The notes under the pieces are model-generated. The model searched no databases. It saw only the letters and a list, made by a program, of their open reading frames with translations, and was not told the DNA's origin. Shown here in pieces: positions 1 through 64,000 of a DNA stretch of 64,000 bases. Each line of letters begins with the position of its first letter. The stretch's first letter is position 1. A program made the position numbers and the translations under genes. This stretch comes from Methylacidiphilum caldifontis (GTDB lineage Bacteria > Verrucomicrobiota > Verrucomicrobiia > Methylacidiphilales > Methylacidiphilaceae), in the NCBI RefSeq assembly GCF_017310505.1, contig NZ_CP065957.1, forward strand, positions 1 through 64,000, in the 5' to 3' direction.

Positions 1-231
1 CATCTGATGAAGCAAGAACAGATGGAATGGATAGAAAGAATCATTGATGAGTTGCCTCCAAGGCAGAGAATGGCTGTTATACTGAAAAGCTATGAAGATC
101 TTTCCTATGAAGAAATAGCCAAGATCCTTGGAGTGAGTGTGCCTGCGACAAAATCTCTTCTTTTCCGTGCAAGAGAAACATTAAGGATGGCTTTCCAAAA
201 ATGGGAACAAAACTTGGTCAAAAAAGATTAA
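1..231 (+). CDS. RNA polymerase sigma factor, C-terminal part (ECF-type), truncated at window edge
   Basis: The frame is open from the first base, so this is the 3' end of a gene that begins outside the window. The visible 76 or so residues form sigma-70 region 4: the segment LPPRQRMAVILKSYEDLSYE is followed by EIAKILGVSVPATKSLLFRA, a helix-turn-helix that in this family contacts the -35 promoter element. The spacing and the basic tail fit an ECF (group 4) sigma factor. Any anti-sigma partner would be expected next to it, but the following gene is a small secreted protein with no clear anti-sigma features. Family assignment is strong; regulon and inducing signal cannot be read from this fragment. 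Confidence 0.85.
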   Translation, partial: HLMKQEQMEWIERIIDELPPRQRMAVILKSYEDLSYEEIAKILGVSVPATKSLLFRARETLRMAFQKWEQNLVKKD

Positions 232-292
232 AAATCTAAAGAAACTTTTTAATCCTTGTCCAATTGCATGATAATGGATTTAATGAAAGAAA

Positions 293-811
293 ATGAGCAA
301 GCCCTTTAGAAAGAAATTATTCTGGGCATTTCCCCTTAAAATTTTTTTCTTTGTTTTATTTTTTTTTGCCCTCTATTCTTTAAGTTTTGCTCGAGGTGGG
401 GGTAGGGGGATAGGATTTAGACATAGCCAGACATTGCAGCTTCCTAAACCCACAACTGAAAAAGTAAAATTGTATAGATCGGCATCGACCACCAAAGGAA
501 CGAATCCCCTTTTCCCTTCCTATAAAAGTTATCCTGCAGGTTTACATGGGATTAGGCACCTTAGGGAGTCTGTATTTCCCTCTTATACAAAATTTACATC
601 TGGACAATTTATTAAAGGAACTCGGCCGGGGTCGGCAACAATTACGATGTCCACGAGTTATTTGGGCTCAACCTATGTAGGCTCGTTTCGATTTGGACCA
701 ACTTCAGGAATAATTTACTCTAAAACTAAAAATCAATTTGTCCCTACAACGGGTATAACTGTTCCTCCTTTTATTTCTCAACTGGCTACCGGGTCCCAAC
801 CTCCACGATAG
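293..811 (+). CDS. Hypothetical exported protein, 172 aa
   Basis: I do not recognise this family. The first 34 or so residues are basic and then strongly hydrophobic (Phe/Leu-rich, about residues 10-33), which looks like a signal peptide or membrane anchor ending near SFARGG. The rest is polar, rich in Ser, Thr, Gly and Pro, and nearly free of Cys, which suits an extracytoplasmic protein of low complexity. It lies 61 nt after the sigma factor and about 100 nt before the RND genes, so it could belong to the sigma-factor transcription unit. No function is proposed. Confidence 0.55.
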   Translation: MSKPFRKKLFWAFPLKIFFFVLFFFALYSLSFARGGGRGIGFRHSQTLQLPKPTTEKVKLYRSASTTKGTNPLFPSYKSYPAGLHGIRHLRESVFPSYTKFTSGQFIKGTRPGSATITMSTSYLGSTYVGSFRFGPTSGIIYSKTKNQFVPTTGITVPPFISQLATGSQPPR

Positions 812-912
812 ATTGATTGGTTGTTATTTTTGTAAGAAGCTAAAAATAGGTATATTTCATCAACTTATATTATATTGTCATGGTGTTTATTTCTTGATCA
901 AAACGACTTTAT

Positions 913-3900
913 ATGACCCTTTCAGATCTCTCTATTCGCAGGCCAGTGTTTGCATGGATGCTGATGATAGGGTTGATATTTTTTGGGGCTGTCTCTTTGG
1001 GCCGATTAGGGATAAGTCAGCTACCAGAAGTCGATTTTCCCATCATTACGATTAATCTTCAATGGAACGGGGCTTCTCCAGAAATTCTTGAAACTGAATT
1101 GGTTGATCCTATCGAACAAGCGGTCATATCTGCTCAGGGACTCAAAGGGCTAAGTTCTTACATTCAATTAGGACAGGCTTCTGTTATATTGGAGTTTGAA
1201 TTAGGCAGAAATATCGATTCAGCACTAACCGAGGTGCAATCGAAGATCAGCTCGGTCAAGCTTCCCATGGATCCTACTCAACAAGTAGGCATGCAACAAG
1301 TACCTACTCCTGTTCCACAACCTATCCTTGTCAAGGATAATCCCGAAGAACAGCCCATTCTTTTAATCGGTGTTTGGGGAGAAGCTAAATCGCTTCATGA
1401 TTTGGTCACTTTTGTAGATCTTGTTCTCCATGATGAACTGCAGATTGTTCCAGGGGTAGGTCAAATTGTATTGGCCGGGTATAACCTAAGAAATTTAAGA
1501 ATATGGGTGGATGGGCAAAAGTTAGCCACTTATCAATTGACCGTTCAGGATATCCAGACAGCTATTATGCAGGAGCATGTAGAAGTGGCTGCGGGGGATC
1601 TCGAAAACGCCCGATATCAATTTAATGTAAGGGCAATGGGTGAGGGGTTAAGCCCTAAAGAAGTAGGCAATATACAAATTAAGAAAAGAGGCTCAGAGTT
1701 AATTTACAGATCAAACATTCGAATCAAGGATGTAGCCAGAGTCGAAGACGGGTTAGACGATATCAGAAGAATCGCTTCAACGAATGGGAAAACCGCTATA
1801 GGCGTTGGAATAAAAAAGCAGCCTGGAGCTAACTCTGTTGAGGTTGCCCGGTTAGTTAAAAAGAAGCTACAACAACTTCAACCTTTCCTTCCCAAAGGGA
1901 TTCACACCGAAGTCGTCTACGACAGAACCAAGCATATTGAAGATTCGATACAGGAAACTCTTTTTACTCTTTTGCTCTCAGCTGTAATAACAAGCATTGT
2001 TTGTTATCTTTTTCTAGGAAGTTGGACCGCTACCCTTAACGTTCTTTTTTCAATTCCGACATCCGTCCTGGGAACGTTTATCGTCATCTATTTTTTAGGT
2101 TTTACTTTAAATTTTTTCACCCTTTTGGGCCTGTCCCTTGCCATTGGGATCATTGTTGATGACGCGATCATGGTTCTTGAAAATATCTACCGGCATCGGG
2201 ACATGGGGAAAAGCAGGATCATTGCTGCAAGAGATGGAGCTAGAGAAATTACTTTTGCAGCGATTGCTGCAACTGTAGCTATAATCGCTATTTTTCTCCC
2301 TGTTGCGTTTATGAAGGGAGTGATAGGAAAATATTTTTATCAGTTTGGTCTTACGATTTCTGCAGCTGTGGCACTTTCTCTACTCGAAGCGATTACATTG
2401 ACTCCCATGCGCTGCTCTCAGATCATGGATGATGGCAAAAAAAGAATCGGGTTAGCTTTTCTTGTAGATTATGCCTTCAAAAGCTTATCTAAGATTTATA
2501 AATATCTTTTAAAGTTTTCTATTTCCTATTCTTGGATTGTGATCTTTATTGCTTGCGGCCTTTTTCTTTTTTCTCTCAAACTTTTTAGTTTTTTACCCCA
2601 AGAATTGATCCCAACTCAAGATGAGTCCTCTTTCATCATTAGGATCCAAACCCCGGTGGGTTCTTCAATCTATTACACCGAAGAAAAACTGAAGGAATGT
2701 GAAAAGCGGATACTTTCACATAAAGAAGTCGATAAAGTGTTTGGTGCAGTGGGAGGAATGATTCAAAGGACAGGCGCTACGGATGGGAATCTTGTCGACA
2801 GTGAAGTTAATGTAGGCACCATCTATGTAACTCTTAAAAATAGAAAAGAAAGAGTTATTTCTCAAAAACTTTTCATGGACAGGATAAGGGATGAGTTAAA
2901 CGCAATGGGTGATCTGCGGGCAACTCCTCAAGATCTTTCCATTCGTGGATTTGCTACGGGAAGAGGCTTTCCTATCGAACTGACTATTCGAGGTGAAGAT
3001 TACAAGGTTCTTCAAAAGATTGCCCAACAAGATATAGAAGAAATGAAAAAGAGTGGTTATTTCGTTGACCTGGATACCGATTTTAGAGATGGAATGCCCG
3101 AAGTGAGAGTTTATCCTGATCGATTTGCTGCTAATGCCTGTTCAATTCCTATACAAAACATAGCTAACACGGTGGCCATCGCTATTGGAGGCATTGCCCA
3201 GGGACAATTCACCAATGGAGAAAGGCGCTATGATATTCGGATCAGGCTCCAAGGAAAAGAAAGGGTAGGTCCAGAAGATATTGCCCGGTTAGGGGTAAGA
3301 ACCAATACGAACGAATTTATGCCCATAACCGCTGTGGCCAAGCTTCAGACCGTTAAAACTTATCAGACCTTGACACGGAAGATGAGAGAAAGAGCAATCA
3401 CTATTTTTTCTAACGTTTCTTCAACTAAGTCCCAGGCTGAAGCCCTGGCCGTAGCTAAAAAGATATGCAGTAAGAATCTCCCCAAGGGTTACCGACTTTA
3501 CCTGAGTGGAGGTGCAGCTTCTTTTGAAGAAACGTTCCAGAGTCTTGTCTTTGCTCTTTGGGTAGGAGTCGTTATTGCTTACATGGTTTTAGCTTCTCAA
3601 TTTAATAGTTTTGTCCATCCTTTTTCTGTTCTTCTGGCACTGCCCTTTAGTTTAAGTGGGGCTCTATTGGCCCTGTGGTTTACGCATCAATCGATTAATC
3701 TTTATAGCATGATTGGGCTTATCCTTTTAATGGGTATAGCCAAGAAAAATTCAATTCTTTTGGTTGAGTTTACAAACCAGCTCAGAAATAAAGGACTACC
3801 CATTAAAGAGGCAATACTTGAAGCTGCACCCATTCGACTTCGACCTATTTTAATGACCTCAATGGCAACGATTGCTGCCGCCATCCCACCTGCTTTTGCG

Positions 3901-4122
3901 TTAGGCCCAGGCGCAGAGAGCCGTATTCCGATGGCGATCACTCTTTTAGGAGGAATTGTCGTCTCTACATTATTTACCCTTTTTGTGGTTCCTTCGTCTT
4001 ATCTTTTGCTCTCTCGTTTTGAAAAGCCATCTCAACTAAAGACTCCTCCACAGGATCTTGTGGAGAAAGGAGAAGAAGTTTTGGTGGAGAAAAATGGAAA
4101 CATAACACGGCCTCTATTGTAA
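913..4122 (+). CDS. RND-family efflux transporter, inner-membrane permease (AcrB/MdtB-like), 1069 aa
   Basis: Full-length HAE1/AcrB-type proton-driven pump of the inner membrane. It opens with the usual LSIRRPVFAWMLM segment leading into TM1. TM4 carries the paired acidic residues of the proton relay (VDDAIMVLENIYRH, Asp416/Asp417), and the C-terminal half has the matching TM10 lysine in the GIAKKNSILLVEF motif. Two large periplasmic loops lie between the membrane blocks, as in the family (about 1030-1070 aa). A second RND gene follows after 11 nt, so the two are probably co-transcribed and may form a mixed trimer as MdtB/MdtC do. No periplasmic adaptor or outer-membrane channel gene is adjacent. 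Substrate is not predictable. Confidence 0.93.
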   Translation: MTLSDLSIRRPVFAWMLMIGLIFFGAVSLGRLGISQLPEVDFPIITINLQWNGASPEILETELVDPIEQAVISAQGLKGLSSYIQLGQASVILEFELGRNIDSALTEVQSKISSVKLPMDPTQQVGMQQVPTPVPQPILVKDNPEEQPILLIGVWGEAKSLHDLVTFVDLVLHDELQIVPGVGQIVLAGYNLRNLRIWVDGQKLATYQLTVQDIQTAIMQEHVEVAAGDLENARYQFNVRAMGEGLSPKEVGNIQIKKRGSELIYRSNIRIKDVARVEDGLDDIRRIASTNGKTAIGVGIKKQPGANSVEVARLVKKKLQQLQPFLPKGIHTEVVYDRTKHIEDSIQETLFTLLLSAVITSIVCYLFLGSWTATLNVLFSIPTSVLGTFIVIYFLGFTLNFFTLLGLSLAIGIIVDDAIMVLENIYRHRDMGKSRIIAARDGAREITFAAIAATVAIIAIFLPVAFMKGVIGKYFYQFGLTISAAVALSLLEAITLTPMRCSQIMDDGKKRIGLAFLVDYAFKSLSKIYKYLLKFSISYSWIVIFIACGLFLFSLKLFSFLPQELIPTQDESSFIIRIQTPVGSSIYYTEEKLKECEKRILSHKEVDKVFGAVGGMIQRTGATDGNLVDSEVNVGTIYVTLKNRKERVISQKLFMDRIRDELNAMGDLRATPQDLSIRGFATGRGFPIELTIRGEDYKVLQKIAQQDIEEMKKSGYFVDLDTDFRDGMPEVRVYPDRFAANACSIPIQNIANTVAIAIGGIAQGQFTNGERRYDIRIRLQGKERVGPEDIARLGVRTNTNEFMPITAVAKLQTVKTYQTLTRKMRERAITIFSNVSSTKSQAEALAVAKKICSKNLPKGYRLYLSGGAASFEETFQSLVFALWVGVVIAYMVLASQFNSFVHPFSVLLALPFSLSGALLALWFTHQSINLYSMIGLILLMGIAKKNSILLVEFTNQLRNKGLPIKEAILEAAPIRLRPILMTSMATIAAAIPPAFALGPGAESRIPMAITLLGGIVVSTLFTLFVVPSSYLLLSRFEKPSQLKTPPQDLVEKGEEVLVEKNGNITRPLL

Positions 4123-4133
4123 ATAGCAAGAAT

Positions 4134-7100
4134 ATGAGCTTTCCTGAATTTGCAATCCGAAGACCCGTAGCCGCATGGATGCTCATGGCGGCATTGGTTT
4201 TTTTTGGTTTGCTCTCCCTCTTTTCTTTAGGTATCAGTCGTTTTCCTGATGTGACTTATCCCATAATTACAGTTGTTACCCAGTGGCCTGGGGCGGCTCC
4301 CGAAGTCATGGAATCGGAGATCGTTGATCCTCTTGAGAATGTTCTTGTTTCTGTTCAAGGCATTAAGGATATCGAATCGACAATGCTCCCTGGAGTTGCC
4401 AACATCAAACTGGAGTTTTACATTGACAAAAATATTGATGCTGCTTTGCAGGAAGTCAACTCTAAGGTGCGCAGTGTACGATTGCCTACGGATGTCAATC
4501 CTCCCCAGATTTTTAAAATTAATCAAGATGATAATCCTATCATGTGGCTTGCTGTGACCTGGGATAAACCTTTTAAAGATCTCGTAAGATACGTGGATAA
4601 CCATATACGGGATCGGTTTATGCTTGTTCATGGCATTGGGGACATTCAGCTGGGTGGCTGGGCGGATAGAAATTTTAGGATTTGGCTGGATAGGAAGAAA
4701 TTGGATTTGTTTCAACTTTCTCCCACGGATATTCGTGACATTCTTCAAGCTGAAAATATTGAACTGGGAGCAGGCTATCTTGAAAGTAAAACCAATGAGA
4801 TCAATGTCAGGGTCATGGGAGAAGCTCGTTCAGAATATGAAATGCAATCTATTACCCTTAACCATAGAGCTTCAGGAGCAGCAGGGTTGCCCATCACTGG
4901 AGTAGGGGGAAGCCAGGGAGGGGGAATGGGATTTACGGGAGCAGGAAGTAGTCAATTTCTAACTAATTCTGCGATGACCAGTGCTGCTTCCAATTTGCTC
5001 TCTAATACTCGAGGGACCTCTTCGGTTTACATTCCTTTATCTTTGGTTGCACAGGTAGAAGATGGGATTATGGATCCAACCCGGCTGTCTCGGAGTGATG
5101 GGAAACCGGCAATCGGCCTTGGAGTACAAAAACTAAGAGGATATAACGAAATTGCTGTGGCTCGTGAAGTCAAAGAGCTCGTCAAAGAGCTCAAAAAAGA
5201 GTTGCCTGAAGGGATGTCGATTGGACCGCGTTTTGATTCTTCGGTTTATACGGAAGAAGCCGTTCATGAAACGGAGTTTACCCTTTTCCTTACCATATTT
5301 TTTACCGCAGCCGTCTGTTTGATGTTCCTAGGTTCTTTTCGAACCACCTTAAATGTTCTCTTTTCGATCCCCATTTCTATCCTTGGAAGTTTTATTTTTT
5401 TTAAGTTTTTCGGCTATACTTTAAATTTTTTTACCCTTCTGGCTTTGTCTTTAGCGGTGGGAATCGTTGTTGACGATTCGATCATGGTGCTCGAAAACAT
5501 TACCCGGCATAAAAATTTGGGTAAAGATCCTCGAACGGCTGCCCTGGATGGGGCAAATGAAGTCTCTTTTGCAGCACTTGCCGCTACTCTTTCGATTGTT
5601 TCGGTTTTTTGTCCAATTCTCTTTGTAGGGGGGGTGGTAGGCAAGTTTTTATCCCAATTTGGGGTGGCATTGAGTGTGGCTGTTCTGATTTCTCTTCTGG
5701 AAGCACTAACATTAGCACCGATGCGGGTTGCTGAATTTTTAAGTGTAGGGAAAGAGGAACAGAAAAGTCCTTTTGAAAGATGGATCGATCATGTTTTTTG
5801 GAAATTTGCTCACCTTTATAAAAAACTTTTAAGTTTAGCCCTAAAAAAAAGGTGGTTGGTGATTGGAGTTTCTTTTTCAATATTTTTCATGTCCATGAGT
5901 CTTTTCCCTATTCTTCATAAAGAACTTTCTCCTTCGGAAGATATGGGAATAGCTTTAATCCGGATTGAGACCCCTGTGGGCTCTTCTTTGGAATATACGG
6001 GCAACAGAGTTCGTTTCTTAGAAGATTATTTGAGAAAGCAACCCTACGTTGCCCATATTTTCAGTAGTGTAGGTGGTTATAGTGGTGGTCAAGTAAATTT
6101 TGGTGCTCTATTTATTACCCTGACTCCTCGAAAGGAAAGAAAATTACGGTTGCAAGAAATCCTGAAAATATGGAGAAAAGAGTTTAAGAAAGCTGAATAT
6201 AACGACCTTCATGTAAAAATCATCGATATCAGCCAGAGCGCCTTTAGTTCTAAAAGAGGGACGAATATCGAATTAAGCTTATTGGGATCTGAATATTCTG
6301 TTTTAAAGGGGGTTTCTCAAAAGATACTCAACGAGCTGGATAAAAGCGGAATGTATACCGATCTGGATACCGATTATAGGGAAGGAATGCCTGAAGTTCA
6401 AATCATTCCTGACAGGGATAAATGTGCTCAATCCAACATTTCGATGCAACAACTCGTTGATGCTGTCCGCTTTTCGATTGGAGGGGCAAGACAAGGAATG
6501 TTCACTAACGAAAAGGATATTCGTAGGTATGATATCCGGATTCGATTTATTCCTGAACAGTGGAAAGAACCCAAGGATGTAGAAAATATTCCTCTTTGGA
6601 CTAATTATGGGGGTGAGCCTATCCATCTAAAAGATGTGGCTAACCTCAGGATTGTACCCAAGCTCATGAATATGACTCGGGAGAATAGGCGTCGGGTTAT
6701 AACCCTTTTTGCCAATGTCAAACCCGAATTTAGCCAGGCCAAGGCCTTAGATTATGCTATGGAAGTATGCCGCAAATACCTACCACCCACTTACACCGTA
6801 CAGCCTGCAGGGGCTTCTCAAACGGCAAAAGAAACTTTTGCAGCTTTCCCTTACGCCTTGGGTTTTGGACTGATTATAGCCTATATGGTTATGGGAATTC
6901 AGTTTAACAGCTTTCTTTTTCCCTTGATTATTCTCTGTGCCATTCCCTTTTCCCTCACGGGAGCTATCCTTTCTCTTTATTTGACGAAACTTTCCCTTAA
7001 TCTCTACAGCGGGATTGGTACGATTTTACTGATGGGTTTGGCCATGAAAAATTCCATTCTTCTTGTCGAATTCATTAATAGAAAGAGGTTCGAGGAAGGG

Positions 7101-7388
7101 TTAGAAATGAAAAAAGCTATCCTTGATGCTTCTTATATCCGACTAAGGCCGATTCTTATGACTTCGCTGGCAACGATTGCTTCCGCAATTCCTGCAGCCC
7201 TTGGACTAGGTCCAGGAGCGGAGGTTAGGGTTCCATTGGTGATCGTGGTGATTGGGGGGATCATTGTTTCTACTTCGTTTTCTCTTTTTGTTGTCCCTTG
7301 CATATATTCTCTTGTAGCTAAAGTGGGAGGGAAACCGCCCGTAGATTTAGAAGAGTGGCCTGAAGCACAGAAAGTTGGCTCTTTGTGA
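4134..7388 (+). CDS. RND-family efflux transporter, second permease (MdtC-like partner), 1084 aa
   Basis: A second AcrB-type permease, homologous along its length to the preceding gene (FAIRRPVAAWMLM start, VDDSIMVLENITRH in TM4, GLAMKNSILLVEF in TM10). In TM10 the first lysine of the KK pair is Met but the relay lysine remains. Unlike its neighbour it carries a Gly/Ser/Ala-rich insertion at about residues 246-297 in the first periplasmic region, absent from gene one, so the two pumps are not interchangeable copies. The 11-nt gap to the first gene implies one operon. The C-terminus ends in a short cytoplasmic tail. Adaptor and outer-membrane factor must come from elsewhere in the genome. Confidence 0.92.
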   Translation: MSFPEFAIRRPVAAWMLMAALVFFGLLSLFSLGISRFPDVTYPIITVVTQWPGAAPEVMESEIVDPLENVLVSVQGIKDIESTMLPGVANIKLEFYIDKNIDAALQEVNSKVRSVRLPTDVNPPQIFKINQDDNPIMWLAVTWDKPFKDLVRYVDNHIRDRFMLVHGIGDIQLGGWADRNFRIWLDRKKLDLFQLSPTDIRDILQAENIELGAGYLESKTNEINVRVMGEARSEYEMQSITLNHRASGAAGLPITGVGGSQGGGMGFTGAGSSQFLTNSAMTSAASNLLSNTRGTSSVYIPLSLVAQVEDGIMDPTRLSRSDGKPAIGLGVQKLRGYNEIAVAREVKELVKELKKELPEGMSIGPRFDSSVYTEEAVHETEFTLFLTIFFTAAVCLMFLGSFRTTLNVLFSIPISILGSFIFFKFFGYTLNFFTLLALSLAVGIVVDDSIMVLENITRHKNLGKDPRTAALDGANEVSFAALAATLSIVSVFCPILFVGGVVGKFLSQFGVALSVAVLISLLEALTLAPMRVAEFLSVGKEEQKSPFERWIDHVFWKFAHLYKKLLSLALKKRWLVIGVSFSIFFMSMSLFPILHKELSPSEDMGIALIRIETPVGSSLEYTGNRVRFLEDYLRKQPYVAHIFSSVGGYSGGQVNFGALFITLTPRKERKLRLQEILKIWRKEFKKAEYNDLHVKIIDISQSAFSSKRGTNIELSLLGSEYSVLKGVSQKILNELDKSGMYTDLDTDYREGMPEVQIIPDRDKCAQSNISMQQLVDAVRFSIGGARQGMFTNEKDIRRYDIRIRFIPEQWKEPKDVENIPLWTNYGGEPIHLKDVANLRIVPKLMNMTRENRRRVITLFANVKPEFSQAKALDYAMEVCRKYLPPTYTVQPAGASQTAKETFAAFPYALGFGLIIAYMVMGIQFNSFLFPLIILCAIPFSLTGAILSLYLTKLSLNLYSGIGTILLMGLAMKNSILLVEFINRKRFEEGLEMKKAILDASYIRLRPILMTSLATIASAIPAALGLGPGAEVRVPLVIVVIGGIIVSTSFSLFVVPCIYSLVAKVGGKPPVDLEEWPEAQKVGSL

Positions 7389-8127
7389 ACTTTTTGTACC
7401 GTTTATTGGTTTCTTATAAGCGGCTTTATAGCTAAGCCCGAATTTTCTGTCATTGTTGTAAATCGAGAACACTAGATAAATCAGTTAATTATTTGGGTAA
7501 TAAAGCCTTGCATTGTCAAAAAGATGGGGGATTTAGCCTGATTAATGTTTCTTTAGATTCGTTATGTAAACTTAAAAAAAACATTCTCCAACTCAAGAAT
7601 TTTCTAGTTCGTTGCAAGAAGTTATTTGATCCCAATGCATTTCATCCTCGGCCATTGTTAAGTGTGGCAAGAAAAACCCATGGAGTAGAAAAAAGAAAAG
7701 AGACCTATTTCTTGGATTAGTTGTAGACCGATTTATCATAGATTAAATATTTTTAAAGAGCGAGAGGGGTTTTTCTCCTTTTCCTAACAAGGAAATTGTG
7801 AATGCCAATTGAAGGAACTTTGATCATGATATTGCTGTACATGGATTGGATCGGATTCCCTTGATCTATTTGTGATAAAAAAATCTATTTTTCAAAGATG
7901 CTGCCTTCTCGTAAAAATCTTCAAAAATTATTCCCTTTAAATATAATTAAAATAAATGATATCTTCATATCTATTTGTCTATCAATAATTTGATAAAACA
8001 GAAAAAGTCATAAAATTGTCATAAATAATTTACATAACTGTAACTACTTTTTTCTCTTTTTTTAGAGTAAACAAAGAGCCGTATTGAATGATTTTTTGGA
8101 TTTCTTTTTATCGTCAAGGAGGAAATA
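7389..8127. other. 739-nt gene-free interval upstream of the TonB receptor
   Basis: AT-rich and without a convincing gene. A 75-codon TTG-initiated frame (7493-7720) has no ribosome site or recognisable domain and I do not call it. A weak hairpin (CGGCTT near 7421 with AAGCC near 7434, followed by a short T run) may end the RND transcript. The last 120 bases hold the probable promoter region of the receptor gene. Confidence 0.5.
8007..8044 (+). promoter_or_regulatory. Putative promoter/operator upstream of the TonB receptor
   Basis: A direct repeat GTCATAAA occurs at 8007-8014 and 8018-8025, spaced 11 nt (one helical turn). A -35-like TTGTCA (8016-8021) overlaps the second copy, and a weak -10-like TGTAAC follows 17 nt later at 8039-8044. 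The geometry suits regulator binding at a promoter, but this is inference from sequence pattern only. Confidence 0.3.
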
Positions 8128-10812
8128 ATGATAAAAGAGAGGAAAAAGTTTTGGATTGTAGGGTTGTTAATCACTTTATTGGCTTTTCACATCGAACTTT
8201 TTGGTCAAGAAGAAGAGAATACAAATACTGATTCTCAGTACAATGGAGATACCCAATCGGGGAAGAAAAAATCGAAGCAAACTTATGCACCCGTTTATAA
8301 TCAAAGGGAAGCAGCAGGTGGTAGAATAACAATGCCTGAAGTAACGGTTCAAACTGAAACTCCACCGTCTGCGGCCGAAACCTTTGGAGCGCCTAATGCG
8401 GCTGTTCTTCCCACCGAACAGGGACCACTTTCATCCACCTATGGGATTCCCATGAGTGTAATGGATACCCCGCGGCAAGTGACTCCTGTGAACCAGACAA
8501 TGTTGAAAGCGGCAGGAACAATATATCAAGGGTTTGTCGATCCACTCAGTGTTTCTTCTATTTTACCCACCGCCTATACAGAACTTAACTGGGGAATGGG
8601 AAATGCTATTACCATTCGTGGTAGACAGGCGATACCTTATTTTAATGGCATCGAGATGACCTTGCAGAATGACGCGATGGCGGGTGTACCTTTCAGCTGG
8701 AACATGATAGAGTCGATGGATATCACCGAAGGTCCAGCCAATGCCGTGTTTGGGGCAACTCAACCAACACCTGGAAGTGTTAACTATATCACCAAGCAGC
8801 CTTATTTCGATAAATTTAGGGGTTATGTGTGGGACACTACAGGAATGTATAGCCAATATCTCTGGGGAGCAGATGTTGGGGGTCCGGTCAATGATAAAGT
8901 GGCCTGGCGTTTTAGCTACATGGGACAGGAACAGGGAAGTTATTATAACAGCATTTATAATAATCAGCAGAATTTCTATGCAGCGATCGGCGCTAAGCCT
9001 TATGATAATTATACTATCGATTTTTATGCTGATTTCGGAACCTACTCATTTATGCCACAGTTAGCTGACCAGATCAATAGGCCAACTAATCAACTGATCG
9101 AAAATGGACTTTATACAGCGGGTACACTTCCTCCAGGAGCCCTTGCAGGGACACTCGTTAGTCCATTCTTTGTTCCTGTAAGTAGGAGGGCTGATATAGT
9201 CAATCCTGCAGGGGGAGGAAACGCGATGACAGGAATGCTACAGCTTATCCAGCATCTTAAGGTTTCAGATAATATTGAAGTGGTGAACAATATGTTTGTT
9301 TGGTATACGCGTAGTGCCTGGATAGAGCCTTCTTTATATGTTGCGGCTTATCTTTCAGGAGATTATGAGGTGGATGATAGAACAGAGATTAGAGTGAATT
9401 TTGACACTCCGTTAGAAGAATCAGCTCCAGAAAAAGGCTCAAAAGAAATGAATGAATATAAGGAAACTTCCAAAGCCGAAGGGGATGAAGAAATTAAAAA
9501 ATCCTTTTGGGAAGGGGCTATTGGTGAAATGTTAATGCGGCATAACATTGATGCGGGTATTGAATGGCATTACCAGAGGAACCTGGACTACTTTGGAGAT
9601 GCTTTTTGGAATGCGGGTAATGTGTGGAGCATGATGACGACCAATCCTTATAGCTGGAATGCGGTCTTTTTGACTCCTTTTGTCAAAGCGATCAACAATC
9701 CTAAAGGACCTGCAGGTGGAGAATGGCAGATTCCAGGAGCTCCTCCAGGTTGGTTTTATGAACCTTTAAATGGAGCATCTGGAAGTACTGATTGTAACTA
9801 TTGGACAGTTAATCCTTTCTACCAACATAACATAGACTGGACAAGCAAGTTTAGCTTGCTTTTCGGAGCAAGAGCAAACTTTTATTTTGTCGATGCTTCT
9901 ACCCCTCCGGGTCCCGTGGGAGCGCCTTTTGCACATTTTAGCACAGCTGCCTTTGCTCCACTTGTGAATATAAGCCCTGTTTACAAGCCTTTTCCATGGA
10001 TGACTGCTTATTTTGATTTTAACTGGCTTCAAACAACGAATGCGGCGGTCATCGGTGGATATGCTCCGACTTTTCAACCTAACTCTTTTAGTGAAGTCAA
10101 TCAGCTGATTGAAGGGGGTGCAAAGTTTAACATTCTTAAAGATAAAATGTATATTACAACGGCTGCATTCACCCAAAACCAGATTTTAAATAACTTGGGT
10201 TTCTTGCCCAATGGTGCCCCTTTGCCGGCGACGCCCACGAACGTGGAGGGTTTTGAGATTAATGCTTCTTACCAACCTGATCGGCATTTTTGGGCTAGGC
10301 TTGGTTATATCTACATGAGGGCGGTAGAAGAGTGGTCAAGTTTTCCTCCAGGTCTTCATGGTCCAGGGATGCGGCAACTTACCCCCATATTACCTTATTA
10401 TACCGGAGTTCCTATTGCTGGAGGGCCATTCGTAAATGGACCGTTCCCTATTTCTGGTTCGATGCCTTCATCCAATTATCCGTTTATTGGATTTCCTGAT
10501 CAATATTTCAGTGGCACGGTGACTTATACTTCTGATGTGGGACTTGGGGTCACCTTGCAGGCGATCGTCATGAGCGACCAGTACTTGAATTACTGGTATA
10601 ATACAAAAATTCCGACGCAGTTTATCATGAATGCTCAGATTTTCTATTCTCAACCTAAATGGGAAGCAAGACTCTATCTCTATAATTTTACTGATGAAAA
10701 ATACTGGCTTCCTTTTGGTTTAGGTTCAGCTGGATCTCGAGCTTTCAACATGAGCAGTATCATTGCCGGTTGGCCATTCTGGGTTGAAGGAACTGTAGCT
10801 TGGAAGTTTTAA
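8128..10812 (+). CDS. TonB-dependent outer-membrane receptor, 894 aa
   Basis: An outer-membrane beta-barrel importer. A signal peptide (residues 1 to about 27, ending near LFGQ) precedes a low-complexity stretch. The plug domain follows (about 105-230): it includes the AITIRGRQ segment and the NVFG-like NAVFGATQPTPGSVNYITKQ motif typical of TonB receptors. The remaining 650 residues are rich in alternating aromatic and polar residues, as in a 22-strand barrel, and the chain ends in Phe, the usual BAM recognition residue. Start chosen because AGGAGG lies seven bases upstream. It stands alone as a transcription unit, with a possible promoter at 8007-8044 and a hairpin at its end. The ligand is unknown: ferric siderophore, copper chelate or lanthanide chelate are all possible. 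Confidence 0.88.
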   Translation: MIKERKKFWIVGLLITLLAFHIELFGQEEENTNTDSQYNGDTQSGKKKSKQTYAPVYNQREAAGGRITMPEVTVQTETPPSAAETFGAPNAAVLPTEQGPLSSTYGIPMSVMDTPRQVTPVNQTMLKAAGTIYQGFVDPLSVSSILPTAYTELNWGMGNAITIRGRQAIPYFNGIEMTLQNDAMAGVPFSWNMIESMDITEGPANAVFGATQPTPGSVNYITKQPYFDKFRGYVWDTTGMYSQYLWGADVGGPVNDKVAWRFSYMGQEQGSYYNSIYNNQQNFYAAIGAKPYDNYTIDFYADFGTYSFMPQLADQINRPTNQLIENGLYTAGTLPPGALAGTLVSPFFVPVSRRADIVNPAGGGNAMTGMLQLIQHLKVSDNIEVVNNMFVWYTRSAWIEPSLYVAAYLSGDYEVDDRTEIRVNFDTPLEESAPEKGSKEMNEYKETSKAEGDEEIKKSFWEGAIGEMLMRHNIDAGIEWHYQRNLDYFGDAFWNAGNVWSMMTTNPYSWNAVFLTPFVKAINNPKGPAGGEWQIPGAPPGWFYEPLNGASGSTDCNYWTVNPFYQHNIDWTSKFSLLFGARANFYFVDASTPPGPVGAPFAHFSTAAFAPLVNISPVYKPFPWMTAYFDFNWLQTTNAAVIGGYAPTFQPNSFSEVNQLIEGGAKFNILKDKMYITTAAFTQNQILNNLGFLPNGAPLPATPTNVEGFEINASYQPDRHFWARLGYIYMRAVEEWSSFPPGLHGPGMRQLTPILPYYTGVPIAGGPFVNGPFPISGSMPSSNYPFIGFPDQYFSGTVTYTSDVGLGVTLQAIVMSDQYLNYWYNTKIPTQFIMNAQIFYSQPKWEARLYLYNFTDEKYWLPFGLGSAGSRAFNMSSIIAGWPFWVEGTVAWKF

Positions 10813-10852
10813 ATACTAAGAAAAAAAGAAAATTAAACAACTCGAGCAAATT

Positions 10853-10948
10853 TCACCTGGCGGTTTATAAATAAAATAAAAATCCTCTTTCTTTATCCTC
10901 CTTCAATTATTGGATTTAAGTTTTATCCAAACTGCCAGGTGATTTTTT
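10853..10948 (+). terminator. Long inverted repeat with T tract after the TonB receptor
   Basis: TCACCTGGCGGTTT (10853-10866) pairs with AAACTGCCAGGTGA (10929-10942), 13 of 14 positions plus one wobble, and six T residues follow. Inside the interval, ATAAAATAAAAATCC pairs imperfectly with GGATTTAAGTTTTAT, extending the stem to roughly 30 bp. This fits a rho-independent terminator, although the stem is longer than usual. Confidence 0.65.
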
Positions 10949-11018
10949 ATAAGAAAAAAGTGGAAAAATTAAAAAAATTGGTTTATTTGAAGATCATATC
11001 TTAACTTTTTAATAAACA

Positions 11019-11795
11019 ATGGGATGGAACGAGATATTAGGGTTTATTTTTTTTATTCAGCTTTGCATTGCTGCAGTGCCCTTGGGGTTGAAAGAATTTC
11101 AAGCCGCTTTGAATTCTCAATACAAAAAATCCTATGATGAAGCTCTAGAACATTACAAAAAAGCAATTGATTCAGGGGAACTTTCTAGAGAGACATTAGC
11201 AATAGCCTACAATAATCGGGCAGATATATGGGTGGCCACTGGCCATTATTACAAGGCTATTATTGATTATAACGAGGCGATCAAGTTAAATCCCCAACCT
11301 GATTATTTTAATAGACGTGGAATGGTAGAGGCCAAGTTAGAAGAGTATGATAAGGCGATCAGAGATTATTCTGAGTCTATAAAAAGAAATCCTACTCTAG
11401 CTTTTGTCTATAACAATAGGGGATGGGCCTATTATAAAAAAGGAGATTTTAATGCTTCGATTAAAGATTTTAATGAAGCTCTTAGGCTTAATCCCAATTA
11501 TGCCCTTGCTTTAGATAACCGGGGTTGGGTTTTCTTTAGAAAAGGACTAAGAGAAGAAGCTCTTAGGGATCTAACCCGGGCTATCAAGCTTGAGCCAAAG
11601 AATCCTGAGTTTTACAATGATAGGGGGATAGTTTTGATGGATTTAGAGAAGTTTGACGAGGCTCTAAGAGATTTTGACACCGCTTTGAGTCTCAAGCCAG
11701 ATTATACAGAAGCACTGAAAAATAAAGAAAGGCTTATAAAAGCTAAAAAAGGAGTTAGGCTTGAAAGGCTTAAGTTTATAAACTTTGGGAAATAG
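11019..11795 (+). CDS. Tetratricopeptide-repeat protein, 258 aa
   Basis: After a short hydrophobic N-terminus (residues about 5-24, probable signal peptide or anchor) the chain is made of consecutive TPR units. Repeats with the pattern NNRGWAYYKKGDFNASIKDF and similar (YNDRGIVLMDLEKFDEALRD) recur every 34 residues from about residue 30 to 240, giving about six units. TPR solenoids act as protein-protein scaffolds, and the N-terminus suggests a periplasmic or membrane-attached location. The gene is separated from the receptor by the hairpin at 10853-10948 and from the next gene by about 100 nt. The partner protein cannot be inferred. Confidence 0.88.
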   Translation: MGWNEILGFIFFIQLCIAAVPLGLKEFQAALNSQYKKSYDEALEHYKKAIDSGELSRETLAIAYNNRADIWVATGHYYKAIIDYNEAIKLNPQPDYFNRRGMVEAKLEEYDKAIRDYSESIKRNPTLAFVYNNRGWAYYKKGDFNASIKDFNEALRLNPNYALALDNRGWVFFRKGLREEALRDLTRAIKLEPKNPEFYNDRGIVLMDLEKFDEALRDFDTALSLKPDYTEALKNKERLIKAKKGVRLERLKFINFGK

Positions 11796-11891
11796 ATCCT
11801 TACTTTTTTTTCCTTTCTCAAAGGTTACTTAAGTCCAGAAGCTCAAGGTGGTTTCCATTGCTTAAGAAGAAAATAAGGCGTAATTTTATGT

Positions 11892-12914
11892 ATGAATTTA
11901 AAGACTACTTACATGGGGCTTTGTTTGAGATCACCTATAATCGTAGGGGCTTCACCCTTGACAGGAAATCTTACTGGAATTCAGGAGTTAGAAAAATTGG
12001 GAGCAAGTGCTATAGTGATGCCATCCCTATTTGAAGAGCAGATCGTTCAAGAAGCCATTGCAGAAACCCAATATCTTGACTTAAGCGGTAATTATTCAGC
12101 ATTCCCAAGCACTTCTGAATATCTGCTTTCCATAGAATCTTATCTCCGTTTAATCAAGGAAGCCAAGCAAAAGGTCAAAATACCGGTTATCGCTAGCCTC
12201 AATGGGAGATCTCCAGGATGGTGGTGTCGATACGCTAAAGAGATGGAAAAAGCGGGAGCCGATGGCCTTGAACTCAATATCTATCAGGTATCTGCAGACG
12301 TAAGCCAATCCTCTGAATCGATCGAGATGGATACCCTGGAAATAGTCCGGCTTGTAAGAAAGGAAGTTCAGATCCCACTGGCTGTTAAAATTTGTCCCTT
12401 TTATACAAACGTGGGGAACATAGCACAAAGATTTCAAGCAGCGGGAGCAAACGGTCTTGTGTTATTTAATCGTTTTCTGCAACCCGAAATGGATATAGAA
12501 ACCCTGGAGATTAAGAGTAAGATTCCTTTAGGAACAAGTCGTGATAGTCAACTTGCCGCCACGTGGATAGCGCTTTTATATCATCGCCTAAAATTAGATT
12601 TTGCGGCTACGGGGGGAGTTATCGAACCAAGGGATGCGATTCGGTTGATTCTTGCCGGGGCTTCTGTCGTTATGGTTTGTTCGGCACTTCTGGAAAAAGG
12701 TATCGGATATATCTCAATCATTGAAAATGAAATATTGGATTGGATGAAAAGGCATCATTTTTCTTCTTTAGAAGACTGGCGAGGTCTGTTAAGCCAGCAC
12801 AAGCACCCAAGCCCTGAAAGCTTGGTGAGACTGCAATATGTTGGACTTCTTGTTTCAGAAGAGCGTCGGAGAAGCCATTTAGGGAATAAGCATTTCCCGA
12901 ATAAGGTTCAGTGA
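11892..12914 (+). CDS. Dihydroorotate dehydrogenase-like FMN protein, 340 aa
   Basis: A TIM-barrel flavoprotein of the dihydroorotate dehydrogenase superfamily. Seen: the N-terminal YMGLCLRSPIIVGASPLTGN segment (substrate/FMN entry strand), IPVIASLNGRSPGWW, AGADGLELNIYQVS, IPLAVKICPFYTN and the C-terminal phosphate-binding region ATGGVIEPRDAIRLILAGAS. This is the PyrD-like subfamily often annotated 'dihydroorotate dehydrogenase-like', of the same length (about 330 aa), whose in vivo substrate is not well established. It is therefore not called pyrD. There is no pyrimidine gene nearby. The cas operon begins 436 nt downstream with clearly different base composition. Confidence 0.82.
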   Translation: MNLKTTYMGLCLRSPIIVGASPLTGNLTGIQELEKLGASAIVMPSLFEEQIVQEAIAETQYLDLSGNYSAFPSTSEYLLSIESYLRLIKEAKQKVKIPVIASLNGRSPGWWCRYAKEMEKAGADGLELNIYQVSADVSQSSESIEMDTLEIVRLVRKEVQIPLAVKICPFYTNVGNIAQRFQAAGANGLVLFNRFLQPEMDIETLEIKSKIPLGTSRDSQLAATWIALLYHRLKLDFAATGGVIEPRDAIRLILAGASVVMVCSALLEKGIGYISIIENEILDWMKRHHFSSLEDWRGLLSQHKHPSPESLVRLQYVGLLVSEERRRSHLGNKHFPNKVQ

Positions 12915-13350
12915 TGAATGTTTAGGATTGAAGATAGGAGGAATCGGTTGGGACTTTTCTTTAATGAAGCTACGAGGCTTTGAGACAATTAGAAACTACC
13001 TTGTTGGAACTCATTGTCTTGGAAAGCTTGCATGTTTTTTTTTGGAACATCTTTCGGGATTTAGACGCCGAATCGGTGCTTGCATGACATTGCAAAAATT
13101 GGCAACCCTTACTAAAGGGACCGTCAACATTTATCATTTATCATCGAGTTTTGCTTCCCCTTAGCCTCTCCATCACCCATGTTTAGCCTAGACCGATGTA
13201 TTACGGTAGGAGATTGGAAGTTGCTGGTTAGTGCGCTCCTGTAAGAAGCTCTTGTTGCAAAGTAGATAGCAGGGTGGAGGGAGGGCAGGCTAAATATCTT
13301 GACACAATTCTTTATAAAAGTAATCTTGCTATAAAAATAGATGATAGCAA
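12915..13350. other. 436-nt interval at the left edge of the CRISPR-Cas island
   Basis: No gene is supported. A 78-codon frame at 12928-13164 has no recognisable domain. A TTGACA hexamer at 13299-13304 and a TATAAA at 13330-13335 lie just before the first cas gene, but their spacing (25 nt) is too long for a normal sigma-70 promoter, so the cas promoter is not resolved. Confidence 0.4.
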
Positions 13351-14595
13351 ATGCAACTTGTTGAATTTGCTGAATTTGAAAAAGTTATAGCTAGTGATAC
13401 AGCAATCCGTCGCCGACAGAAACTCCAGCCGGTTGGAGGCCAAGGTGACAAGATCTTTCCGCCTACCTATCCACCTGAAGGAAATGGACCGCCGCGTCAT
13501 GTCTATGAACGGCGTCGCTTCCCTGATGGAGAAAAATGGTGTGTGCTTGTCGACAGTGTACAGTCTCAAGCAAATCGACTTGAGGAAGCCCTGATTGCGC
13601 TAGTCGAGGGAGGTCTGTCGATCCCTCACATCATCGTCGATTTTACTGAGACAGATATTCAAGGAATTGGCAAGATCACTTCCTTGCAGGCTCCTCATCG
13701 TGTCTACGATGCAATTTTACGAGACAGCGAATTGGACGGCATTCCTTTTTTGAATAGTGAGCTTGGGAAGCGCCTTGTCAGGGCGAGTTTAGCTGACGCT
13801 TCGTCACTGCTTGAGGTTGATCCTGCATCACTTCTTTTTGGAGCTTGGCACTCAACAGGACAGGGAGGTGGTCTTAATCCTCGGTTTATGCGATGTCTTG
13901 TCTCTGAGATCGTGGCCGTGGATGTTCCAGTTGAGGAAGTTCGAGACAATCGCACCAACCAGCCAGAAATTCGAACAGCCGCGCGGAGAACCGCAAGCAG
14001 GATTGATCCATTAGGCATATTGCGTGGGGTAGAGGTTTACAAAAGCAAGACGAACTGGGATACGGAGAAAAGAGAAGATGAGAAATCCCAAAAGGCGAGA
14101 CCTTCCGAGATCGGCCATTCAAACATCCGTCCCACGATCGAACCTCTTGGCATCACCTGCGACTATATCGAACATAGTTTTGTCCTTAGCTTTGCTGCTT
14201 TGCGCCGCCTTCGATTCGGCTCTGAGGAGAAAAACATCGTGGGACGCAGCTTGATTGCCACGCTTGGCCTTCTCGCGATTCACGAGCAGGATAGACGTGG
14301 TTATGCGCTTCGATCGCGATGCAATCTGGTCTGCAAGGGAATGGCTCCTCTTGAACTGATCCACCCGGATGGTTCCACCGACATTTGCGAAATGGATTTG
14401 GAATCTGCGATTAAACTCTACAAAAAAGCTTACGAGGAAGCGAAAAAGGCTGGCTTTTCATTAATGGGTGAGCCTGTCATTCTTAAACCTCAAAAGAAGC
14501 TAGTGGAGATTGTGAAAATGAGTCAGGAGCTTGCCCTTTCAGGAGAGGGCGGTCAGGCGGATAAAGCGAGAACTGAAGATGACCTTGGTCCTTGA
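13351..14595 (+). CDS. csb1: Type I-G CRISPR-associated protein Cas7 (Csb1, GSU0053 family), 414 aa
   Basis: Backbone subunit of the type I-G (formerly I-U) Cascade effector, which coats the crRNA spacer. Family signatures seen are the N-terminal KIFPPTYPPEG stretch and WCVLVDSVQSQANRLEEAL, followed by LLFGAWHSTGQGGGLNPRF and the basic RTAARRTASRIDPLGI region. The length agrees with Csb1 proteins. It is the first gene of a four-gene operon. Its 3' end overlaps the start of csb2 by 17 nt. Base composition is richer in G+C than the flanking genes, consistent with horizontal acquisition. The start has no strong Shine-Dalgarno sequence. Confidence 0.9.
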   Translation: MQLVEFAEFEKVIASDTAIRRRQKLQPVGGQGDKIFPPTYPPEGNGPPRHVYERRRFPDGEKWCVLVDSVQSQANRLEEALIALVEGGLSIPHIIVDFTETDIQGIGKITSLQAPHRVYDAILRDSELDGIPFLNSELGKRLVRASLADASSLLEVDPASLLFGAWHSTGQGGGLNPRFMRCLVSEIVAVDVPVEEVRDNRTNQPEIRTAARRTASRIDPLGILRGVEVYKSKTNWDTEKREDEKSQKARPSEIGHSNIRPTIEPLGITCDYIEHSFVLSFAALRRLRFGSEEKNIVGRSLIATLGLLAIHEQDRRGYALRSRCNLVCKGMAPLELIHPDGSTDICEMDLESAIKLYKKAYEEAKKAGFSLMGEPVILKPQKKLVEIVKMSQELALSGEGGQADKARTEDDLGP

Positions 14596-16033
14596 AATTG
14601 AATATCTAATGGGAGTCTGTTTTGCAGCTGTAAGCCCTGATAGCCCCAAGCCCGATTGGCCTCCGCAGCCTGATCGCGTTTTTTCGGCTCTTACTGCGGC
14701 ATGGGCAGCTCGAGGTGAAGATCCTAAGGAAGCTGAAGCCCTTCGATGGTTAGAGAAACTCCCTCCGCCTGGCATTATTGCTTCAGAATCAAAGAATCGG
14801 TCCGCGCCGACTGTCTTTGTTCCAGCCAACGATGCCTCATTTAAGGTTAAAAAGCATGCAAACCATGTACTTCCTGCAACACGTAACCGCAATGAGCGGT
14901 TTTTCCCAGCGGCTCTTCCAGCCAACCCAGTTGTTAGGTATTATTGGCCTGAAATTCTTCCAACTGAAAATACTCTGGCCATGCTCAATGGGATCGCGCA
15001 AGATACAGCCTACGTCGGCCATTCCTCAAGCCTGACGCGTTGCAGGTTCTTTCTTGTCGACTGCTCCATTCCTAAAGATATGAAGTCTCCAAATCGGCGC
15101 GTTTATCCGGGTCGTTTTGATGAACTCGTACAAAGATTCCAAAACGAGCTGCGACCCAATCCTGGCGACTTGTTTCAGTCATCTCCTTCTCCTGAAGAAT
15201 GTCGGGTAACTAGTTTGTTTGACAGCCGATGGCTGATTCTCGAGCATGTTGATGGTCAAATGCCGGACATCCGGGCTTGCGCCATCCTTGCAAAGGCTCT
15301 GCGCGATACCTTGCTGAGCGGATACCGACGTATTGGACTTGGGCAAAGCATTCCCGAGCTCATAAGCGGTCATGATGCCTCGGGAAGACCGACGCGGCTT
15401 CACCATCTGGCCATCATACCACTGCCCTTCGTTGGATTTCCCTACGCGGATGGAACTTTGCTTGGTCTTGCGCTTACCCCACCTCGGACTAGCGCGCTAC
15501 TCGACGATGAAAACTTTTTAATAGTTTTGCGAAGTTTGGCTCCCTTTGATAGCAGCTTCCGGCGGATACTCACCCTTGTCACCAAGATAGGAACTCCCTC
15601 CGACCGTGCCTTCTCGATTAGTCTCTCTCCTTCTTTTGAACCCCCATCCAGCAAACGTTCTCTGGATCCTTTGCTCTATACCCGCCCCGCAAAGCTCTTT
15701 GGCACTGTCACACCCATTGTTCTTGACAGACATCTCAAAAAGAAGGGTGAGGATCGAATTGATGAAATTAATGAACAGGTTGTCCGAGCTTGTGATGATA
15801 TCGGTCTACCAGCACCGGTCGAGGTAGTGTCCCACAATTATTCAGCGATTAGGGGAACTCCTCCGGCATATCCTCCGAAAGGATCGCCCACGTGGCTTCG
15901 TTGGATGTTGCCAGCTTCACTAGCAAGTCGTTCTCTTACTCATGCAGTTATTCGTTTCTCCCAGCCTATCGAGGGGCCTGTAATATTGGGTGCTGGACGA
16001 TTCGTTGGTTTTGGGTTATGCCGACCGATATAA
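14579..16033 (+). CDS. csb2: Type I-G Csb2, Cas5-Cas6 fusion (GSU0054 family), 484 aa
   Basis: In type I-G systems this protein combines the Cas5 subunit with the Cas6 ribonuclease that cuts the repeat hairpin to make crRNA. Seen: the Cas5-like N-terminal start (VLEIEYLMGVCFAA, then WPPQPDRVFSALTAAWAARG) and a C-terminal RAMP fold ending in the glycine-rich loop ILGAGRFVGFGLCRPI. An upstream in-frame ATG at 14531 would add 16 residues inside csb1. I choose 14579 because the family starts at the first RAMP strand, leaving a 17-nt overlap with csb1. The cognate substrate would be the CCGAGG/CCTCGG repeat hairpin of the array about 3.9 kb downstream. Confidence 0.88.
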   Translation: MTLVLEIEYLMGVCFAAVSPDSPKPDWPPQPDRVFSALTAAWAARGEDPKEAEALRWLEKLPPPGIIASESKNRSAPTVFVPANDASFKVKKHANHVLPATRNRNERFFPAALPANPVVRYYWPEILPTENTLAMLNGIAQDTAYVGHSSSLTRCRFFLVDCSIPKDMKSPNRRVYPGRFDELVQRFQNELRPNPGDLFQSSPSPEECRVTSLFDSRWLILEHVDGQMPDIRACAILAKALRDTLLSGYRRIGLGQSIPELISGHDASGRPTRLHHLAIIPLPFVGFPYADGTLLGLALTPPRTSALLDDENFLIVLRSLAPFDSSFRRILTLVTKIGTPSDRAFSISLSPSFEPPSSKRSLDPLLYTRPAKLFGTVTPIVLDRHLKKKGEDRIDEINEQVVRACDDIGLPAPVEVVSHNYSAIRGTPPAYPPKGSPTWLRWMLPASLASRSLTHAVIRFSQPIEGPVILGAGRFVGFGLCRPI

Positions 16034-16046
16034 AGGAAACGTGATT

Positions 16047-18944
16047 ATGCTGAGTGTTGGTGACTTTTCTGAATTTTTATTTGAGGTTTATGGTTACCGG
16101 CCATTTCCCTGGCAGCAGAGGCTTCTCGAGCAGATTGTCCGAGATGGGCATTGGCCGAAAGTCATTGATTTGCCGACGGGCTCAGGAAAGACAGCAACAA
16201 TCGACATTGCGATCTTTCATCTGGCACTTGAGGCAGGAAAAAGAGAGAGTCGTCTTGCCCCTGTGCGTGTCGTCTTCGTGGTTGATCGCCGCTTGATTGT
16301 CGATGATGCATTTGGACGCGCTAGAAAGCTGGAGCGGGCCCTTTCCACCCCATCTGGTCCCATCACTAAAAAGGTGGCACAGAGGCTCGCAAAGCTTTCG
16401 TGCAATGGTACTCCATTGAGCGCGTATCGTTTGCGGGGAGGAATCCCCAGAGAGGAAGATTGGGCGCGTACTCCTTCACAGCCAATAGTTATTTGCTCCA
16501 CGGTTGACCAAATTGGTTCACGTCTTTTGTTCCGCGGATATGGAGTATCGAATACAATGAAGCCGGTTCACGCGGGCCTGATCGGATCTGATTGTTTGAT
16601 TCTATTGGACGAAGCTCACTTGGCTGAACCGTTTCGACAAACTCTCGATTGGGTGCACGTTTATCATGGGGATAAGTGGCGTGAGACTCATGTGACCTCT
16701 CCCTGGGGATTCGCGCTACTCACTGCAACTCCTGGAAAAGACCTTCAAAGGAATGCCTTCACGCTGGACGAAGAAGACCGAGCTGATCCTATTTTGAGCA
16801 GGCGGATGAAGGCTTCCAAACCCGCTCGACTCGTTTCTTTGCCTTTGGATGGAAAAAAGGAAAATACGAAGGTGGAAGTGGAAAAAGAGTTTACAAAACA
16901 AATTTATCTCGCTCTAGATCACTTCCAGCGGAAAGAAAATGGAGTGGCTACTCCAGCAATCGCCGTTGTGGTCAACACGGTATCTAAGGCACGGGTGCTT
17001 TTTGAGCAAATACAGAAAGATATGAGTGAAAAATCCGATTGCATTTTGCTGATCGGGGCGGCTCGTCCGGTGGATCGGGAAGGCCTCGAGCAGCGTCTAG
17101 ATCCAATCCGTACAGGAGCTTCTCGCACGCTTGAAAAACCGTTTATCCTCGTGGCGACGCAGTGTGTAGAAGCTGGAGTGGACATTGACCTGGATGCCCT
17201 AATCACCGAAAACGCTCCTTTGGATTCTCTCCGCCAGCGGTTCGGACGGCTCAACCGCGATGGTCGTCCAATCATGCCCTATGCGGCAATCCTCGGTTCT
17301 TCCGGCAAGGATCTTGTTTATGGTGAGGCAAGTTGTCATGCCTGGAAAGCCTTGTTACAAGTTGCCCACGATCACGGCATAGATATCATTGAATTCGGAG
17401 TGGATGCATTTCGCGTTCCTATGAAAAACGAAGCTCTAACTAGGAAAGAGGATGCCCCAGTACTTCTCCCCGCTCATCTTGACCTTTTAAGCCAGACCTC
17501 TCCGATTCCTTCTCCAGATCCAGAGATATCGCTTTATCTTCACGGGGCCAATCAGGAGCCGGATTCAATTTCAGTGATTTGGCGTTCTGATATTGATATC
17601 TCTTTTGAAGAGAAACAAATTAGGCGTCTTTTCATGCTTGTGCCTCCGAGGGCTGCTGAAGCCATTGAGTTGCCTCTGTGGGCAGTGCGATGTTGGCTTG
17701 AGGGAAACAGACAAAGTGCATCCGATCTTGGAGATGTAGCTGGCAATCAATTGTTAGAGGAAAGAAGGACTGGAAATGAAAATCGTGTCTTTCGTTGGAG
17801 AGGAGACGACGAGGAGTCTAAGTGGATTTTTCCTAGAGAAATATGCCCTGGCGACACCATTGTAGTTCCCGCAAGCTATGGTGGGGTGGATGAATTCGGA
17901 TGGAACCCCATGCGGACAGTTCCAGCAACCGATGTTGCTCAGAAAGCCGCCAATGCATTTGCCACCCGACAGTTTGCCGTTCGAGTGGCTCCGGGACTCC
18001 TAGGGGAATCTGTAGATAGTGAAGACTTGGCTGCTGCACTGGCAAGGAGTCCCTTCCAGCAACCTTGGGAATTACTGAATGCTGTCCGTGGGCTCGATTT
18101 ACCAGAGGATCTTGCAAAGGCTCTCGACGCCCTCACTCATGCAAAAAAGAGAAACTTAGCCGCATACCTGGATCTGTATGGGGAAGATGAGGAGAGCCGT
18201 TATCGCGGGGTAGTGTTTGTCGCTCCTTTTGGAATCGAAAGTGAAGCAAGGGAAGAAGGCGGTTTTACTGCCACGGAAAATGATTTTGTGGGATCGCTTC
18301 CGGGATTCCCTATCCCATTGGAAATTCATAGCGCCGATGTGGAACGCAAAGCCGAAGAGTTTGCAATAGCCGTTGGGCTCTCAGAAGAGCGTATCGTGGA
18401 TCTGAAGTTAGCGGGTTTTCTGCATGATCTAGGAAAGGTAGATCACCGTTTTCAGCAATGGCTACACTATGGTGATCCACTGGGTGTCGATCAGGAAAAT
18501 GGACAATCGGTGCTAGCTAAATCTGGCTATCCCATGCTCATGGCTTTGCGAACCAAGGTTTATCTTCCAGCGCATTGGCGACACGAAGCACTCTCGGTGC
18601 GAATTGCCGTTGAAACCAAGCGATTTGCCGAAGCCAAGGATCCTGAACTTGTACTCTGGCTCATTGGTACCCATCATGGGTATGGACGACCATTTTATCC
18701 CCATCGTGATGAGGAAGATAATAAGCTTCGGCAGCTGCCGAATATCATGGGTTTGCCTCCAAAGCTTGAGCCTGGAGCCGGTCCGCAATCTCTTGGTTTT
18801 GATTGGAATGGTTTGGATTGGTCAATGCTCTTTGAGCGGCTCAAGGCCCGATACGGTATTTGGGAGCTTGCACGCATGGAAGCCATTCTCCGGTTGGCCG
18901 ACCATCGTGCGTCTGAGGAAGAAGCGGGGAGGGAAATTAAATGA
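16047..18944 (+). CDS. cas3: CRISPR-associated helicase/nuclease Cas3 with C-terminal HD domain (type I-G), 965 aa
   Basis: The interference nuclease-helicase recruited by Cascade to degrade target DNA. Domain order is helicase first, HD nuclease last, as in type I-G. Walker A PTGSGKT is at residues 43-49 and the DEAH box at 188-191. Helicase motif VI is represented by the LRQRFGRLNRDG segment. The HD signature FLHDLGKVDHRF has H793-D794. The start at 16047 is chosen over an upstream in-frame ATG (15990, inside csb2) because AAGGA lies about nine bases before it. The gap to csb2 is 13 nt, and the 3' end overlaps the next gene by four bases (ATGA). All key catalytic motifs are intact, so interference should be possible. 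Confidence 0.93.
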   Translation: MLSVGDFSEFLFEVYGYRPFPWQQRLLEQIVRDGHWPKVIDLPTGSGKTATIDIAIFHLALEAGKRESRLAPVRVVFVVDRRLIVDDAFGRARKLERALSTPSGPITKKVAQRLAKLSCNGTPLSAYRLRGGIPREEDWARTPSQPIVICSTVDQIGSRLLFRGYGVSNTMKPVHAGLIGSDCLILLDEAHLAEPFRQTLDWVHVYHGDKWRETHVTSPWGFALLTATPGKDLQRNAFTLDEEDRADPILSRRMKASKPARLVSLPLDGKKENTKVEVEKEFTKQIYLALDHFQRKENGVATPAIAVVVNTVSKARVLFEQIQKDMSEKSDCILLIGAARPVDREGLEQRLDPIRTGASRTLEKPFILVATQCVEAGVDIDLDALITENAPLDSLRQRFGRLNRDGRPIMPYAAILGSSGKDLVYGEASCHAWKALLQVAHDHGIDIIEFGVDAFRVPMKNEALTRKEDAPVLLPAHLDLLSQTSPIPSPDPEISLYLHGANQEPDSISVIWRSDIDISFEEKQIRRLFMLVPPRAAEAIELPLWAVRCWLEGNRQSASDLGDVAGNQLLEERRTGNENRVFRWRGDDEESKWIFPREICPGDTIVVPASYGGVDEFGWNPMRTVPATDVAQKAANAFATRQFAVRVAPGLLGESVDSEDLAAALARSPFQQPWELLNAVRGLDLPEDLAKALDALTHAKKRNLAAYLDLYGEDEESRYRGVVFVAPFGIESEAREEGGFTATENDFVGSLPGFPIPLEIHSADVERKAEEFAIAVGLSEERIVDLKLAGFLHDLGKVDHRFQQWLHYGDPLGVDQENGQSVLAKSGYPMLMALRTKVYLPAHWRHEALSVRIAVETKRFAEAKDPELVLWLIGTHHGYGRPFYPHRDEEDNKLRQLPNIMGLPPKLEPGAGPQSLGFDWNGLDWSMLFERLKARYGIWELARMEAILRLADHRASEEEAGREIK

Positions 18945-19900
18945 GAGAAGCGCTTCGGCTTGAAGGTCTTGAACCGGATAATTTGTTGGCATTTCTTGCA
19001 CTGCTAGGGCTACTCCGAGCGTTGGAAGAGGCGGATGGATCATTCCTACCTAGAGCAGCCTGGGATGTAGATATCCATCCCATGAGACCAAGGCTCTTTT
19101 TGTCGCGTCCCGTTGAGCCGGAATCGATTGCTGAAGCTGTGGATAAAGGAATTGTTGTTCTTTCCAAGGGGTATAACTTTGACGGAAGAAAGGATTTAAA
19201 CTATTCGCGCGATGATTGCCGCACACTACTGGAGCAGGAGGGACGGGAAGCGATTCTCGGTTCTCGCTGGCGTGTCGATCTCTTGGCATCGCTCATGAGC
19301 GATGCGGCTATTGAGAAAAATAGTATCGATCCTACACCTTTATGTCTTTTGACCGGCCAGGGACATCAGCACTTTCTTGAAAGACTAGCTAAAGTTCCGA
19401 GCTTCTCAGAGCCTCTGAGACGCAGCCAGAAAGGGAAAAAGGTCCATGTTTTTTCAGCACAATGCATTGCCGAAACCCTGTTTCACCCCTGGCATTATGG
19501 AGATCCGACTCCCTCTTTCCGGTGGGATCCTCAAGAAGAAAGGCGCTATGCGCTTCTCTATGGAGATCCAAGCAAGACCAATACAACAACGCAGCACGGC
19601 GCGAACCGGCTAGCGGCCGTTGGAATTGGTACTCTCACCTTGGTTCCACAACTCCGATCAAATAGTGTGCGAGCTAATATTCTCGGCGGATCCTTCGAAA
19701 AGGGGGAATTTTCCTTTGCTTGGCCGATATGGCGCAAGCCGGCCACGCTCTCTGCCATCCGAGGCATGCTTGCTCACCCAGGATTGAGAAAGGAAAATGG
19801 GCTCTCCCATTTGGGAGTAGATTATGTCATGGTTGCAAGACGGATTCAGTACGGGTACTATAGTAACTTTGTTCGTGCTGTTCCCTTACATCGTTTATGA
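18941..19900 (+). CDS. Type I-G Cas8-like / 'Cas3-extension' subunit, 319 aa
   Basis: Last gene of the cas operon, starting in the four-base ATGA overlap with cas3. The N-terminus (LRLEGLEPDNLLAFLALLGL) is the signature start of a type I-G large-subunit-type family that sits next to or fused with Cas3. By position it corresponds to Cas8u2 of the Geobacter-type locus. It is much shorter than Csx17 (about 700 aa), and it lacks the NPGQ-type start I associate with Csb3. Family membership is clear from context; exact naming (Cas8g, Cas8u2, Cas3-extension) is less sure. It would take part in PAM recognition or R-loop stabilisation. The CRISPR array begins 25 nt after its stop codon. Confidence 0.75.
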   Translation: MREALRLEGLEPDNLLAFLALLGLLRALEEADGSFLPRAAWDVDIHPMRPRLFLSRPVEPESIAEAVDKGIVVLSKGYNFDGRKDLNYSRDDCRTLLEQEGREAILGSRWRVDLLASLMSDAAIEKNSIDPTPLCLLTGQGHQHFLERLAKVPSFSEPLRRSQKGKKVHVFSAQCIAETLFHPWHYGDPTPSFRWDPQEERRYALLYGDPSKTNTTTQHGANRLAAVGIGTLTLVPQLRSNSVRANILGGSFEKGEFSFAWPIWRKPATLSAIRGMLAHPGLRKENGLSHLGVDYVMVARRIQYGYYSNFVRAVPLHRL

Positions 19901-19925
19901 TCATAATGCTCTGTCATGCTTTTTA

Positions 19926-20620
19926 CTTCAATGAAGCCGAGGCCTTACACATCCTCGGAAACATACCTAAAAATTAGCAACTTAATGGAAATGATCTTCC
20001 TTCAATGAAGCCGAGGCCTTACACATCCTCGGAAACCGTTACCTTGACGTTTACGGGAATATCGGAGTTGCACTTCAATGAAGCCGAGGCCTTACACATC
20101 CTCGGAAACGGTTTTGCTACTCTAGAAGGTTCGCAAGACAATACCCTTCAATGAAGCCGAGGCCTTACACATCCTCGGAAACCTGATTACATTTTCATTT
20201 CAGTTGTTGACCATTCGCTTCAATGAAGCCGAGGCCTTACACATCCTCGGAAACAAGGACATTGATCCGCTCATTGTTGATTTTATTTCTCTTCAATGAA
20301 GCCGAGGCCTTACACATCCTCGGAAACTTTCATCATTTTTACCTTATTTTGGTTAATTTTTAACTTCAATGAAGCCGAGGCCTTACACATCCTCGGAAAC
20401 CGTTACCTTGACGTTTACGGGAATATCGGAGTTGCACTTCAATGAAGCCGAGGCCTTACACATCCTCGGAAACAAATCTATAAATCCCTCAGAAGCTTCC
20501 TGGGCTTCACTTCAATGAAGCCGAGGCCTTACACATCCTCGGAAACCATATTTCCAATACAAAGGCACAGGAGACCAGAAATACTTCAATGAAGCCGAGG
20601 CCTTACACATCCTCGGAAAC
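19926..20620. CRISPR. CRISPR array, 10 identical 37-nt repeats, 9 spacers (type I-G)
   Basis: Repeats begin at 19926, 20000, 20073, 20146, 20218, 20291, 20364, 20437, 20510 and 20584. All ten are identical: on the + strand they start CTTCAATG and end CTCGGAAAC. Each holds a 6-bp stem CCGAGG/CCTCGG with a 10-nt loop, a good substrate for the Cas6 part of Csb2. Spacers are 35-37 nt; the second (20037-20072) and seventh (20401-20436) are identical. Orientation: the reverse complement starts GTTTCC and ends CATTGAAG, which resembles the usual type I crRNA 5' handle, so transcription from the right (minus strand) is favoured. Only 25 nt separate the array from the cas operon on the left, too little for a leader there. 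Confidence 0.97.
20037..20072. repeat. Spacer 2, exact duplicate of spacer 7 (20401-20436)
   Basis: Both copies are 36 nt, begin CGTTACCTTG and end CGGAGTTGCA, and match at every position. Four different spacers separate them. Identical spacers inside one array usually come from repeat-mediated recombination or segment duplication rather than independent acquisition. Confidence 0.95.
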
Positions 20621-22012
20621 TGCCCCTTTGTAACTCATTGCCTTGCAAAGCATAAAATTCTGTTTTGCGAGCATTTCCCAGAAATAAGATTACACCATGA
20701 TACTCGGATGACATTGTTAAAGATCAACAACCATCTCTACACGGATATTTCTTCAGTAAATTATATCGAAAATGAAAAAAGTCAATTCCAGATGATCATC
20801 GCTCACCAATAGTCTTTGGGTTTTGGTTTGTGGATACCGATTCGATTATTGAAACGTGACCATTGAAGAGAGCAACGAAAGGATAAGATATCACTTTAAG
20901 GGGATTTCAAAACTAACGTGATATATCTGCTGATGATGAGCGGAAAGTCTGTGTGTAGATGGTTTAGGAGAACTGGGAATACCTGCTTATTCATTTTATA
21001 ATGACATAAGGAGTGCATTGCAAGAAGTAAATGTTTACAACAAGAAATGGTAAACTTCTAGGGTGGAGATTCAGCAGTTGCGTCAGCAAGTTGCTCTTGG
21101 AATATCAGCCGGAGATCTTAAATCTTCTTCAAGAAAAGTTGATTCAGTAATGTCGATTTAATTTGAATAAGGAGACAGCGTATGCATACAAGATTGGCTA
21201 ATCTTTTTTATCAAAGACACAACAACCAAAACAACCAGAGGAATCTAAAAACTTCCTGCTTCACAGGAAGGGCATGGAAGAATCGACTCAGTGAAGGTTG
21301 AAGAAGAAGGAAAATAATTTTCTGTTCTGCCTTACTCTGCCATTTAGAAGAACAGGCGAAGAGTGTGAGGTGATCAAGGTTTTAAAGTATCAGGCAGAAA
21401 TTGGTGAGGATATAGAATAGAGCCGAATTAAAGGCTAACCAGGGTAGGTAGTTGTACCAAGGAGATCGCCTAAAGCGATAGAGCACATGAAGATATTATT
21501 CACTGATACCTTTAGTTATCTATTTGGTTCCGAGTCTGTTGCTAATTTAAAATCGATAACCAGAGCTTCACATGATTGTAGATTCGGATTTTCGTTTGCT
21601 AAGGATATTTCAGCAGGACTGTTAGGTAGCTCTTGTACTTGGAATATCCTTGATTTAAGCCATGTGAGCCTTTTGTTGTGTGTGAGAGCTTTCGATTCGA
21701 AACCTTAGCCAAGGATCGGCGTCTACAAGATAGCAGTTACCCTGACGCTTTTCCCCTGCATAGTCAATTAACCATGTACGTTAATTTTTTATCAATCAAA
21801 TGAATTTATCTCTTCCATTCAGAGATATCTGTTCACATTATTCCACTTAAGGTTAGATTCAGGCAGTCTTTTGCTGCTATTCTTTGCGCAAACATTATTT
21901 GGATAAGAAAAGCTTGTTATAAGAAGAGTCCGCTTTGTTTAAGTAATGCTCAGGGAGGAAGACTGAACCAAAAAAACTTAAAAACCAATTACCTTGCCAG
22001 ACCTAAAAAGCG
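20621..22012. other. 1.4-kb decayed interval right of the CRISPR array
   Basis: No intact gene is supported. The first bases right of the array would hold the leader if the array is transcribed leftward. A transposase relic lies at about 20933-21053. A 73-codon frame at 21487-21708 has no recognisable domain and a poor ribosome site. This is the place where cas4-cas1 and cas2 would be expected, but I see no trace of them. Confidence 0.55.
20933..21053 (+). pseudogene. Probable relic of an IS66-type transposase accessory gene (helix-turn-helix)
   Basis: One frame reads MMSGKSVCRWF. After a one-base shift the next frame reads GIPAYSFYNDI and LQEVNVYNKKW before a stop. Joined, this resembles the 'SGKSV..F.RELGIP..SFY.WR..LQE' helix-turn-helix of IS66/IS3-type accessory proteins. 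Broken frame and short length indicate decay. Identification is by eye and tentative. Confidence 0.35.
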
Positions 22013-22095
22013 TGCCGGTGGAGGGAGTCGAACCCACACCCGGTTGCCCGGACCAGATTTTGAGTCTGGCGCGTCTGCCATTCCGCCACACCGGC
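22013..22095 (-). tRNA. tRNA-Leu (anticodon CAA)
   Basis: On the minus strand the 7-bp acceptor GCCGGTG/CACCGGC is followed by discriminator A. The anticodon stem CCAGA/TCTGG encloses the loop CTCAAAA, giving anticodon CAA (codon UUG). A long variable arm (class II) and the GGTTCGACTCC T-arm are present. The 3' CCA is not encoded. Confidence 0.95.
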
Positions 22096-22174
22096 TATTT
22101 CATCTTCATGTTAGAAGAAAATTAAATTATCCTTTCTTATTTGGGTTGTCGATAGAAAACCTAATGTACTCTCA

Positions 22175-23329
22175 TTAAGTACTTTTGGGCAGTAGCTGCT
22201 TTGGAAGGAAAAAGCGGTTAGCGATTAAAGTGGGGAAAATAGCCGTAGAGATAATGACTGGAATTAAAACTGAATATTGGCTTTGGGTGATAATTCCATG
22301 CGATAGACCATAAAGACAACAGATCACATTGAAAGTTAGCCCTGTTGACATCAGCAATGTTGTGTAGGCAGCTTGTTGTACTCCTTTTCTTTTAACAAGG
22401 AGTGGGAATGTTCCGCTAAATTTAGCAAGCTGTTGAATTGCAAAAAAGAAGAAAAAGGGGATGAGACTTTTCATTAGGGATGATAAATCGACGAATGAAC
22501 CAGCTCGAATAAAATAAAAGGGAGTGAGGATCCCTAGGGTAATCGTTCGTAAACGTTTGACTAAGTCATGGTTTTGTCCCACAGATTTGGCCAGAACCAT
22601 GCCAACAAGGTAGGCGGGCAATACCGCTTCAGAACCTGCCCAAACAGCAATACCTCCAAGACCAAAGAGGAAAAACAATAGATATTTTGTTTCTAATTCA
22701 GAAGGTTTGTTGCCATATTTTTTCAAGAAATAAGGAGTAAGTTTAGCTAGGCCAATAGAGCATATGAGAATACTTATCGTTAATATCGCCGTTTTCCATC
22801 CAAAAGGAGCAAAAAGAAACCCTAGCATAAGGACAGAACTTAAATCATTGATAAAACATGCGACAAGAAGGCCTTTGCCATAACTAGTTTTGTTCAATCC
22901 AAATTCTAAAAGAACAGTATACATAACAGCTACAGAGGTTGCAGAGAGAGCAATGCCTGCCAGAAGAGAAGCTTTCCAATCCCAATGGAAAAAGAAATGA
23001 GCAAACAGGGCACAGCACAAAAAAGGGACAAAAAAGGTAATTAAGCCAATCAGGGTAGACTCTTTCCATTGCTTTCTGAACGAACTTGGTTCAAGTTCAG
23101 ATCCAGCCATAAAAGTTAGCATTATTGCTCCCAATCCAGCTAAAAAACTAATCCAACCTTCTTTGGGATTAAGACCGGTTTTTCCAAAAAAGATAAAAGC
23201 CAAGTATTGTCCAAATATGCCGATAATGATTTCGATGAGTGCTGCTGAAATTCGAAATTTTACCGCTAAAAAGGAAGCGACGAGCGCGAGTCCCATCCAA
23301 AAACATGCTAAGAACCATGTGTGTTCCAT
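22175..23329 (-). CDS. Cation:proton antiporter (CPA2/Kef family membrane domain), 384 aa
   Basis: An integral membrane exchanger with about 11-12 hydrophobic segments over its whole length and no C-terminal TrkA/RCK domain. Seen: FLAGLGAIMLTFMAGSELEP early on, the region around SATSVAVMYTVLLEFG and GLLVACFINDLSSVLMLG (the ND pair of the ion-binding site) and later AVLPAYLVGMVLAKSVG. These match the Na+/H+ exchanger fold of the CPA2 family (KefB/NapA type). In an acidophile such a carrier would help cytoplasmic pH or K+/Na+ balance, which is inference. It is monocistronic, flanked by tRNA-Leu and the divergently transcribed dtd. Confidence 0.87.
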   Translation of the reverse strand: MEHTWFLACFWMGLALVASFLAVKFRISAALIEIIIGIFGQYLAFIFFGKTGLNPKEGWISFLAGLGAIMLTFMAGSELEPSSFRKQWKESTLIGLITFFVPFLCCALFAHFFFHWDWKASLLAGIALSATSVAVMYTVLLEFGLNKTSYGKGLLVACFINDLSSVLMLGFLFAPFGWKTAILTISILICSIGLAKLTPYFLKKYGNKPSELETKYLLFFLFGLGGIAVWAGSEAVLPAYLVGMVLAKSVGQNHDLVKRLRTITLGILTPFYFIRAGSFVDLSSLMKSLIPFFFFFAIQQLAKFSGTFPLLVKRKGVQQAAYTTLLMSTGLTFNVICCLYGLSHGIITQSQYSVLIPVIISTAIFPTLIANRFFLPKQLLPKST

Positions 23330-23539
23330 TAAAACCCTTCTTTCTAATAATTGCTTTAGGAAATTAAAAGAGTAGGAGTTATCACTTCGATAAAGAAGGG
23401 TTTTCCAGGGAGCTGGATGGTAAACTCCATTACCGGCTTTTCTTTTTAAGAATAAAATTTTAAAGTGTCAAGCAGCAACTCCATTTTTTTAAATTAAAAA
23501 AGACTAAAAGAAAGCACGTAGATTGAGTTTTCTAAGGAT

Positions 23540-23980
23540 ATGATCGGCTTGATTCAAAGAGTGAAAGAGGCGGCGGTTTCCACAATAGATCAAAAGCAGG
23601 CATGTTCTATTGGCAAAGGGATTGTGCTGTTTTTAGCTATTGAAAAGGAGGATAGAGAAAAAAATGGCGATCTTCTCGTAGAGAAAGTGCTCAAATGTAG
23701 GATATTTGCAGATGAAACGGGAAAGATGAACCGGTCTCTTCTTGACATAAATGGGGAGCTGCTCGTTATTCCTGAATTTACCCTAGCTGGTGAAATCGCT
23801 AAAGGCAATAGACCGAGTTTTGATCGCGCTGCCCCTGCAGAGGTGGGCAAACAACTATTCGATTATTTTACAATGCAGTTAGAAAATAGATATAAAGCGG
23901 TGAAGAAAGGCTATTTTGGAGCGAATATGGCTGTATATTTGATTAACGATGGTCCTGTGACGTTTTGGATTAAAACTTAA
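23540..23980 (+). CDS. dtd: D-aminoacyl-tRNA deacylase, 146 aa
   Basis: Removes D-amino acids (and glycine from tRNA-Ala) mis-attached to tRNA, an RNA-based proofreading step in the cytoplasm. The whole chain matches DTD: N-terminal IGLIQRVKEAAV, central LLVIPEFTLAGE (the SQFTL motif of most homologues, here PEFTL), GNRPSFDRAA and the C-terminal Gly-Pro motif region NDGPVTFWI (usually NGPVT). Length is exactly that of the family. It is transcribed divergently from the antiporter and lies 63 nt before the ABC transporter genes. Confidence 0.95.
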   Translation: MIGLIQRVKEAAVSTIDQKQACSIGKGIVLFLAIEKEDREKNGDLLVEKVLKCRIFADETGKMNRSLLDINGELLVIPEFTLAGEIAKGNRPSFDRAAPAEVGKQLFDYFTMQLENRYKAVKKGYFGANMAVYLINDGPVTFWIKT

Positions 23981-24043
23981 GCTTTACCCAAATAGGCAAA
24001 ATATTTCTCAACCCTAAAAATAAAGGTTTTTTTTCATTTTTGT

Positions 24044-24769
24044 ATGCAAGCCGTAGCCATAGAAGTAAAGAACTTACGCAAGGTGTTTGGCAAACTTGTG
24101 GCTGTAGATCAGCTTTCCTTTAAAGTCATGGAATCTGAAATCGTTGGGTTTTTGGGGGCCAACGGGGCGGGAAAAACAACATTGATTCATTTGTTGCTTG
24201 GGCTTTTAACGCCTAGTTCGGGTTCCATTCAGATTTTTGGTCTCTCTCCTTCTACATCTAGAAGAGAGATCCTATCTTTTTCCAATTTTGCTTCTGGTTA
24301 CATTAGCTTACCTACAAATCTAACTGTAAAAGAAAATCTTCAAGTATTTTCCCGCCTTTATCGGATAAAAAACCCGGAAGAAAAAATCCTTTCTCTTCTT
24401 CATCTATTAGAAATTGATCACTTGCAAAACAAAATTACAGGTTTTCTCTCTGCTGGGGAGTTAACTCGGCTCTGCTTATGTAAAGCCTTGCTGAACGATC
24501 CAAAACTGCTCTTTTTAGATGAACCGACGGCGGGTCTTGATCCCAATATTTCTGACAAGGTCTGTGAGTTGTTGCTTGAACTGAGAAGGAAAACTGGACT
24601 CACTATTGTGTACACCTCTCATAATATGCGAGATGTAGAAAGACTTTGTGACCGGATTATTTTTATGAAATCGGGAAAAATTATTACCCAGGGAATACCG
24701 CTAGAAATTGTTCAAGAATTTAAGCAAAAAAGTCTTGAAGAACTTTTTATTCAGTTGGTTCGGGAATAA
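24044..24769 (+). CDS. ABC transporter ATP-binding protein (ABC-2 exporter type), 241 aa
   Basis: Nucleotide-binding subunit of a two-gene exporter. Walker A is GANGAGKTT, the Q-loop region follows, the signature is FLSAGELTRL (Ala in place of the second Gly of LSGGE), Walker B is LLFLDEPTAGLD and the H-loop lies in VYTSHNMRDVE. The pattern is that of the DrrA/CcmA-like ABC-2 group, which exports drugs, polysaccharides or lipids. The permease follows after 17 nt, implying one operon. The LSAGE variant is seen in some active members. Substrate unknown. Confidence 0.93.
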   Translation: MQAVAIEVKNLRKVFGKLVAVDQLSFKVMESEIVGFLGANGAGKTTLIHLLLGLLTPSSGSIQIFGLSPSTSRREILSFSNFASGYISLPTNLTVKENLQVFSRLYRIKNPEEKILSLLHLLEIDHLQNKITGFLSAGELTRLCLCKALLNDPKLLFLDEPTAGLDPNISDKVCELLLELRRKTGLTIVYTSHNMRDVERLCDRIIFMKSGKIITQGIPLEIVQEFKQKSLEELFIQLVRE

Positions 24770-24786
24770 TCCAAATCGCTTCGACA

Positions 24787-25578
24787 ATGAATAGAGAAAG
24801 AATTATAGGCCTTTTTTTGCGTTACACTTACGTTTACAGGAGAAGCTGGATTCGGGTTTTAGAATTTGTTTTTTGGCCCCTCATGGACTTGCTCGTTTGG
24901 GGATATCTGACTCTTTATCTCACGGGTTCCCCAAAGAATTTCTCAAGCCCGTTTCAATTTTTGATCGGTGCGATGATCCTTTGGGATGTGCTTTATCGGA
25001 CACAGCTAGGAATTACACTATCTTTTTTGGAAGATGTATGGTCGAAGAATTTGATCAACCTTTTTGTTAGTCCCATAACCATTGGAGAGTTTTTTGTGGC
25101 AACTATTTTAGTGGGCATCACCAAGTCTCTTTTAATCGTAGGCCTTTTAGGAACCATAGCCGCTTTATTTTTCCATTTTAACCTACTGCAACTGGGCACT
25201 TACTTATTACCTCTTGTTTGCAATCTTTTCTTGATGGGAGCAGCTTGTGGAATTTTAACTATTGCTTTTCTTCTTAGGTGGGGGCAAGCTGCAGAGTCTC
25301 TTGCTTGGGCTATACCAATTCTTTTCCAACCTTTTGCAGCTGTTTTTTATCCCCTCCATGTCCTTCCCTCCTCTATACAACCCTTGTCTTTTCTTATCCC
25401 TGCAACGCATGTTTTTGAAGGGTTGAGAAGTGGCCTTGAAGGGATTTATGCTTATAATCATTTATTGTGGGCAACCGCTTTGAACTTTTGTTATTTAGGA
25501 CTTTCTTTCATTCTTTTTAAGCACTTTTTTTCTATCGCCAAAGAAAAGGGCCTTCTTGTTAAATTGGGCACACAATGA
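24787..25578 (+). CDS. ABC-2 type transporter permease, 263 aa
   Basis: Membrane subunit of the preceding ATPase. It has six predicted hydrophobic segments, an N-terminal amphipathic stretch (RRSWIRVLEFVFWPLMDLL) and the ABC-2 motif near the fifth helix, FQPFAAVFYPLHVLPSSIQP, which precedes PATHVFEGLRSGLEG. These are features of the ABC-2 permease family (DrrB/NodJ/RhaT-like exporters). It ends just before a convergent small membrane-protein gene. The transported compound cannot be inferred from context. Confidence 0.9.
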   Translation: MNRERIIGLFLRYTYVYRRSWIRVLEFVFWPLMDLLVWGYLTLYLTGSPKNFSSPFQFLIGAMILWDVLYRTQLGITLSFLEDVWSKNLINLFVSPITIGEFFVATILVGITKSLLIVGLLGTIAALFFHFNLLQLGTYLLPLVCNLFLMGAACGILTIAFLLRWGQAAESLAWAIPILFQPFAAVFYPLHVLPSSIQPLSFLIPATHVFEGLRSGLEGIYAYNHLLWATALNFCYLGLSFILFKHFFSIAKEKGLLVKLGTQ

Positions 25579-25645
25579 GCTTTGCCACTTTTCTTCAACC
25601 TATTGTTATGCTATCGAATCAAACCGATTTTGAAAAAAAAGTGCA

Positions 25646-25870
25646 TTATTTAGCCGGAAGCCCCGATTCGATCTCTTTTTTAAAAGACAATTGCTCTTTT
25701 TCCTTTTCGTTTATTTTGCTCTTGGAGGGTGTTGCGGCAAAAAAACTACTGAAGACAGTCGCGCCAACTAGCGCTAAAATCCATCCTCCAAACAGAAGGA
25801 AAAGAACAATTAATCCAACAAGAGTACCAAAAGAGGAAACAATAAAAGCAACTACATCATTAATATTCAT
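25646..25870 (-). CDS. Small membrane protein, 74 aa
   Basis: A short protein with one or two continuous hydrophobic helices (about residues 5-48: VVAFIVSSFGTLVGLIVLFL then WILALVGATVFSSFF) and a charged C-terminal tail rich in Lys and Glu. I take the ATG at 25870 as start because GGAG lies six bases upstream; an upstream ATG would add four residues. An overlapping frame on the plus strand (25575-25889) is the antisense of this hydrophobic run and is less likely to be real. Family and function are unknown. Confidence 0.6.
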   Translation of the reverse strand: MNINDVVAFIVSSFGTLVGLIVLFLLFGGWILALVGATVFSSFFAATPSKSKINEKEKEQLSFKKEIESGLPAK

Positions 25871-26094
25871 AGTTAACTCCATTAATTAGAAATTATTATG
25901 CTATAAGTAAATCAAAAATCAAATAAGAATATATAAAAATTGCATAGAATGTTAGCGATAGGAAAATCACAAAGGATCATTTTGGGGAGGGGAATAGATT
26001 TGATTTATATTTATAGTTAAATAAATAAGACTTAATAATAAGTAAATCTTTTTTCTTATACAATTAATTATATTAATCGATTTAAGCAAAAAAT

Positions 26095-26658
26095 ATGTCT
26101 GAAAATCCAATCGAAGAAAAGGCTAAGGAAATCATTGAAGAAAAACTTGAGGAAGAGAGGAAAAAGGAAAAATGGCTATATCATGTTTCTTTTTCGATTA
26201 TTCTCATGGCGGTGTTAGGAACGATTGTTGCAGCCGACTCGGAAAATAGTGTTACAGAAGCCATTATTTTACGTAATGAAGCGATTCTTTTTCAAGATAA
26301 AGCCACAGATATGTGGAATTTTTTTCAGGCTAAGTCGATGAGAGAAGCGGGTTATCGCATCGCTAATACTATCAATCCAAAGCCTGAGTTCGAACAAGAA
26401 ATTGAAAGATACCGGAAAGAGAAGATGGATATTGAACAAAAAGCCAAGCTTCTTGAAGAACAGGTAACGGCAAGGCTAAAAGAAAGCGAACGGTATTATC
26501 ACAAGCACCATATTTTTAGAATGGCGGGTATTCTTGTCCAGGTTGGAATTGCATTGTCTTCTGTTTCCGCTTTGTTGAAAAGGAAAACGGTATGGTATTT
26601 AGCGATCTCTTTAGCAATAGGAGGATTAATCGTATTTTCGACCGCTTTATTAAAGTAG
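26095..26658 (+). CDS. DUF4337-family membrane protein, 187 aa
   Basis: A protein of the uncharacterised DUF4337 type. A charged, helical N-terminus (Glu/Lys-rich, residues 1-25) leads into one membrane helix (about 28-45). The characteristic segment RNEAILFQDKATDMWNFFQA follows, then a coiled-coil region (100-140) and two closely spaced hydrophobic helices at the C-terminus (about 143-185). DUF4337 proteins are widespread in Gram-negative bacteria without a known role. The gene stands alone in an AT-rich setting. Confidence 0.82.
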   Translation: MSENPIEEKAKEIIEEKLEEERKKEKWLYHVSFSIILMAVLGTIVAADSENSVTEAIILRNEAILFQDKATDMWNFFQAKSMREAGYRIANTINPKPEFEQEIERYRKEKMDIEQKAKLLEEQVTARLKESERYYHKHHIFRMAGILVQVGIALSSVSALLKRKTVWYLAISLAIGGLIVFSTALLK

Positions 26659-26727
26659 AAGAAAAAGGGTAAGGCTTTTTACAAGAAAGCAGATTTTAGG
26701 GAGTTTTCTTTAATTTAATTCTTTCTT

Positions 26728-28140
26728 TTAGAAGGGAAACATCCACTTTAAGGTAGACTTCAGGAACTCCAAAAACGATTTTTCTTTATTAATTTCGCAT
26801 TTTTGGAAATCCAGATCCTGGTGTAAATCGAGGGATAAAATAGGTCTTTCATACAATTTTTCGATTGTTTGCACAACATGGCTATAAAGGCCCTGGGCAA
26901 GAGTATATGCTTCTAGAGCTGATTTCTGCAGATCAACCGTTTTGCCTACCTTGGGTTCAACAAGAACACACAAAGAATCGGTGAGGAGATCCTTTCCATA
27001 GCCAGATGTTTTTTCTGTCCATACTCCATGGTTTTCGTAGGCAGCGGTTGTGATTCGTAGATCTTCCTTTTCGACTGCAAGCTCGATAAATCCAAATGTT
27101 TGATCCATTTTGAAATAGACTCTGTTCTTATTATCTATGAAAAGATTATAATCTGCAGGTAATGATTCAACATTTAGAGATAAGTTTTGAGAATAATCTT
27201 TTTCTAGTCGTTCTTTTATTTGAGTCAATTCAGCCGCTTTGCCTTTGAGAACCAAGCTACGCAAAATAAGGGCATGGGGGACTAAAGGGGGAAGAGAAGG
27301 CCAAGCAGATCGAATGACATAATGTCCATTATGAAAAGCTGATTGGTAAAGAAACCATCCCGACAATAAAATAAGAATACCAATCCCATAATAGGGAATA
27401 AAGAGAAGGCCGATTATCCATAGAATCCGAGCCCAGTTCACCGTATCAATGGGTTTTAACCGGGTAATCTTGTTTTGGGTTAACCACAGTTGCCATGAGA
27501 AAGCTCTTTTTTGATGAAAATGACAGAGAGAAAAGGGTGAAGAGGGGTCTGGAAATTTCAAGAAAAGAGTTTTTACAATTTGCTTAACATGTTCTTGGGT
27601 AAGATCCACAACACAGAACCGTTTAATTCGACCCATTATGGATAGAGAAAGCCTTATTTCCTGTTCGAACTGCCGAAAAGGAGTGTAGACGAATTGGAAG
27701 CGGGCAGCCGTACGAGCGATTATCTCTTGAGATCTTGGATGCGGAAATTCCAAACGGTATTCAAGATAAACTTGAGGATCCAGAGGCTCAGATTGAGAGT
27801 GTTCTGCTTTTATTCCATAATTAGCCAGTTCTTGGTCCATCCAAGATTTGATAAGGTTCAAGCTCTTTAGCAGCTGGATAAAAGGATCAACGGTTTGCTT
27901 CTTTTTAGGAATTTCTTGTTGGGTTGATGAATTTTCCTCTTGAACTTTTTTTTCAGTCTCAGTAGGTGATTCTTTAAGCTCAATCTCCTGGATTAATTGC
28001 CCAAGGGGTTGCCAATCTTTAAGATCTTTATGCCAAGCTAGGGTTTGAGTATTGATGGTTCCTTCTTCTAGAAGCTTGAGGATCTCCTCCATGGAAAAAG
28101 GACCCTCTTTTTTCCCGGATTGAACGATGAATATTTCCAT
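26728..28140 (-). CDS. GYF_2/DUF4339-domain membrane protein, 470 aa
   Basis: The first 50 residues (FIVQSGKKEGPFSMEEILKL, then TLAWHKDLKDWQPL) form a GYF_2 (DUF4339) domain, the bacterial relative of proline-rich-peptide-binding GYF domains. A polar linker rich in Glu and Gln follows, then an unrecognised domain. One hydrophobic hairpin lies at about residues 238-262 (WIIGLLFIPYYGIGILILLS), and the remaining 200 residues form a soluble domain I do not recognise. The product is probably a membrane-attached adaptor, exposing its GYF domain in the cytoplasm. No operon partner is apparent. Confidence 0.7.
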   Translation of the reverse strand: MEIFIVQSGKKEGPFSMEEILKLLEEGTINTQTLAWHKDLKDWQPLGQLIQEIELKESPTETEKKVQEENSSTQQEIPKKKQTVDPFIQLLKSLNLIKSWMDQELANYGIKAEHSQSEPLDPQVYLEYRLEFPHPRSQEIIARTAARFQFVYTPFRQFEQEIRLSLSIMGRIKRFCVVDLTQEHVKQIVKTLFLKFPDPSSPFSLCHFHQKRAFSWQLWLTQNKITRLKPIDTVNWARILWIIGLLFIPYYGIGILILLSGWFLYQSAFHNGHYVIRSAWPSLPPLVPHALILRSLVLKGKAAELTQIKERLEKDYSQNLSLNVESLPADYNLFIDNKNRVYFKMDQTFGFIELAVEKEDLRITTAAYENHGVWTEKTSGYGKDLLTDSLCVLVEPKVGKTVDLQKSALEAYTLAQGLYSHVVQTIEKLYERPILSLDLHQDLDFQKCEINKEKSFLEFLKSTLKWMFPF

Positions 28141-28220
28141 AAATTTTCCTCTGCATTCTATTGAGTTAGGAGCCGGCTGCAGAGCAAGAATATCGTTATT
28201 AGATTAAAATTTTTACCGGG

Positions 28221-28249
28221 AAAAAAGTTCCTTTGAAATCTAAAGGAAC
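28221..28249 (-). terminator. Rho-independent terminator
   Basis: Reading the minus strand, an 8-bp perfect stem (GTTCCTTT/AAAGGAAC, 28227-28249, 7-nt loop) is followed by six T residues (28221-28226 as A on the plus strand). It lies 60 nt downstream of the small gene ending at 28311 and would terminate its transcript. Confidence 0.8.
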
Positions 28250-28310
28250 AGTTCAAAAATTTGTGATAAATTGAAAGCAAAAAGGAATCAAAAAACTGGC
28301 TTACAAAGCT

Positions 28311-28526
28311 CTAATCTACATTTTTCCTTCGACTGGCTAACCACTTACTCCGATGATTAATTACCCAGTCTAGTAGAGCTTTTTCAAAACCAATGTCATA
28401 GCCCTTTTTCTCGCTTTCAATCCACTTGTGTTTTAAGATCTCTTCTCTTTCTAACAGGAATTCTTGATAAAGGGTTGAGTTTTTTAGTAGCGTCGAAATA
28501 CACTCCATTTTTTTGTTTTCCTCCAT
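28311..28526 (-). CDS. Small protein with a DUF4032-like motif, 71 aa
   Basis: The C-terminal half, EEILKHKWIESEKKGYDIGF followed by EKALLDWVINHRSKWL, is a recurrent 'HKW..SEK.G.D.G...A..DW...HR..W' motif that I associate with the C-terminal part of DUF4032-type proteins and with small stand-alone bacterial proteins. No catalytic function is known. I start at the ATG at 28526, preceded by GGAGAGAGG; a GTG seven codons upstream is an alternative. A terminator follows at 28221-28249. The next upstream gene on this strand is mrp, about 110 nt away. Confidence 0.6.
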   Translation of the reverse strand: MEENKKMECISTLLKNSTLYQEFLLEREEILKHKWIESEKKGYDIGFEKALLDWVINHRSKWLASRRKNVD

Positions 28527-28637
28527 TACCTCTCTCCGCAAATTCACAAGTCTTTATTGAGTTATTCTAAGTATAAAATACCACAAAAAAATTAATTTAA
28601 ATAATGGCAATTTATATTGAGCACAAAGAGTAAAAGA

Positions 28638-29672
28638 TTATTTCAAAAAGTCAATAATTTTTTGTGCAGCTTCAAGAAATACTTGGCTCGTTTTTCTATC
28701 CGGTTCAGATAGAACAATAGGCAGCCCATGATCGGAAGATATACGAAGTTCGGCTTCAATGGGAATTTCTCCTAAAAAAGGAACATTTTGCTTCTCAGCC
28801 TCTTTTTTTCCTCCGCCACAACCGAAAAGATCATATTTTTTATTATCAGTTGGACAAATAAAATAACTCATATTTTCAATAATTCCCAAGATAGGAACGT
28901 TAACTTTTTTGAACATACTGACCGCTTTTCTCGCATCCACAAGAGCTACTTCTTGGGGGGTTGTGACGATAACCGCTCCTGATAACCTAACCGTCTGAAC
29001 GATAGTTAATTGAATGTCTCCTGTTCCAGGGGGCAAATCGAGAACTAAAAAATCGAGATTTCCCCACTCGACATTTTTTAAAAACTCTTGGGTATAACGG
29101 GTAACCAAGGGGCCTCTTAAAACAGCAGGTTGATCAGCTTCCAAAAGAAAACCCATACTCATGAGTTTTAGACCATATTGTTCAACAGGAATAAGCCTTT
29201 CATCCGGAGTAATTTGAGGGGATTCAGTGGTTCCGAACATCATCGAAATACTTGGTCCGTAAATATCACAGTCGCAAAGGCCGACAACCAGTCCTTTTTT
29301 GTAGAGGGCACAAGCAAGATTGGCTGCCACGGTTGATTTTCCAACTCCACCTTTGCCGCTAGCCACAGCAATGATGTGTTTGATGTCAGAACTGATCAAG
29401 GTAGATTTGGGGGTTGGATGTGACTCTGGCCTTTTGATGAAAACCTGGATATTACCTATACCTTCAAAGCTCGAGAGTTTTGATTTAATCTCTTTTTCCA
29501 GTTGTCCAGGAATATCAGGATTGGGACTAGAAAGTTCGAGTTTAATACGGACTTCACCTTCTGCAAGCTCAATTTCTTTCACGAGGCCAAATGAAACGAT
29601 ATCCCTGCTAAATCCAGGATACCGGACTTCTTTAAGTTGATTTAAAATTTGTTCTTTACTGAATATAGGCAT
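28638..29672 (-). CDS. Mrp/NBP35-family ATPase, iron-sulfur cluster carrier, 344 aa
   Basis: A P-loop ATPase of the Mrp/ApbC family, which in studied members carries [4Fe-4S] clusters to apoproteins in the cytoplasm. An N-terminal DUF59/MIP18 domain (about residues 1-90) is followed by the deviant Walker A loop in AVASGKGGVGKSTVAANLAC. Further on come CDCDIYGPSI, LDLPPGTGDIQLT and ENMSYFICPTD (a single Cys here where many members have a CxxC). The ATG at 29672 is chosen; a TTG four codons upstream is possible. It lies 21 nt after the site-2 protease gene on the same strand, so the two are probably co-transcribed. Confidence 0.92.
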   Translation of the reverse strand: MPIFSKEQILNQLKEVRYPGFSRDIVSFGLVKEIELAEGEVRIKLELSSPNPDIPGQLEKEIKSKLSSFEGIGNIQVFIKRPESHPTPKSTLISSDIKHIIAVASGKGGVGKSTVAANLACALYKKGLVVGLCDCDIYGPSISMMFGTTESPQITPDERLIPVEQYGLKLMSMGFLLEADQPAVLRGPLVTRYTQEFLKNVEWGNLDFLVLDLPPGTGDIQLTIVQTVRLSGAVIVTTPQEVALVDARKAVSMFKKVNVPILGIIENMSYFICPTDNKKYDLFGCGGGKKEAEKQNVPFLGEIPIEAELRISSDHGLPIVLSEPDRKTSQVFLEAAQKIIDFLK

Positions 29673-29693
29673 AAGGCAAATCAAAATTTAGGT

Positions 29694-30335
29694 TTATCGG
29701 CTTAAGGGTGAGCCAGAAAGTTGGTTCAATATTATAAACAAATGATAGGCTGAAGACTCTAAAAAATGATAAACAGGAGGGAGATTGAGAAACACGATAA
29801 TGGCTATAAACCAAAAAAGGCCCATTTGACGTTCCCATTGGTCACTGATTCTAAAAATATTTTTGAGTACGGTCCAACCGTCAAAAGGCATAATCGGAAG
29901 AAGATGAAAAACGGAAAGAAAAATAGAAGCGAGTACAAAAGTGGCGAAAAGTTCACCCAGTTTATGATCATGAGGAATGATCAGTTTGGCAAGGACAAGG
30001 AGTAAAAAAGCGGTGATGATATTGGCTAGGGGACCAGCAAGAGCGATCAGAATACCTTGAATCCTAGGATTTTTTAATCGATGTGGATCGATAGGCACGG
30101 GTCTACCCCAAGCGAAAAAACCGAATCCTCCAGGAAGAACAAAAATGTTAATGGCAGGAATGATTAAAGTCCCAAAAAGATCCATGTGAACAAGAGGATT
30201 GAAGGTCAAACGACCTTCATCTTTAGGTGTGTTGTCTCCCATTAAAGTTGCAACTAGAGCATGTGCAAACTCATGGATCGTGATAAGGGGAATAAGAAGA
30301 AGAAAAAGATAGAGTTTATCTAAAGTAGGATTCAT
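29694..30335 (-). CDS. Site-2 protease family metalloprotease (M50), 213 aa
   Basis: A small intramembrane zinc protease. The HExxH motif is HEFAH in the first helix (about residues 21-25), and the third zinc ligand lies in LPIMPFDGW, matching the NPxDG motif of the family (here MPFDG). Four to six hydrophobic helices span the chain, and no PDZ or CBS domain is fused. It is the short M50B type common in bacteria and archaea; the substrate is unknown. It is divergently transcribed from the NamZ-like gene and followed by mrp. Confidence 0.88.
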   Translation of the reverse strand: MNPTLDKLYLFLLLIPLITIHEFAHALVATLMGDNTPKDEGRLTFNPLVHMDLFGTLIIPAINIFVLPGGFGFFAWGRPVPIDPHRLKNPRIQGILIALAGPLANIITAFLLLVLAKLIIPHDHKLGELFATFVLASIFLSVFHLLPIMPFDGWTVLKNIFRISDQWERQMGLFWFIAIIVFLNLPPVYHFLESSAYHLFIILNQLSGSPLSR

Positions 30336-30396
30336 GAGGAAAAATCTTTATGAAATTGAAACACTGTTCATTAAAAATAACCAATAATGCATTTTT

Positions 30397-31650
30397 ATGA
30401 GAACTTTGTTAGCGATCTTTTGTCCTTTCCTTATTATACTTTCCATTTATCTGGGTGATTTGCAAGCTGTAGTCATCGATTTGGGTATTGATGTGCTTGT
30501 AGAAAATCATTTTCATGGATTGGAAGCAAAAAGAATTGGTTTAATTACAAATCGTTCAGCTGTCAATAAAAATGGAATTTCTACTATAGACTTATTTTTT
30601 CATTCTCCACAAGTAAAACTTGTGGCTTTGTTTACTCCAGAATACGGTCTATATGGTTTAGAACCCATGAAGAAAAATGGTTCTTATGTGGATTCTCAAA
30701 CCAACCTTCCTGTGTATCCTTTGATTGGCGATGACCTCAAGCCGACAGCTGAGATGCTTCAAAATGTTGATGTGCTTGTTTTTGATTTGCAGGATATAGG
30801 TTCAAGGAGTTTTACTTTTTTGAGTACAATGGGCCTTGCCATGGAAGCTGCAGCCGAAAATGGCAAGGAATTCTTTGTTCTGGATCGGCCTAATCCTCTT
30901 GGTGGAGAACGTGTTGAAGGAATGCCTTTTGATAACCATTTCCGATCTTTTTATAGCGAATGGGATATTCCGTATATTCATGGGATGACTCCTTGTGAAA
31001 TTGCTGTAATGATCAATGGAGAAAACTGGATTTTTAAAAAACCCAAGCTTACGGTTGTGCCCATGAAAGGATGGGATAGATCGATGCTGTGGAAGGATAC
31101 GGGGCTTAGTTGGTATCCACCTTCTCCTTATTTGCCAAACGAAGAAAGTCCTTTTTACTTTTCAATCAGTTCTTTTTTAGGAATAAGCCCTGAAATCGAC
31201 AATGGAATAGGAACAGCCTTTCCCTACAAATTCATAGGAGCTTCTCGAATCGATCCTTATTTTTTTTCTCGCCAGATGAACAAAAGAAAGATTCCCTTTT
31301 GTTATTTCAGACCTATTTTCTATTGGTCTTTTTTCGGAAAGTTCCGGGATAGAATGCTTGGAGGATGCCAGATACATATACAAGATTTTTCTAAGGTAAA
31401 ACTTGTGGAAATAGGACTTCATTTACTCCAGGAATTAATGATGGAGTTAAACCAGGAACCTTTGGCTTCTCTCAATGCAGATCAAATGGAATTTTTCGAT
31501 AGATTTTGTGGCACCGATGAGATTCGACGAGGTTTTCTTTCTGGCAAAAGAATACAAGAAATTGTTGAAAGTTGGGACTCTTACATACAGAATTTTAAAG
31601 AAAAAAGAAAGAAATACTTATTGTATTCTTCTCAATCTCCAACACAATGA
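30397..31650 (+). CDS. DUF1343 protein, NamZ-like exo-beta-N-acetylmuramidase (GH171), 417 aa
   Basis: Probable secreted peptidoglycan-recycling enzyme; characterised DUF1343 members (NamZ) release N-acetylmuramic acid from the non-reducing end of cell-wall fragments. A signal peptide (about residues 1-24) precedes the conserved start GIDVLVENHFHGLEAKRIGL with ITNRSAVNKNG. Family blocks follow: FTPEYGLYGLE, VLVFDLQDIGSRSFTFLSTM, VLDRPNPLGGERVEG and GMTPCEIAVMING. Length and motif order agree with the family. The RelE-like gene starts 21 nt downstream, which could mean co-transcription. Confidence 0.88.
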   Translation: MRTLLAIFCPFLIILSIYLGDLQAVVIDLGIDVLVENHFHGLEAKRIGLITNRSAVNKNGISTIDLFFHSPQVKLVALFTPEYGLYGLEPMKKNGSYVDSQTNLPVYPLIGDDLKPTAEMLQNVDVLVFDLQDIGSRSFTFLSTMGLAMEAAAENGKEFFVLDRPNPLGGERVEGMPFDNHFRSFYSEWDIPYIHGMTPCEIAVMINGENWIFKKPKLTVVPMKGWDRSMLWKDTGLSWYPPSPYLPNEESPFYFSISSFLGISPEIDNGIGTAFPYKFIGASRIDPYFFSRQMNKRKIPFCYFRPIFYWSFFGKFRDRMLGGCQIHIQDFSKVKLVEIGLHLLQELMMELNQEPLASLNADQMEFFDRFCGTDEIRRGFLSGKRIQEIVESWDSYIQNFKEKRKKYLLYSSQSPTQ

Positions 31651-31671
31651 GTTAGCTTTTATTTTACTCCT

Positions 31672-32025
31672 ATGCAAAGTGATATAGAAAGTTTGTTTGA
31701 AAAGAGGATAGAAGAAAGAAAACCTTTTCAGATAGTTTTTAGCCATCAAAGCGAACAGGATCTTTCCCAACTTTCAAAATCCGTCCAATTCCAAATTCTT
31801 GACGGGATAGAAAACTTGCCTAAGGCACTAGCCATGCCTGACTCGGATTGCATTGGAAAGGCAGAAAGAGACAACCGGATTATTTATCGGTTTCGCTATA
31901 AAGAATACAGGATATATTTTGAGAAGACTGACTTTGGAATCCTGATTCACCGGATACTTCTTAAAAATACCCTTGCGGATTTTCTTTTCCGTTCCAATTT
32001 GGTCTTTTCCGAAACGAACGCTTGA
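31672..32025 (+). CDS. RelE/ParE-superfamily protein, 117 aa
   Basis: After an N-terminal extension of about 18 residues, the sequence QIVFSHQSEQDLSQLSKSVQ continues into IENLPKALAMPDSD, RDNRIIYRFRYKEYRIYFEK and ILIHRILLKN. This is the compact alpha-beta fold of RelE/ParE toxins, with basic residues on the beta sheet. No antitoxin gene is adjacent: the upstream neighbour is the muramidase and the downstream one is mdh on the other strand. It may be a solitary homologue without toxin activity or use an unlinked antitoxin. Confidence 0.65.
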   Translation: MQSDIESLFEKRIEERKPFQIVFSHQSEQDLSQLSKSVQFQILDGIENLPKALAMPDSDCIGKAERDNRIIYRFRYKEYRIYFEKTDFGILIHRILLKNTLADFLFRSNLVFSETNA

Positions 32026-32042
32026 CGATCCTTTAGCTGTAT

Positions 32043-32966
32043 CTAAAAGAGATTTAATTTAGCAACGTTTGCAGCGACATGTCGTGCACTTTCCTGAAGT
32101 GCTTCCAACTCGTCTTCCGTAAGGGGAAGTTCGATTATTTTTTCAACGCCATTTCTCCCAAGGATTACAGGTACTCCAATATATTGACCATTAACCCCAT
32201 AATGACCCTCACACCAGGCAGAGCAGGGTAAAATCCGTTTTTGATCTTTAACAATGCTTTCAACCATTTCCAATATGGATGCGGAAGGGGCGTAGTAGGC
32301 ACTGCCTTTTTTAAGAAGCTTAACTATTTCAGCTCCTCCTTCCCGGGTTCTTTTTATCAACTGCTCTATTTTTTCTTTTGAAAGAAAATGTTCTATCCCA
32401 ACACCCGATACCGTGGCAAATCTAGAAAGAGGAACCATTTCATCCCCGTGTCCTCCTAAAACCATTGCTTGAACTGCTTGAGGGGCTATATCCAGCTCGG
32501 ATGCGATAAAATAACGGAATCTGGCAGAATCCAAAACTCCAGCCATCCCCATGACTCTATGCTTTGGAAGTTTTGTTTTGTGAGCGATAAGATAGGTCAA
32601 AACGTCTACTGGATTTGAGACGACAATAACCAAAGCATTTTGGGAAAACCTCTGGATATTTTCGGCAACATTACTTGCTATTTCGGCATTCCTATTGAGA
32701 AGGTCGTCTCGGGACATTCCAGGTTGCCTGGCCAACCCACTGGTTATTATGAAAATATCTGAATCTTTGCAATCTTCGAACCGGTTTGTCCCTACGATCT
32801 TCGATTCGATACCGAGTATAGGGGCTGACTCCATCATGTCGAGGGCTTTCCCTTGGGGCATATCCTCGATGATGTCATAAAGAAAAACATCTCCTAAGTT
32901 TTTTTCCCAAATTCTTTGTGCTGTCGTAGCTCCAACAAATCCTGCTCCAATAATGGATATTTTCAT
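32043..32966 (-). CDS. mdh: Malate dehydrogenase, NAD-dependent, LDH-like type, 307 aa
   Basis: Interconverts malate and oxaloacetate in the TCA cycle. The Rossmann motif GAGFVGATTAQRI opens the chain, and Asp36 (LYDIIEDMPQG) selects NAD. The substrate loop ARQPGMSRDDLL carries the Arg that distinguishes malate from lactate dehydrogenases. The catalytic His is in VLGGHGDEMVPLSR, and the TREGGAEIVKLLKKGSAYYA block completes the family pattern. Length is normal. The gene is convergent with the RelE-like gene (17 nt apart) and divergent from the next hypothetical gene. Confidence 0.95.
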   Translation of the reverse strand: MKISIIGAGFVGATTAQRIWEKNLGDVFLYDIIEDMPQGKALDMMESAPILGIESKIVGTNRFEDCKDSDIFIITSGLARQPGMSRDDLLNRNAEIASNVAENIQRFSQNALVIVVSNPVDVLTYLIAHKTKLPKHRVMGMAGVLDSARFRYFIASELDIAPQAVQAMVLGGHGDEMVPLSRFATVSGVGIEHFLSKEKIEQLIKRTREGGAEIVKLLKKGSAYYAPSASILEMVESIVKDQKRILPCSAWCEGHYGVNGQYIGVPVILGRNGVEKIIELPLTEDELEALQESARHVAANVAKLNLF

Positions 32967-33065
32967 TTTGTCTATTTAACTCCTTTGATTCTCTTTTTCT
33001 ATTGTACCTTAAGATCTTCGAAAAAATGCATTTGAAAAAATTTTTAATTACCACAAATTTTTTTA

Positions 33066-34238
33066 GTGCCTTTCTGGATATGTAACTTATTGCTTTTCCT
33101 TTTTTTTCTTTCTGCACAAACACTGAAAAGTCAATTTCTATCTGATGAGGATGTTTCTATCAAGGAAAAAGACCTAAGAGAAATTTTCCAATCACCTATC
33201 CTTTTTTCCGACAATTATCTCTATCAGAATTCTAAAACGAAAATTTCTTCTTATGTTTCTACAGGAGATTCTTATTTAAGCTCTTCAGGAGGAAAAAATT
33301 TTCAACTCATTGAGGATCAAGACGGTTATGGGGTTATCCTTGAAAGTAATCCCTCTGATCAGCTCTCTTTTGTTCTCAATCCTTCTGCATCGATTCAAAA
33401 TGTAAATCCACTTAATGGCACTCAATCGACCATTTTTACATTTGGTTCTATTTCTCCCTTACTCAATAATTTTGATGCCGCAAACTCCGCTTCTCTTTCC
33501 TGGAAACTTGATAATTTTACAGCCAAGGGATGGATCAACCAGTCTTCTATATTCAACAACTGGCAAACTTATAATGTAATGACAGAAGGGTTCGGAACGG
33601 AGCTTTCTTATAAAAGCCAGCAGCAAACGCTCTTTTCTATTTCCTTGAGTAATAATCTCAATAGGTATGGAATGATGATTCCGGATTGGTCTTATATGTA
33701 CAGCCAATCGGACTCTTTGTGTGCACTCAGAGTTGAACAGCCCATACACAATACACCCCTAACGCTCTGGACCGAAGGCTCTTTTGACAGAGCGACAGCC
33801 CTTAGCGGTTTTGAAACAACAAACTATAGCTATGGTTGGACGCTACCGAGTGTAAAAGGGGGGCTAAACTGGGTTGTCAATTCAAAAGGCTACGTTTCTA
33901 TAGGAGCTAGCTCTTCCAAACTGCTCTTTAATCAAGGATGGGGATACGAAAATTTTAGCGATCTGTTTGGAGAATGGAAACAGTCGGTTTCATCCAAAGC
34001 TACTTTAAATTTTGGAACAGATTTCCAGGATTGCAACTATACCGCAGGTTCTCAAGAACTGTTATACACCGACCAGGGGAGCCGACTCTATATTTCTTTT
34101 GGACCTCAAGTCAAACTGTCCAAAGATTTTTCGGCCAGGTTGGATATGAAGTATCTATTGGGTGAACCTGACCTCAAGTATGAAGCTTTACAGATTCCTA
34201 ATCGGTACTTTATTTTCAGTGTTCAGGGTAAATTCTAA
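33066..34238 (+). CDS. Hypothetical exported protein, probable outer-membrane beta-barrel, 390 aa
   Basis: I do not recognise the family. The N-terminus is hydrophobic (about residues 5-18) and looks like a signal peptide cut near residue 22. The mature part is rich in Ser, Asn, Tyr and aromatic residues, with alternating patterns (for example LSWKLDNFTAKGWIN, ARLDMKYLLG), and ends in Phe (FIFSVQGKF), as do many outer-membrane barrels. It resembles a TonB-receptor-like or porin-like barrel without an obvious plug. The start is a GTG with no clear Shine-Dalgarno; a TTG a few codons later is an alternative. Its last four bases overlap the convergent DUF202 gene. Confidence 0.6.
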   Translation: MPFWICNLLLFLFFLSAQTLKSQFLSDEDVSIKEKDLREIFQSPILFSDNYLYQNSKTKISSYVSTGDSYLSSSGGKNFQLIEDQDGYGVILESNPSDQLSFVLNPSASIQNVNPLNGTQSTIFTFGSISPLLNNFDAANSASLSWKLDNFTAKGWINQSSIFNNWQTYNVMTEGFGTELSYKSQQQTLFSISLSNNLNRYGMMIPDWSYMYSQSDSLCALRVEQPIHNTPLTLWTEGSFDRATALSGFETTNYSYGWTLPSVKGGLNWVVNSKGYVSIGASSSKLLFNQGWGYENFSDLFGEWKQSVSSKATLNFGTDFQDCNYTAGSQELLYTDQGSRLYISFGPQVKLSKDFSARLDMKYLLGEPDLKYEALQIPNRYFIFSVQGKF

Positions 34239-34648
34239 CGTGTTTCTGCAGAAAACATGACATTTTTGCCCACTAGGAAAGCGAGCACAAGTCCACTTAG
34301 TCCGATTAGTATTCCCAATGCAACGTTTATCCAAGCTTTTTCAGCTATAAAAAGACTGTTACTATCGATCTGTTTGGCATTCAAAAAAAAGCGCACAGAG
34401 GCGGTCAGTATAACCAAAACACCTAGAGCCATGAATACAAATCCCATCCAAGGCACAAAAGGATCAAAGAACCGGGAGTTGGATTGTGGATTTTTTTCAA
34501 AAACAACACTGATGTAATCAAGAAAAAGAGTGAATTTCTCGACAAGAAAACCAAAGGCCATAATGGCTATACCCGTTCTGATCCAGGCTAAAAAAGTCCT
34601 CTCGTTAGCCGAATGATCGCCAAAATTTTTTATCATCGGAGTTCTCAC
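34235..34648 (-). CDS. DUF202 (YidH-like) inner-membrane protein, 137 aa
   Basis: A small membrane protein with three hydrophobic helices. The family signature is the start NERTFLAWIRTGIAIMAFGF, just after HSA, followed by VEKFTLFL. Helices two and three (WMGFVFMALGVLVILTASVR and the C-terminal ALGILIGLSGLVLAFLVG) fit YidH/DUF202. Function is unknown in this family. The stop codon overlaps that of the convergent gene at 33066-34238. Confidence 0.85.
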   Translation of the reverse strand: MRTPMIKNFGDHSANERTFLAWIRTGIAIMAFGFLVEKFTLFLDYISVVFEKNPQSNSRFFDPFVPWMGFVFMALGVLVILTASVRFFLNAKQIDSNSLFIAEKAWINVALGILIGLSGLVLAFLVGKNVMFSAETR

Positions 34649-34700
34649 CCTCAGGTGGGTTAAAATGATGGGTGGAAGAATCTTTTCATACCAAAACCAT

Positions 34701-35864
34701 TTATAGTCTTTCTATAAACCGGCGAAATCGTTCCAAGCCTGTTTTAATTCTTTCCATATTCGTCGCATAGGAAAGCCTGATTGACTGGTCATCTCCAAAA
34801 GCAATTCCAGGAACTACAGCTACTTTTTCCTCTTCAAGCAACCTTTGAGCAAAATCCGTAGAGCTCATCCCGGTTCGAGCTATATTGATGTAAACATAGA
34901 AAGCGCCCTGGGGTTTTGCATAAGAAATTTTGGCTATACTCGAAAGGGTTTTAATGATGTATTCCCGTCTTTTTTTGTATTCTTCAACCATGCTTTCGAC
35001 ACAGTCTTGAGGGCCTTTGTATGCAGCAAGCGCTCCCTTTTGGGCAAACGAAGTTGCATTGGAGGTCATATGACTCTGCAATGAAATGATCTGTTTTGCT
35101 GCCCATGGAGGGGAAGCCGAATAGCCAAGCCTCCAACCCGTCATTGCATAAGTTTTGCTAAAGCCATTAACCGTAAAGGTAAGATTGTAAATTTCTTTGC
35201 TGAATGAAGCGATACTGTAGTGGGTTAAATCATCATAAATGAGCTTTTCATAGATTTCATCCGAAAGGATGAGAATATCTTCTTCGAGAGCTACATGGGC
35301 GAGGGCTTCCAATTCTTCCTTCGAATAAACACTGCCGGTGGGATTAGAAGGGGTGTTGATGATAATCATTTTTGTTTTAGGAGTCATCGCCTCTTCAAAC
35401 TCTTTGGGTGTGATTTTATATCCATTTTCAGCTTGCGTTTGAACGATAATAGGATCAGCTCCTGCAATCTTGACCATTTCGGGATAACTCACCCAATAGG
35501 GAGCAGGAATAATCACTTCATCACCGGGATCAACCGTAGCAAGAATGACATTAATACAGGCATGTTTAGCCCCGCAACTCACATTAATCTGCTCTGGACT
35601 ATATTCCAGGGAGTTATCTTTTTTCAGTTTTTCACATATAGCCAATTTTAATTCAGGTATACCTGAAGAGGGCGTGTAGCGGGTAAAATTGGCATCGAGG
35701 GAGCCCATCGCAGCGGCCCTGATGTGTTCGGGAGTATCGAAATCGGGCTCTCCAGAAGTGAAGTTGACGACGTCTTCCCCTTTTTGAGCCATAGCTTTGG
35801 CTTTGCTATCCAGTGCAAGAGTAAGGGAAGGGCTAATCTTCCGAACTCGAGATGAAACTTCCAT
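34701..35864 (-). CDS. PLP-dependent aminotransferase, class I (aspartate aminotransferase type), 387 aa
   Basis: Transfers amino groups between aspartate (or related amino acids) and 2-oxoacids. Seen: FTSGEPDFDTPEHIRAAA, YTPSSGIPELKLAI, PAPYWVSYPEMV, INTPSNPTGSVYS, LSDEIYEKLIYDD and the PLP-lysine motif VNGFSKTYAMTGWRLGY (Lys of the SKTYAMTG segment). The C-terminal Arg that binds the substrate carboxylate is in QSIRLSYA. These match the thermophile-type AspC subgroup I-gamma. Substrate range can be broad (also prephenate in some relatives). The NDK gene lies 36 nt upstream on the same strand. Confidence 0.9.
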   Translation of the reverse strand: MEVSSRVRKISPSLTLALDSKAKAMAQKGEDVVNFTSGEPDFDTPEHIRAAAMGSLDANFTRYTPSSGIPELKLAICEKLKKDNSLEYSPEQINVSCGAKHACINVILATVDPGDEVIIPAPYWVSYPEMVKIAGADPIIVQTQAENGYKITPKEFEEAMTPKTKMIIINTPSNPTGSVYSKEELEALAHVALEEDILILSDEIYEKLIYDDLTHYSIASFSKEIYNLTFTVNGFSKTYAMTGWRLGYSASPPWAAKQIISLQSHMTSNATSFAQKGALAAYKGPQDCVESMVEEYKKRREYIIKTLSSIAKISYAKPQGAFYVYINIARTGMSSTDFAQRLLEEEKVAVVPGIAFGDDQSIRLSYATNMERIKTGLERFRRFIERL

Positions 35865-35900
35865 AATATTTTCCTTGTTTTTGCTTTTAAAATTTAAGAG

Positions 35901-37070
35901 TTAGGCTTCGTAAGCTTCTTGTATTAATGAGATAAAATTATTCTGCTGCATATTCAAAATTTTTATCTCTCTTTCAGCATTCTCAGGGGAATCTGAGGCA
36001 TGAGCAGCATTAACCATGATGCTTTGACCAAACTCTCTCCGGATGGATCCCGGAGGAGCTTTAGCCGGATCAGTGGGGCCAAGAACTTCTCTTACTTTTT
36101 TTACCGCATCGATCCCTTCATATATTAAAACGATACATTTTTCTTTTCCTGGCATTTTTTTCTGGATCGGTGAACAGTCCTTGGGATTGATACCGGTCAT
36201 GAATTTAACGATCGAGTTAAATTGTTCTTCGGCATAAAGCGGGCCAATAAGATTACCGAGTTCTTCTTCTCTAGAAGAATCTATCTTGATGCCTAAAGCG
36301 GATTCAAGAAGTTCCTTGGCTTTTATGGCAGCTGGCTTTTTAAGTTTCTCCTGAAGAGCCACCCTCACGGGAGCATAAAACTCCTCTGCTTCTGCAACAC
36401 TCATATGATGAACCTTGATAGCCGATATCGACAGTTCGGTTCTCGAAAACATGTCAATAACATATCCCGGTCTTCCGCTGGGAAAGCGAAAGTTATCGGG
36501 TTTTAGAATTACAACCGCTCTTTGATGGCCAGGCTTATTGTAAGTAGGAAGGATATGGGAAAGGATTCCTGAATCTTGATTGTAATATCTTTTCCAAAGA
36601 AGGAGCTTTGCTTTGGCTTCTTCAACAGAAGGAGGAGCAAGGACAGCCGGTTCAAAATATTTTACCGAACCGTCTCGATTGAAAATAAGATCTCCAAAGG
36701 TATCTCTGATTGTTTCTCCTCCTTTGCTTCGGTTGCGAAGGTTGCCTACAACTTCTCGAGTTTTTGCAACGGCATTTTCTCCCTTGAATAGCAATACCAT
36801 CACCCGTTGACGTTCCCCCGTTTGAGGATTAGGCATGTAATTCTCAAGGACGTAGTCTCGAATGAGTTCTTGAATTTGTCTGTCTTGGGGGTCACTTTCG
36901 GTAACGATCATTTTAGAGTATTCGAGAACAAGCTCTGGACTTGGCGAATACATAGCTGCCCCAGCTAGTTCAAGGGAACTTTGAGAGAGCAATCGTGAAA
37001 GAATAACCCCTGTTCGTGATTTGTATAAGGTATAGGGATTTATAATAACATAACTGAGTTCTTGTGCCAT
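35901..37070 (-). CDS. Double-length nucleoside-diphosphate kinase with one active site, 389 aa
   Basis: NDK balances (d)NTP pools by phosphate transfer through a catalytic His. Ordinary NDKs are about 140-150 aa; this protein carries two NDK-like modules. The second (from about residue 185, QRAVVILKPDNFRFPSGRPG) has the active-site motif NAAHASDS with His357 and the GPTDPAKAPPGSIRREFG nucleotide loop. The first (residues about 1-150, SYVIINPYTLYKSRTGVIL) has a matching GETIRDTFGDLIFN region but no HxSDS histidine, so it is probably structural or regulatory. It is likely co-transcribed with the aminotransferase 36 nt downstream. Assignment of the family is firm; the role of the first module is unknown. 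Confidence 0.88.
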   Translation of the reverse strand: MAQELSYVIINPYTLYKSRTGVILSRLLSQSSLELAGAAMYSPSPELVLEYSKMIVTESDPQDRQIQELIRDYVLENYMPNPQTGERQRVMVLLFKGENAVAKTREVVGNLRNRSKGGETIRDTFGDLIFNRDGSVKYFEPAVLAPPSVEEAKAKLLLWKRYYNQDSGILSHILPTYNKPGHQRAVVILKPDNFRFPSGRPGYVIDMFSRTELSISAIKVHHMSVAEAEEFYAPVRVALQEKLKKPAAIKAKELLESALGIKIDSSREEELGNLIGPLYAEEQFNSIVKFMTGINPKDCSPIQKKMPGKEKCIVLIYEGIDAVKKVREVLGPTDPAKAPPGSIRREFGQSIMVNAAHASDSPENAEREIKILNMQQNNFISLIQEAYEA

Positions 37071-37130
37071 AGACTTTCTGAATCGTTGAGGTTCTTCAAA
37101 ATTTTATGATTATTTTATTATTTTGTCCTG

Positions 37131-38186
37131 TCAAAATCTGTTTATCATGGTCTCTGTTTTGAAATCAAACAATGAAAAATTAGGATTTACATCGAAACTT
37201 TTAGTTATCGGCAAACCTAAAGCATAGAATAGCGCCCCTACAAAAGCAATCATCGCGGCGTTATCTGTACAAAACTTTTTTTCGGCAAACAGTACTTCTA
37301 TTCCTTTTTCAAAAGCTTTCTTTTCGAGAAGTTCCCGAATCCTTTTATTGGCAAGTACTCCTCCTGATGCTGAGATGAGGGGTAAGGAAAAGCTCTGGGC
37401 TGCAGCGATCGTTTTTTCTTGAATGATTTTTGCGACAGTCTCCTGGAAAGAAGCGCAAACATCGAACAGGAATTGTTGGTTCTGGTATAACATTGCTTTG
37501 TTTTTTTCTAAAAAAATTTTTACCGCTGTCTTAAGACCGCTAAAGCTAAAATTAAAGTTATTTTTTTCCATTAGACTCAATGGGAAAGTATGGGCATGAG
37601 GATTGCCTAATTGAGCATATTTTTCGATTTCTGGGCCTCCGGGATAGCTTAATCCAAGAAGTCGGGCAACCTTGTCGAAGGCTTCGCCGGCTGCATCATC
37701 TATGGTTGAACCGATTTTGTGATAGTCTCTGGGACCATCAACCCGAGCTAAGAGAGTGTGACCTCCACTTACAATGAGTCCAAGGAAAGGAAACCTTAGC
37801 TTTTGTTCCCTTTCAATAAAAGGTGAAAAGAGATGTCCTTCCAAGTGATTTATACCAAAAACGGGTATTCCCAATCCAAGGGCAAGTCCTCTTGCAAATG
37901 AGTTGCCTACAAGTAGTGAAGCCATGAGTCCTGGTCCTTCTGTTACAGCTATAGCTTGTAGTTTCTCTAAATTTAAACTCCCGCTACTGATCATGTCTTT
38001 GAGAAGAATGGGAAGATTTTTAGAATGTTCTCTGACTGCAAATTCGGGGACTATGCCTCCAAAAGGTTTGTGTAGAGGGGCTTGGGTAATGCATCGGCTG
38101 TCCATAATTACGTTCTTTCCCCCAATATTCTCCACGACAGCAATAGCGGATTCATCACATGAAGACTCGATTCCGATCCAGAGCAT
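37131..38186 (-). CDS. tsaD: tRNA N6-adenosine threonylcarbamoyltransferase TsaD, 351 aa
   Basis: Catalyses the last step of the t6A modification at position 37 of ANN-decoding tRNAs, together with TsaB, TsaE and TsaC (not in this window). ASKHA fold: WIGIESSCDESAIAVV phosphate loop, metal ligands in NHLEGHLFSPF (HxxxH), the nucleotide loops LIVSGGHTLLARVDGPRDY and DDAAGEAFDKVARLLGL, and late motifs ASGGVLANKRIREL and CTDNAAMIAFVG. Length is typical. It lies between NDK and the UDP-glucuronate decarboxylase gene, all on the minus strand. Confidence 0.96.
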   Translation of the reverse strand: MLWIGIESSCDESAIAVVENIGGKNVIMDSRCITQAPLHKPFGGIVPEFAVREHSKNLPILLKDMISSGSLNLEKLQAIAVTEGPGLMASLLVGNSFARGLALGLGIPVFGINHLEGHLFSPFIEREQKLRFPFLGLIVSGGHTLLARVDGPRDYHKIGSTIDDAAGEAFDKVARLLGLSYPGGPEIEKYAQLGNPHAHTFPLSLMEKNNFNFSFSGLKTAVKIFLEKNKAMLYQNQQFLFDVCASFQETVAKIIQEKTIAAAQSFSLPLISASGGVLANKRIRELLEKKAFEKGIEVLFAEKKFCTDNAAMIAFVGALFYALGLPITKSFDVNPNFSLFDFKTETMINRF

Positions 38187-38223
38187 AGAAAAATTAGTTG
38201 TTAATATTAAAGGATGTAGAGAT

Positions 38224-39162
38224 TTATTTTTTTAGCCTTTCTTTAAACCATCGGATGGTTATTTTTAATCCTTCTTCAAGATCAACACAGGGTTTCCAGC
38301 CTAAAATCCTCATCGCTCGGCTAATATCCGGCTTTCTTTGCTTTGGATCATCAACAGGAAGAGGTTCAAAAATAATGTTTTCAGCTACTCCGGTCAATTT
38401 GCATATCATTTTTGCAAATTCAAGAATGGTCATTTCTTTGGGATTCCCTAAATTAATCGGTTCATGGTAGTCTGAGTGCGCAAGGGCATATACTCCATCA
38501 ATTAAATCTGAAACATAACAGAAACTACGCGTTTGTGAGCCATTTCCGAAAACGGTTAGGGGCTTGCCTTCGAGGGCTTGAGAGATGAAAGCGGGAACCA
38601 CGCGCCCGTCTCTTAATCTCATGCGTGGTCCAAAAGTATTAAAAATTCTAACAATATAAGTCGGAATTTTATGGACCCGATGATAAGCCATAGTCAAGGC
38701 TTCAGCAAATCTTTTAGCTTCATCATAGACCCCTCTAGGTCCAATAGGATTGACGTTCCCCCAATAGTCTTCAGATTGGGGATGAACAAGAGGATCACCA
38801 TAACATTCAGAGGTAGAGGCTAGACAGAATGCACTGTTTTTACCCTTTGCCATTCCTAAAGTTCGGTATGTTCCTAAGGAGCCTACTTTTAATGTTTGAA
38901 TGGGTAACTCCATGTAATCGATAGGACTTGCAGGTGAAGCAAAATGGAAAACAATGTCTACTTTTCCTGGAATATTCAAATATTCAGTGACATCCTGGAT
39001 AATCAAATCAAATTTGGAGTCATGCTTAAGATGTTCAAGGTTGGCAAGGTTACCTGTAATAAGGTTGTCTATGCCAATAACTCGATAATCCGAAGCAAGC
39101 AGTTTATCAACCAAATGGCTGCCTAAAAAACCTGCGGCACCTGTAACGACGGCAACTTTCAT
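38224..39162 (-). CDS. UDP-glucuronate decarboxylase-type NAD-dependent sugar epimerase (extended SDR), 312 aa
   Basis: Probably converts UDP-glucuronate to UDP-xylose for surface polysaccharides. Rossmann motif [15 protein letters not shown], then [13 protein letters not shown] (UXS-type, SPASP), [14 protein letters not shown], the catalytic YDEAKRFAE (YxxxK) and the specific [21 protein letters not shown] segment. These distinguish decarboxylases from GalE-type epimerases. The ATG at 39162 is used; a TTG three codons upstream also fits. The gene precedes tsaD on the minus strand with a 37-nt gap. Confidence 0.88.
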
Positions 39163-39241
39163 AAAATTCAATTTTTTAAGGATAACCTTTTTTCTTTATT
39201 TTCCAAAAGAAGATTTTTTGATGTAATAAAAGTTTTGAAAA

Positions 39242-40273
39242 TTAGGAAAAGAGAGCTGGGTTTGCTATTTCTAGAAGTTTATGAAGATTTTCTCGACTTC
39301 CCAGTGCGATGAGTGTCATTCCTGCGCTAAGAATCGTTTGGCCTCCAACGTTATGAATCCAAGTTCCATTTGGAAATTTACAGGCTAGAATAGTTACATT
39401 GAGATTGTTGCGAATTTGAGATTGGGCAAGGGTCTGTCCAACAAGGGAAGAAGAAGGAGAAATGAAGATCTGTTCAACAACAAGTTCTTTTCCCTCCACG
39501 TTGGCAACTTCACAGAAAAAATCAGCCACTTCGGGCCGAATCAACATAGAAACAATTCTCCACGCCGATACTTTCTGGGGCAGAAGAACATGGTTCGCTC
39601 CCGCTTTGATGAGTTTATCCTCGAAATTCCTGGAAGAAGCTCGGGAGACGATTTGAATAGAAGGATTAAGAAATCTTGCAGTCAACACGATCAAAATATT
39701 TTCTTTGTCTATGGAGGTAACTGCAGCTAAACCTTGTGCTTCTTTTATTTTTGCCTCGACTAATATTTCTTCATCCGATCCACTCCCCAAAATAGCGAGT
39801 TCCCCTAAGGCATTGAGATGGGATATTTTTTCCGGATCAGTATCAATGATCACGTAGTTTTTCCCTTCGGCTTTTAACTCTTCAACAACATATCGACCCG
39901 TCCGACCATAACCACAAACTATAAAATGGTTTTTTAACTTGCGAATCATTTGCATTCTCCGCTTTCTTTCAAAATCCTCTTTCCATTCCCCGGAGGAAAA
40001 ATAGGCTAGAGCCGTAGAAGCAGAATATCCCGCTAAGCTAACCCCACTGGCAATAAGAAAAATGGTAAATATTTTTCCTGCTGTGGAAAGGGGCACGACT
40101 TCATTGTATCCTACCGTACTTAGGGTAATTACTGTCATGAAAATGGAGTCGAGAAAAGAGATGTTTTCAATAAAGTGGTAGCCTAAAGTACCAATGAGGA
40201 GAAGAAAGCAGAGGATAAGGAAAGCGATTTTAAATTTTTTCGAAGAATTTTTAGTATAATGGACAGCGGACAA
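39242..40273 (-). CDS. Potassium channel protein with TrkA/RCK domains, 343 aa
   Basis: Two membrane helices (about residues 14-31 and 63-85) flank a pore loop with the selectivity filter TLSTVGYNEV. A TrkA-N/RCK domain follows (IVCGYGRTGRYVVEEL, Rossmann-type, then VIIDTDPEK). A C-terminal TrkA-C domain with SLVGQTLAQSQIR ends the chain. This is the MthK/Kch-like architecture of a ligand-gated K+ channel of the inner membrane. The ligand may be NAD(H) or Ca2+, not predictable here. The gene lies 23 nt downstream of rsfS on the same strand. Confidence 0.92.
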   Translation of the reverse strand: MSAVHYTKNSSKKFKIAFLILCFLLLIGTLGYHFIENISFLDSIFMTVITLSTVGYNEVVPLSTAGKIFTIFLIASGVSLAGYSASTALAYFSSGEWKEDFERKRRMQMIRKLKNHFIVCGYGRTGRYVVEELKAEGKNYVIIDTDPEKISHLNALGELAILGSGSDEEILVEAKIKEAQGLAAVTSIDKENILIVLTARFLNPSIQIVSRASSRNFEDKLIKAGANHVLLPQKVSAWRIVSMLIRPEVADFFCEVANVEGKELVVEQIFISPSSSLVGQTLAQSQIRNNLNVTILACKFPNGTWIHNVGGQTILSAGMTLIALGSRENLHKLLEIANPALFS

Positions 40274-40296
40274 CGATTGGACCTCTTAGCTTAGAA

Positions 40297-40743
40297 TTAC
40301 ATTACTGGGGCATCCCCCCAAAGCTTTTCCAATTCATAAAAGGCTCTTTCTTCTTCCATAAATACGTGGACAAGAACTGGCCCATAATCGATGATCACCC
40401 AATGGCTTTGAGGTGAACCTTCGATATGGAGGGGATTGAGATGAAATTCTTCCCGTATCTTTTCTTCTAGTCCAAAGGTTAGGGCTTTCAAGTGGGGTTC
40501 GGAAGTGGCCGTACAGACAACAAAGAAATCGACAAAAGAGGATATTTTTCTTAAGTCAAGGATAATTGGGGCAATCCCTTTTTTTTCAAGAATGATCTTC
40601 TTACAGCTTTGTGCAAGAGACAAAGTTTCCTCTTCATTTGGAGCAATGGGGGAAGACTCAGTAGGGTATGAAGCTGTTTTAAGTTTTTGAGTAAGGATGT
40701 CGATAACCCCCTTTTTATTCCTGACCGCTTTTCTTTGGCTCAT
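40297..40743 (-). CDS. rsfS: Ribosomal silencing factor RsfS, 148 aa
   Basis: Binds ribosomal protein uL14 and keeps 50S and 30S subunits apart when nutrients are scarce. Conserved blocks: ILDLRKISSFVDFFVVCTAT, EPHLKALTFGLEEKI and GSPQSHWVIIDYGPVLVHVF, then YELEKLWGDAP at the end. About 38 residues precede the usual start of the family. It is found just downstream of nadD on the same strand, a very common pairing in bacteria that supports both calls. Confidence 0.94.
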   Translation of the reverse strand: MSQRKAVRNKKGVIDILTQKLKTASYPTESSPIAPNEEETLSLAQSCKKIILEKKGIAPIILDLRKISSFVDFFVVCTATSEPHLKALTFGLEEKIREEFHLNPLHIEGSPQSHWVIIDYGPVLVHVFMEEERAFYELEKLWGDAPVM

Positions 40744-40847
40744 GAAATGAACTTATTGGTTATGTTGGTTTTCTTACAACCAAAAAAGGCGTCTTCAATA
40801 AAAGAGCAGAGCTAAAAAGAACAAAGTCTAGTTTTGATCTAATAAGA

Positions 40848-41459
40848 CTATTTCTCATGAGCAATTTTATTAGGTATATAAATCGAATGTTTTTTAATAT
40901 AATTGAAAACCGCTTCAGGCAAAAGATGGAAAAACGGCAAATCTTTTTTAACTCTTTCACGAATTTCCGTAGAAGATATATCTACATAACGAATTTTTGG
41001 CAAGGGAATAAGATAATCTGTTTTTTCGAAAGGATAATTAGACCTAGGGACGACGATAAATTTAACGATTTGAATCAACTCCGCATAATCTTTCCAACGG
41101 GGAAGGCCAGCTATTTGATCAGAGCCAATGATCCAGAAAAGTTCCGCTTGGGGGTATAGCTTATGGAATTGCTTTGCTGTTTTTATTGAATAGGAAGGAG
41201 CTGGGCTTTGCACTTCAAATGGGCAAACCTCGAAGTTTTTAAAAGGTTCTATGGCAAGCTGGATCATTTCTAGCCTTTCGTGGCCCGTAGCTTGAGGATT
41301 TTGCTTTTTAAAAGGAGAACGGGAACAGGGCATGAAAATAATTTTGTTTAATGGAATCTGTTCAAGACAATCCATAGCACTAATGAGATGGCCGTAGTGA
41401 ATTGGATCAAAGCTGCCTCCAAATATTGCCAGACGTAGAGAAGAGGATTTCTTTATCAT
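40848..41459 (-). CDS. nadD: Nicotinate-nucleotide adenylyltransferase, 203 aa
   Basis: Forms nicotinate adenine dinucleotide from NaMN and ATP in NAD biosynthesis. Nucleotidyltransferase motif LAIFGGSFDPIHYGHLISA (GxFDPxHxGH), then IIFMPCSRSPFKKQ, WIIGSDQIAGLPRWKDY and the C-terminal VDISSTEIRERVKK (ISSTxIR). Length fits NadD. Transcribed toward rsfS with about 100 nt between; divergent from tRNA-Pro. Confidence 0.95.
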   Translation of the reverse strand: MIKKSSSLRLAIFGGSFDPIHYGHLISAMDCLEQIPLNKIIFMPCSRSPFKKQNPQATGHERLEMIQLAIEPFKNFEVCPFEVQSPAPSYSIKTAKQFHKLYPQAELFWIIGSDQIAGLPRWKDYAELIQIVKFIVVPRSNYPFEKTDYLIPLPKIRYVDISSTEIRERVKKDLPFFHLLPEAVFNYIKKHSIYIPNKIAHEK

Positions 41460-41547
41460 AAAGAAAGCAATTAAATTATAATTGACAATTTAGTTGTAAA
41501 TCGGATTTGTTAGTCATTGATTTATTTCTGTGCTTAAAAAAGAGAAA

Positions 41548-41621
<74 letters not shown>

Positions 41622-41741
41622 TAATTTTGTCTTTTCTGTTTTATTTTATTTCCCATTTAACTATCTTTTACCTATTAATTCATTATATTCATTTGATTTT
41701 GTTGTTTAGAAAAAATCCCAATACTTTTTCTTCATTAAGCT

Positions 41742-42845
41742 ATGAAAACCATGGAAAGCAACCAAGTAGAAAATTATCCGGATATTGAGAGAATTATTCA
41801 GTTTGATTTTGTTCGTGCGACAGAAGGAGCGGCATTGACGGTTTATAGGTGGTTAGGTCGAGGAGATAAAGAAAAAGCTGATGCTGCTGCTTCGGATGCT
41901 ATCCGGGGTATGTTTGATCTCATGGATATTAGAGGAGAAGTGGTCATTGGGGAAGGTCTTAAGGATAAGGCTCCAGGCATATTTAAGGGCGAAAAACTTG
42001 GAAAATGGAGTCCCCAAGCTCCCCTATACGATATAGCTGTTGATCCCATAGATGGGACGACCAATGTGTCCAAAGGAACCGGAAGCTCTTTATCGGTTAT
42101 TGCTGCTGCTTCCCCTGAACCCGGCGTGGAATGTGCTCTTTTAGATATTCCTTGTTTTTATGTCATGAAGCTTGCTTATGGACCACAAGTCAAAAATTAT
42201 ATCCGTTCCTTGGGAGTGGATTGCCTTAAGCTTACAAGTCCTGTTGATGAGCTTCTTCCTATCATAGCTCGAGGGCTTAGAAAAAGACTGACCGATCTTG
42301 TTGTCTGTGTTCTAGATAGACCGAGGCATGAAAGACTCATTAAGGAAATTAGGTCAATGGGATGTGCTCTGCGCTTAATTAGTGATGGGGATGTGACGGC
42401 AGCAATGTTACCTTCTATCCCTGGAGGAAGCATAGATGTTTATATTGGAATCGGGGGTGCTCCAGAAGCCGTGCTCGCAGCAGCGGCAATTAAATGTTTA
42501 GGGGGAGAAATCCAAATTATGATCTGGCCTAAGGATGAACAAGAAAAGCAATATTTAATTGAGCAAGGGTGGGGAGATCGATTGGATCAAATTTTTTATA
42601 CAGATGACTTGGCTAAAGGGGGCAACATTATTTTTTGTGCAACGGCGATAACAGATTGCCCAGGAATTCCAGGAGTCCGATTTACGGACAAGTATGCGAT
42701 TACAAATTCTCTTTTAATGAGGGCAAAGAATAGAACGATTAGAAAAATAGAAACTTACCACAACCTTAACTACAAAACGATTCGATTGCATAGCGAAAAA
42801 GGGGAAAAATGGGTGAGCGTACCCAAATCTGAAGTGTTCCTTTAA
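41742..42845 (+). CDS. glpX: Fructose-1,6-bisphosphatase class II (GlpX), 367 aa
   Basis: Dephosphorylates fructose-1,6-bisphosphate in gluconeogenesis; in autotrophs the family may also act on sedoheptulose-1,7-bisphosphate in the Calvin cycle. Metal and substrate motifs: VRATEGAALTVYRWLGRGDK, GEVVIGEGLKDKAPGIFKGE, YDIAVDPIDGTTNVSKG and ISDGDVTAAMLPS, then GIGGAPEAVLAAAAIKCLGG. The length (about 330-370 aa) is normal. Two ATGs three codons apart compete as start (41742, 41751). It follows tRNA-Pro and is convergent with the rhomboid-like gene. Confidence 0.94.
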   Translation: MKTMESNQVENYPDIERIIQFDFVRATEGAALTVYRWLGRGDKEKADAAASDAIRGMFDLMDIRGEVVIGEGLKDKAPGIFKGEKLGKWSPQAPLYDIAVDPIDGTTNVSKGTGSSLSVIAAASPEPGVECALLDIPCFYVMKLAYGPQVKNYIRSLGVDCLKLTSPVDELLPIIARGLRKRLTDLVVCVLDRPRHERLIKEIRSMGCALRLISDGDVTAAMLPSIPGGSIDVYIGIGGAPEAVLAAAAIKCLGGEIQIMIWPKDEQEKQYLIEQGWGDRLDQIFYTDDLAKGGNIIFCATAITDCPGIPGVRFTDKYAITNSLLMRAKNRTIRKIETYHNLNYKTIRLHSEKGEKWVSVPKSEVFL

Positions 42846-42860
42846 AGCTGACTTTATCTT

Positions 42861-43724
42861 TTATTTTTTCTGGTCTTTTCTCAACAGAGCTATTCTTGCT
42901 TTTTCTAATGCCGCTCGTTCGGATTTGGTTAAACTGCTCATCCCCTTTTTGGCGATTTTATCTAAGATCGCATCAATTGCTTCATCTCCTTCTGTTTTTT
43001 TCTTAAAAAGAGAAGCAGATTCTTGTTCTTTAGATTTTTGGGGTTTCCGTATAGGGATTTTCAATCTGGCGGGAGAAAGAAAATGGGAAATATTTTTTCC
43101 ATAGATGGAATAAGCCGCAATAGCTACAGAGCACCAACACCAAAAGAGATGCATCCAGGATCTGGAGGCGATATCGATCAAAGAAAAGAGGGCAAGAAAA
43201 ATGATTGCAACCCATTTAGCTCGAATTCCCAAAAAGAGTTCCGAGGAAGGGAACAAGCAGGTGAAGGCGATAAACAGCGAGAAATGAATCAAATCTGATC
43301 CATTCATAATGCCGCTCAAGGTGGGATTTATAGCGGCTAAGCCTAGAGATAAAACAGCGGGTAAAAATATCAGAGAAAAGTAAAGCAATAAATATTTTAA
43401 TCTACCCACAGCATGTTCGACATCGTGGCCAAACCAATAAAGGACAAGCATATCTAAGGCGAATGCTAGGGAAGGAGTATGAATCCAAGGATATGTGAAA
43501 AGCTGCCAAATCTTGGTGTGAAGAAGAACAGACCGGGTGTTGAACGAAAGTTCAACAAACCAAGAAGAAAAATCAAATGCAGCAGCGAATACCCCTATTA
43601 TAAAAGTAAAACAATGAATGATGATGATAAGACCAGTTAAGTAAACGGGTCTATTTTTAACCCAAAAAAGGGGTTCGCCGCTCTGTTCATTGAACCAGTA
43701 CGGCATGTTCATAATGTTGCTCAA
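42861..43724 (-). CDS. Rhomboid-like membrane protein with altered active site, 287 aa
   Basis: The fold is that of rhomboid intramembrane proteases: IWQLFTYPWIHTPSLAFALD, then MLVLYWFGHDVEHAVGR (rhomboid L1/TM2 region), and several further helices. A soluble tail of about 70 residues with AILDKIAKKGMSSLTKSERA resembles the C-terminal domain of verrucomicrobial and planctomycete rhomboids. The active site is unusual: the GxSG serine loop appears as NGSDL (Ser143), and the HxxxN pair of the usual 'HLxxN' is S...D. It may be an inactive pseudo-rhomboid or a divergent protease. Convergent with glpX. Confidence 0.72.
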   Translation of the reverse strand: MSNIMNMPYWFNEQSGEPLFWVKNRPVYLTGLIIIIHCFTFIIGVFAAAFDFSSWFVELSFNTRSVLLHTKIWQLFTYPWIHTPSLAFALDMLVLYWFGHDVEHAVGRLKYLLLYFSLIFLPAVLSLGLAAINPTLSGIMNGSDLIHFSLFIAFTCLFPSSELFLGIRAKWVAIIFLALFSLIDIASRSWMHLFWCWCSVAIAAYSIYGKNISHFLSPARLKIPIRKPQKSKEQESASLFKKKTEGDEAIDAILDKIAKKGMSSLTKSERAALEKARIALLRKDQKK

Positions 43725-43801
43725 TATCTTTGTTTGGTAAACAATCTTTTTCTTTTTTTAATAAATTGTAAAGATACATTTAAATTCTCAAGGTAATTTT
43801 T

Positions 43802-45397
43802 CTAAGGCTTAAGCATCACAAACATCTGGTTGTTGCCTCTCTGGAGGAAGACGGCTACGCTTTCAGAGGAGGGAATCTCCTTTACCAGTTTTAGAAATTC
43901 AGCTACGGAATGGATTTTTATGGGAGCGCTACCAGGTCTTCGTATTTCTTCGATCACATCCCCTGGGTAAAGGATATCGAAAGCGGGATATCCTCCTTCA
44001 ACATCTACCAGATAAATACCATTTGCTCGTGGACTTAAAGAAAGCCTAGCTCGCAAAATAGGATCTAAATCGACTACGTGAAGTCCACCAAAAACGTTTT
44101 GAAGGTCTCCTGTGACGGTGACCTTCCATGAAGGGTTCCCTCCAGATTCATCTGGAGAAGCACTGCTAATATTGTCAGGTTGTTCGGTAATTTCAACAAC
44201 GACTTGGTGACGTTGACCTTCCCGGTAAAACACAATGGGAATATTACTACCAGCGGGAGACTGGGAAACTGCAATTCTTAATTCGGCAGGATCTTTAACG
44301 GGTAGGTCGTTATAGCGAACGATTATATCACCTCTTTGTAATCCCGCCTTGAAAGCCGGAGAATGAGGTTCAACTTTGGTAATCAGGGCTCCTTCGGAGT
44401 TAGGTAGGCCAAAAATCTGTTGTAGATCTTCATCTACTTCCTGGGTTTCTACGCCTAAAAATCCACGTATAACCTTGCCTTTTGCAAGAAGACTAGCGTA
44501 AGCGAATTTTGCAAGCTTGCTAGGAATAGCAAAACCAATACCATTGGATCCTCCGTTTCCGGAATAAATCGCAGTATTGATTCCAACCAGTTCTCCTTTG
44601 ACATTAATTAATGCCCCTCCCGAATTGCCCGGGTTGATGGCCGCATCGGTCTGGATAAAATCCTCGTAACTTGTGGAAGAAAGAGTGGGATTCCTACCCT
44701 TGGCACTGACTATACCTCGGCTAACCGAACCAGCAAGTCCAAAAGGATTGCCCACGGCAAAAACTTGTTCTCCAACCTGCAAAGCATCAGAGTCCCCCCA
44801 ATTGAGAATCGACAAATGTTGAGCCGAGATTTTAAGAACAGCCACATCTGTTGGAGAATCGATACCTAGAAGCTTTGCTTCGTATCGACGTCCATCATAA
44901 AGTTGAACTCGGATTTCCCTAGCGTTTTTGACAAGGTGAGCGTTGGTAAGAATGTTCCCATCTGAACTTAAAATTATGCCTGAGCCGAGTGATGTTTCTT
45001 CATCTATGGGAGATTTTTTCCAGCTTTTCCTTTTTTGTTTTATATCTTTTGCATTGCCTTCTTCCAGGTCAATGGAACCCTCCACGGGTCGAGCAGAAAA
45101 GATGTTGACCACGGCTGGTAAGGTTTGACCAATCACTCTTACGTATTCTTCATTCAGAGTCTCAAGGAGATTGTGGCGAAATACTCCTATTTCTGTAGGA
45201 TGAACGGGCAGGGCTCTGGCGACTGGAATTTCTACGGGCGTGGGTTGAACAGGTTTAGGGGGGCTTGTTGCAGGTTTTATAAAAAAAAATATGGAAAGGC
45301 CAAGAAGAAGGCCGACAAGCCCAGCAATTAAGAAACCAGAAAGGGTAAGGATAAAATCTTTATTTTTTGTTCCCCAGGGCATAAAAAACATAGGCAA
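43802..45397 (-). CDS. HtrA/DegP-family periplasmic serine protease with two PDZ domains, 531 aa
   Basis: An envelope quality-control protease. An N-terminal membrane anchor (about residues 14-38) leads to a proline-rich linker and a trypsin-like domain. The catalytic triad is visible: His in NILTNAHLVKNA, Asp in SPTDVAVLKI and Ser in NPGNSGGALIN. PDZ1 follows (GFLGVETQEVDEDLQQIFGL, then GLQRGDIIVRYNDLPV), and a second PDZ lies at the C-terminus (NGIYLVDVEGGYPAFDILYP). The uncleaved anchor suggests a DegS-like membrane location or a long signal peptide. It is followed upstream on the same strand by recG, 81 nt away. Confidence 0.93.
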   Translation of the reverse strand: MPMFFMPWGTKNKDFILTLSGFLIAGLVGLLLGLSIFFFIKPATSPPKPVQPTPVEIPVARALPVHPTEIGVFRHNLLETLNEEYVRVIGQTLPAVVNIFSARPVEGSIDLEEGNAKDIKQKRKSWKKSPIDEETSLGSGIILSSDGNILTNAHLVKNAREIRVQLYDGRRYEAKLLGIDSPTDVAVLKISAQHLSILNWGDSDALQVGEQVFAVGNPFGLAGSVSRGIVSAKGRNPTLSSTSYEDFIQTDAAINPGNSGGALINVKGELVGINTAIYSGNGGSNGIGFAIPSKLAKFAYASLLAKGKVIRGFLGVETQEVDEDLQQIFGLPNSEGALITKVEPHSPAFKAGLQRGDIIVRYNDLPVKDPAELRIAVSQSPAGSNIPIVFYREGQRHQVVVEITEQPDNISSASPDESGGNPSWKVTVTGDLQNVFGGLHVVDLDPILRARLSLSPRANGIYLVDVEGGYPAFDILYPGDVIEEIRRPGSAPIKIHSVAEFLKLVKEIPSSESVAVFLQRGNNQMFVMLKP

Positions 45398-45478
45398 TGT
45401 TTTACAGCTGTAATAATATTATAATAATGGAGTTTTTTTATTGTAGAAAAGACATTATTCATTTAATCCCATTTATTT

Positions 45479-47560
45479 TTATGTTTCGAATAGATTGAGA
45501 TTTTCTTCTTTGAGATATTTACGCAGTTTTGGATTGAGGGAAAGATCGGGATCTTCTGAAATCAATTTTAGGGCTTGTTGTCTTGCTTTGAGTAAAAGGT
45601 TTTCTTGGGCTATGGGATCAGCGGTAGTATAGTTATGTTTTCCGCTTTGAAGAGGACCAAAAAACTCACCTGGTCCTCTTAGTTTCATATCCTCTTTTGC
45701 AATTTCAAATCCATCTTTAGAAATTTCCAATATCCTTAGTCTGTTTCGACATTCTGGACTTTGTTTATCAGCCATCAGGATACAATAAGAAAGCCCAGGA
45801 CCCCTGCCTATTCTTCCTCGGATTTGATGAAGTTGGGCAAGCCCAAATCGATTAGCTCCAAAAACGAGCATTATGCGAGCGTTGGGGACATCTATTCCAA
45901 CCTCTATGAGAGAGGTGGCGGCCAAAAGGCTGATTTCATTCTTTCTAAATGACTCGAAGACCAACTCTCGGTCTGAAGGGGTCATCTCACCATGGACTTT
46001 ACCCAACAAAAACCCCTTAAAAATCTTTTTAAGTTCTTCGTAGCCCTTTTCAAGAGAAAGCAGCTCAGGATCATTCGATTCATGAATGGTGGGAAAAACC
46101 ACATAAGCCTGATGACCCTGGCGGAGTGATTTCTTCATGAATTCCCAGATTTTTGGCAGGGCTGCAGAGGAACGTATAACCGTTACAATGTTTCCTCGAT
46201 TGGGAGGAAGGACATCAAGAATAGAAAAGTCAAGATCACCATAGAGAGATAAAGCCATAGTCCGTGGTATGGGGGTGGCCGTCATGGTTAAGATGTCGGG
46301 ATAGAGCCCCTTTTTGGTCAGTGCGTTGCGTTGTTCTACTCCGAATTTATGCTGTTCATCAATGATCACAAGCCCCAGGGATTGTGGATCAAAAGAGCGA
46401 AAAAGCAAGGCATGTGTACCGACGAACACTTTTCCGGGAAAAGAATCTGAAGGGAAAAGAAAGGGCTGTTCATTATGAATAGAGTTATTTTGAGCTTCTA
46501 AAGGCTGGGTTTCTTGCTTTTGGCCAAAATCCCTACTCACATAAAAAAGGGGAATGCGTAGAGGGCTAAGCCATTTTTTTAAAGTAAGATAATGTTGGCT
46601 TGCTAAAGCCCCAGTAGGAGACATAAACAAAACATTTTGTCCTCTTTCGACGGTTTTAATCGCTGCATAGACAGCAATAAGAGTTTTTCCAGATCCGACA
46701 TCTCCTAGTAGAAGCCTGTTCATGGGTGTAGGGAGTTCTAAATCCCTGTTAATTTCTTCGATAGCTTTTTTTTGAGCTGATGTGAGATCGAAGGGAAGGG
46801 AAGAAAGGAAAAGGGGACAAAGAGAGAAACGTTGGGGAGGTCTTTGTTTTTTTATTGTAGCCCGATTTTTTTTCCTATAAGCCATTCGAAGCTGTTCAAC
46901 GAAAAATTCGTGATAAGCAAGACGGTCTTTACAACTCTGAATCTGTTCGAGATTATCTGGGAAATGAACATTTTTTAGGGCAAAGCCCAGAGTGGGCAGG
47001 CTAAGATCAGTGGGTAAAGGATAGGGATCGGCAAGATTAGGGCTGATTTTTAAAAGTTGGCAGTAAATAATCTGTCTTAAGATTTTTTGTGAAAGACCAG
47101 AAGTCGTGGAATATATAGGGACGATCCGGCCCATATTGAGGGATGATTTTAAAGGAGGTTCTTCTTCAAAAGGTTCGATTTCTGGTTGCCACATGGTCCA
47201 TTTTCCCTTGTAAATCCGTAATGTTCCAAAAACGGCAACTTTTTTCCCCAAAGCAAGATATTCGGGTATCATTTTCCAGAACCAAATGCAGTTGAGCCTT
47301 TCAGAGGGGTTATCTAAAGACAGAAGAATAGCTTTGATAATCTCCCTGGCTTTTAGCCTTCCTTTTTTAACGTCGATGACCGTAGCCTTAAACAGGATAT
47401 TTTCATTTCCATAGGCAACAGAGAGCGGTTTTTGCACACTGCGATCTTCGTAACGAAAGGGCAGGTATAGAAGGAGCTTCTTTAGGGATGAAATACCCAG
47501 TTTTTCAAGAAGATGGGCTCTTTTTTGGCCTATACAATCGAGTTTTGCCAATTCATTCAT
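45479..47560 (-). CDS. recG: ATP-dependent DNA helicase RecG, 693 aa
   Basis: Remodels stalled replication forks and Holliday junctions. An N-terminal wedge/OB domain (residues about 1-250, LFKATVIDVKKGRLKAREI) precedes helicase motifs: Walker A LLGDVGSGKTLIAVYAAI, DEQH box VIIDEQHKFGVEQRNAL, TMTATPIPRTMALSLYGDLD (TAT-PIPRT) and the motif VI region LHQIRGRIGRG. The C-terminal TRG-like segment GEFFGPLQSG also fits RecG. Length is normal. It lies between the HtrA and RNase HIII genes, all on the minus strand. Confidence 0.96.
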   Translation of the reverse strand: MNELAKLDCIGQKRAHLLEKLGISSLKKLLLYLPFRYEDRSVQKPLSVAYGNENILFKATVIDVKKGRLKAREIIKAILLSLDNPSERLNCIWFWKMIPEYLALGKKVAVFGTLRIYKGKWTMWQPEIEPFEEEPPLKSSLNMGRIVPIYSTTSGLSQKILRQIIYCQLLKISPNLADPYPLPTDLSLPTLGFALKNVHFPDNLEQIQSCKDRLAYHEFFVEQLRMAYRKKNRATIKKQRPPQRFSLCPLFLSSLPFDLTSAQKKAIEEINRDLELPTPMNRLLLGDVGSGKTLIAVYAAIKTVERGQNVLFMSPTGALASQHYLTLKKWLSPLRIPLFYVSRDFGQKQETQPLEAQNNSIHNEQPFLFPSDSFPGKVFVGTHALLFRSFDPQSLGLVIIDEQHKFGVEQRNALTKKGLYPDILTMTATPIPRTMALSLYGDLDFSILDVLPPNRGNIVTVIRSSAALPKIWEFMKKSLRQGHQAYVVFPTIHESNDPELLSLEKGYEELKKIFKGFLLGKVHGEMTPSDRELVFESFRKNEISLLAATSLIEVGIDVPNARIMLVFGANRFGLAQLHQIRGRIGRGPGLSYCILMADKQSPECRNRLRILEISKDGFEIAKEDMKLRGPGEFFGPLQSGKHNYTTADPIAQENLLLKARQQALKLISEDPDLSLNPKLRKYLKEENLNLFET

Positions 47561-47643
47561 CTTAACAGCTTTTAATGATCGGCCTAAAAAGTAAGCTGAA
47601 TATCTTTGCTATTTTAGGGCTGCTTAAGAGTCAATTTTGACGC

Positions 47644-48561
47644 TTAACTTTGGCTTTCAATCAAGATCTTCTGGATGGTCTTAAAATGCATCTTGGCTAC
47701 TTTTCTTAGGGTTTGCTTACCGTTTTTCAAAAATATCTCCTTAGCTAGCTCGGCTGTTTTGGCTGAAGCTCCTTTGGGTAAGGAAAAACCAACTTCCTTA
47801 CTGAGCTTGGATAGCTCTTCAAGAAAAGTAGCTCTGGCTAACAGGGAGGCTGCAGCGACAGCTGGATCGCTTTCAGCTTTGGTCATCTGTTCTAGCTCAT
47901 GGTGTATTCCCATTTTTTTGAACGATTGTTCAAGTACCCATGGCTTGGCAAATCGATCACACAGCACTTTAGGGCAGTCGGGTCTAATGTGTAAAAGTTT
48001 TTGAAAAGCTGAAGCATGAGCCCAAGCGAGTAGCAAATTAAGGTTTCTAAACTTTTTTTCATAAAGATCATTGTATCGCCACGGTGATAGAGAAAAAAGA
48101 GCATAATCGGTCTTTTTCTTTATCAAAGAAGCCAACTCGAATATTCGGTTGGTTGAATTGAACCGTTTACTATCTTTTATTCCTTCATCGATAAATAATC
48201 TTGCACTCTGTTTATCCACAAACACAGCGGCCACAACAAGAGGACCAAAGAGATCTCCTTTGCCACACTCATCAATACCTGCATGCGCTTCGAAGTATTC
48301 GGGATGAAGAACTTCTTCATAGCCTATGCTCACTTTCCCCAGGATTTCAGGTTCTATTACGTTTTGAGCAAATTCAAGGGCTTCTTTTCCTTGGACGAGG
48401 ATTTTGCCTGTTTTATAGGCTTGTATCACTGTTCCTTTTGTTTTGGCCCTAAACAAACCATGGTCTAGAGGAGAAAGCTCAAAGCCTTTTTGGATAATTA
48501 TGTCTTTGAGTTTTTTAATTTGTTTCTCATCGAAGCTGAAGCTATAGGAAGAAGAAGTCAT
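47644..48561 (-). CDS. rnhC: Ribonuclease HIII, 305 aa
   Basis: Degrades the RNA strand of RNA-DNA hybrids. An N-terminal TBP-like substrate-binding domain (about residues 1-85) precedes the RNase HII/HIII fold. The first acidic motif is AGIDECGKGDLFGPLVVAAV (the DEcGkGD form specific to HIII), then IKDSKRF, LCDRFAKP and KAESDPAVAAASLLARATFL. The start used is the ATG at 48561; an upstream frame to 48690 would run antisense through mutY. The start codon shares the sequence CATG with the divergent mutY start. Few bacteria carry HIII, making this a useful marker. Confidence 0.93.
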   Translation of the reverse strand: MTSSSYSFSFDEKQIKKLKDIIIQKGFELSPLDHGLFRAKTKGTVIQAYKTGKILVQGKEALEFAQNVIEPEILGKVSIGYEEVLHPEYFEAHAGIDECGKGDLFGPLVVAAVFVDKQSARLFIDEGIKDSKRFNSTNRIFELASLIKKKTDYALFSLSPWRYNDLYEKKFRNLNLLLAWAHASAFQKLLHIRPDCPKVLCDRFAKPWVLEQSFKKMGIHHELEQMTKAESDPAVAAASLLARATFLEELSKLSKEVGFSLPKGASAKTAELAKEIFLKNGKQTLRKVAKMHFKTIQKILIESQS

Positions 48562-49624
48562 GGAAAACCAAAATAATATACTTTTATTGGAACAGGCAAT
48601 CGAACCTAATTTCAAGAAAAGTTTCTGGGCATTGATATCCCGATGGCACTCGGAAAATGGTTTTCGGTATCCCTGGAGAGAGGCGCCCACTCCATATTCA
48701 ATTCTTGTATCTGAGCTGATGTTACAGCAAACCCAGGCTGAGACAGTAATCCCATATTTCTTAGCTTGGATGGAAAGATTTCCAAACTGGAGAAGCCTTG
48801 CTGAAGCTCCAGAGAAAGAAGTGTTAAGGGCTTGGGAAGGATTAGGTTATTATTCACGCGCTAGAAATCTGCATAAAATAGCTCAATGGGTTTATTTTGA
48901 AAAAAAAGGAGAGCTTCCTTCAGAGCCTAAAGAACTGCTGAAACTTCCAGGGATTGGTCCATATACAGCCAATGCCGTGGCAAGCCTTGCTTTCGGAAGG
49001 AAAGTTCCGGCTTTGGATGGAAACGTCATTCGAGTTATAGCACGACTCATGGCTATAGACCAACCCGTCCATCGAAGAGAAACGATTAGAAAAATTTTTA
49101 CCTTAGCCACTTCTCTAATGCCTGAAGATATTGAGGCCTCATATTATAATTCGGCTCTCATGGATTTTGGTAGAGCTATTTGTAGACCTAAACATCCTAA
49201 GTGCAAGCTGTGCGTATTAAAAGAAATATGTAAAGCCAAACAACCTGGGCTTTTAGCCATAAGACCTAAGGTTACAATTGAGGAAAAAGAGGAAAAAATA
49301 GCGATTATAAGAGAAAAAAATCGGTTTTGGATGCAGCAAGAAAGTTTTGGAAAGAAAAGATACTGCGGATTATGGGTCTTTCCCCTGTTTGATCCAGAGT
49401 TCATGGAACAAAAAGCGATGCTTTTTTCTCTTCGCTATTCTTTTACAAGATATAGAATCTTCCTTGAAGCCTACGAAGCCTCTTGGAATAAGAGAGGATT
49501 AAAAACACAACCTTTAAAGGGAGAATGGGTAGAAGAAAAAAATGTTTTATCTTTACCCCTGCCTGCTCCTCATCGAAAGATCTGGTTGCAACTGGTAGCT
49601 AAAAAACCTTCGGACAGACAATGA
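48560..49624 (+). CDS. mutY: A/G-specific adenine glycosylase MutY, 354 aa
   Basis: Removes adenine opposite 8-oxoguanine in base-excision repair. HhH-GPD domain: YSILVSELMLQQTQAETVIP, then the helix-hairpin-helix ELLKLPGIGPYTANAVASLA and the catalytic Asp in VPALDGNVIRVIARL. The [4Fe-4S] cluster ligands follow the C-x6-C-x2-C-x5-C pattern in CRPKHPKCKLCVLKEIC. A NUDIX-like C-terminal domain (from about residue 240) recognises 8-oxoG. The start shares CATG with rnhC on the other strand; an AGGAAGAAG tract just upstream can serve as ribosome site. Confidence 0.95.
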   Translation: MENQNNILLLEQAIEPNFKKSFWALISRWHSENGFRYPWREAPTPYSILVSELMLQQTQAETVIPYFLAWMERFPNWRSLAEAPEKEVLRAWEGLGYYSRARNLHKIAQWVYFEKKGELPSEPKELLKLPGIGPYTANAVASLAFGRKVPALDGNVIRVIARLMAIDQPVHRRETIRKIFTLATSLMPEDIEASYYNSALMDFGRAICRPKHPKCKLCVLKEICKAKQPGLLAIRPKVTIEEKEEKIAIIREKNRFWMQQESFGKKRYCGLWVFPLFDPEFMEQKAMLFSLRYSFTRYRIFLEAYEASWNKRGLKTQPLKGEWVEEKNVLSLPLPAPHRKIWLQLVAKKPSDRQ

Positions 49625-49674
49625 TGAACTTCAGTTGATTTTGTTCTGAATCCGAATACAATGTAATTTTCTTT

Positions 49675-50742
49675 ATGATTCCTATTATTAATGCTCACGT
49701 AAGGCAGGTAGAAAGACTTATTTCTCCAGCTGAACTGCAAAGGATGCTGCCGATTACCGACAAAATTTACAAGACGGTTATTGAAGCACGTGAAAATATA
49801 CGGGCGATTTTGTCGGGAGAAGACAGTCGGTTTTTAGTCGTTGTTGGACCCTGTTCAATTCATGATCCCAAAGGGGCAATCGAGTATGCCCTTAAGCTGA
49901 AAGATCTTAGGCAAAAAGTAGAGAAAGAGATATTTATCGTGATGCGGACCTATTTTGAAAAACCTCGAACGACTGTAGGGTGGAAAGGGCTGATTAATGA
50001 TCCACATCTTGATGGCTCCTGTGACATTGAAAAAGGATTAAAACTAGCGCGAACGATCCTTCTGGATATCGTTGGGATGGGAATTCCTACGGCAACGGAA
50101 TTTTTAGACTCGACTACTCCTCAATACATTTCTGATTTGGTGTGTTGGGCTGCAATTGGGGCCAGAACAATTGAGTCTCAATATCACAGGGAAATGGCTA
50201 GTGGACTCTCTATGCCTGTGGGTTTTAAAAATGGTACAGATGGCACTTTGCAGATTGCTCTTGATGCCTTGGGAGCCGCCATGTATCCTCATAGTTTTCT
50301 TGGAATCGATGAACAGGGAATGACCAGTATTATTAGAACCACGGGCAACAAATGGGGCCATGTAATCTTAAGGGGAGGAAGAACCAGAACTAACTATGAT
50401 CCTGAAAGTATTCAAGACGCCATTGAAAGGCTTAAACAAGCCGGACTGCCTCCAAGGCTCATGATTGATTGTAGCCATGCTAACTGTGGGAAACAGCATC
50501 ATATCCAGAAATCTGTCTGGCATAGCATACTCGAACAGAGGGTAAAAGGGAACACAAACATCATTGGGGCAATGCTTGAAAGTTATCTCTACGAAGGGAA
50601 TCAAAAGATCCCAGCCAATTTAGCTCTTCTTAAGTATGGCGTTTCTATAACCGATCCTTGTATTGGTTGGGAGATGACTGAAGAACTTATTTTAGAAGGT
50701 TACAGAATGCTAAAAGAAGAGCGTGAGCAAGCTCATGTCTAA
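49675..50742 (+). CDS. 3-deoxy-7-phosphoheptulonate synthase (class I DAHP synthase), 355 aa
   Basis: First enzyme of the shikimate pathway: condenses PEP and erythrose-4-phosphate. Seen: FLVVVGPCSIHDPKGAIEYA, VMRTYFEKPRTTVGWKGLIN, GCDIEKGL-like segment SCDIEKGLKLARTIL, IGARTIESQYHREMASGLSM, GFKNGTDGTLQIALDA and MIDCSHANCGKQH. These match the AroF/AroG/AroH (type I-alpha) group of about 350 aa; which aromatic amino acid inhibits it cannot be told. A short gap (50 nt) separates it from mutY. The decayed TnpB sequence begins soon after its stop. Confidence 0.94.
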   Translation: MIPIINAHVRQVERLISPAELQRMLPITDKIYKTVIEARENIRAILSGEDSRFLVVVGPCSIHDPKGAIEYALKLKDLRQKVEKEIFIVMRTYFEKPRTTVGWKGLINDPHLDGSCDIEKGLKLARTILLDIVGMGIPTATEFLDSTTPQYISDLVCWAAIGARTIESQYHREMASGLSMPVGFKNGTDGTLQIALDALGAAMYPHSFLGIDEQGMTSIIRTTGNKWGHVILRGGRTRTNYDPESIQDAIERLKQAGLPPRLMIDCSHANCGKQHHIQKSVWHSILEQRVKGNTNIIGAMLESYLYEGNQKIPANLALLKYGVSITDPCIGWEMTEELILEGYRMLKEEREQAHV

Positions 50743-50809
50743 GAAAAATGGAGCTTTAGCTGTTCGTGAAAAAGTTGTGCAAAGTGGGGCATTGCTCTAT
50801 TCGAGCATG

Positions 50810-50973
50810 TCCAGTCTTCTGATCCATGGCTTGGCTACCTTAAACGGCCTTGCGGCGGGTCCTGCAGGACGTGAAGCCTGTGGTGAGGAAGGTTTTGGTA
50901 CAAATGCTAGAGCTGCGTGAAACCGGCCTCGATGAAGTAGGAAGTCAGCTTGTTCCTGTATGAGCAGCAATGA
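50810..50973 (+). pseudogene. Relic of the 3' end of an IS200/IS605-family tnpB
   Basis: One frame reads GLATLNGLAAGPAGREACGE then EGFGTN; after a shift of one base the next reads VKPASMK, a TAG stop, EVSLFLYEQQ and a stop at 50971-50973. This is the characteristic C-terminal tail of TnpB proteins ('...ACGEEG.G...VKPASMKQEV...'), with the Gln codon mutated to TAG. Both the frameshift and the stop show it is dead. Only the tail remains; no tnpA or intact ends are visible. Confidence 0.7.
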
Positions 50974-51056
50974 GTAAGTCTGATGGAAGGGTTTAGCTTG
51001 CTTTTTTTGATCTTGTTTTATTTATTAAGAATGAAAAAATATTTCTGAAAAGAGAA

Positions 51057-51129
51057 GGGGTCTTAGCTCAGTTGGTAGAGCGCCTCAATGGCATTGAGGA
51101 GGTCAGGGGTTCGAATCCCCTAGGCTCCA
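51057..51129 (+). tRNA. tRNA-Ala (anticodon GGC)
   Basis: Acceptor stem GGGGTCT pairs with AGGCTCC (one G-U pair, G3-U70, the alanine identity element) and ends in discriminator A. Anticodon stem CCTCA/TGAGG with loop ATGGCAT gives anticodon GGC. D arm AGCTCAGTTGGTAGAGC and T arm GGTTCGAATCC are present. CCA is not encoded. Confidence 0.96.
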
Positions 51130-52374
51130 TAAGATTGAGTTTTTCATGGGTTAGCCGCTGTCTATTAAATCATTAAGCAAGAGAGAATGGTTCAGATTAT
51201 TTTCCTTTTTTTGACCATGGGATTTTCATAAAACTTCAATTGAGCGTTCTCCAAAGTAGTTTATCGTTATATTGGTTCAATGGATTTACTGGATAGGGAA
51301 AAGCATAAAAAGATTTTTTTTTGCCTCAAAAGAAAGAATATCGTCAGTGCAAATAGCCGGGAAATTGGATTTGTAAAGAAAATCAAAAGATTCAATAATA
51401 AGGGAGTGTTGACAGAAACTACAGGGAAAATAGTTCTTTTTTATGTTATGAAATAAGAATATAAAGAGGGCGGTTATTTTATTAATGTAAGGGAATCAAT
51501 TGGCAAAATTACCGGCTGATCGGTGTAGACCCCTGTATTGCTCTTCTTTGATATCCCACAATACTACTTGAAAGATATGCTCATTGTTCTAGTTTGTTTT
51601 TAAAAGATCTGTTTTTTCTGGTTCAGGATACAACTTTTTGTACATAAATAGCCTTGGCCTTATGAACTACTCCTGCCAACCTGATGGTATGGCGTGAGTT
51701 TCGCGCTTCTACGAGAGTATTAACTCTCTCCACGCTTGGCCGGTTCCCGGCCAAACAATCTGTTTTGTGAATATACTAAACTTCCATTCAATGTCAACAA
51801 AATCGCTCTGACAGACGATATCGCCGCTTCACCACCACCTAAATCTCCGCGCGATTATGGGTGGAGCACTGCGGCGTAAGTTCGGTAGATTTTATTATTA
51901 TTATTAACAATTATATCCCATTTCTCATGTATCTAAGCATAAAGGGATGTTTTTATGGTTGAACATAACCAAGGTGCAGCTGGATTTTATGCCTTACCAG
52001 TATTGGTTTTATCTATTATAAGCAGCTTTCTAAGCCCATTAACTTGAAGTTTTAACATTTCATTTCAAAAACACCAAGCGCTATTTCTCAGACTTTTTTT
52101 ATAGCTTTAAGTAAAAAATCGACCGATGCTGAACTTCCTTGGTGTTCATATCCTGGAGCTTAAGTTTTTTTTTCAATGATAACTACTAAAAGTATGGATG
52201 GTAGTTTAAATTGTATATATTTTGAATTTAATACTTTATGAATATCTGATATTCAGAAATTTTAAAATTGCGGAGAAATATTTTGAAAAAAAATAATTTT
52301 CACAAATAAATTTTGTTGTTTATTTGATTTAAAAATGTTATATAATTTTAAAAATTAAGATAGGAGAAACCACA
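51130..52374. other. 1.2-kb gene-free interval with a GC-rich block of inverted repeats
   Basis: No gene is supported. Most of the interval is AT-rich, but 51660-51880 is clearly richer in G+C and full of inverted repeats (see the separate entry). A 50-codon stop-free stretch on the minus strand overlaps those repeats but has no start codon. The last 30 bases contain the ribosome site AGGAGA of the next gene. Confidence 0.5.
51692..51876. other. Cluster of inverted repeats, possible structured RNA or insertion-sequence end
   Basis: GCGTG (51692-51696) pairs with CACGC (51731-51735), enclosing GAGAGT/ACTCTC (51713-51728, 4-nt loop). Directly next is TTGGCCGG/CCGGCCAA (51736-51754, 3-nt loop). 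Further on, CGCCGC (51822-51827) pairs with GCGGCG (51871-51876), with an inner CCACC/GGTGG. Such closely packed stems in an AT-rich setting suggest a folded RNA or the end of an IS605-type element. Confidence 0.4.
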
Positions 52375-52620
52375 ATGATTGAATTACCTATTAAATGGCA
52401 AAAATCTTCTTATCAACCCCATTTAATTGCTCTTATTGATTCCAAAGGAAAATGGATTGCTGATGTCCCTAATGACGAGATTGCTATGATAATTATTTCA
52501 GCTTTGGAAGAAAGATTAAAAAGGTTAAACAATCCTGTAGAGAAATTAGAAGAGAAAAAAAAAGTGACCAAAGCACCGGCACCCAGAGGAAATCGAAATC
52601 GACTTAGTTCAATTGGGTAA
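52375..52620 (+). CDS. Small hypothetical protein, 81 aa
   Basis: I do not recognise this protein. It is supported by a good ribosome site (AGGAGA nine bases before the ATG) and by a protein-like sequence. The N-terminal half is beta-rich (LPIKWQKSSYQPHLIALIDS), followed by a helix (MIIISALEERLKRL) and a basic, low-complexity tail (KKKVTKAPAPRGNRNRLSS) that could bind nucleic acid. It is flanked on both sides by long gene-free intervals. Confidence 0.55.
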   Translation: MIELPIKWQKSSYQPHLIALIDSKGKWIADVPNDEIAMIIISALEERLKRLNNPVEKLEEKKKVTKAPAPRGNRNRLSSIG

Positions 52621-53507
52621 TAGCTAAGAGTAAGAATTCAATTAAATAAATAATTTTTTAGTTTTTTTTGAATAAAAAAATTTAAAATTTAGGATGTTCT
52701 TTGCTTTGAATCTAAAAAAGAGGCTGAAAACAATAGAATTATACTTGCCTACTTGAACTGACTCAATTTCTATTATTAAAGGCTGATTGCCTTTTTATTT
52801 AAAATAGATAAGATCGGTCTTGCTCTTGGCTTATGTATTAAACAAGCATAAGAACTGTTCGATCTAGTAGAAGGGCAGTTTGATTTTGACAATTAAGACA
52901 TTGCCCAGATTGAGCAAGAGATCCTAAACTATCTAAGGTCCAATTCCTGACTCTAATAAAATATAAAGAGCATTTTTGAAATCCATAGATCTGGATGATT
53001 ATCTTTGTAATGTAGGCTAAAATAAAAATTATATTGATCATTGCGAATAGTGAGGAAATAGAATTAATTTATAAAATCCATAGATGGGATTTGGGTTTGA
53101 GTATTTTTTTTTGATGGCTACATTAATATCTAATCCCGCATGAAATTTTCATAAAATATCACTAAATTTCCCAAAACAAGATTGCTTGGTAATAGGTTAG
53201 TCTATTGTTCCTGATAATGGATTGGATATTACGCATGGTTCGGGAGTATTGAACTGAGCAACGGATCTGGCTATAGTTATACTTTTAGTATTGAAAATAA
53301 GGCCTAAAGATGATATCTGAGTTTTATTGATTTGGCTAATGAATCAAAAAATCTACATAAACAAACACATCAAATAACATCTTTATTATAAGAAAAATAA
53401 TGTTTTTTTCTCCTTTATAAGAAGGGAAGAGGTCCCTTTAAGTTTAAGCTGTTCACAAGTAGAAAGTTGTTTTTATTATTTAATTTTAAACTTTCTAAAA
53501 AACCGTT

Positions 53508-53519
53508 TTAGCCGGCTAA
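53508..53519. promoter_or_regulatory. 12-bp palindrome upstream of the RiPP operon, possible operator
   Basis: TTAGCCGGCTAA is perfectly self-complementary and stands out as GC-rich in an AT-rich interval. It lies about 75 nt upstream of the proposed -35 element, where an activator or metal-sensing regulator could bind. The role is inferred from symmetry and position only. Confidence 0.25.
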
Positions 53520-53593
53520 GGCTATTAGAAAAAATATCATGGCTATTTAGCAAAAAGCTGAGTGATGTATAAGAAACAAGAAACAAAAGTAAA

Positions 53594-53622
53594 TTGACAT
53601 ATTTTTGATAAACAATTACAAA
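53594..53622 (+). promoter_or_regulatory. Putative sigma-70 promoter of the RiPP operon
   Basis: A consensus -35 TTGACA (53594-53599) is followed after exactly 17 nt by TACAAA (53617-53622, four of six matches to TATAAT). This would give a 5' untranslated leader of about 50 nt before the precursor ATG at 53680. Confidence 0.5.
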
Positions 53623-53679
53623 TAATGAACCCAAAATAGCTAAAAACTAATTTTAAATTTTAAAAAGGGAGCAATTCTC

Positions 53680-53901
53680 ATGAAAAAACCAGTTCATTCT
53701 GCGGTAGTTGGATCGGTTATTTTAGGGATCCTTGCTGGAACAGCTTTAAGTGGACAGGTCAAAGGCCTCAATAAAATTGCCGGAAAATCTGCTGATCCTA
53801 GAGCTTTTGCTGAGATGAGTTGTAAAGGAAAGCAAAGTTGCAAGGGAAAGAAGAAAGGTAAAAAAGGAGAAAAACCTCAGGCTTCCACTTCTTGTTGTTA
53901 G
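53680..53901 (+). CDS. Bufferin-like RiPP precursor peptide, secreted, 73 aa
   Basis: Small peptide with a signal sequence (basic start, then a hydrophobic core at about residues 8-24 ending near ALSGQ) and a Lys/Gly-rich C-terminal half with four Cys: 48 and 54 in SCKGKQSCKGKKKG, and the terminal pair 72-73. It stands directly before DUF692 and DUF2063 genes, as do bufferin precursors (BufA), in which core Cys residues are converted by the MNIO oxidase into copper-binding heterocycles. The CKGxxxCKGK spacing is like BufA2-type sequences. GGGAG lies eight bases before the ATG. It is not a classic DUF2282 sequence, so the precise subfamily and the modified residues are inferred. Confidence 0.72.
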   Translation: MKKPVHSAVVGSVILGILAGTALSGQVKGLNKIAGKSADPRAFAEMSCKGKQSCKGKKKGKKGEKPQASTSCC

Positions 53902-53966
53902 ACTTGTTGATATTTTAAAGTGTTATTAAAAGCTAAGCTATCTTTTGAGCTGCAACTCCATTATTC

Positions 53967-54800
53967 ATGGCTTTTGACTACGCTAGCTTTTTCAAGGACT
54001 ATCAGATAGGAATCGGACTAAGGATTCCTCATTATCAACATATTTTACAAAAGAAACCGGTAGTCAGTTGGTTTGAAATTATTTCCGAAAATTTCATGGG
54101 TAATGGAGGAAAACCTGAAATTCTATTGGAAAAGATACTTCAAGATTATAGAGTTGTTCAACATGGAGTAGGGCTTTATTTCGGATCAGTCGATCCCTTT
54201 AATTGCGACCATTTAAGACGACTGAAGAAGTTGGTCAAAAAAACAAAAACCCCCTGGTTAACAGATCATCTGGCTTGGGGTAGTGTAGATGGTCGCTACG
54301 TTCACGATCTTTTGCCCATGCCTTATACATTGGCTGCGGCTAAGCTGACGGCACAAAAGATTAAGCAAGCACAGGATTTTCTTGAGATTCCCATCGGAGT
54401 GGAAAACATAAGCAGCTATGCTCAGTATTGTGCTTCAAGGATGACCGAATGGGAATTCCTCACCGAAGTGGTTGAGCGAGCCGATTGCGCCATTCTGCTT
54501 GATGTAAATAATCTGTATGTAAATTCTCAGAACCATGGGTTTGATCCTTATGATTACTTAAATCACATTCCCCTTAATAGGATTATTCAACTTCATATTG
54601 CTGGGCATAGCCGCCTGGAAAACTATATCTTGGACACTCACGATCATCCTGTCTCAGAGCCCGTGTGGAGGCTTTATGAAGAAGTCATCAGACATGCTGG
54701 TCCAAGGCCGACATTGTTAGAATGGGATGATTCGATCCCCTCCTTTGATGAAGTTTATAATGAAGCGCTTAAAGCCAAATCCTACCTTGAAACTTTCTAG
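53967..54800 (+). CDS. DUF692 multinuclear non-heme iron oxidase (MNIO, BufB-like), 277 aa
   Basis: TIM-barrel oxidase of the family that includes MbnB (methanobactin) and BufB. Strong DUF692 features: IGLRIPHYQHIL, WFEIISENFMGNGG, VVQHGVGLYFGSVDPFN, TDHLAWGSVDG, VENISSYAQY, LLDVNNLYVNSQNHGF, IIQLHIAGHS and LLEWDDSIPSF. Candidate iron ligands are His66, His101, Glu146, Asp179, Asn181, His210, His227 and Glu252. In known systems it oxidises Cys in the precursor to thiooxazole or oxazolone-type groups. It lies 65 nt after the precursor gene and overlaps the next gene, so the three form one operon. Confidence 0.92.
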   Translation: MAFDYASFFKDYQIGIGLRIPHYQHILQKKPVVSWFEIISENFMGNGGKPEILLEKILQDYRVVQHGVGLYFGSVDPFNCDHLRRLKKLVKKTKTPWLTDHLAWGSVDGRYVHDLLPMPYTLAAAKLTAQKIKQAQDFLEIPIGVENISSYAQYCASRMTEWEFLTEVVERADCAILLDVNNLYVNSQNHGFDPYDYLNHIPLNRIIQLHIAGHSRLENYILDTHDHPVSEPVWRLYEEVIRHAGPRPTLLEWDDSIPSFDEVYNEALKAKSYLETF

Positions 54801-55728
54801 TTCGATATTCCTCGATGCGGAAACAGTAGAAAATCTTAAAGAACTCCAGCGTGTTGTTTTGGGTTTGATTCGCTCTCCACTGACGGCAAGAGATCGGATG
54901 AGAAAGAAAACCGCACAAGGGCAGTCTGTTCTCAAGCTGGCCCAGAACATTATCAAGCCGACTGCTTCGATGAGCTCTTTTGAACGGCTTGAAGTTTATA
55001 ACCAACAGTATTGGTTTAAGATCCTGGAAGCTTTTAGAGAGGATTTTGCTGGTCTTTATCTTCTTCTTGGAGAAAAAAGCTTTAGAAAAGTTGTGGAGTA
55101 TTTCCTCGATAAATATCCTCCTCATTATCCTACTCTTTGGAATATTGGAGAAAAATTAGATCAATTTTTAAAAGAGAACCCGGGCTTGCTTGGCTTTCAT
55201 CACGATGCAGCGATCGATATGGTGAGGCTCGAAAAAGCTCTCTTTGTTGCTTTTGATGCTCCTGAGCGGCCCCCAATCAGTTCAAAAGAAATAGTAGAAG
55301 GTTCCTTAGAAAATTTACAGATTGATCTTCAACCGCATATTAGCCTTTTGGAGCTTAAGTTTGAGGTCGAAAATTTTATTGCCTCAAATTCCCAAAAATC
55401 TTACGACAATTTGAGTGAAAAAGCTATAACCGATAGAAGAAAAAAACTAAAAGAGAAACGCAACCAGAGAATAAGTCTTAATCAAAGAAAACACTGGATA
55501 GTTGTGCATCGTTTTAGAAATATTCCTTATATCAAAGAGATAGAATATCCGGCTTTTTGTTTTCTGCGTGCTTTAAAAGAGAAACATTCTTTAGCTGAAG
55601 CTTCCGAATCATTCATATCTGAAAATCAGAATGAGCCAGATAACACCTTCCTTTTGAAAATTGGACAATGGACTCAGGAATTTACTTTATTAGGATGGTT
55701 TTGCCTGTGGAAAGAAAAAATGGAGTGA
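54760..55728 (+). CDS. DUF2063-family partner protein (BufC-like), 322 aa
   Basis: The N-terminal part (ENLKELQRVVLGLIRSPLTA, then SFERLEVYNQQYWFKILEAF and REDFAGLYLLLGEKSFRKVV, with YPPHYPTLWNIGEKLDQFL) is the DUF2063 domain that pairs with DUF692 enzymes. The partner is thought to present the leader peptide to the oxidase. The C-terminal half (from about residue 170) contains a charged Lys/Arg-rich stretch not typical of short DUF2063 proteins. In-frame ATGs at 54727, 54748 and 54760 all lie inside the DUF692 gene; I take the last, giving a 41-nt overlap, but none has a strong ribosome site. Translational coupling is likely. Confidence 0.85.
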   Translation: MKRLKPNPTLKLSSSIFLDAETVENLKELQRVVLGLIRSPLTARDRMRKKTAQGQSVLKLAQNIIKPTASMSSFERLEVYNQQYWFKILEAFREDFAGLYLLLGEKSFRKVVEYFLDKYPPHYPTLWNIGEKLDQFLKENPGLLGFHHDAAIDMVRLEKALFVAFDAPERPPISSKEIVEGSLENLQIDLQPHISLLELKFEVENFIASNSQKSYDNLSEKAITDRRKKLKEKRNQRISLNQRKHWIVVHRFRNIPYIKEIEYPAFCFLRALKEKHSLAEASESFISENQNEPDNTFLLKIGQWTQEFTLLGWFCLWKEKME

Positions 55729-56649
55729 AAAGCCAGCCCTGGGCTTTCTAAGCATTTGGCATTAATGGTTAAAGACGGAATGAATGCCTATCAAGATGGA
55801 CTACAGTTCGATTAAATCACAGCGAGCAACCAAGGGAGTTTTTCAAAAGTAGGATAGATGATTGTTTCAAAAAAATGGACTTTTGCTGTTTACATACTTT
55901 ACAAGGACTGAATGAGTTGAGGCTTAAGCTCATAGAAGAATTTAGGCAATACAGTTGAATGAAATGGTTATGCTCTTGGATTGATTATCCTACAGGTTTG
56001 GTGGTGAGCCTAGTTTGATATTACCGATGTGAGAAGTTAGGTTCTAGCCTCTATCTTGAGCCTAGAATAAAAGAAGTTTCTATGAGTATTGAAGCAATCA
56101 GCTTTATTCTAGACTAATCAAAAATGTGTAAATTTTAAGATAGCCTCTAAAACCTTGTCGAAACATAATAAAAAGCAAATCCCCACACAAGAACAAACAA
56201 CAGGATAAAAACAAAAATAAAGACAGGAAATTTCATAGAAACTGTCTGCTTACATTTATACTGACACATCTTTAAAAATTGAACAGATTAAAAAAAAACA
56301 AATTTTTGTCTTTTATTCGATTTTGCTTCTTCTATGCTGCTTGGGTTTTTTAGACCAAAGGATAAAGCCTGTTCCAAAAAACATGACTCAAATAGGCTTA
56401 CTTTCATTGGCTATTCTTGTTCGAGCCAATTCACTCTATATGCAAAGCTTTTTATCCTTTTTTTGGCTGGTCATTTTCTACCTGTAATACTGCTGGATTG
56501 CCGGACTCCGATATACTGGAATAACACCTTTCTGGAACAAAACTCTAGAACCTTTTGACGCGATGTTCCATTAATCAGGTATAGGGCATGAGGTAGTTTT
56601 AAAGAAACAGAGTTTGACTTTTTGAAACCAAAAAAACAAGATATGTTCA
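55729..56649. other. 0.9-kb gene-free interval after the RiPP operon
   Basis: No gene is supported. A 74-codon frame (56334-56558) has no ribosome site or recognisable family. A short stem (AAAGCC/GGCTTT near 55730-55746) follows the operon stop but has no T tract. The rest is AT-rich with stop codons in all frames. Confidence 0.45.
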
Positions 56650-57018
56650 ATGGCTGACAAATTGTTCATTTATATTAAACCGACTTGTTCTACTTGTCGT
56701 AAAGCTGTAGCTCTTCTTGAAGAGTTGAAGGTAGTTTACGAACCGATCGATTATTTCGCTCATCCACTTAGCAAGGAAAAATGGTCTATACTTTTGAAAA
56801 AAATAGGTCTAAAACCTTCAGAAATCCTGAGAACAAAAGAAGAAGCTTATAGTCGACTCGGAATAGCTAAATTCCAATATTTAGATGAAGCTCTTCTTGA
56901 TATTATCGCTAGTCATCCGGAGATAATTCAGAGACCGATTGTTGAATATAAAGATAAAGCTATTTTGGGAAGACCACCGGAAAAAATCCGGGAATTTGTC
57001 CTTTCTCTTCAGTCTTAG
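56650..57018 (+). CDS. ArsC/Spx-family protein, arsenate-reductase-like, 122 aa
   Basis: Thioredoxin-fold protein of the ArsC/Spx/YffB group. The N-terminal motif YIKPTCSTCRKAVALLEELK has a CxxC (Cys-Ser-Thr-Cys), followed by YEPIDYF, LKPSEILRTKEEAYSRLG and the conserved RPIVEYKDKAILGRPPEKI. The CxxC and length suit YffB/Spx-like members as well as ArsC, so arsenate reduction is possible but not proven. No arsenic-resistance genes are adjacent. It is convergent with the aminotransferase gene, five bases apart. Confidence 0.82.
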   Translation: MADKLFIYIKPTCSTCRKAVALLEELKVVYEPIDYFAHPLSKEKWSILLKKIGLKPSEILRTKEEAYSRLGIAKFQYLDEALLDIIASHPEIIQRPIVEYKDKAILGRPPEKIREFVLSLQS

Positions 57019-57023
57019 CTGAT

Positions 57024-58145
57024 TTAACTTTTTAAAATATTCTCTAGGGCATCCAGTAATTGATCAATATATTTCTGCTGAGCACCTTCGGCCATAAGAC
57101 CAATCCGCCATATTTTTCCTTTAAGAGGACCCAATCCTGGACCTATTTCAATTCCGTATTGATCAAGGAGTTTTTTGCGGAGGAGGGCTTCGTCTTTTCC
57201 TTCCGGGACTTTAACAGCGTTAAGCTGCCAGAGCCGGCGATTTTCAGGAGTAAAAAACGTAAGGCCAAGTTTGGAAAGACCTTTTTTTAATTGAAGATGG
57301 GCGTTTTGGTGACGTTCCCATCTTTTCTGAAGTCCTTCTTCGAGAATTAACCTAAGCGCTTCATGTAAACCGAAATTGTTGTTGATTGGGGCTGTATGAT
57401 GATAAATGCGTTCGGTTCCCCAATATCCGTGGAGCAAGCTACAATCAAAGTACCAACTTGGGATTTTTGTTTTTCTTTTCAAGACGACTTCCATGGCTTT
57501 TGGACTAAAGGAAACAGGAGCTAATCCAGGTGGAGCCCCAATACATTTTTGAGTCGCACTAAAAGTGGCATCTACCTTCCAACGGTCAATGAATACGGGA
57601 CTTCCTCCTAGGGAGGTAACTGTATCGAGGATAAAAAGAGCACCACTTTGGGAAATAAGAGGGGCGAGTTCTTCCACGGGATTGCCTATTCCAGTGGAGG
57701 TTTCAGCATGAACTAAGGCAACGAGTTTGGGTTGAGTCTTTTCGAGGGCTTTTTGAAGCTCTTCAGCTTCGATAGATTCTCCCCATGGAACTTCAAGAGT
57801 ATGGACATCGGCTCCAAGTTTTAGGGCAAGGTCAGCGATACGTCTTCCAAAAAGGCCATTGATCCCAATAAGAACCTTGTCCTGGGGTTCAACCAAGTTA
57901 ACAAGACAAAACTCCATCCCTGCACTACCTGTCCCGCTTATGGGGAAGGTAAATTCATTTGAAGTTTGAAAAATTTCCCGTAACATCCTTTTGATTTCAT
58001 CCATCAAAAGGAGAAAATAGGGATCGAGATGCCCAACAGGAGCACAACTCATTTTTTCTAGAATCGATTTAGCCACCATGCTTGGACCGGGTCCCATCAA
58101 TAACCGGTGAGGAATTTTAAGGGAAGGAATATCAAAAAAACTCAT
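57024..58145 (-). CDS. Class V PLP aminotransferase (alanine/serine-glyoxylate type), 373 aa
   Basis: Transfers an amino group to glyoxylate, relevant to photorespiratory or serine-cycle metabolism. Start RLLMGPGPSMVAKSILEKMS, then FPISGTGSAGMEFCLVNL, ALVHAETSTGIGNP, FILDTVTSLGGSPV and the PLP lysine in FSATQKCIGAPPGLAPVSFS. The pattern (GPGPS, HxETSTG, SxxQKC) is that of the AGXT/SGAT group, length about 370-390 aa. Donor specificity (Ala or Ser) cannot be decided. In a methanotroph it could dispose of glyoxylate from 2-phosphoglycolate; this is inference. Confidence 0.88.
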   Translation of the reverse strand: MSFFDIPSLKIPHRLLMGPGPSMVAKSILEKMSCAPVGHLDPYFLLLMDEIKRMLREIFQTSNEFTFPISGTGSAGMEFCLVNLVEPQDKVLIGINGLFGRRIADLALKLGADVHTLEVPWGESIEAEELQKALEKTQPKLVALVHAETSTGIGNPVEELAPLISQSGALFILDTVTSLGGSPVFIDRWKVDATFSATQKCIGAPPGLAPVSFSPKAMEVVLKRKTKIPSWYFDCSLLHGYWGTERIYHHTAPINNNFGLHEALRLILEEGLQKRWERHQNAHLQLKKGLSKLGLTFFTPENRRLWQLNAVKVPEGKDEALLRKKLLDQYGIEIGPGLGPLKGKIWRIGLMAEGAQQKYIDQLLDALENILKS

Positions 58146-58407
58146 GTCCGTTTTTCTGGATTTGTTGGCAAAGATCGTATCGGTTTTATAAAAAGATGAA
58201 AGAAAAAAGGGTTCTATTTTAAGAATCTGTAAAGATATCGCGAAATATTTGAAAAGGAACTCCTCTATATTGACTCATTTTTGTTCCGGAAATTCATTTA
58301 TTTTATATTAGGCAAAAGCTTACCTATCTTTCCTGTTTTTGCAAGTCCTCTCTGGTTTTATTATTTTTATCAAGTATTAACCTGAAAAATTCTCTTTCTT
58401 CTATCAA

Positions 58408-59565
58408 ATGAGAATAGCCATGTTTTCCTGGGAAACCCTCCATTCCATTGCCGTAGGGGGGTTAGCTGTTCATGTTACTGAACTGGCTGCAGCACTGACG
58501 CGTCGTGGACATCAAGTTCATGTTTATACACGTAGGCAAAGCTGGATGAGCCATTATGACTGTATAGATGGAGTTCATTACCACCGGTGTGATTTTGCCT
58601 TTCATCCTGACTTTATAACCGAAATGCACAATTTGTGTCGGTCCTTTGTGGGTCATCTTTGGAAAGAGGAGGATTATGCGGGAAGTTTTGATATTGTTCA
58701 TGCCCATGACTGGTTAACCTCCATGGCTGGAAAATGGGCAAAGTGGGGTAGAGGCAGGCGCTTTGTTTTTACCCTTCATTCAACCGAGTATGGCCGATGT
58801 GGGAATCGTCATTTTGGGGGGACATCCTCAAGAATACGTCATCTTGAAGGCGAGGGTGCTCATTATTCTGATAAGATTATCGCTGTTTCCAACCATTTGA
58901 AATGGGAAATTGTATCGATCTATCATCAATGGGAAGGGAAGATATGGGTTATTCCTAATGGGATCAGTGTTGCTCCCTTTAGTGGATTTATTGATCCAGG
59001 GAGTGTTAAGGCTAGGTATGGTATAGGACCTATGGATCCTACTTTTCTTTTTTGTGGACGGTTAACTCATCAAAAAGGGCCTGATTTGCTCCTTGAAGCC
59101 ATTCCATGGATTCTTAAATTCAATGGCAATAGCAAGTTTATTTTTGCTGGAGATGGTTATCTAAGACATCAACTCGAGTCAAGGTCCTGGCAGCTTGGTA
59201 TAAGGCATGCCGTGCGATTTATCGGTCATCGGTTTGGTGCTGATCTTCAGGATATTTTTAGGGCGGTTGATGCCGTTGTACTGCCTTCTCGCAACGAACC
59301 TTTCGGTATAGCTGCTCTTGAAGGCTGGGCGGCAGGCAAGCCTGTAATAGCCACGCATAACGGTGCAGAGTTTGTCTGGCATGGAGTCAACGGCTATAAA
59401 GTTTATCCTACTCCTGAGTCCATAGCTTGGGGATGTTGCGAAATTATGAAAAATTTTGAACATAGCCGATGGATGGGACAGAATGGGAGAAAGGCAGCTG
59501 AAGAGTCTTTCAGTTGGGACTCTGTTGCAGCACTAACCGAGCGTTGCTATTATTCTTTGTTGTAA
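58408..59565 (+). CDS. Glycosyltransferase family 4 (glycogen-synthase-like), 385 aa
   Basis: A GT-B retaining glycosyltransferase. N-terminal MRIAMFSWETLHSIAVGGLA with GGL(A)VHVTELAAALTRRGH (glycine-rich acceptor loop), VHAHDWLTSMAGKWAKWG, then VIPNGISVAPF, LFCGRLTHQKGPDLLLEAI and the nucleotide-sugar E-x7-E motif in PSRNEPFGIAALEGWAAGKP. It resembles archaeal-type glycogen synthases and maltose-1-phosphate-forming GlgM-like enzymes. It heads a three-gene cluster with GH57 and GH13 genes, supporting a role in alpha-glucan metabolism using ADP- or UDP-glucose. Confidence 0.88.
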   Translation: MRIAMFSWETLHSIAVGGLAVHVTELAAALTRRGHQVHVYTRRQSWMSHYDCIDGVHYHRCDFAFHPDFITEMHNLCRSFVGHLWKEEDYAGSFDIVHAHDWLTSMAGKWAKWGRGRRFVFTLHSTEYGRCGNRHFGGTSSRIRHLEGEGAHYSDKIIAVSNHLKWEIVSIYHQWEGKIWVIPNGISVAPFSGFIDPGSVKARYGIGPMDPTFLFCGRLTHQKGPDLLLEAIPWILKFNGNSKFIFAGDGYLRHQLESRSWQLGIRHAVRFIGHRFGADLQDIFRAVDAVVLPSRNEPFGIAALEGWAAGKPVIATHNGAEFVWHGVNGYKVYPTPESIAWGCCEIMKNFEHSRWMGQNGRKAAEESFSWDSVAALTERCYYSLL

Positions 59566-59605
59566 GTTCTTTTAAAATAAAAAAAATTAATGTAAATAGA
59601 AGAGT

Positions 59606-60751
59606 ATGCCAGGGATTTTTCATGCTCTTGGACTCCATATGCACCAGCCTTTGGGTAACTTAGCCCTCTTGTTAGATACGAATCGCTGGGAAGCCGAGCA
59701 AATTCTTTTGGCTTATGAAAGGCCGATACGGTTTTTGAAACGCTTTGAGCAAAGCGCAAAAGTCCACATTGGTTTTTCTGGGACACTGCTTGAACAGCTT
59801 ACTGATCCTCATATTCAGGAAAAGAGTAAAGGCATAATCGATTTAGGGGTAATGCTTGCAGGCTACAGGGAGCTTCCCAATATTGAACTTGTAGGAATGG
59901 GGTATTTTCATCCTGTATTCCCAATAATCCCTATAGAGGATTGGGAAGAGCAACTTTGGCTTCATAAACAGATTATTGAAAGAGTTTTTAGAAAAAAGCC
60001 GGTCGGTTTTTTCCCTCCCGAAATGGGATTTAGAAAGGAGATGATCCCTTACCTGGTGGAAGCGGGATATAGGTATGTGATCATTGATAGCGTACATATT
60101 CGAAAAGCCGATGGCCAGATAGCCTCTCCTTATAAGCTCTATAAGGCTGAATGGAAAGGGAAATGGATTACAGTCGTTCCAAGGGAAAGGGATTTGAGCA
60201 ATGCCCAACAAAGCGGAATGGATCCAGTATGGTTTTCAGCGGAGGCTAAAAACAAGACGAAGGCTGTTATGCCTCCTGTTTTAATTACAACATGGACAGA
60301 TGGGGAAAACGGTGGATGGTTTAGAAATTTGAGTGATGGAGCGAATTTTTGGGGTTATTTCTTCGCTCCTTACGTAGAAAAGAAATATTCCGGGGAAGGA
60401 ATTGATACCGTTTTCTTAAGCCAGTTCATTTTAGAATATCCTCCGGTTGAAAAGGTAGAAGTGAGTACCGGGGCTTGGAATGTGGGGTCAACTTCCGGGT
60501 ATGATTTCTCACAATGGGCGGGGAGCGCGGCTCAGAAACAAGCTTTAAAAGAGATATACAAACTGAGTGCAACCTATTGGCAAAGAGCTAAAGCTGGAGG
60601 ATCAACAAGTGATCTTGAGTTTAGACAAAAACTCCAAGAAGTACGAAGATTGGTTCTTCAAGCAGAAACAAGCTGTTATCTGTTTTGGGGGGATTCCTGG
60701 CTTCCTCAACTCTATGAGCTTATAGAGCGTGCTTACCGGGTTATGCCTTAA
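59606..60751 (+). CDS. Glycoside hydrolase family 57 protein, 381 aa
   Basis: GH57 enzymes are retaining alpha-glucan hydrolases or branching/transferase enzymes. Seen: the N-terminal HALGLHMHQPLGN (HQP motif), VHIGFSGTLLEQL, GMGYFHPVFPII, the nucleophile region GFFPPEMGFRKEM (Glu) and the acid/base region TTWTDGENGGWF (Asp). A helical C-terminal region ends with a Trp-rich segment CYLFWGDSWLPQLYEL. At 381 aa it lacks the extra C-terminal domains of 4-alpha-glucanotransferases. It lies 40 nt after the GT4 gene, indicating an operon. Confidence 0.87.
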   Translation: MPGIFHALGLHMHQPLGNLALLLDTNRWEAEQILLAYERPIRFLKRFEQSAKVHIGFSGTLLEQLTDPHIQEKSKGIIDLGVMLAGYRELPNIELVGMGYFHPVFPIIPIEDWEEQLWLHKQIIERVFRKKPVGFFPPEMGFRKEMIPYLVEAGYRYVIIDSVHIRKADGQIASPYKLYKAEWKGKWITVVPRERDLSNAQQSGMDPVWFSAEAKNKTKAVMPPVLITTWTDGENGGWFRNLSDGANFWGYFFAPYVEKKYSGEGIDTVFLSQFILEYPPVEKVEVSTGAWNVGSTSGYDFSQWAGSAAQKQALKEIYKLSATYWQRAKAGGSTSDLEFRQKLQEVRRLVLQAETSCYLFWGDSWLPQLYELIERAYRVMP

Positions 60752-60847
60752 AGCTCAGTAAAAAGTGAAAATGTAGGATTTAAATAATGGGAATTTTCTC
60801 TTAAAAATGAATTTATAACGCTGTTTTGTAAAGAAAGAATAAGAGTT

Positions 60848-61813
60848 ATGGTTCAAAAAGAGAAAAAGTTATGGATTTACAACCTTTTCCCTAGACTGTT
60901 TGGTAAAATTGAAAATTGGAAAAGCCAGATAGATCGCATCGGTTGGATGGGTTTTAAGGTTCTATTCATTAACCCTATAAGTCCTTGTGGATCATCTCGA
61001 AGTATTTATGCGATATTAAATCCGAAGGTTATTTCTTCCGAATATGGAACAATTGAGCAGTTTAAAGAATTTTTAAATCGATGTCATAAAGAGGGCATCG
61101 AAGTTTGGCTTGATCTAGTAGCTAACCATATCGCTATTGATTCCCCATTAATTAAAGAGCACCCTGATTGGATTGTTTGGGAGGGGAATCATCCTAAAAA
61201 TCCGGGTTGCATGGATAATGGGCAGTGGGTGAGTTGGAAGGACTTAGCACAGTATAACCATTCGAATCCCAGCCTCATCGCATACCTGAAATCAGTGATT
61301 GAGTATTGGCTATGGATTGGAGTAGATGGATTTCGGGCTGATTATGCCTATGGAATTCCTCCTGAAGTATGGAAAGAACTTATTTCCCATGCCCACTTGG
61401 TTAATTCGAAGGTTAAATTCTTTGGTGAAGCTCTAGGTTGTCCTCCTGAACAAGTTGTGAGCATAGCCAAAAGTGGTTTTGATTTCATGGCCAGTTCCAT
61501 TTTTTGGTGGGATGGCCGGCAACCATGGTGGCCCGAACAAAGAGCTCTTTTCCAGAAAGAATCGATAAAGCTCATTGGTTTTCCCGAAAGCCATGATACT
61601 GAAAGGTGTGCTTCTTATGAAGAGGCATTACTAAAATTGCAGCAAGCTTATGATCAAAGTGATGGAATACTGATTCCTGCTGGGTTTGAATTTGGCTTTC
61701 GCAGAAAGCTTGACGTGGTGAAAACAACCCCACAATGGTGGCATGAAGAGATGCCCGGTCGATGGAATTTGTCTTTGAAAATTAGGCAGTTAGCCCTTGG
61801 CACATCCCTTTGA
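60848..61813 (+). CDS. Glycoside hydrolase family 13 (alpha-amylase superfamily) short protein, 321 aa
   Basis: A compact (beta/alpha)8 barrel of the alpha-amylase clan. Motifs: LDLVANHIAIDSPL (region I), GVDGFRADYAYGI with the nucleophile Asp (region II), FFGEALG with the acid/base Glu (region III) and FPESHDTERCA with the transition-state Asp (region IV). It is shorter than usual and lacks an evident C-terminal beta domain; the start NLFPRLFGKIENW and motif style recall maltosyltransferase (GlgE)-like enzymes. It follows GH57 by 96 nt. Hydrolase versus transferase activity cannot be told from sequence. Confidence 0.85.
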   Translation: MVQKEKKLWIYNLFPRLFGKIENWKSQIDRIGWMGFKVLFINPISPCGSSRSIYAILNPKVISSEYGTIEQFKEFLNRCHKEGIEVWLDLVANHIAIDSPLIKEHPDWIVWEGNHPKNPGCMDNGQWVSWKDLAQYNHSNPSLIAYLKSVIEYWLWIGVDGFRADYAYGIPPEVWKELISHAHLVNSKVKFFGEALGCPPEQVVSIAKSGFDFMASSIFWWDGRQPWWPEQRALFQKESIKLIGFPESHDTERCASYEEALLKLQQAYDQSDGILIPAGFEFGFRRKLDVVKTTPQWWHEEMPGRWNLSLKIRQLALGTSL

Positions 61814-61822
61814 TAAAAGTTT

Positions 61823-62032
61823 CTATCCCATGGGCTTAAAGGATCGCCATTCAAGCCTACACTCAGAACATTTTAAAGCTCCATAGACGTTGTAATAACT
61901 GCTATACCCTGTACTGGTATCCGATTTAGCCAGTGTCATTTCATCATGGATATGGGCATGGCCATGACATAGAGCTCGACCGCAGGCGGCACATGTTCCT
62001 CTAGCTTCTTCTTCACAAAACCAGCATTTCAT
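61823..62032 (-). CDS. Small zinc-binding (B-box/DUF2180-like) protein, 69 aa
   Basis: Cys/His pattern MKCWFCEEEARGTCAACGRA then LCHGHAH and, near the end, CSECRLEW: two or three CxxC-type pairs plus His residues, fitting one or two zinc sites of the B-box-like DUF2180 kind. No DNA-binding or enzymatic role is known. It is convergent with the GH13 gene (9 nt apart). Confidence 0.72.
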   Translation of the reverse strand: MKCWFCEEEARGTCAACGRALCHGHAHIHDEMTLAKSDTSTGYSSYYNVYGALKCSECRLEWRSFKPMG

Positions 62033-62112
62033 ATTCTTTTATAGTCAGTTAAAATATTTTTCTATTCAGAATCTAGCCTACGGATAATATTTTTAAAAAA
62101 CAAGTTTTTTAT

Positions 62113-62526
62113 ATGCTTATAGTTGAATCCATCCATCATGTCACATTGCCGGTAAAAGATCTCAATCAATCTGTAGGGTTTTATTCAAAATTGCTTGGGC
62201 TAAAACAGATTGAAAGGCCTCCTTTTCCTTTTTCTGGAGCTTGGTTTCAAGTGGGTACCCAACAACTGCATTTAACCGAGTGGACTGATGAAAAGAAGAG
62301 TCCAGATTTTAGCATGAATACCAGAGATCATCATGTGGCTTTTCGGGTAAAAAGCATTAATGAGGCTTTAGAGTGGTTAAGAAAACAGGGATATAGGGAA
62401 GATCACGCCAATCCATCCTTACGGCTATGGGTTAAATTAGACAGTGTTGCAGGTTTCCCTCAGATTTTTCTGTTCGATCCCGATGGCCATCTCATTGAAA
62501 TCAATGCGCAACGTAAAGAAGATTAA
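62113..62526 (+). CDS. VOC-family (glyoxalase/bleomycin-resistance fold) protein, 137 aa
   Basis: Single vicinal-oxygen-chelate domain with two beta-alpha-beta-beta-beta repeats. Opening IHHVTLPVKDLNQSVGFYSK then LLGLKQI, TQQLHLTEW, HHVAFRVKSINEALEWLRKQG and the end FLFDPDGHLIEINA. Metal ligands (His in IHHV, Glu in LTEW, His in DHHVAF, Glu in HLIEIN) are visible. The substrate is unknown; relatives include fosfomycin-resistance and ring-cleavage enzymes. Its last four bases overlap the convergent VanZ-like gene. Confidence 0.87.
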   Translation: MLIVESIHHVTLPVKDLNQSVGFYSKLLGLKQIERPPFPFSGAWFQVGTQQLHLTEWTDEKKSPDFSMNTRDHHVAFRVKSINEALEWLRKQGYREDHANPSLRLWVKLDSVAGFPQIFLFDPDGHLIEINAQRKED

Positions 62527-62939
62527 CCGCCATCAGCAGCTTTACTGTTCAAATCTTCCTGTGGCATTTTTTTTTGTGTAGAAAAAAACCGGGCTAACCC
62601 AAAATAAAGTGATGTTCCTATAATCGCTCCAAAGCAGTCGGCAAACCAATCGTAGAGGTCACACTCTCTTCCAGGAACAAGCCTCTGATAGTTTTCATCA
62701 AGAGCCCCAAAAAGAGAGCTAAGAACGATACCTAGGATAAATCGGGTTGAAGCCCAGCTAAAAAGAAAACCGAGCCCTGCATAAGCAGTGGCGTGAAGAA
62801 TTTTGTCAGAAATACTTAGGGTAACTTGAGCTAGCACCTGTCCAGGAAAGGAAGAAAGAGTAATCAGAAGATCTCCATATAGAAAACAAACAACCCACCG
62901 ACCTATCTTTTTTTGCATTTTATAAAACAATAGGTCCAA
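62523..62939 (-). CDS. VanZ-like membrane protein, 138 aa
   Basis: Four hydrophobic helices with the VanZ signature SISDKILHATAYAGLGFLFS (D-K..H...Y...G) and GALDENYQRLVPGRECDLYD then WFADCFGAIIG. This matches the VanZ-like family, originally linked to teicoplanin resistance but common as an envelope protein of unknown role. The N-terminus (MDLLFYKMQKK) may be longer than needed; an ATG seven codons later also fits. Confidence 0.82.
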   Translation of the reverse strand: MDLLFYKMQKKIGRWVVCFLYGDLLITLSSFPGQVLAQVTLSISDKILHATAYAGLGFLFSWASTRFILGIVLSSLFGALDENYQRLVPGRECDLYDWFADCFGAIIGTSLYFGLARFFSTQKKMPQEDLNSKAADGG

Positions 62940-62984
62940 AATAACTTGGAAAGAATAGTTGGAAAAGAAAATATTAAGAGTAAA

Positions 62985-64000
62985 CTAGCGAGTTATTGGC
63001 TCATCACCGAGTAGCCAGACTGTAGTGGTCTGGTTGTGATGTCCTACCGTTCCTGAAAGAGTATAACCTGTTTCCCCGTAAGTCGAGGCTCCGATAAGCG
63101 GTACATTTTCGCCGACAAGTTCCTTGACAGCTTTAATTTCCGCTCTGCCTGTTTGCAGCCGTTCAGCCTGTTGATGACAAAGAATGCAATTAAAAAAAAC
63201 AACAGCAGCGATCTTTTCCGGATACCCTGCATCGGCTATCGCTCTTTGCACAGCTCTTCGGGTAGATTCAACACGACTTTGGGGATCTGCTTCAAGCAGC
63301 GAAACCCCGGATCCTTGAGGAATTTCAGAAAAGAAAACAAGGGAGCCATCTTTTTGAATTACCGCTGGGCTATGGACATGCCAATAGCCACTTACGGGTT
63401 CTACGATGCCAAAAGGATGACTGTTGAAAGCTTTTGTAGCGTCTTGCCAGCTAGAACAGTTGGTCAATTCTGTATATACATCTGCAGCAACTCTGTTGTT
63501 TAATGAATAGACAACCCTTCCCGAACTTTTCGTGACAAAGGCTCCTTTACCAGGGATGGGTCGGAAAGCATTGGCTATGCCCACTCCGTTTTTAAGCGTG
63601 GATGCAAGGGCAAGCACCGACAAAGCATTTTTTTCGACTTTCTCTTCTGCATAACAGTAGGTTTCTGTAACTCTTTCTAGATAAAGAGAATCAGCCCCAC
63701 TGCCGCCTGCAATCCGAACTCCCCGACCAACCGATTCACAGATACCTTTCAAGCATTCCTCTTCAGTGCCAATTCGGGAATGGGCTACGAGAAGAGAAAA
63801 AGGATTAACTTTAAGCATTTCAGATGGCTTTTTGCCCGAAAAACCAAGATAAAGAAGTTCTGGGCTAAACTTCAGTCCCTCAAATGCGGTCTTAACAATC
63901 TCTTTTGCAGTTTTTTCAGCCTTTTCTTCAATCTTTCCAATAGCTACATTTGAAACAAGGACGTCGCCTAGGGGTTCAATGGAAAGAAGAAAAATCCCTC
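62985..64000 (-). CDS. FIST-domain sensory protein, N-terminus cut by window edge
   Basis: The frame remains open beyond the last base, so the first residues are missing; the ATG at 63818 is internal. The visible part starts with a FIST_N region (GKIEEKAEKTAKEIVKTAFE onward) and continues into FIST_C (SRVESTRRAVQRAIADAGYP, then VFFNCILCHQQAERLQTGRA and IGASTYGETGYTLSGTVGHH). FIST domains are thought to bind small ligands such as amino acids; many are soluble partners of signalling systems. Ligand and partner are unknown. Confidence 0.85.
   Translation of the reverse strand, partial: GIFLLSIEPLGDVLVSNVAIGKIEEKAEKTAKEIVKTAFEGLKFSPELLYLGFSGKKPSEMLKVNPFSLLVAHSRIGTEEECLKGICESVGRGVRIAGGSGADSLYLERVTETYCYAEEKVEKNALSVLALASTLKNGVGIANAFRPIPGKGAFVTKSSGRVVYSLNNRVAADVYTELTNCSSWQDATKAFNSHPFGIVEPVSGYWHVHSPAVIQKDGSLVFFSEIPQGSGVSLLEADPQSRVESTRRAVQRAIADAGYPEKIAAVVFFNCILCHQQAERLQTGRAEIKAVKELVGENVPLIGASTYGETGYTLSGTVGHHNQTTTVWLLGDEPITR

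Follow-up and report, generated by a model that had tools for sequence, protein, structure and literature searches.

A putative minimal Buf2-type bufferin with a reduced cysteine core in the methanotroph Methylacidiphilum caldifontis

Bufferins of the Buf2 type are defined by precursors containing six or twelve cysteines, and the partner proteins of bufferins combine a DUF2063 domain with a RiPP recognition element (RRE) architecture (PMC12452194). A role for the signal peptide in precursor recognition is known for Buf1 (PMC12452194) and for HvfA (PMC13419390), and earlier work deduced the ring structure of Buf2 products from a loss of mass together with a band at 305 nm (PMC12452194). All characterised products of MNIO–PME1 pairs carry 5-thiooxazoles and generally bind copper; at the selectivity site of the enzyme, Phe marks those acting on Lys-Cys and Asp those acting on Cys-Lys, a contact of this Asp with the substrate Lys being proposed (PMC13097082). 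The survey in PMC12452194 also reports hundreds of unclassified MNIO-adjacent ORFs with signal peptides and 1–18 cysteines, of which the precursor described herein may be one.

The window analysed comprises the first 64,000 nt of the M. caldifontis contig NZ_CP065957.1. The original prediction for this DNA described a 73-aa signal-peptide protein, a DUF692 oxidase and an overlapping DUF2063 protein, forming a bufferin-type MNIO operon. The order and coordinates of all three genes were confirmed (Table 1), and the operon type is borne out by an enzyme that passes the bufferin maturase model and by a DUF2063/RRE partner, as detailed below. The arrangement A-B-C, with a Sec-type signal peptide on the first product, is that of a bufferin system; this signal peptide (approximately residues 1–25) was judged by eye, from a basic N-terminus followed by a hydrophobic stretch. 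In its longest frame bufC overlaps bufB by up to 74 nt, and either of the next two ATGs may be the true start. The interval of approximately 0.9 kb between bufC and the ArsC-family gene (55729–56649) is without a credible ORF, and the ArsC gene probably lies outside the bufABC operon. Upstream of bufA, and extending into it, positions 52001–54000 are AT-rich (30 % GC against approximately 40 %) and hold few credible ORFs. Promoter and terminator scans returned counts at or below shuffled expectation, the only Rfam element near the cluster is an upstream tRNA, and the DNA upstream of bufA is not alignable amongst congeners, such that a regulator site could not be proposed.

Table 1. Features of the bufABC locus and its downstream flank (window coordinates)
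Feature	Position	Strand	Remarks
bufA-like precursor	53680..53901	+	73 aa; Lys-rich mature part; Cys48, Cys54, terminal Cys72-Cys73
Core unit CKGKQSCKGK, residues 48-57	53821..53850	+	Two Cys-Lys sites, predicted modification targets
bufB, MNIO (DUF692) bufferin maturase	53967..54800	+	277 aa; PF05114, NF050167
bufC, DUF2063 + RRE-fold partner (PME-type 1)	54727..55728	+	Up to 333 aa (longest frame)
ArsC-family protein	56650..57018	+	Syntenic downstream neighbour, ~0.9 kb off
Class-V aminotransferase	57024..58145	-	Syntenic flank; marker for locating the empty site in G009

BufB is the sole PF05114 protein (346 bits) in the 2,254,698-base genome. It scores 335.7 bits against the NCBIfam bufferin maturase model NF050167, above the cut-off of 310 and hence at equivalog level, and falls under the cut-offs of the HvfB, ApyH, ChrH and MbnB models, in the last case (TIGR04159) with 39.9 bits against a cut-off of 325. 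Residues H66, H101, E146, D179, N181/N182, H210, D223, H225 and D254 are invariant in 98 aligned rows (which include some repeat fetches of one gene), and E252 is present in 97 of these; further alignments were made with 3BWW, TglH and MbnB. The assignment of individual residues to the iron sites was made by motif, following PMC13419390 and general features of the family. A DUF692 protein without intact metal ligands had been named as grounds for abandoning the original prediction; by alignment, the multi-iron site and the catalytic base Asp254 are intact, and they are kept in all 11 gene-bearing members of the family (Methylacidiphilaceae). The residue that follows this base is Asp255 in the window BufB and in all family members, and Phe in the HvfB-like 3BWW. 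At this position, BufB retains the Cys-Lys selectivity residue.

For BufC, the match to PF09836 (49.8 bits) exceeds the cut-off of 27.2. A sequence search of PDB chains gave only weak, unrelated matches (RNase H), making a fold comparison necessary, for which an AlphaFold2 model was built on 41 aligned relatives (mean pLDDT 85.5). This model resembles the gonococcal PME-type 1 protein 3DEE (Z 14.5, rmsd 3.9, 198 residues) and TglI (Z 12.6, 237 residues), as well as the RiPP recognition elements of lasso peptide systems (5v1u/5v1v/6jx3; Z 7.4–8.5 over approximately 85 residues). MbnC resembles the model only weakly, and there is no MbnC family match by sequence. As modelled, BufC is a PME-type 1 partner with DUF2063 plus RRE fold.

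Both assignments bear on the idea that the peptide is a chalkophore akin to methanobactin, i.e. secreted to bind scarce copper and then re-imported for methane monooxygenase. The host, a bacterium of hot acid ground, is a copper-dependent methanotroph, as had been supposed: this Methylacidiphilum genome holds three pmoA-family genes, pMMO requires copper, and growth of strain Kam1 ceased without it (PMC6688271). Methanobactin, moreover, goes unmentioned in the main review of verrucomicrobial methanotrophs, leaving their copper uptake unexplained. However, the enzyme is BufB rather than MbnB, the partner has the DUF2063/RRE fold, genes for an exporter, a TonB receptor and a di-haem partner are absent from the cluster, the Sec signal peptide indicates the periplasm rather than secretion, and a pMMO-bearing congener (G009) is without the cluster altogether. 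A chalkophore is consequently improbable. The copper acquisition originally suggested is unsupported, as no acquisition gene is found in the cluster, and formal classification as methanobactin was rejected on the TIGR04159 score and the missing MbnC family match.

The precursor is atypical, as had been noted, with four cysteines at the stated positions (48, 54, 72 and 73) and no family-model match. Pfam returned nothing for BufA beyond a weak DUF4869 hit (E 0.28), PF10048 (DUF2282) being absent; NF050166 (NCBIfam BufA2) gave no match at E 1; and four cysteines do not make up the six or twelve conserved in Buf2. Lysine accounts for 9 of the last 30 residues, and so the lysine richness that had been described holds, although at 30 % rather than about a quarter. 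The pairs C48-K49 and C54-K55, together with D255 of BufB, are those expected of a Cys-Lys captophorin. Between the window species and three congeners, residues 27–62 display a dN of approximately 0.07 against a dS of 1.6–2.3, with the reading frame kept: bufA is a genuine gene under strong purifying selection. The stretch SADPRAFAEMSCKGKQSCKGKKK is identical between the window species and these three congeners, as is CKGKQSCKGK across all four Methylacidiphilum species compared, and Methylacidiphilum sp. Yel (L019) and another genome of this genus (G011) have one and the same precursor. Variation is seen at the end of the protein, which reads TSCC, TSCWC or TSSWC within the genus, so that the constant cysteines are confined to Cys48, Cys54 and the final one. 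The terminal Cys-Cys pair noted previously is present here, but is local to this species rather than characteristic of the precursor type, as congeners end in SCWC or SSWC.

With regard to ancestry, the nearest relatives of BufB outside the family are 65–70 % identical, belong mostly to the Verrucomicrobiota and Acidobacteriota, and mostly accompany classic six-Cys Buf2 precursors, e.g. HACKGQNSCKGKGGCKASDNGCKGKNSCKGKGGC. The classic core found beside these enzymes is CKGKNSCKGKGGC-x6-CKGKNSCKGKGGC, and CKGKQSCKGK corresponds to the first half-unit of such a core. Three of the six-Cys relatives themselves score only 27–48 bits against NF050166, below its cut-off of 60. A Buf2 profile built from the relatives places BufA first of the 204 ORFs of the window, with 18.9 bits (the next scores 4.5); this exceeds 500 of 500 whole shuffles (maximum 17.1) and, narrowly, 500 of 500 tail shuffles (maximum 18.8). 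As the latter margin is small, homology of the core is argued mainly from the signal peptide, gene order, enzyme phylogeny and the CKGKxSCKGK motif. Precursors of the sister genus also pass the whole-shuffle test against this profile, with tails that score no better than their own shuffles, so that the link there consists of signal peptide, gene order and enzyme. The BufB tree groups all 11 family members in a single clade (98/88), nested among six-Cys Buf2 systems. Taken as common descent, these data indicate that the cluster derives from Buf2 (Cys-Lys) bufferins. The reference family chosen originally, DUF2282 (Buf1), was mistaken, since there is no PF10048 match and both the Buf2 profile and the BufB tree point to Buf2; filing under Buf1/DUF2282 was rejected on the same absence of PF10048.

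Within Methylacidiphilum, the precursors carry 4, 4, 4 and 3 cysteines, in the form of one CKGKQSCKGK unit and a terminal Cys. In the second genus of the family, all seven precursors possess only two, arranged in one CxxC and without any Cys-Lys. Amongst the other families of the order, six-Cys precursors accompany a near BufB in eight clusters (L116–L118, L120–L123 and L126, the enzyme of L126 being a fragment; L119 is cut by a contig end and lies outside this count), and a more distant MNIO (L124) adjoins a different six-Cys protein. Every readable precursor in those families thus has six cysteines, and the reduction is family-wide here. All 13 family genomes carry the pmoA family, and none of the 49 others of the order does, which suggests that core reduction is tied to methanotrophy; as this relation constitutes a single evolutionary event, it is suggestive rather than proof, and the family-level Fisher test (p = 6e-6) was set aside as evidence for the same reason.

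Elsewhere, a few other relatives have four-Cys precursors, and an Opitutus locus (L053) encodes a three-Cys precursor, CKGKDGCKGKDGCKAK, shortened independently; core reduction is consequently not unique to methanotrophs. Adaptation to low pH, which had been put forward, is not upheld, and acidity was rejected as the driver of reduction, since bog and acid-soil Acidobacteriaceae, including Paracidobacterium acidisoli, retain the classic six-Cys core. A record named 'Methylacidiphilum sp. Phi' (L073) has a BufB identical to that of L118, from a genome of another family of the order, and a six-Cys precursor with a CSGKDGC repeat; its name is probably a misassignment. In two Spartobacteria loci (L013 and L018) the precursor ends approximately 440 nt before bufB, a gap wide enough for a second small gene, and tandem precursors are possible there.

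The same series could be read as a pathway in decay, in which the precursor is losing metal binding and the enzymes persist by inertia. The cysteine count does drop in this family (six, then four, three and two), shuffled versions of the sister-genus tail fit the Buf2 profile at least as well, and the cluster is missing from two genomes (G009 and G012). Against this, residues 27–62 of BufA are under strong purifying selection, the active-site residues of BufB are kept in every gene-bearing family member (11/11), and three intact genes are maintained in two genera, making decay very improbable.

In Methylacidiphilum, the neighbours of the cluster keep their order: the ArsC-family gene, the class-V aminotransferase and a glycosyltransferase. 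G009, of the same genus and bearing pmoA, has the syntenic flanks without bufABC, and from this absence in a close relative it follows that the cluster is not essential to methanotrophy. The window aminotransferase is 84 % identical to that of G009 and 78–79 % to those of G008 and G010; with G009 closest, loss of bufABC there is likelier than late gain. At the empty site of G009 (L112, 6159–10664), TonB-receptor-like genes come after the flank; one of these is apparently fused or a fragmentary pair, and in style they resemble the window ORF at 8128–10812. A doxX gene lies near the cluster in 50 loci of relatives; it is absent at the window cluster, which counts against the bufferin reading given below, the one good DoxX of the genome being encoded elsewhere. 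At a distance from the cluster, positions 13351–20632 hold Type I-G (I-U/Dpsyc) CRISPR effector genes (Cas7g, Cas5/6g, Cas3g and Cas8g), followed by a repeat array with a spacing of approximately 73 nt, in which one spacer occurs twice (20000–20109 and 20364–20473 are identical). No cas1 or cas2 was seen among the longer ORFs adjoining this block, and its GC content of approximately 50 %, in a window of 40 %, suggests that it was acquired.

The ArsC neighbour raises the prospect of a buffer for another soft metal (Hg, Au, Ag) or against thiol/oxidative stress, or of an unmodified Lys-rich Cys peptide. Bufferin–MerC fusions and gold-induced clusters are known (PMC12452194), ArsC is syntenic, and the CxxC core of the sister genus lacks Cys-Lys. 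ArsC is, however, approximately 0.9 kb distant and still in place where bufABC is missing, BufB retains the Cys-Lys selectivity residue, and the cluster is without mercury or arsenic transport genes; this alternative is therefore also unlikely.

It is instead probable that the locus encodes a minimal Buf2-derived bufferin (a Cys-Lys captophorin) that serves as a periplasmic copper buffer, its Cys48 and Cys54 each turned into a thiooxazole. By analogy with Buf1 and HvfA, BufC would probably hold the precursor by its signal peptide, via the RRE fold. BufB, as a multi-iron oxidase, would then convert Cys48 and Cys54, each of which precedes a Lys, into 5-thiooxazoles with the loss of four H per Cys, a prediction derived from the enzyme class and the Cys-Lys selectivity residue; the terminal Cys probably remains a free thiol or disulphide. 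The modified peptide would be exported by Sec to bind copper in the periplasm, buffering it beside the copper-dependent methane monooxygenase. A core of two sites is plausible, as FonBC modified a minimal substrate of two repeats, and not one of a single repeat (PMC13097082). A folded six-Cys bufferin may, nevertheless, be a far stronger copper binder than two rings. A speculative extension, which we regard as unlikely, is that the bufferin of this family, the only one of the order to carry pMMO, was rebuilt as a carrier of low capacity, whose disordered, Lys-rich tail bears either two modified sites or a CxxC. Such a carrier would hand on periplasmic copper, perhaps for the assembly of pMMO, instead of storing an excess. 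If this were true, the smaller core would reflect a change of role, from detoxification to the trafficking of copper.

For a minimal Buf2-derived bufferin, the natural series of six, four/three and two cysteines offers a way of exploring the number of modified cysteines required in a bufferin and the substrates tolerated by an MNIO, and the cluster-less close relative provides a ready comparison for copper tolerance. Copper handling by verrucomicrobial methanotrophs at low pH has no description in the literature searched, which also reports no methanobactin from these organisms. With its core reduced step by step, the conserved bufferin-type system is a small, testable candidate. No publication joining MNIOs or bufferins with these organisms was found in that literature, and the original suggestion that such a peptide was not yet described there holds within the same scope, although the survey table of unclassified ORFs in PMC12452194 (Table S2) may list it.

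Of the systems described previously, methanobactin (MbnABC) shares with this locus an MNIO enzyme and a copper-dependent methanotroph host, and differs in that the MbnB model scores far under its cut-off here, a Sec signal peptide takes the place of a leader, and transport genes are missing. Caulobacter Buf1 (DUF2282) likewise has four precursor cysteines, a signal peptide and the same type of enzyme pair; the locus nonetheless has no PF10048 match, unrelated cysteine spacing and motif, and an enzyme with the Cys-Lys residue. Closer are the Cys-Lys captophorins (PMC13097082), which also combine an MNIO, a PME1 and a small Cys peptide, and with which the locus has in common two Cys-Lys sites and the selectivity-site Asp. 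Those studied are from Pseudomonadota, whereas the present example, predicted from its genes, has a core pared down to two sites, plus a terminal Cys, in a verrucomicrobial methanotroph. Buf2 (Buf_6/12Cys, BufA2 NF050166) corresponds in bufABC order, Sec-type signal peptide, BufB-type MNIO, PME-type 1 partner, the CKGKxSCKGK motif and BufB clade; unlike Buf2, with its six or twelve cysteines, the locus has four, and is without GGC half-sites, a second unit, an NF050166 match or a doxX neighbour. The system is thus known in kind, and its novelty is one of detail, namely a core whose six cysteines have dropped to four, three or two across the family.
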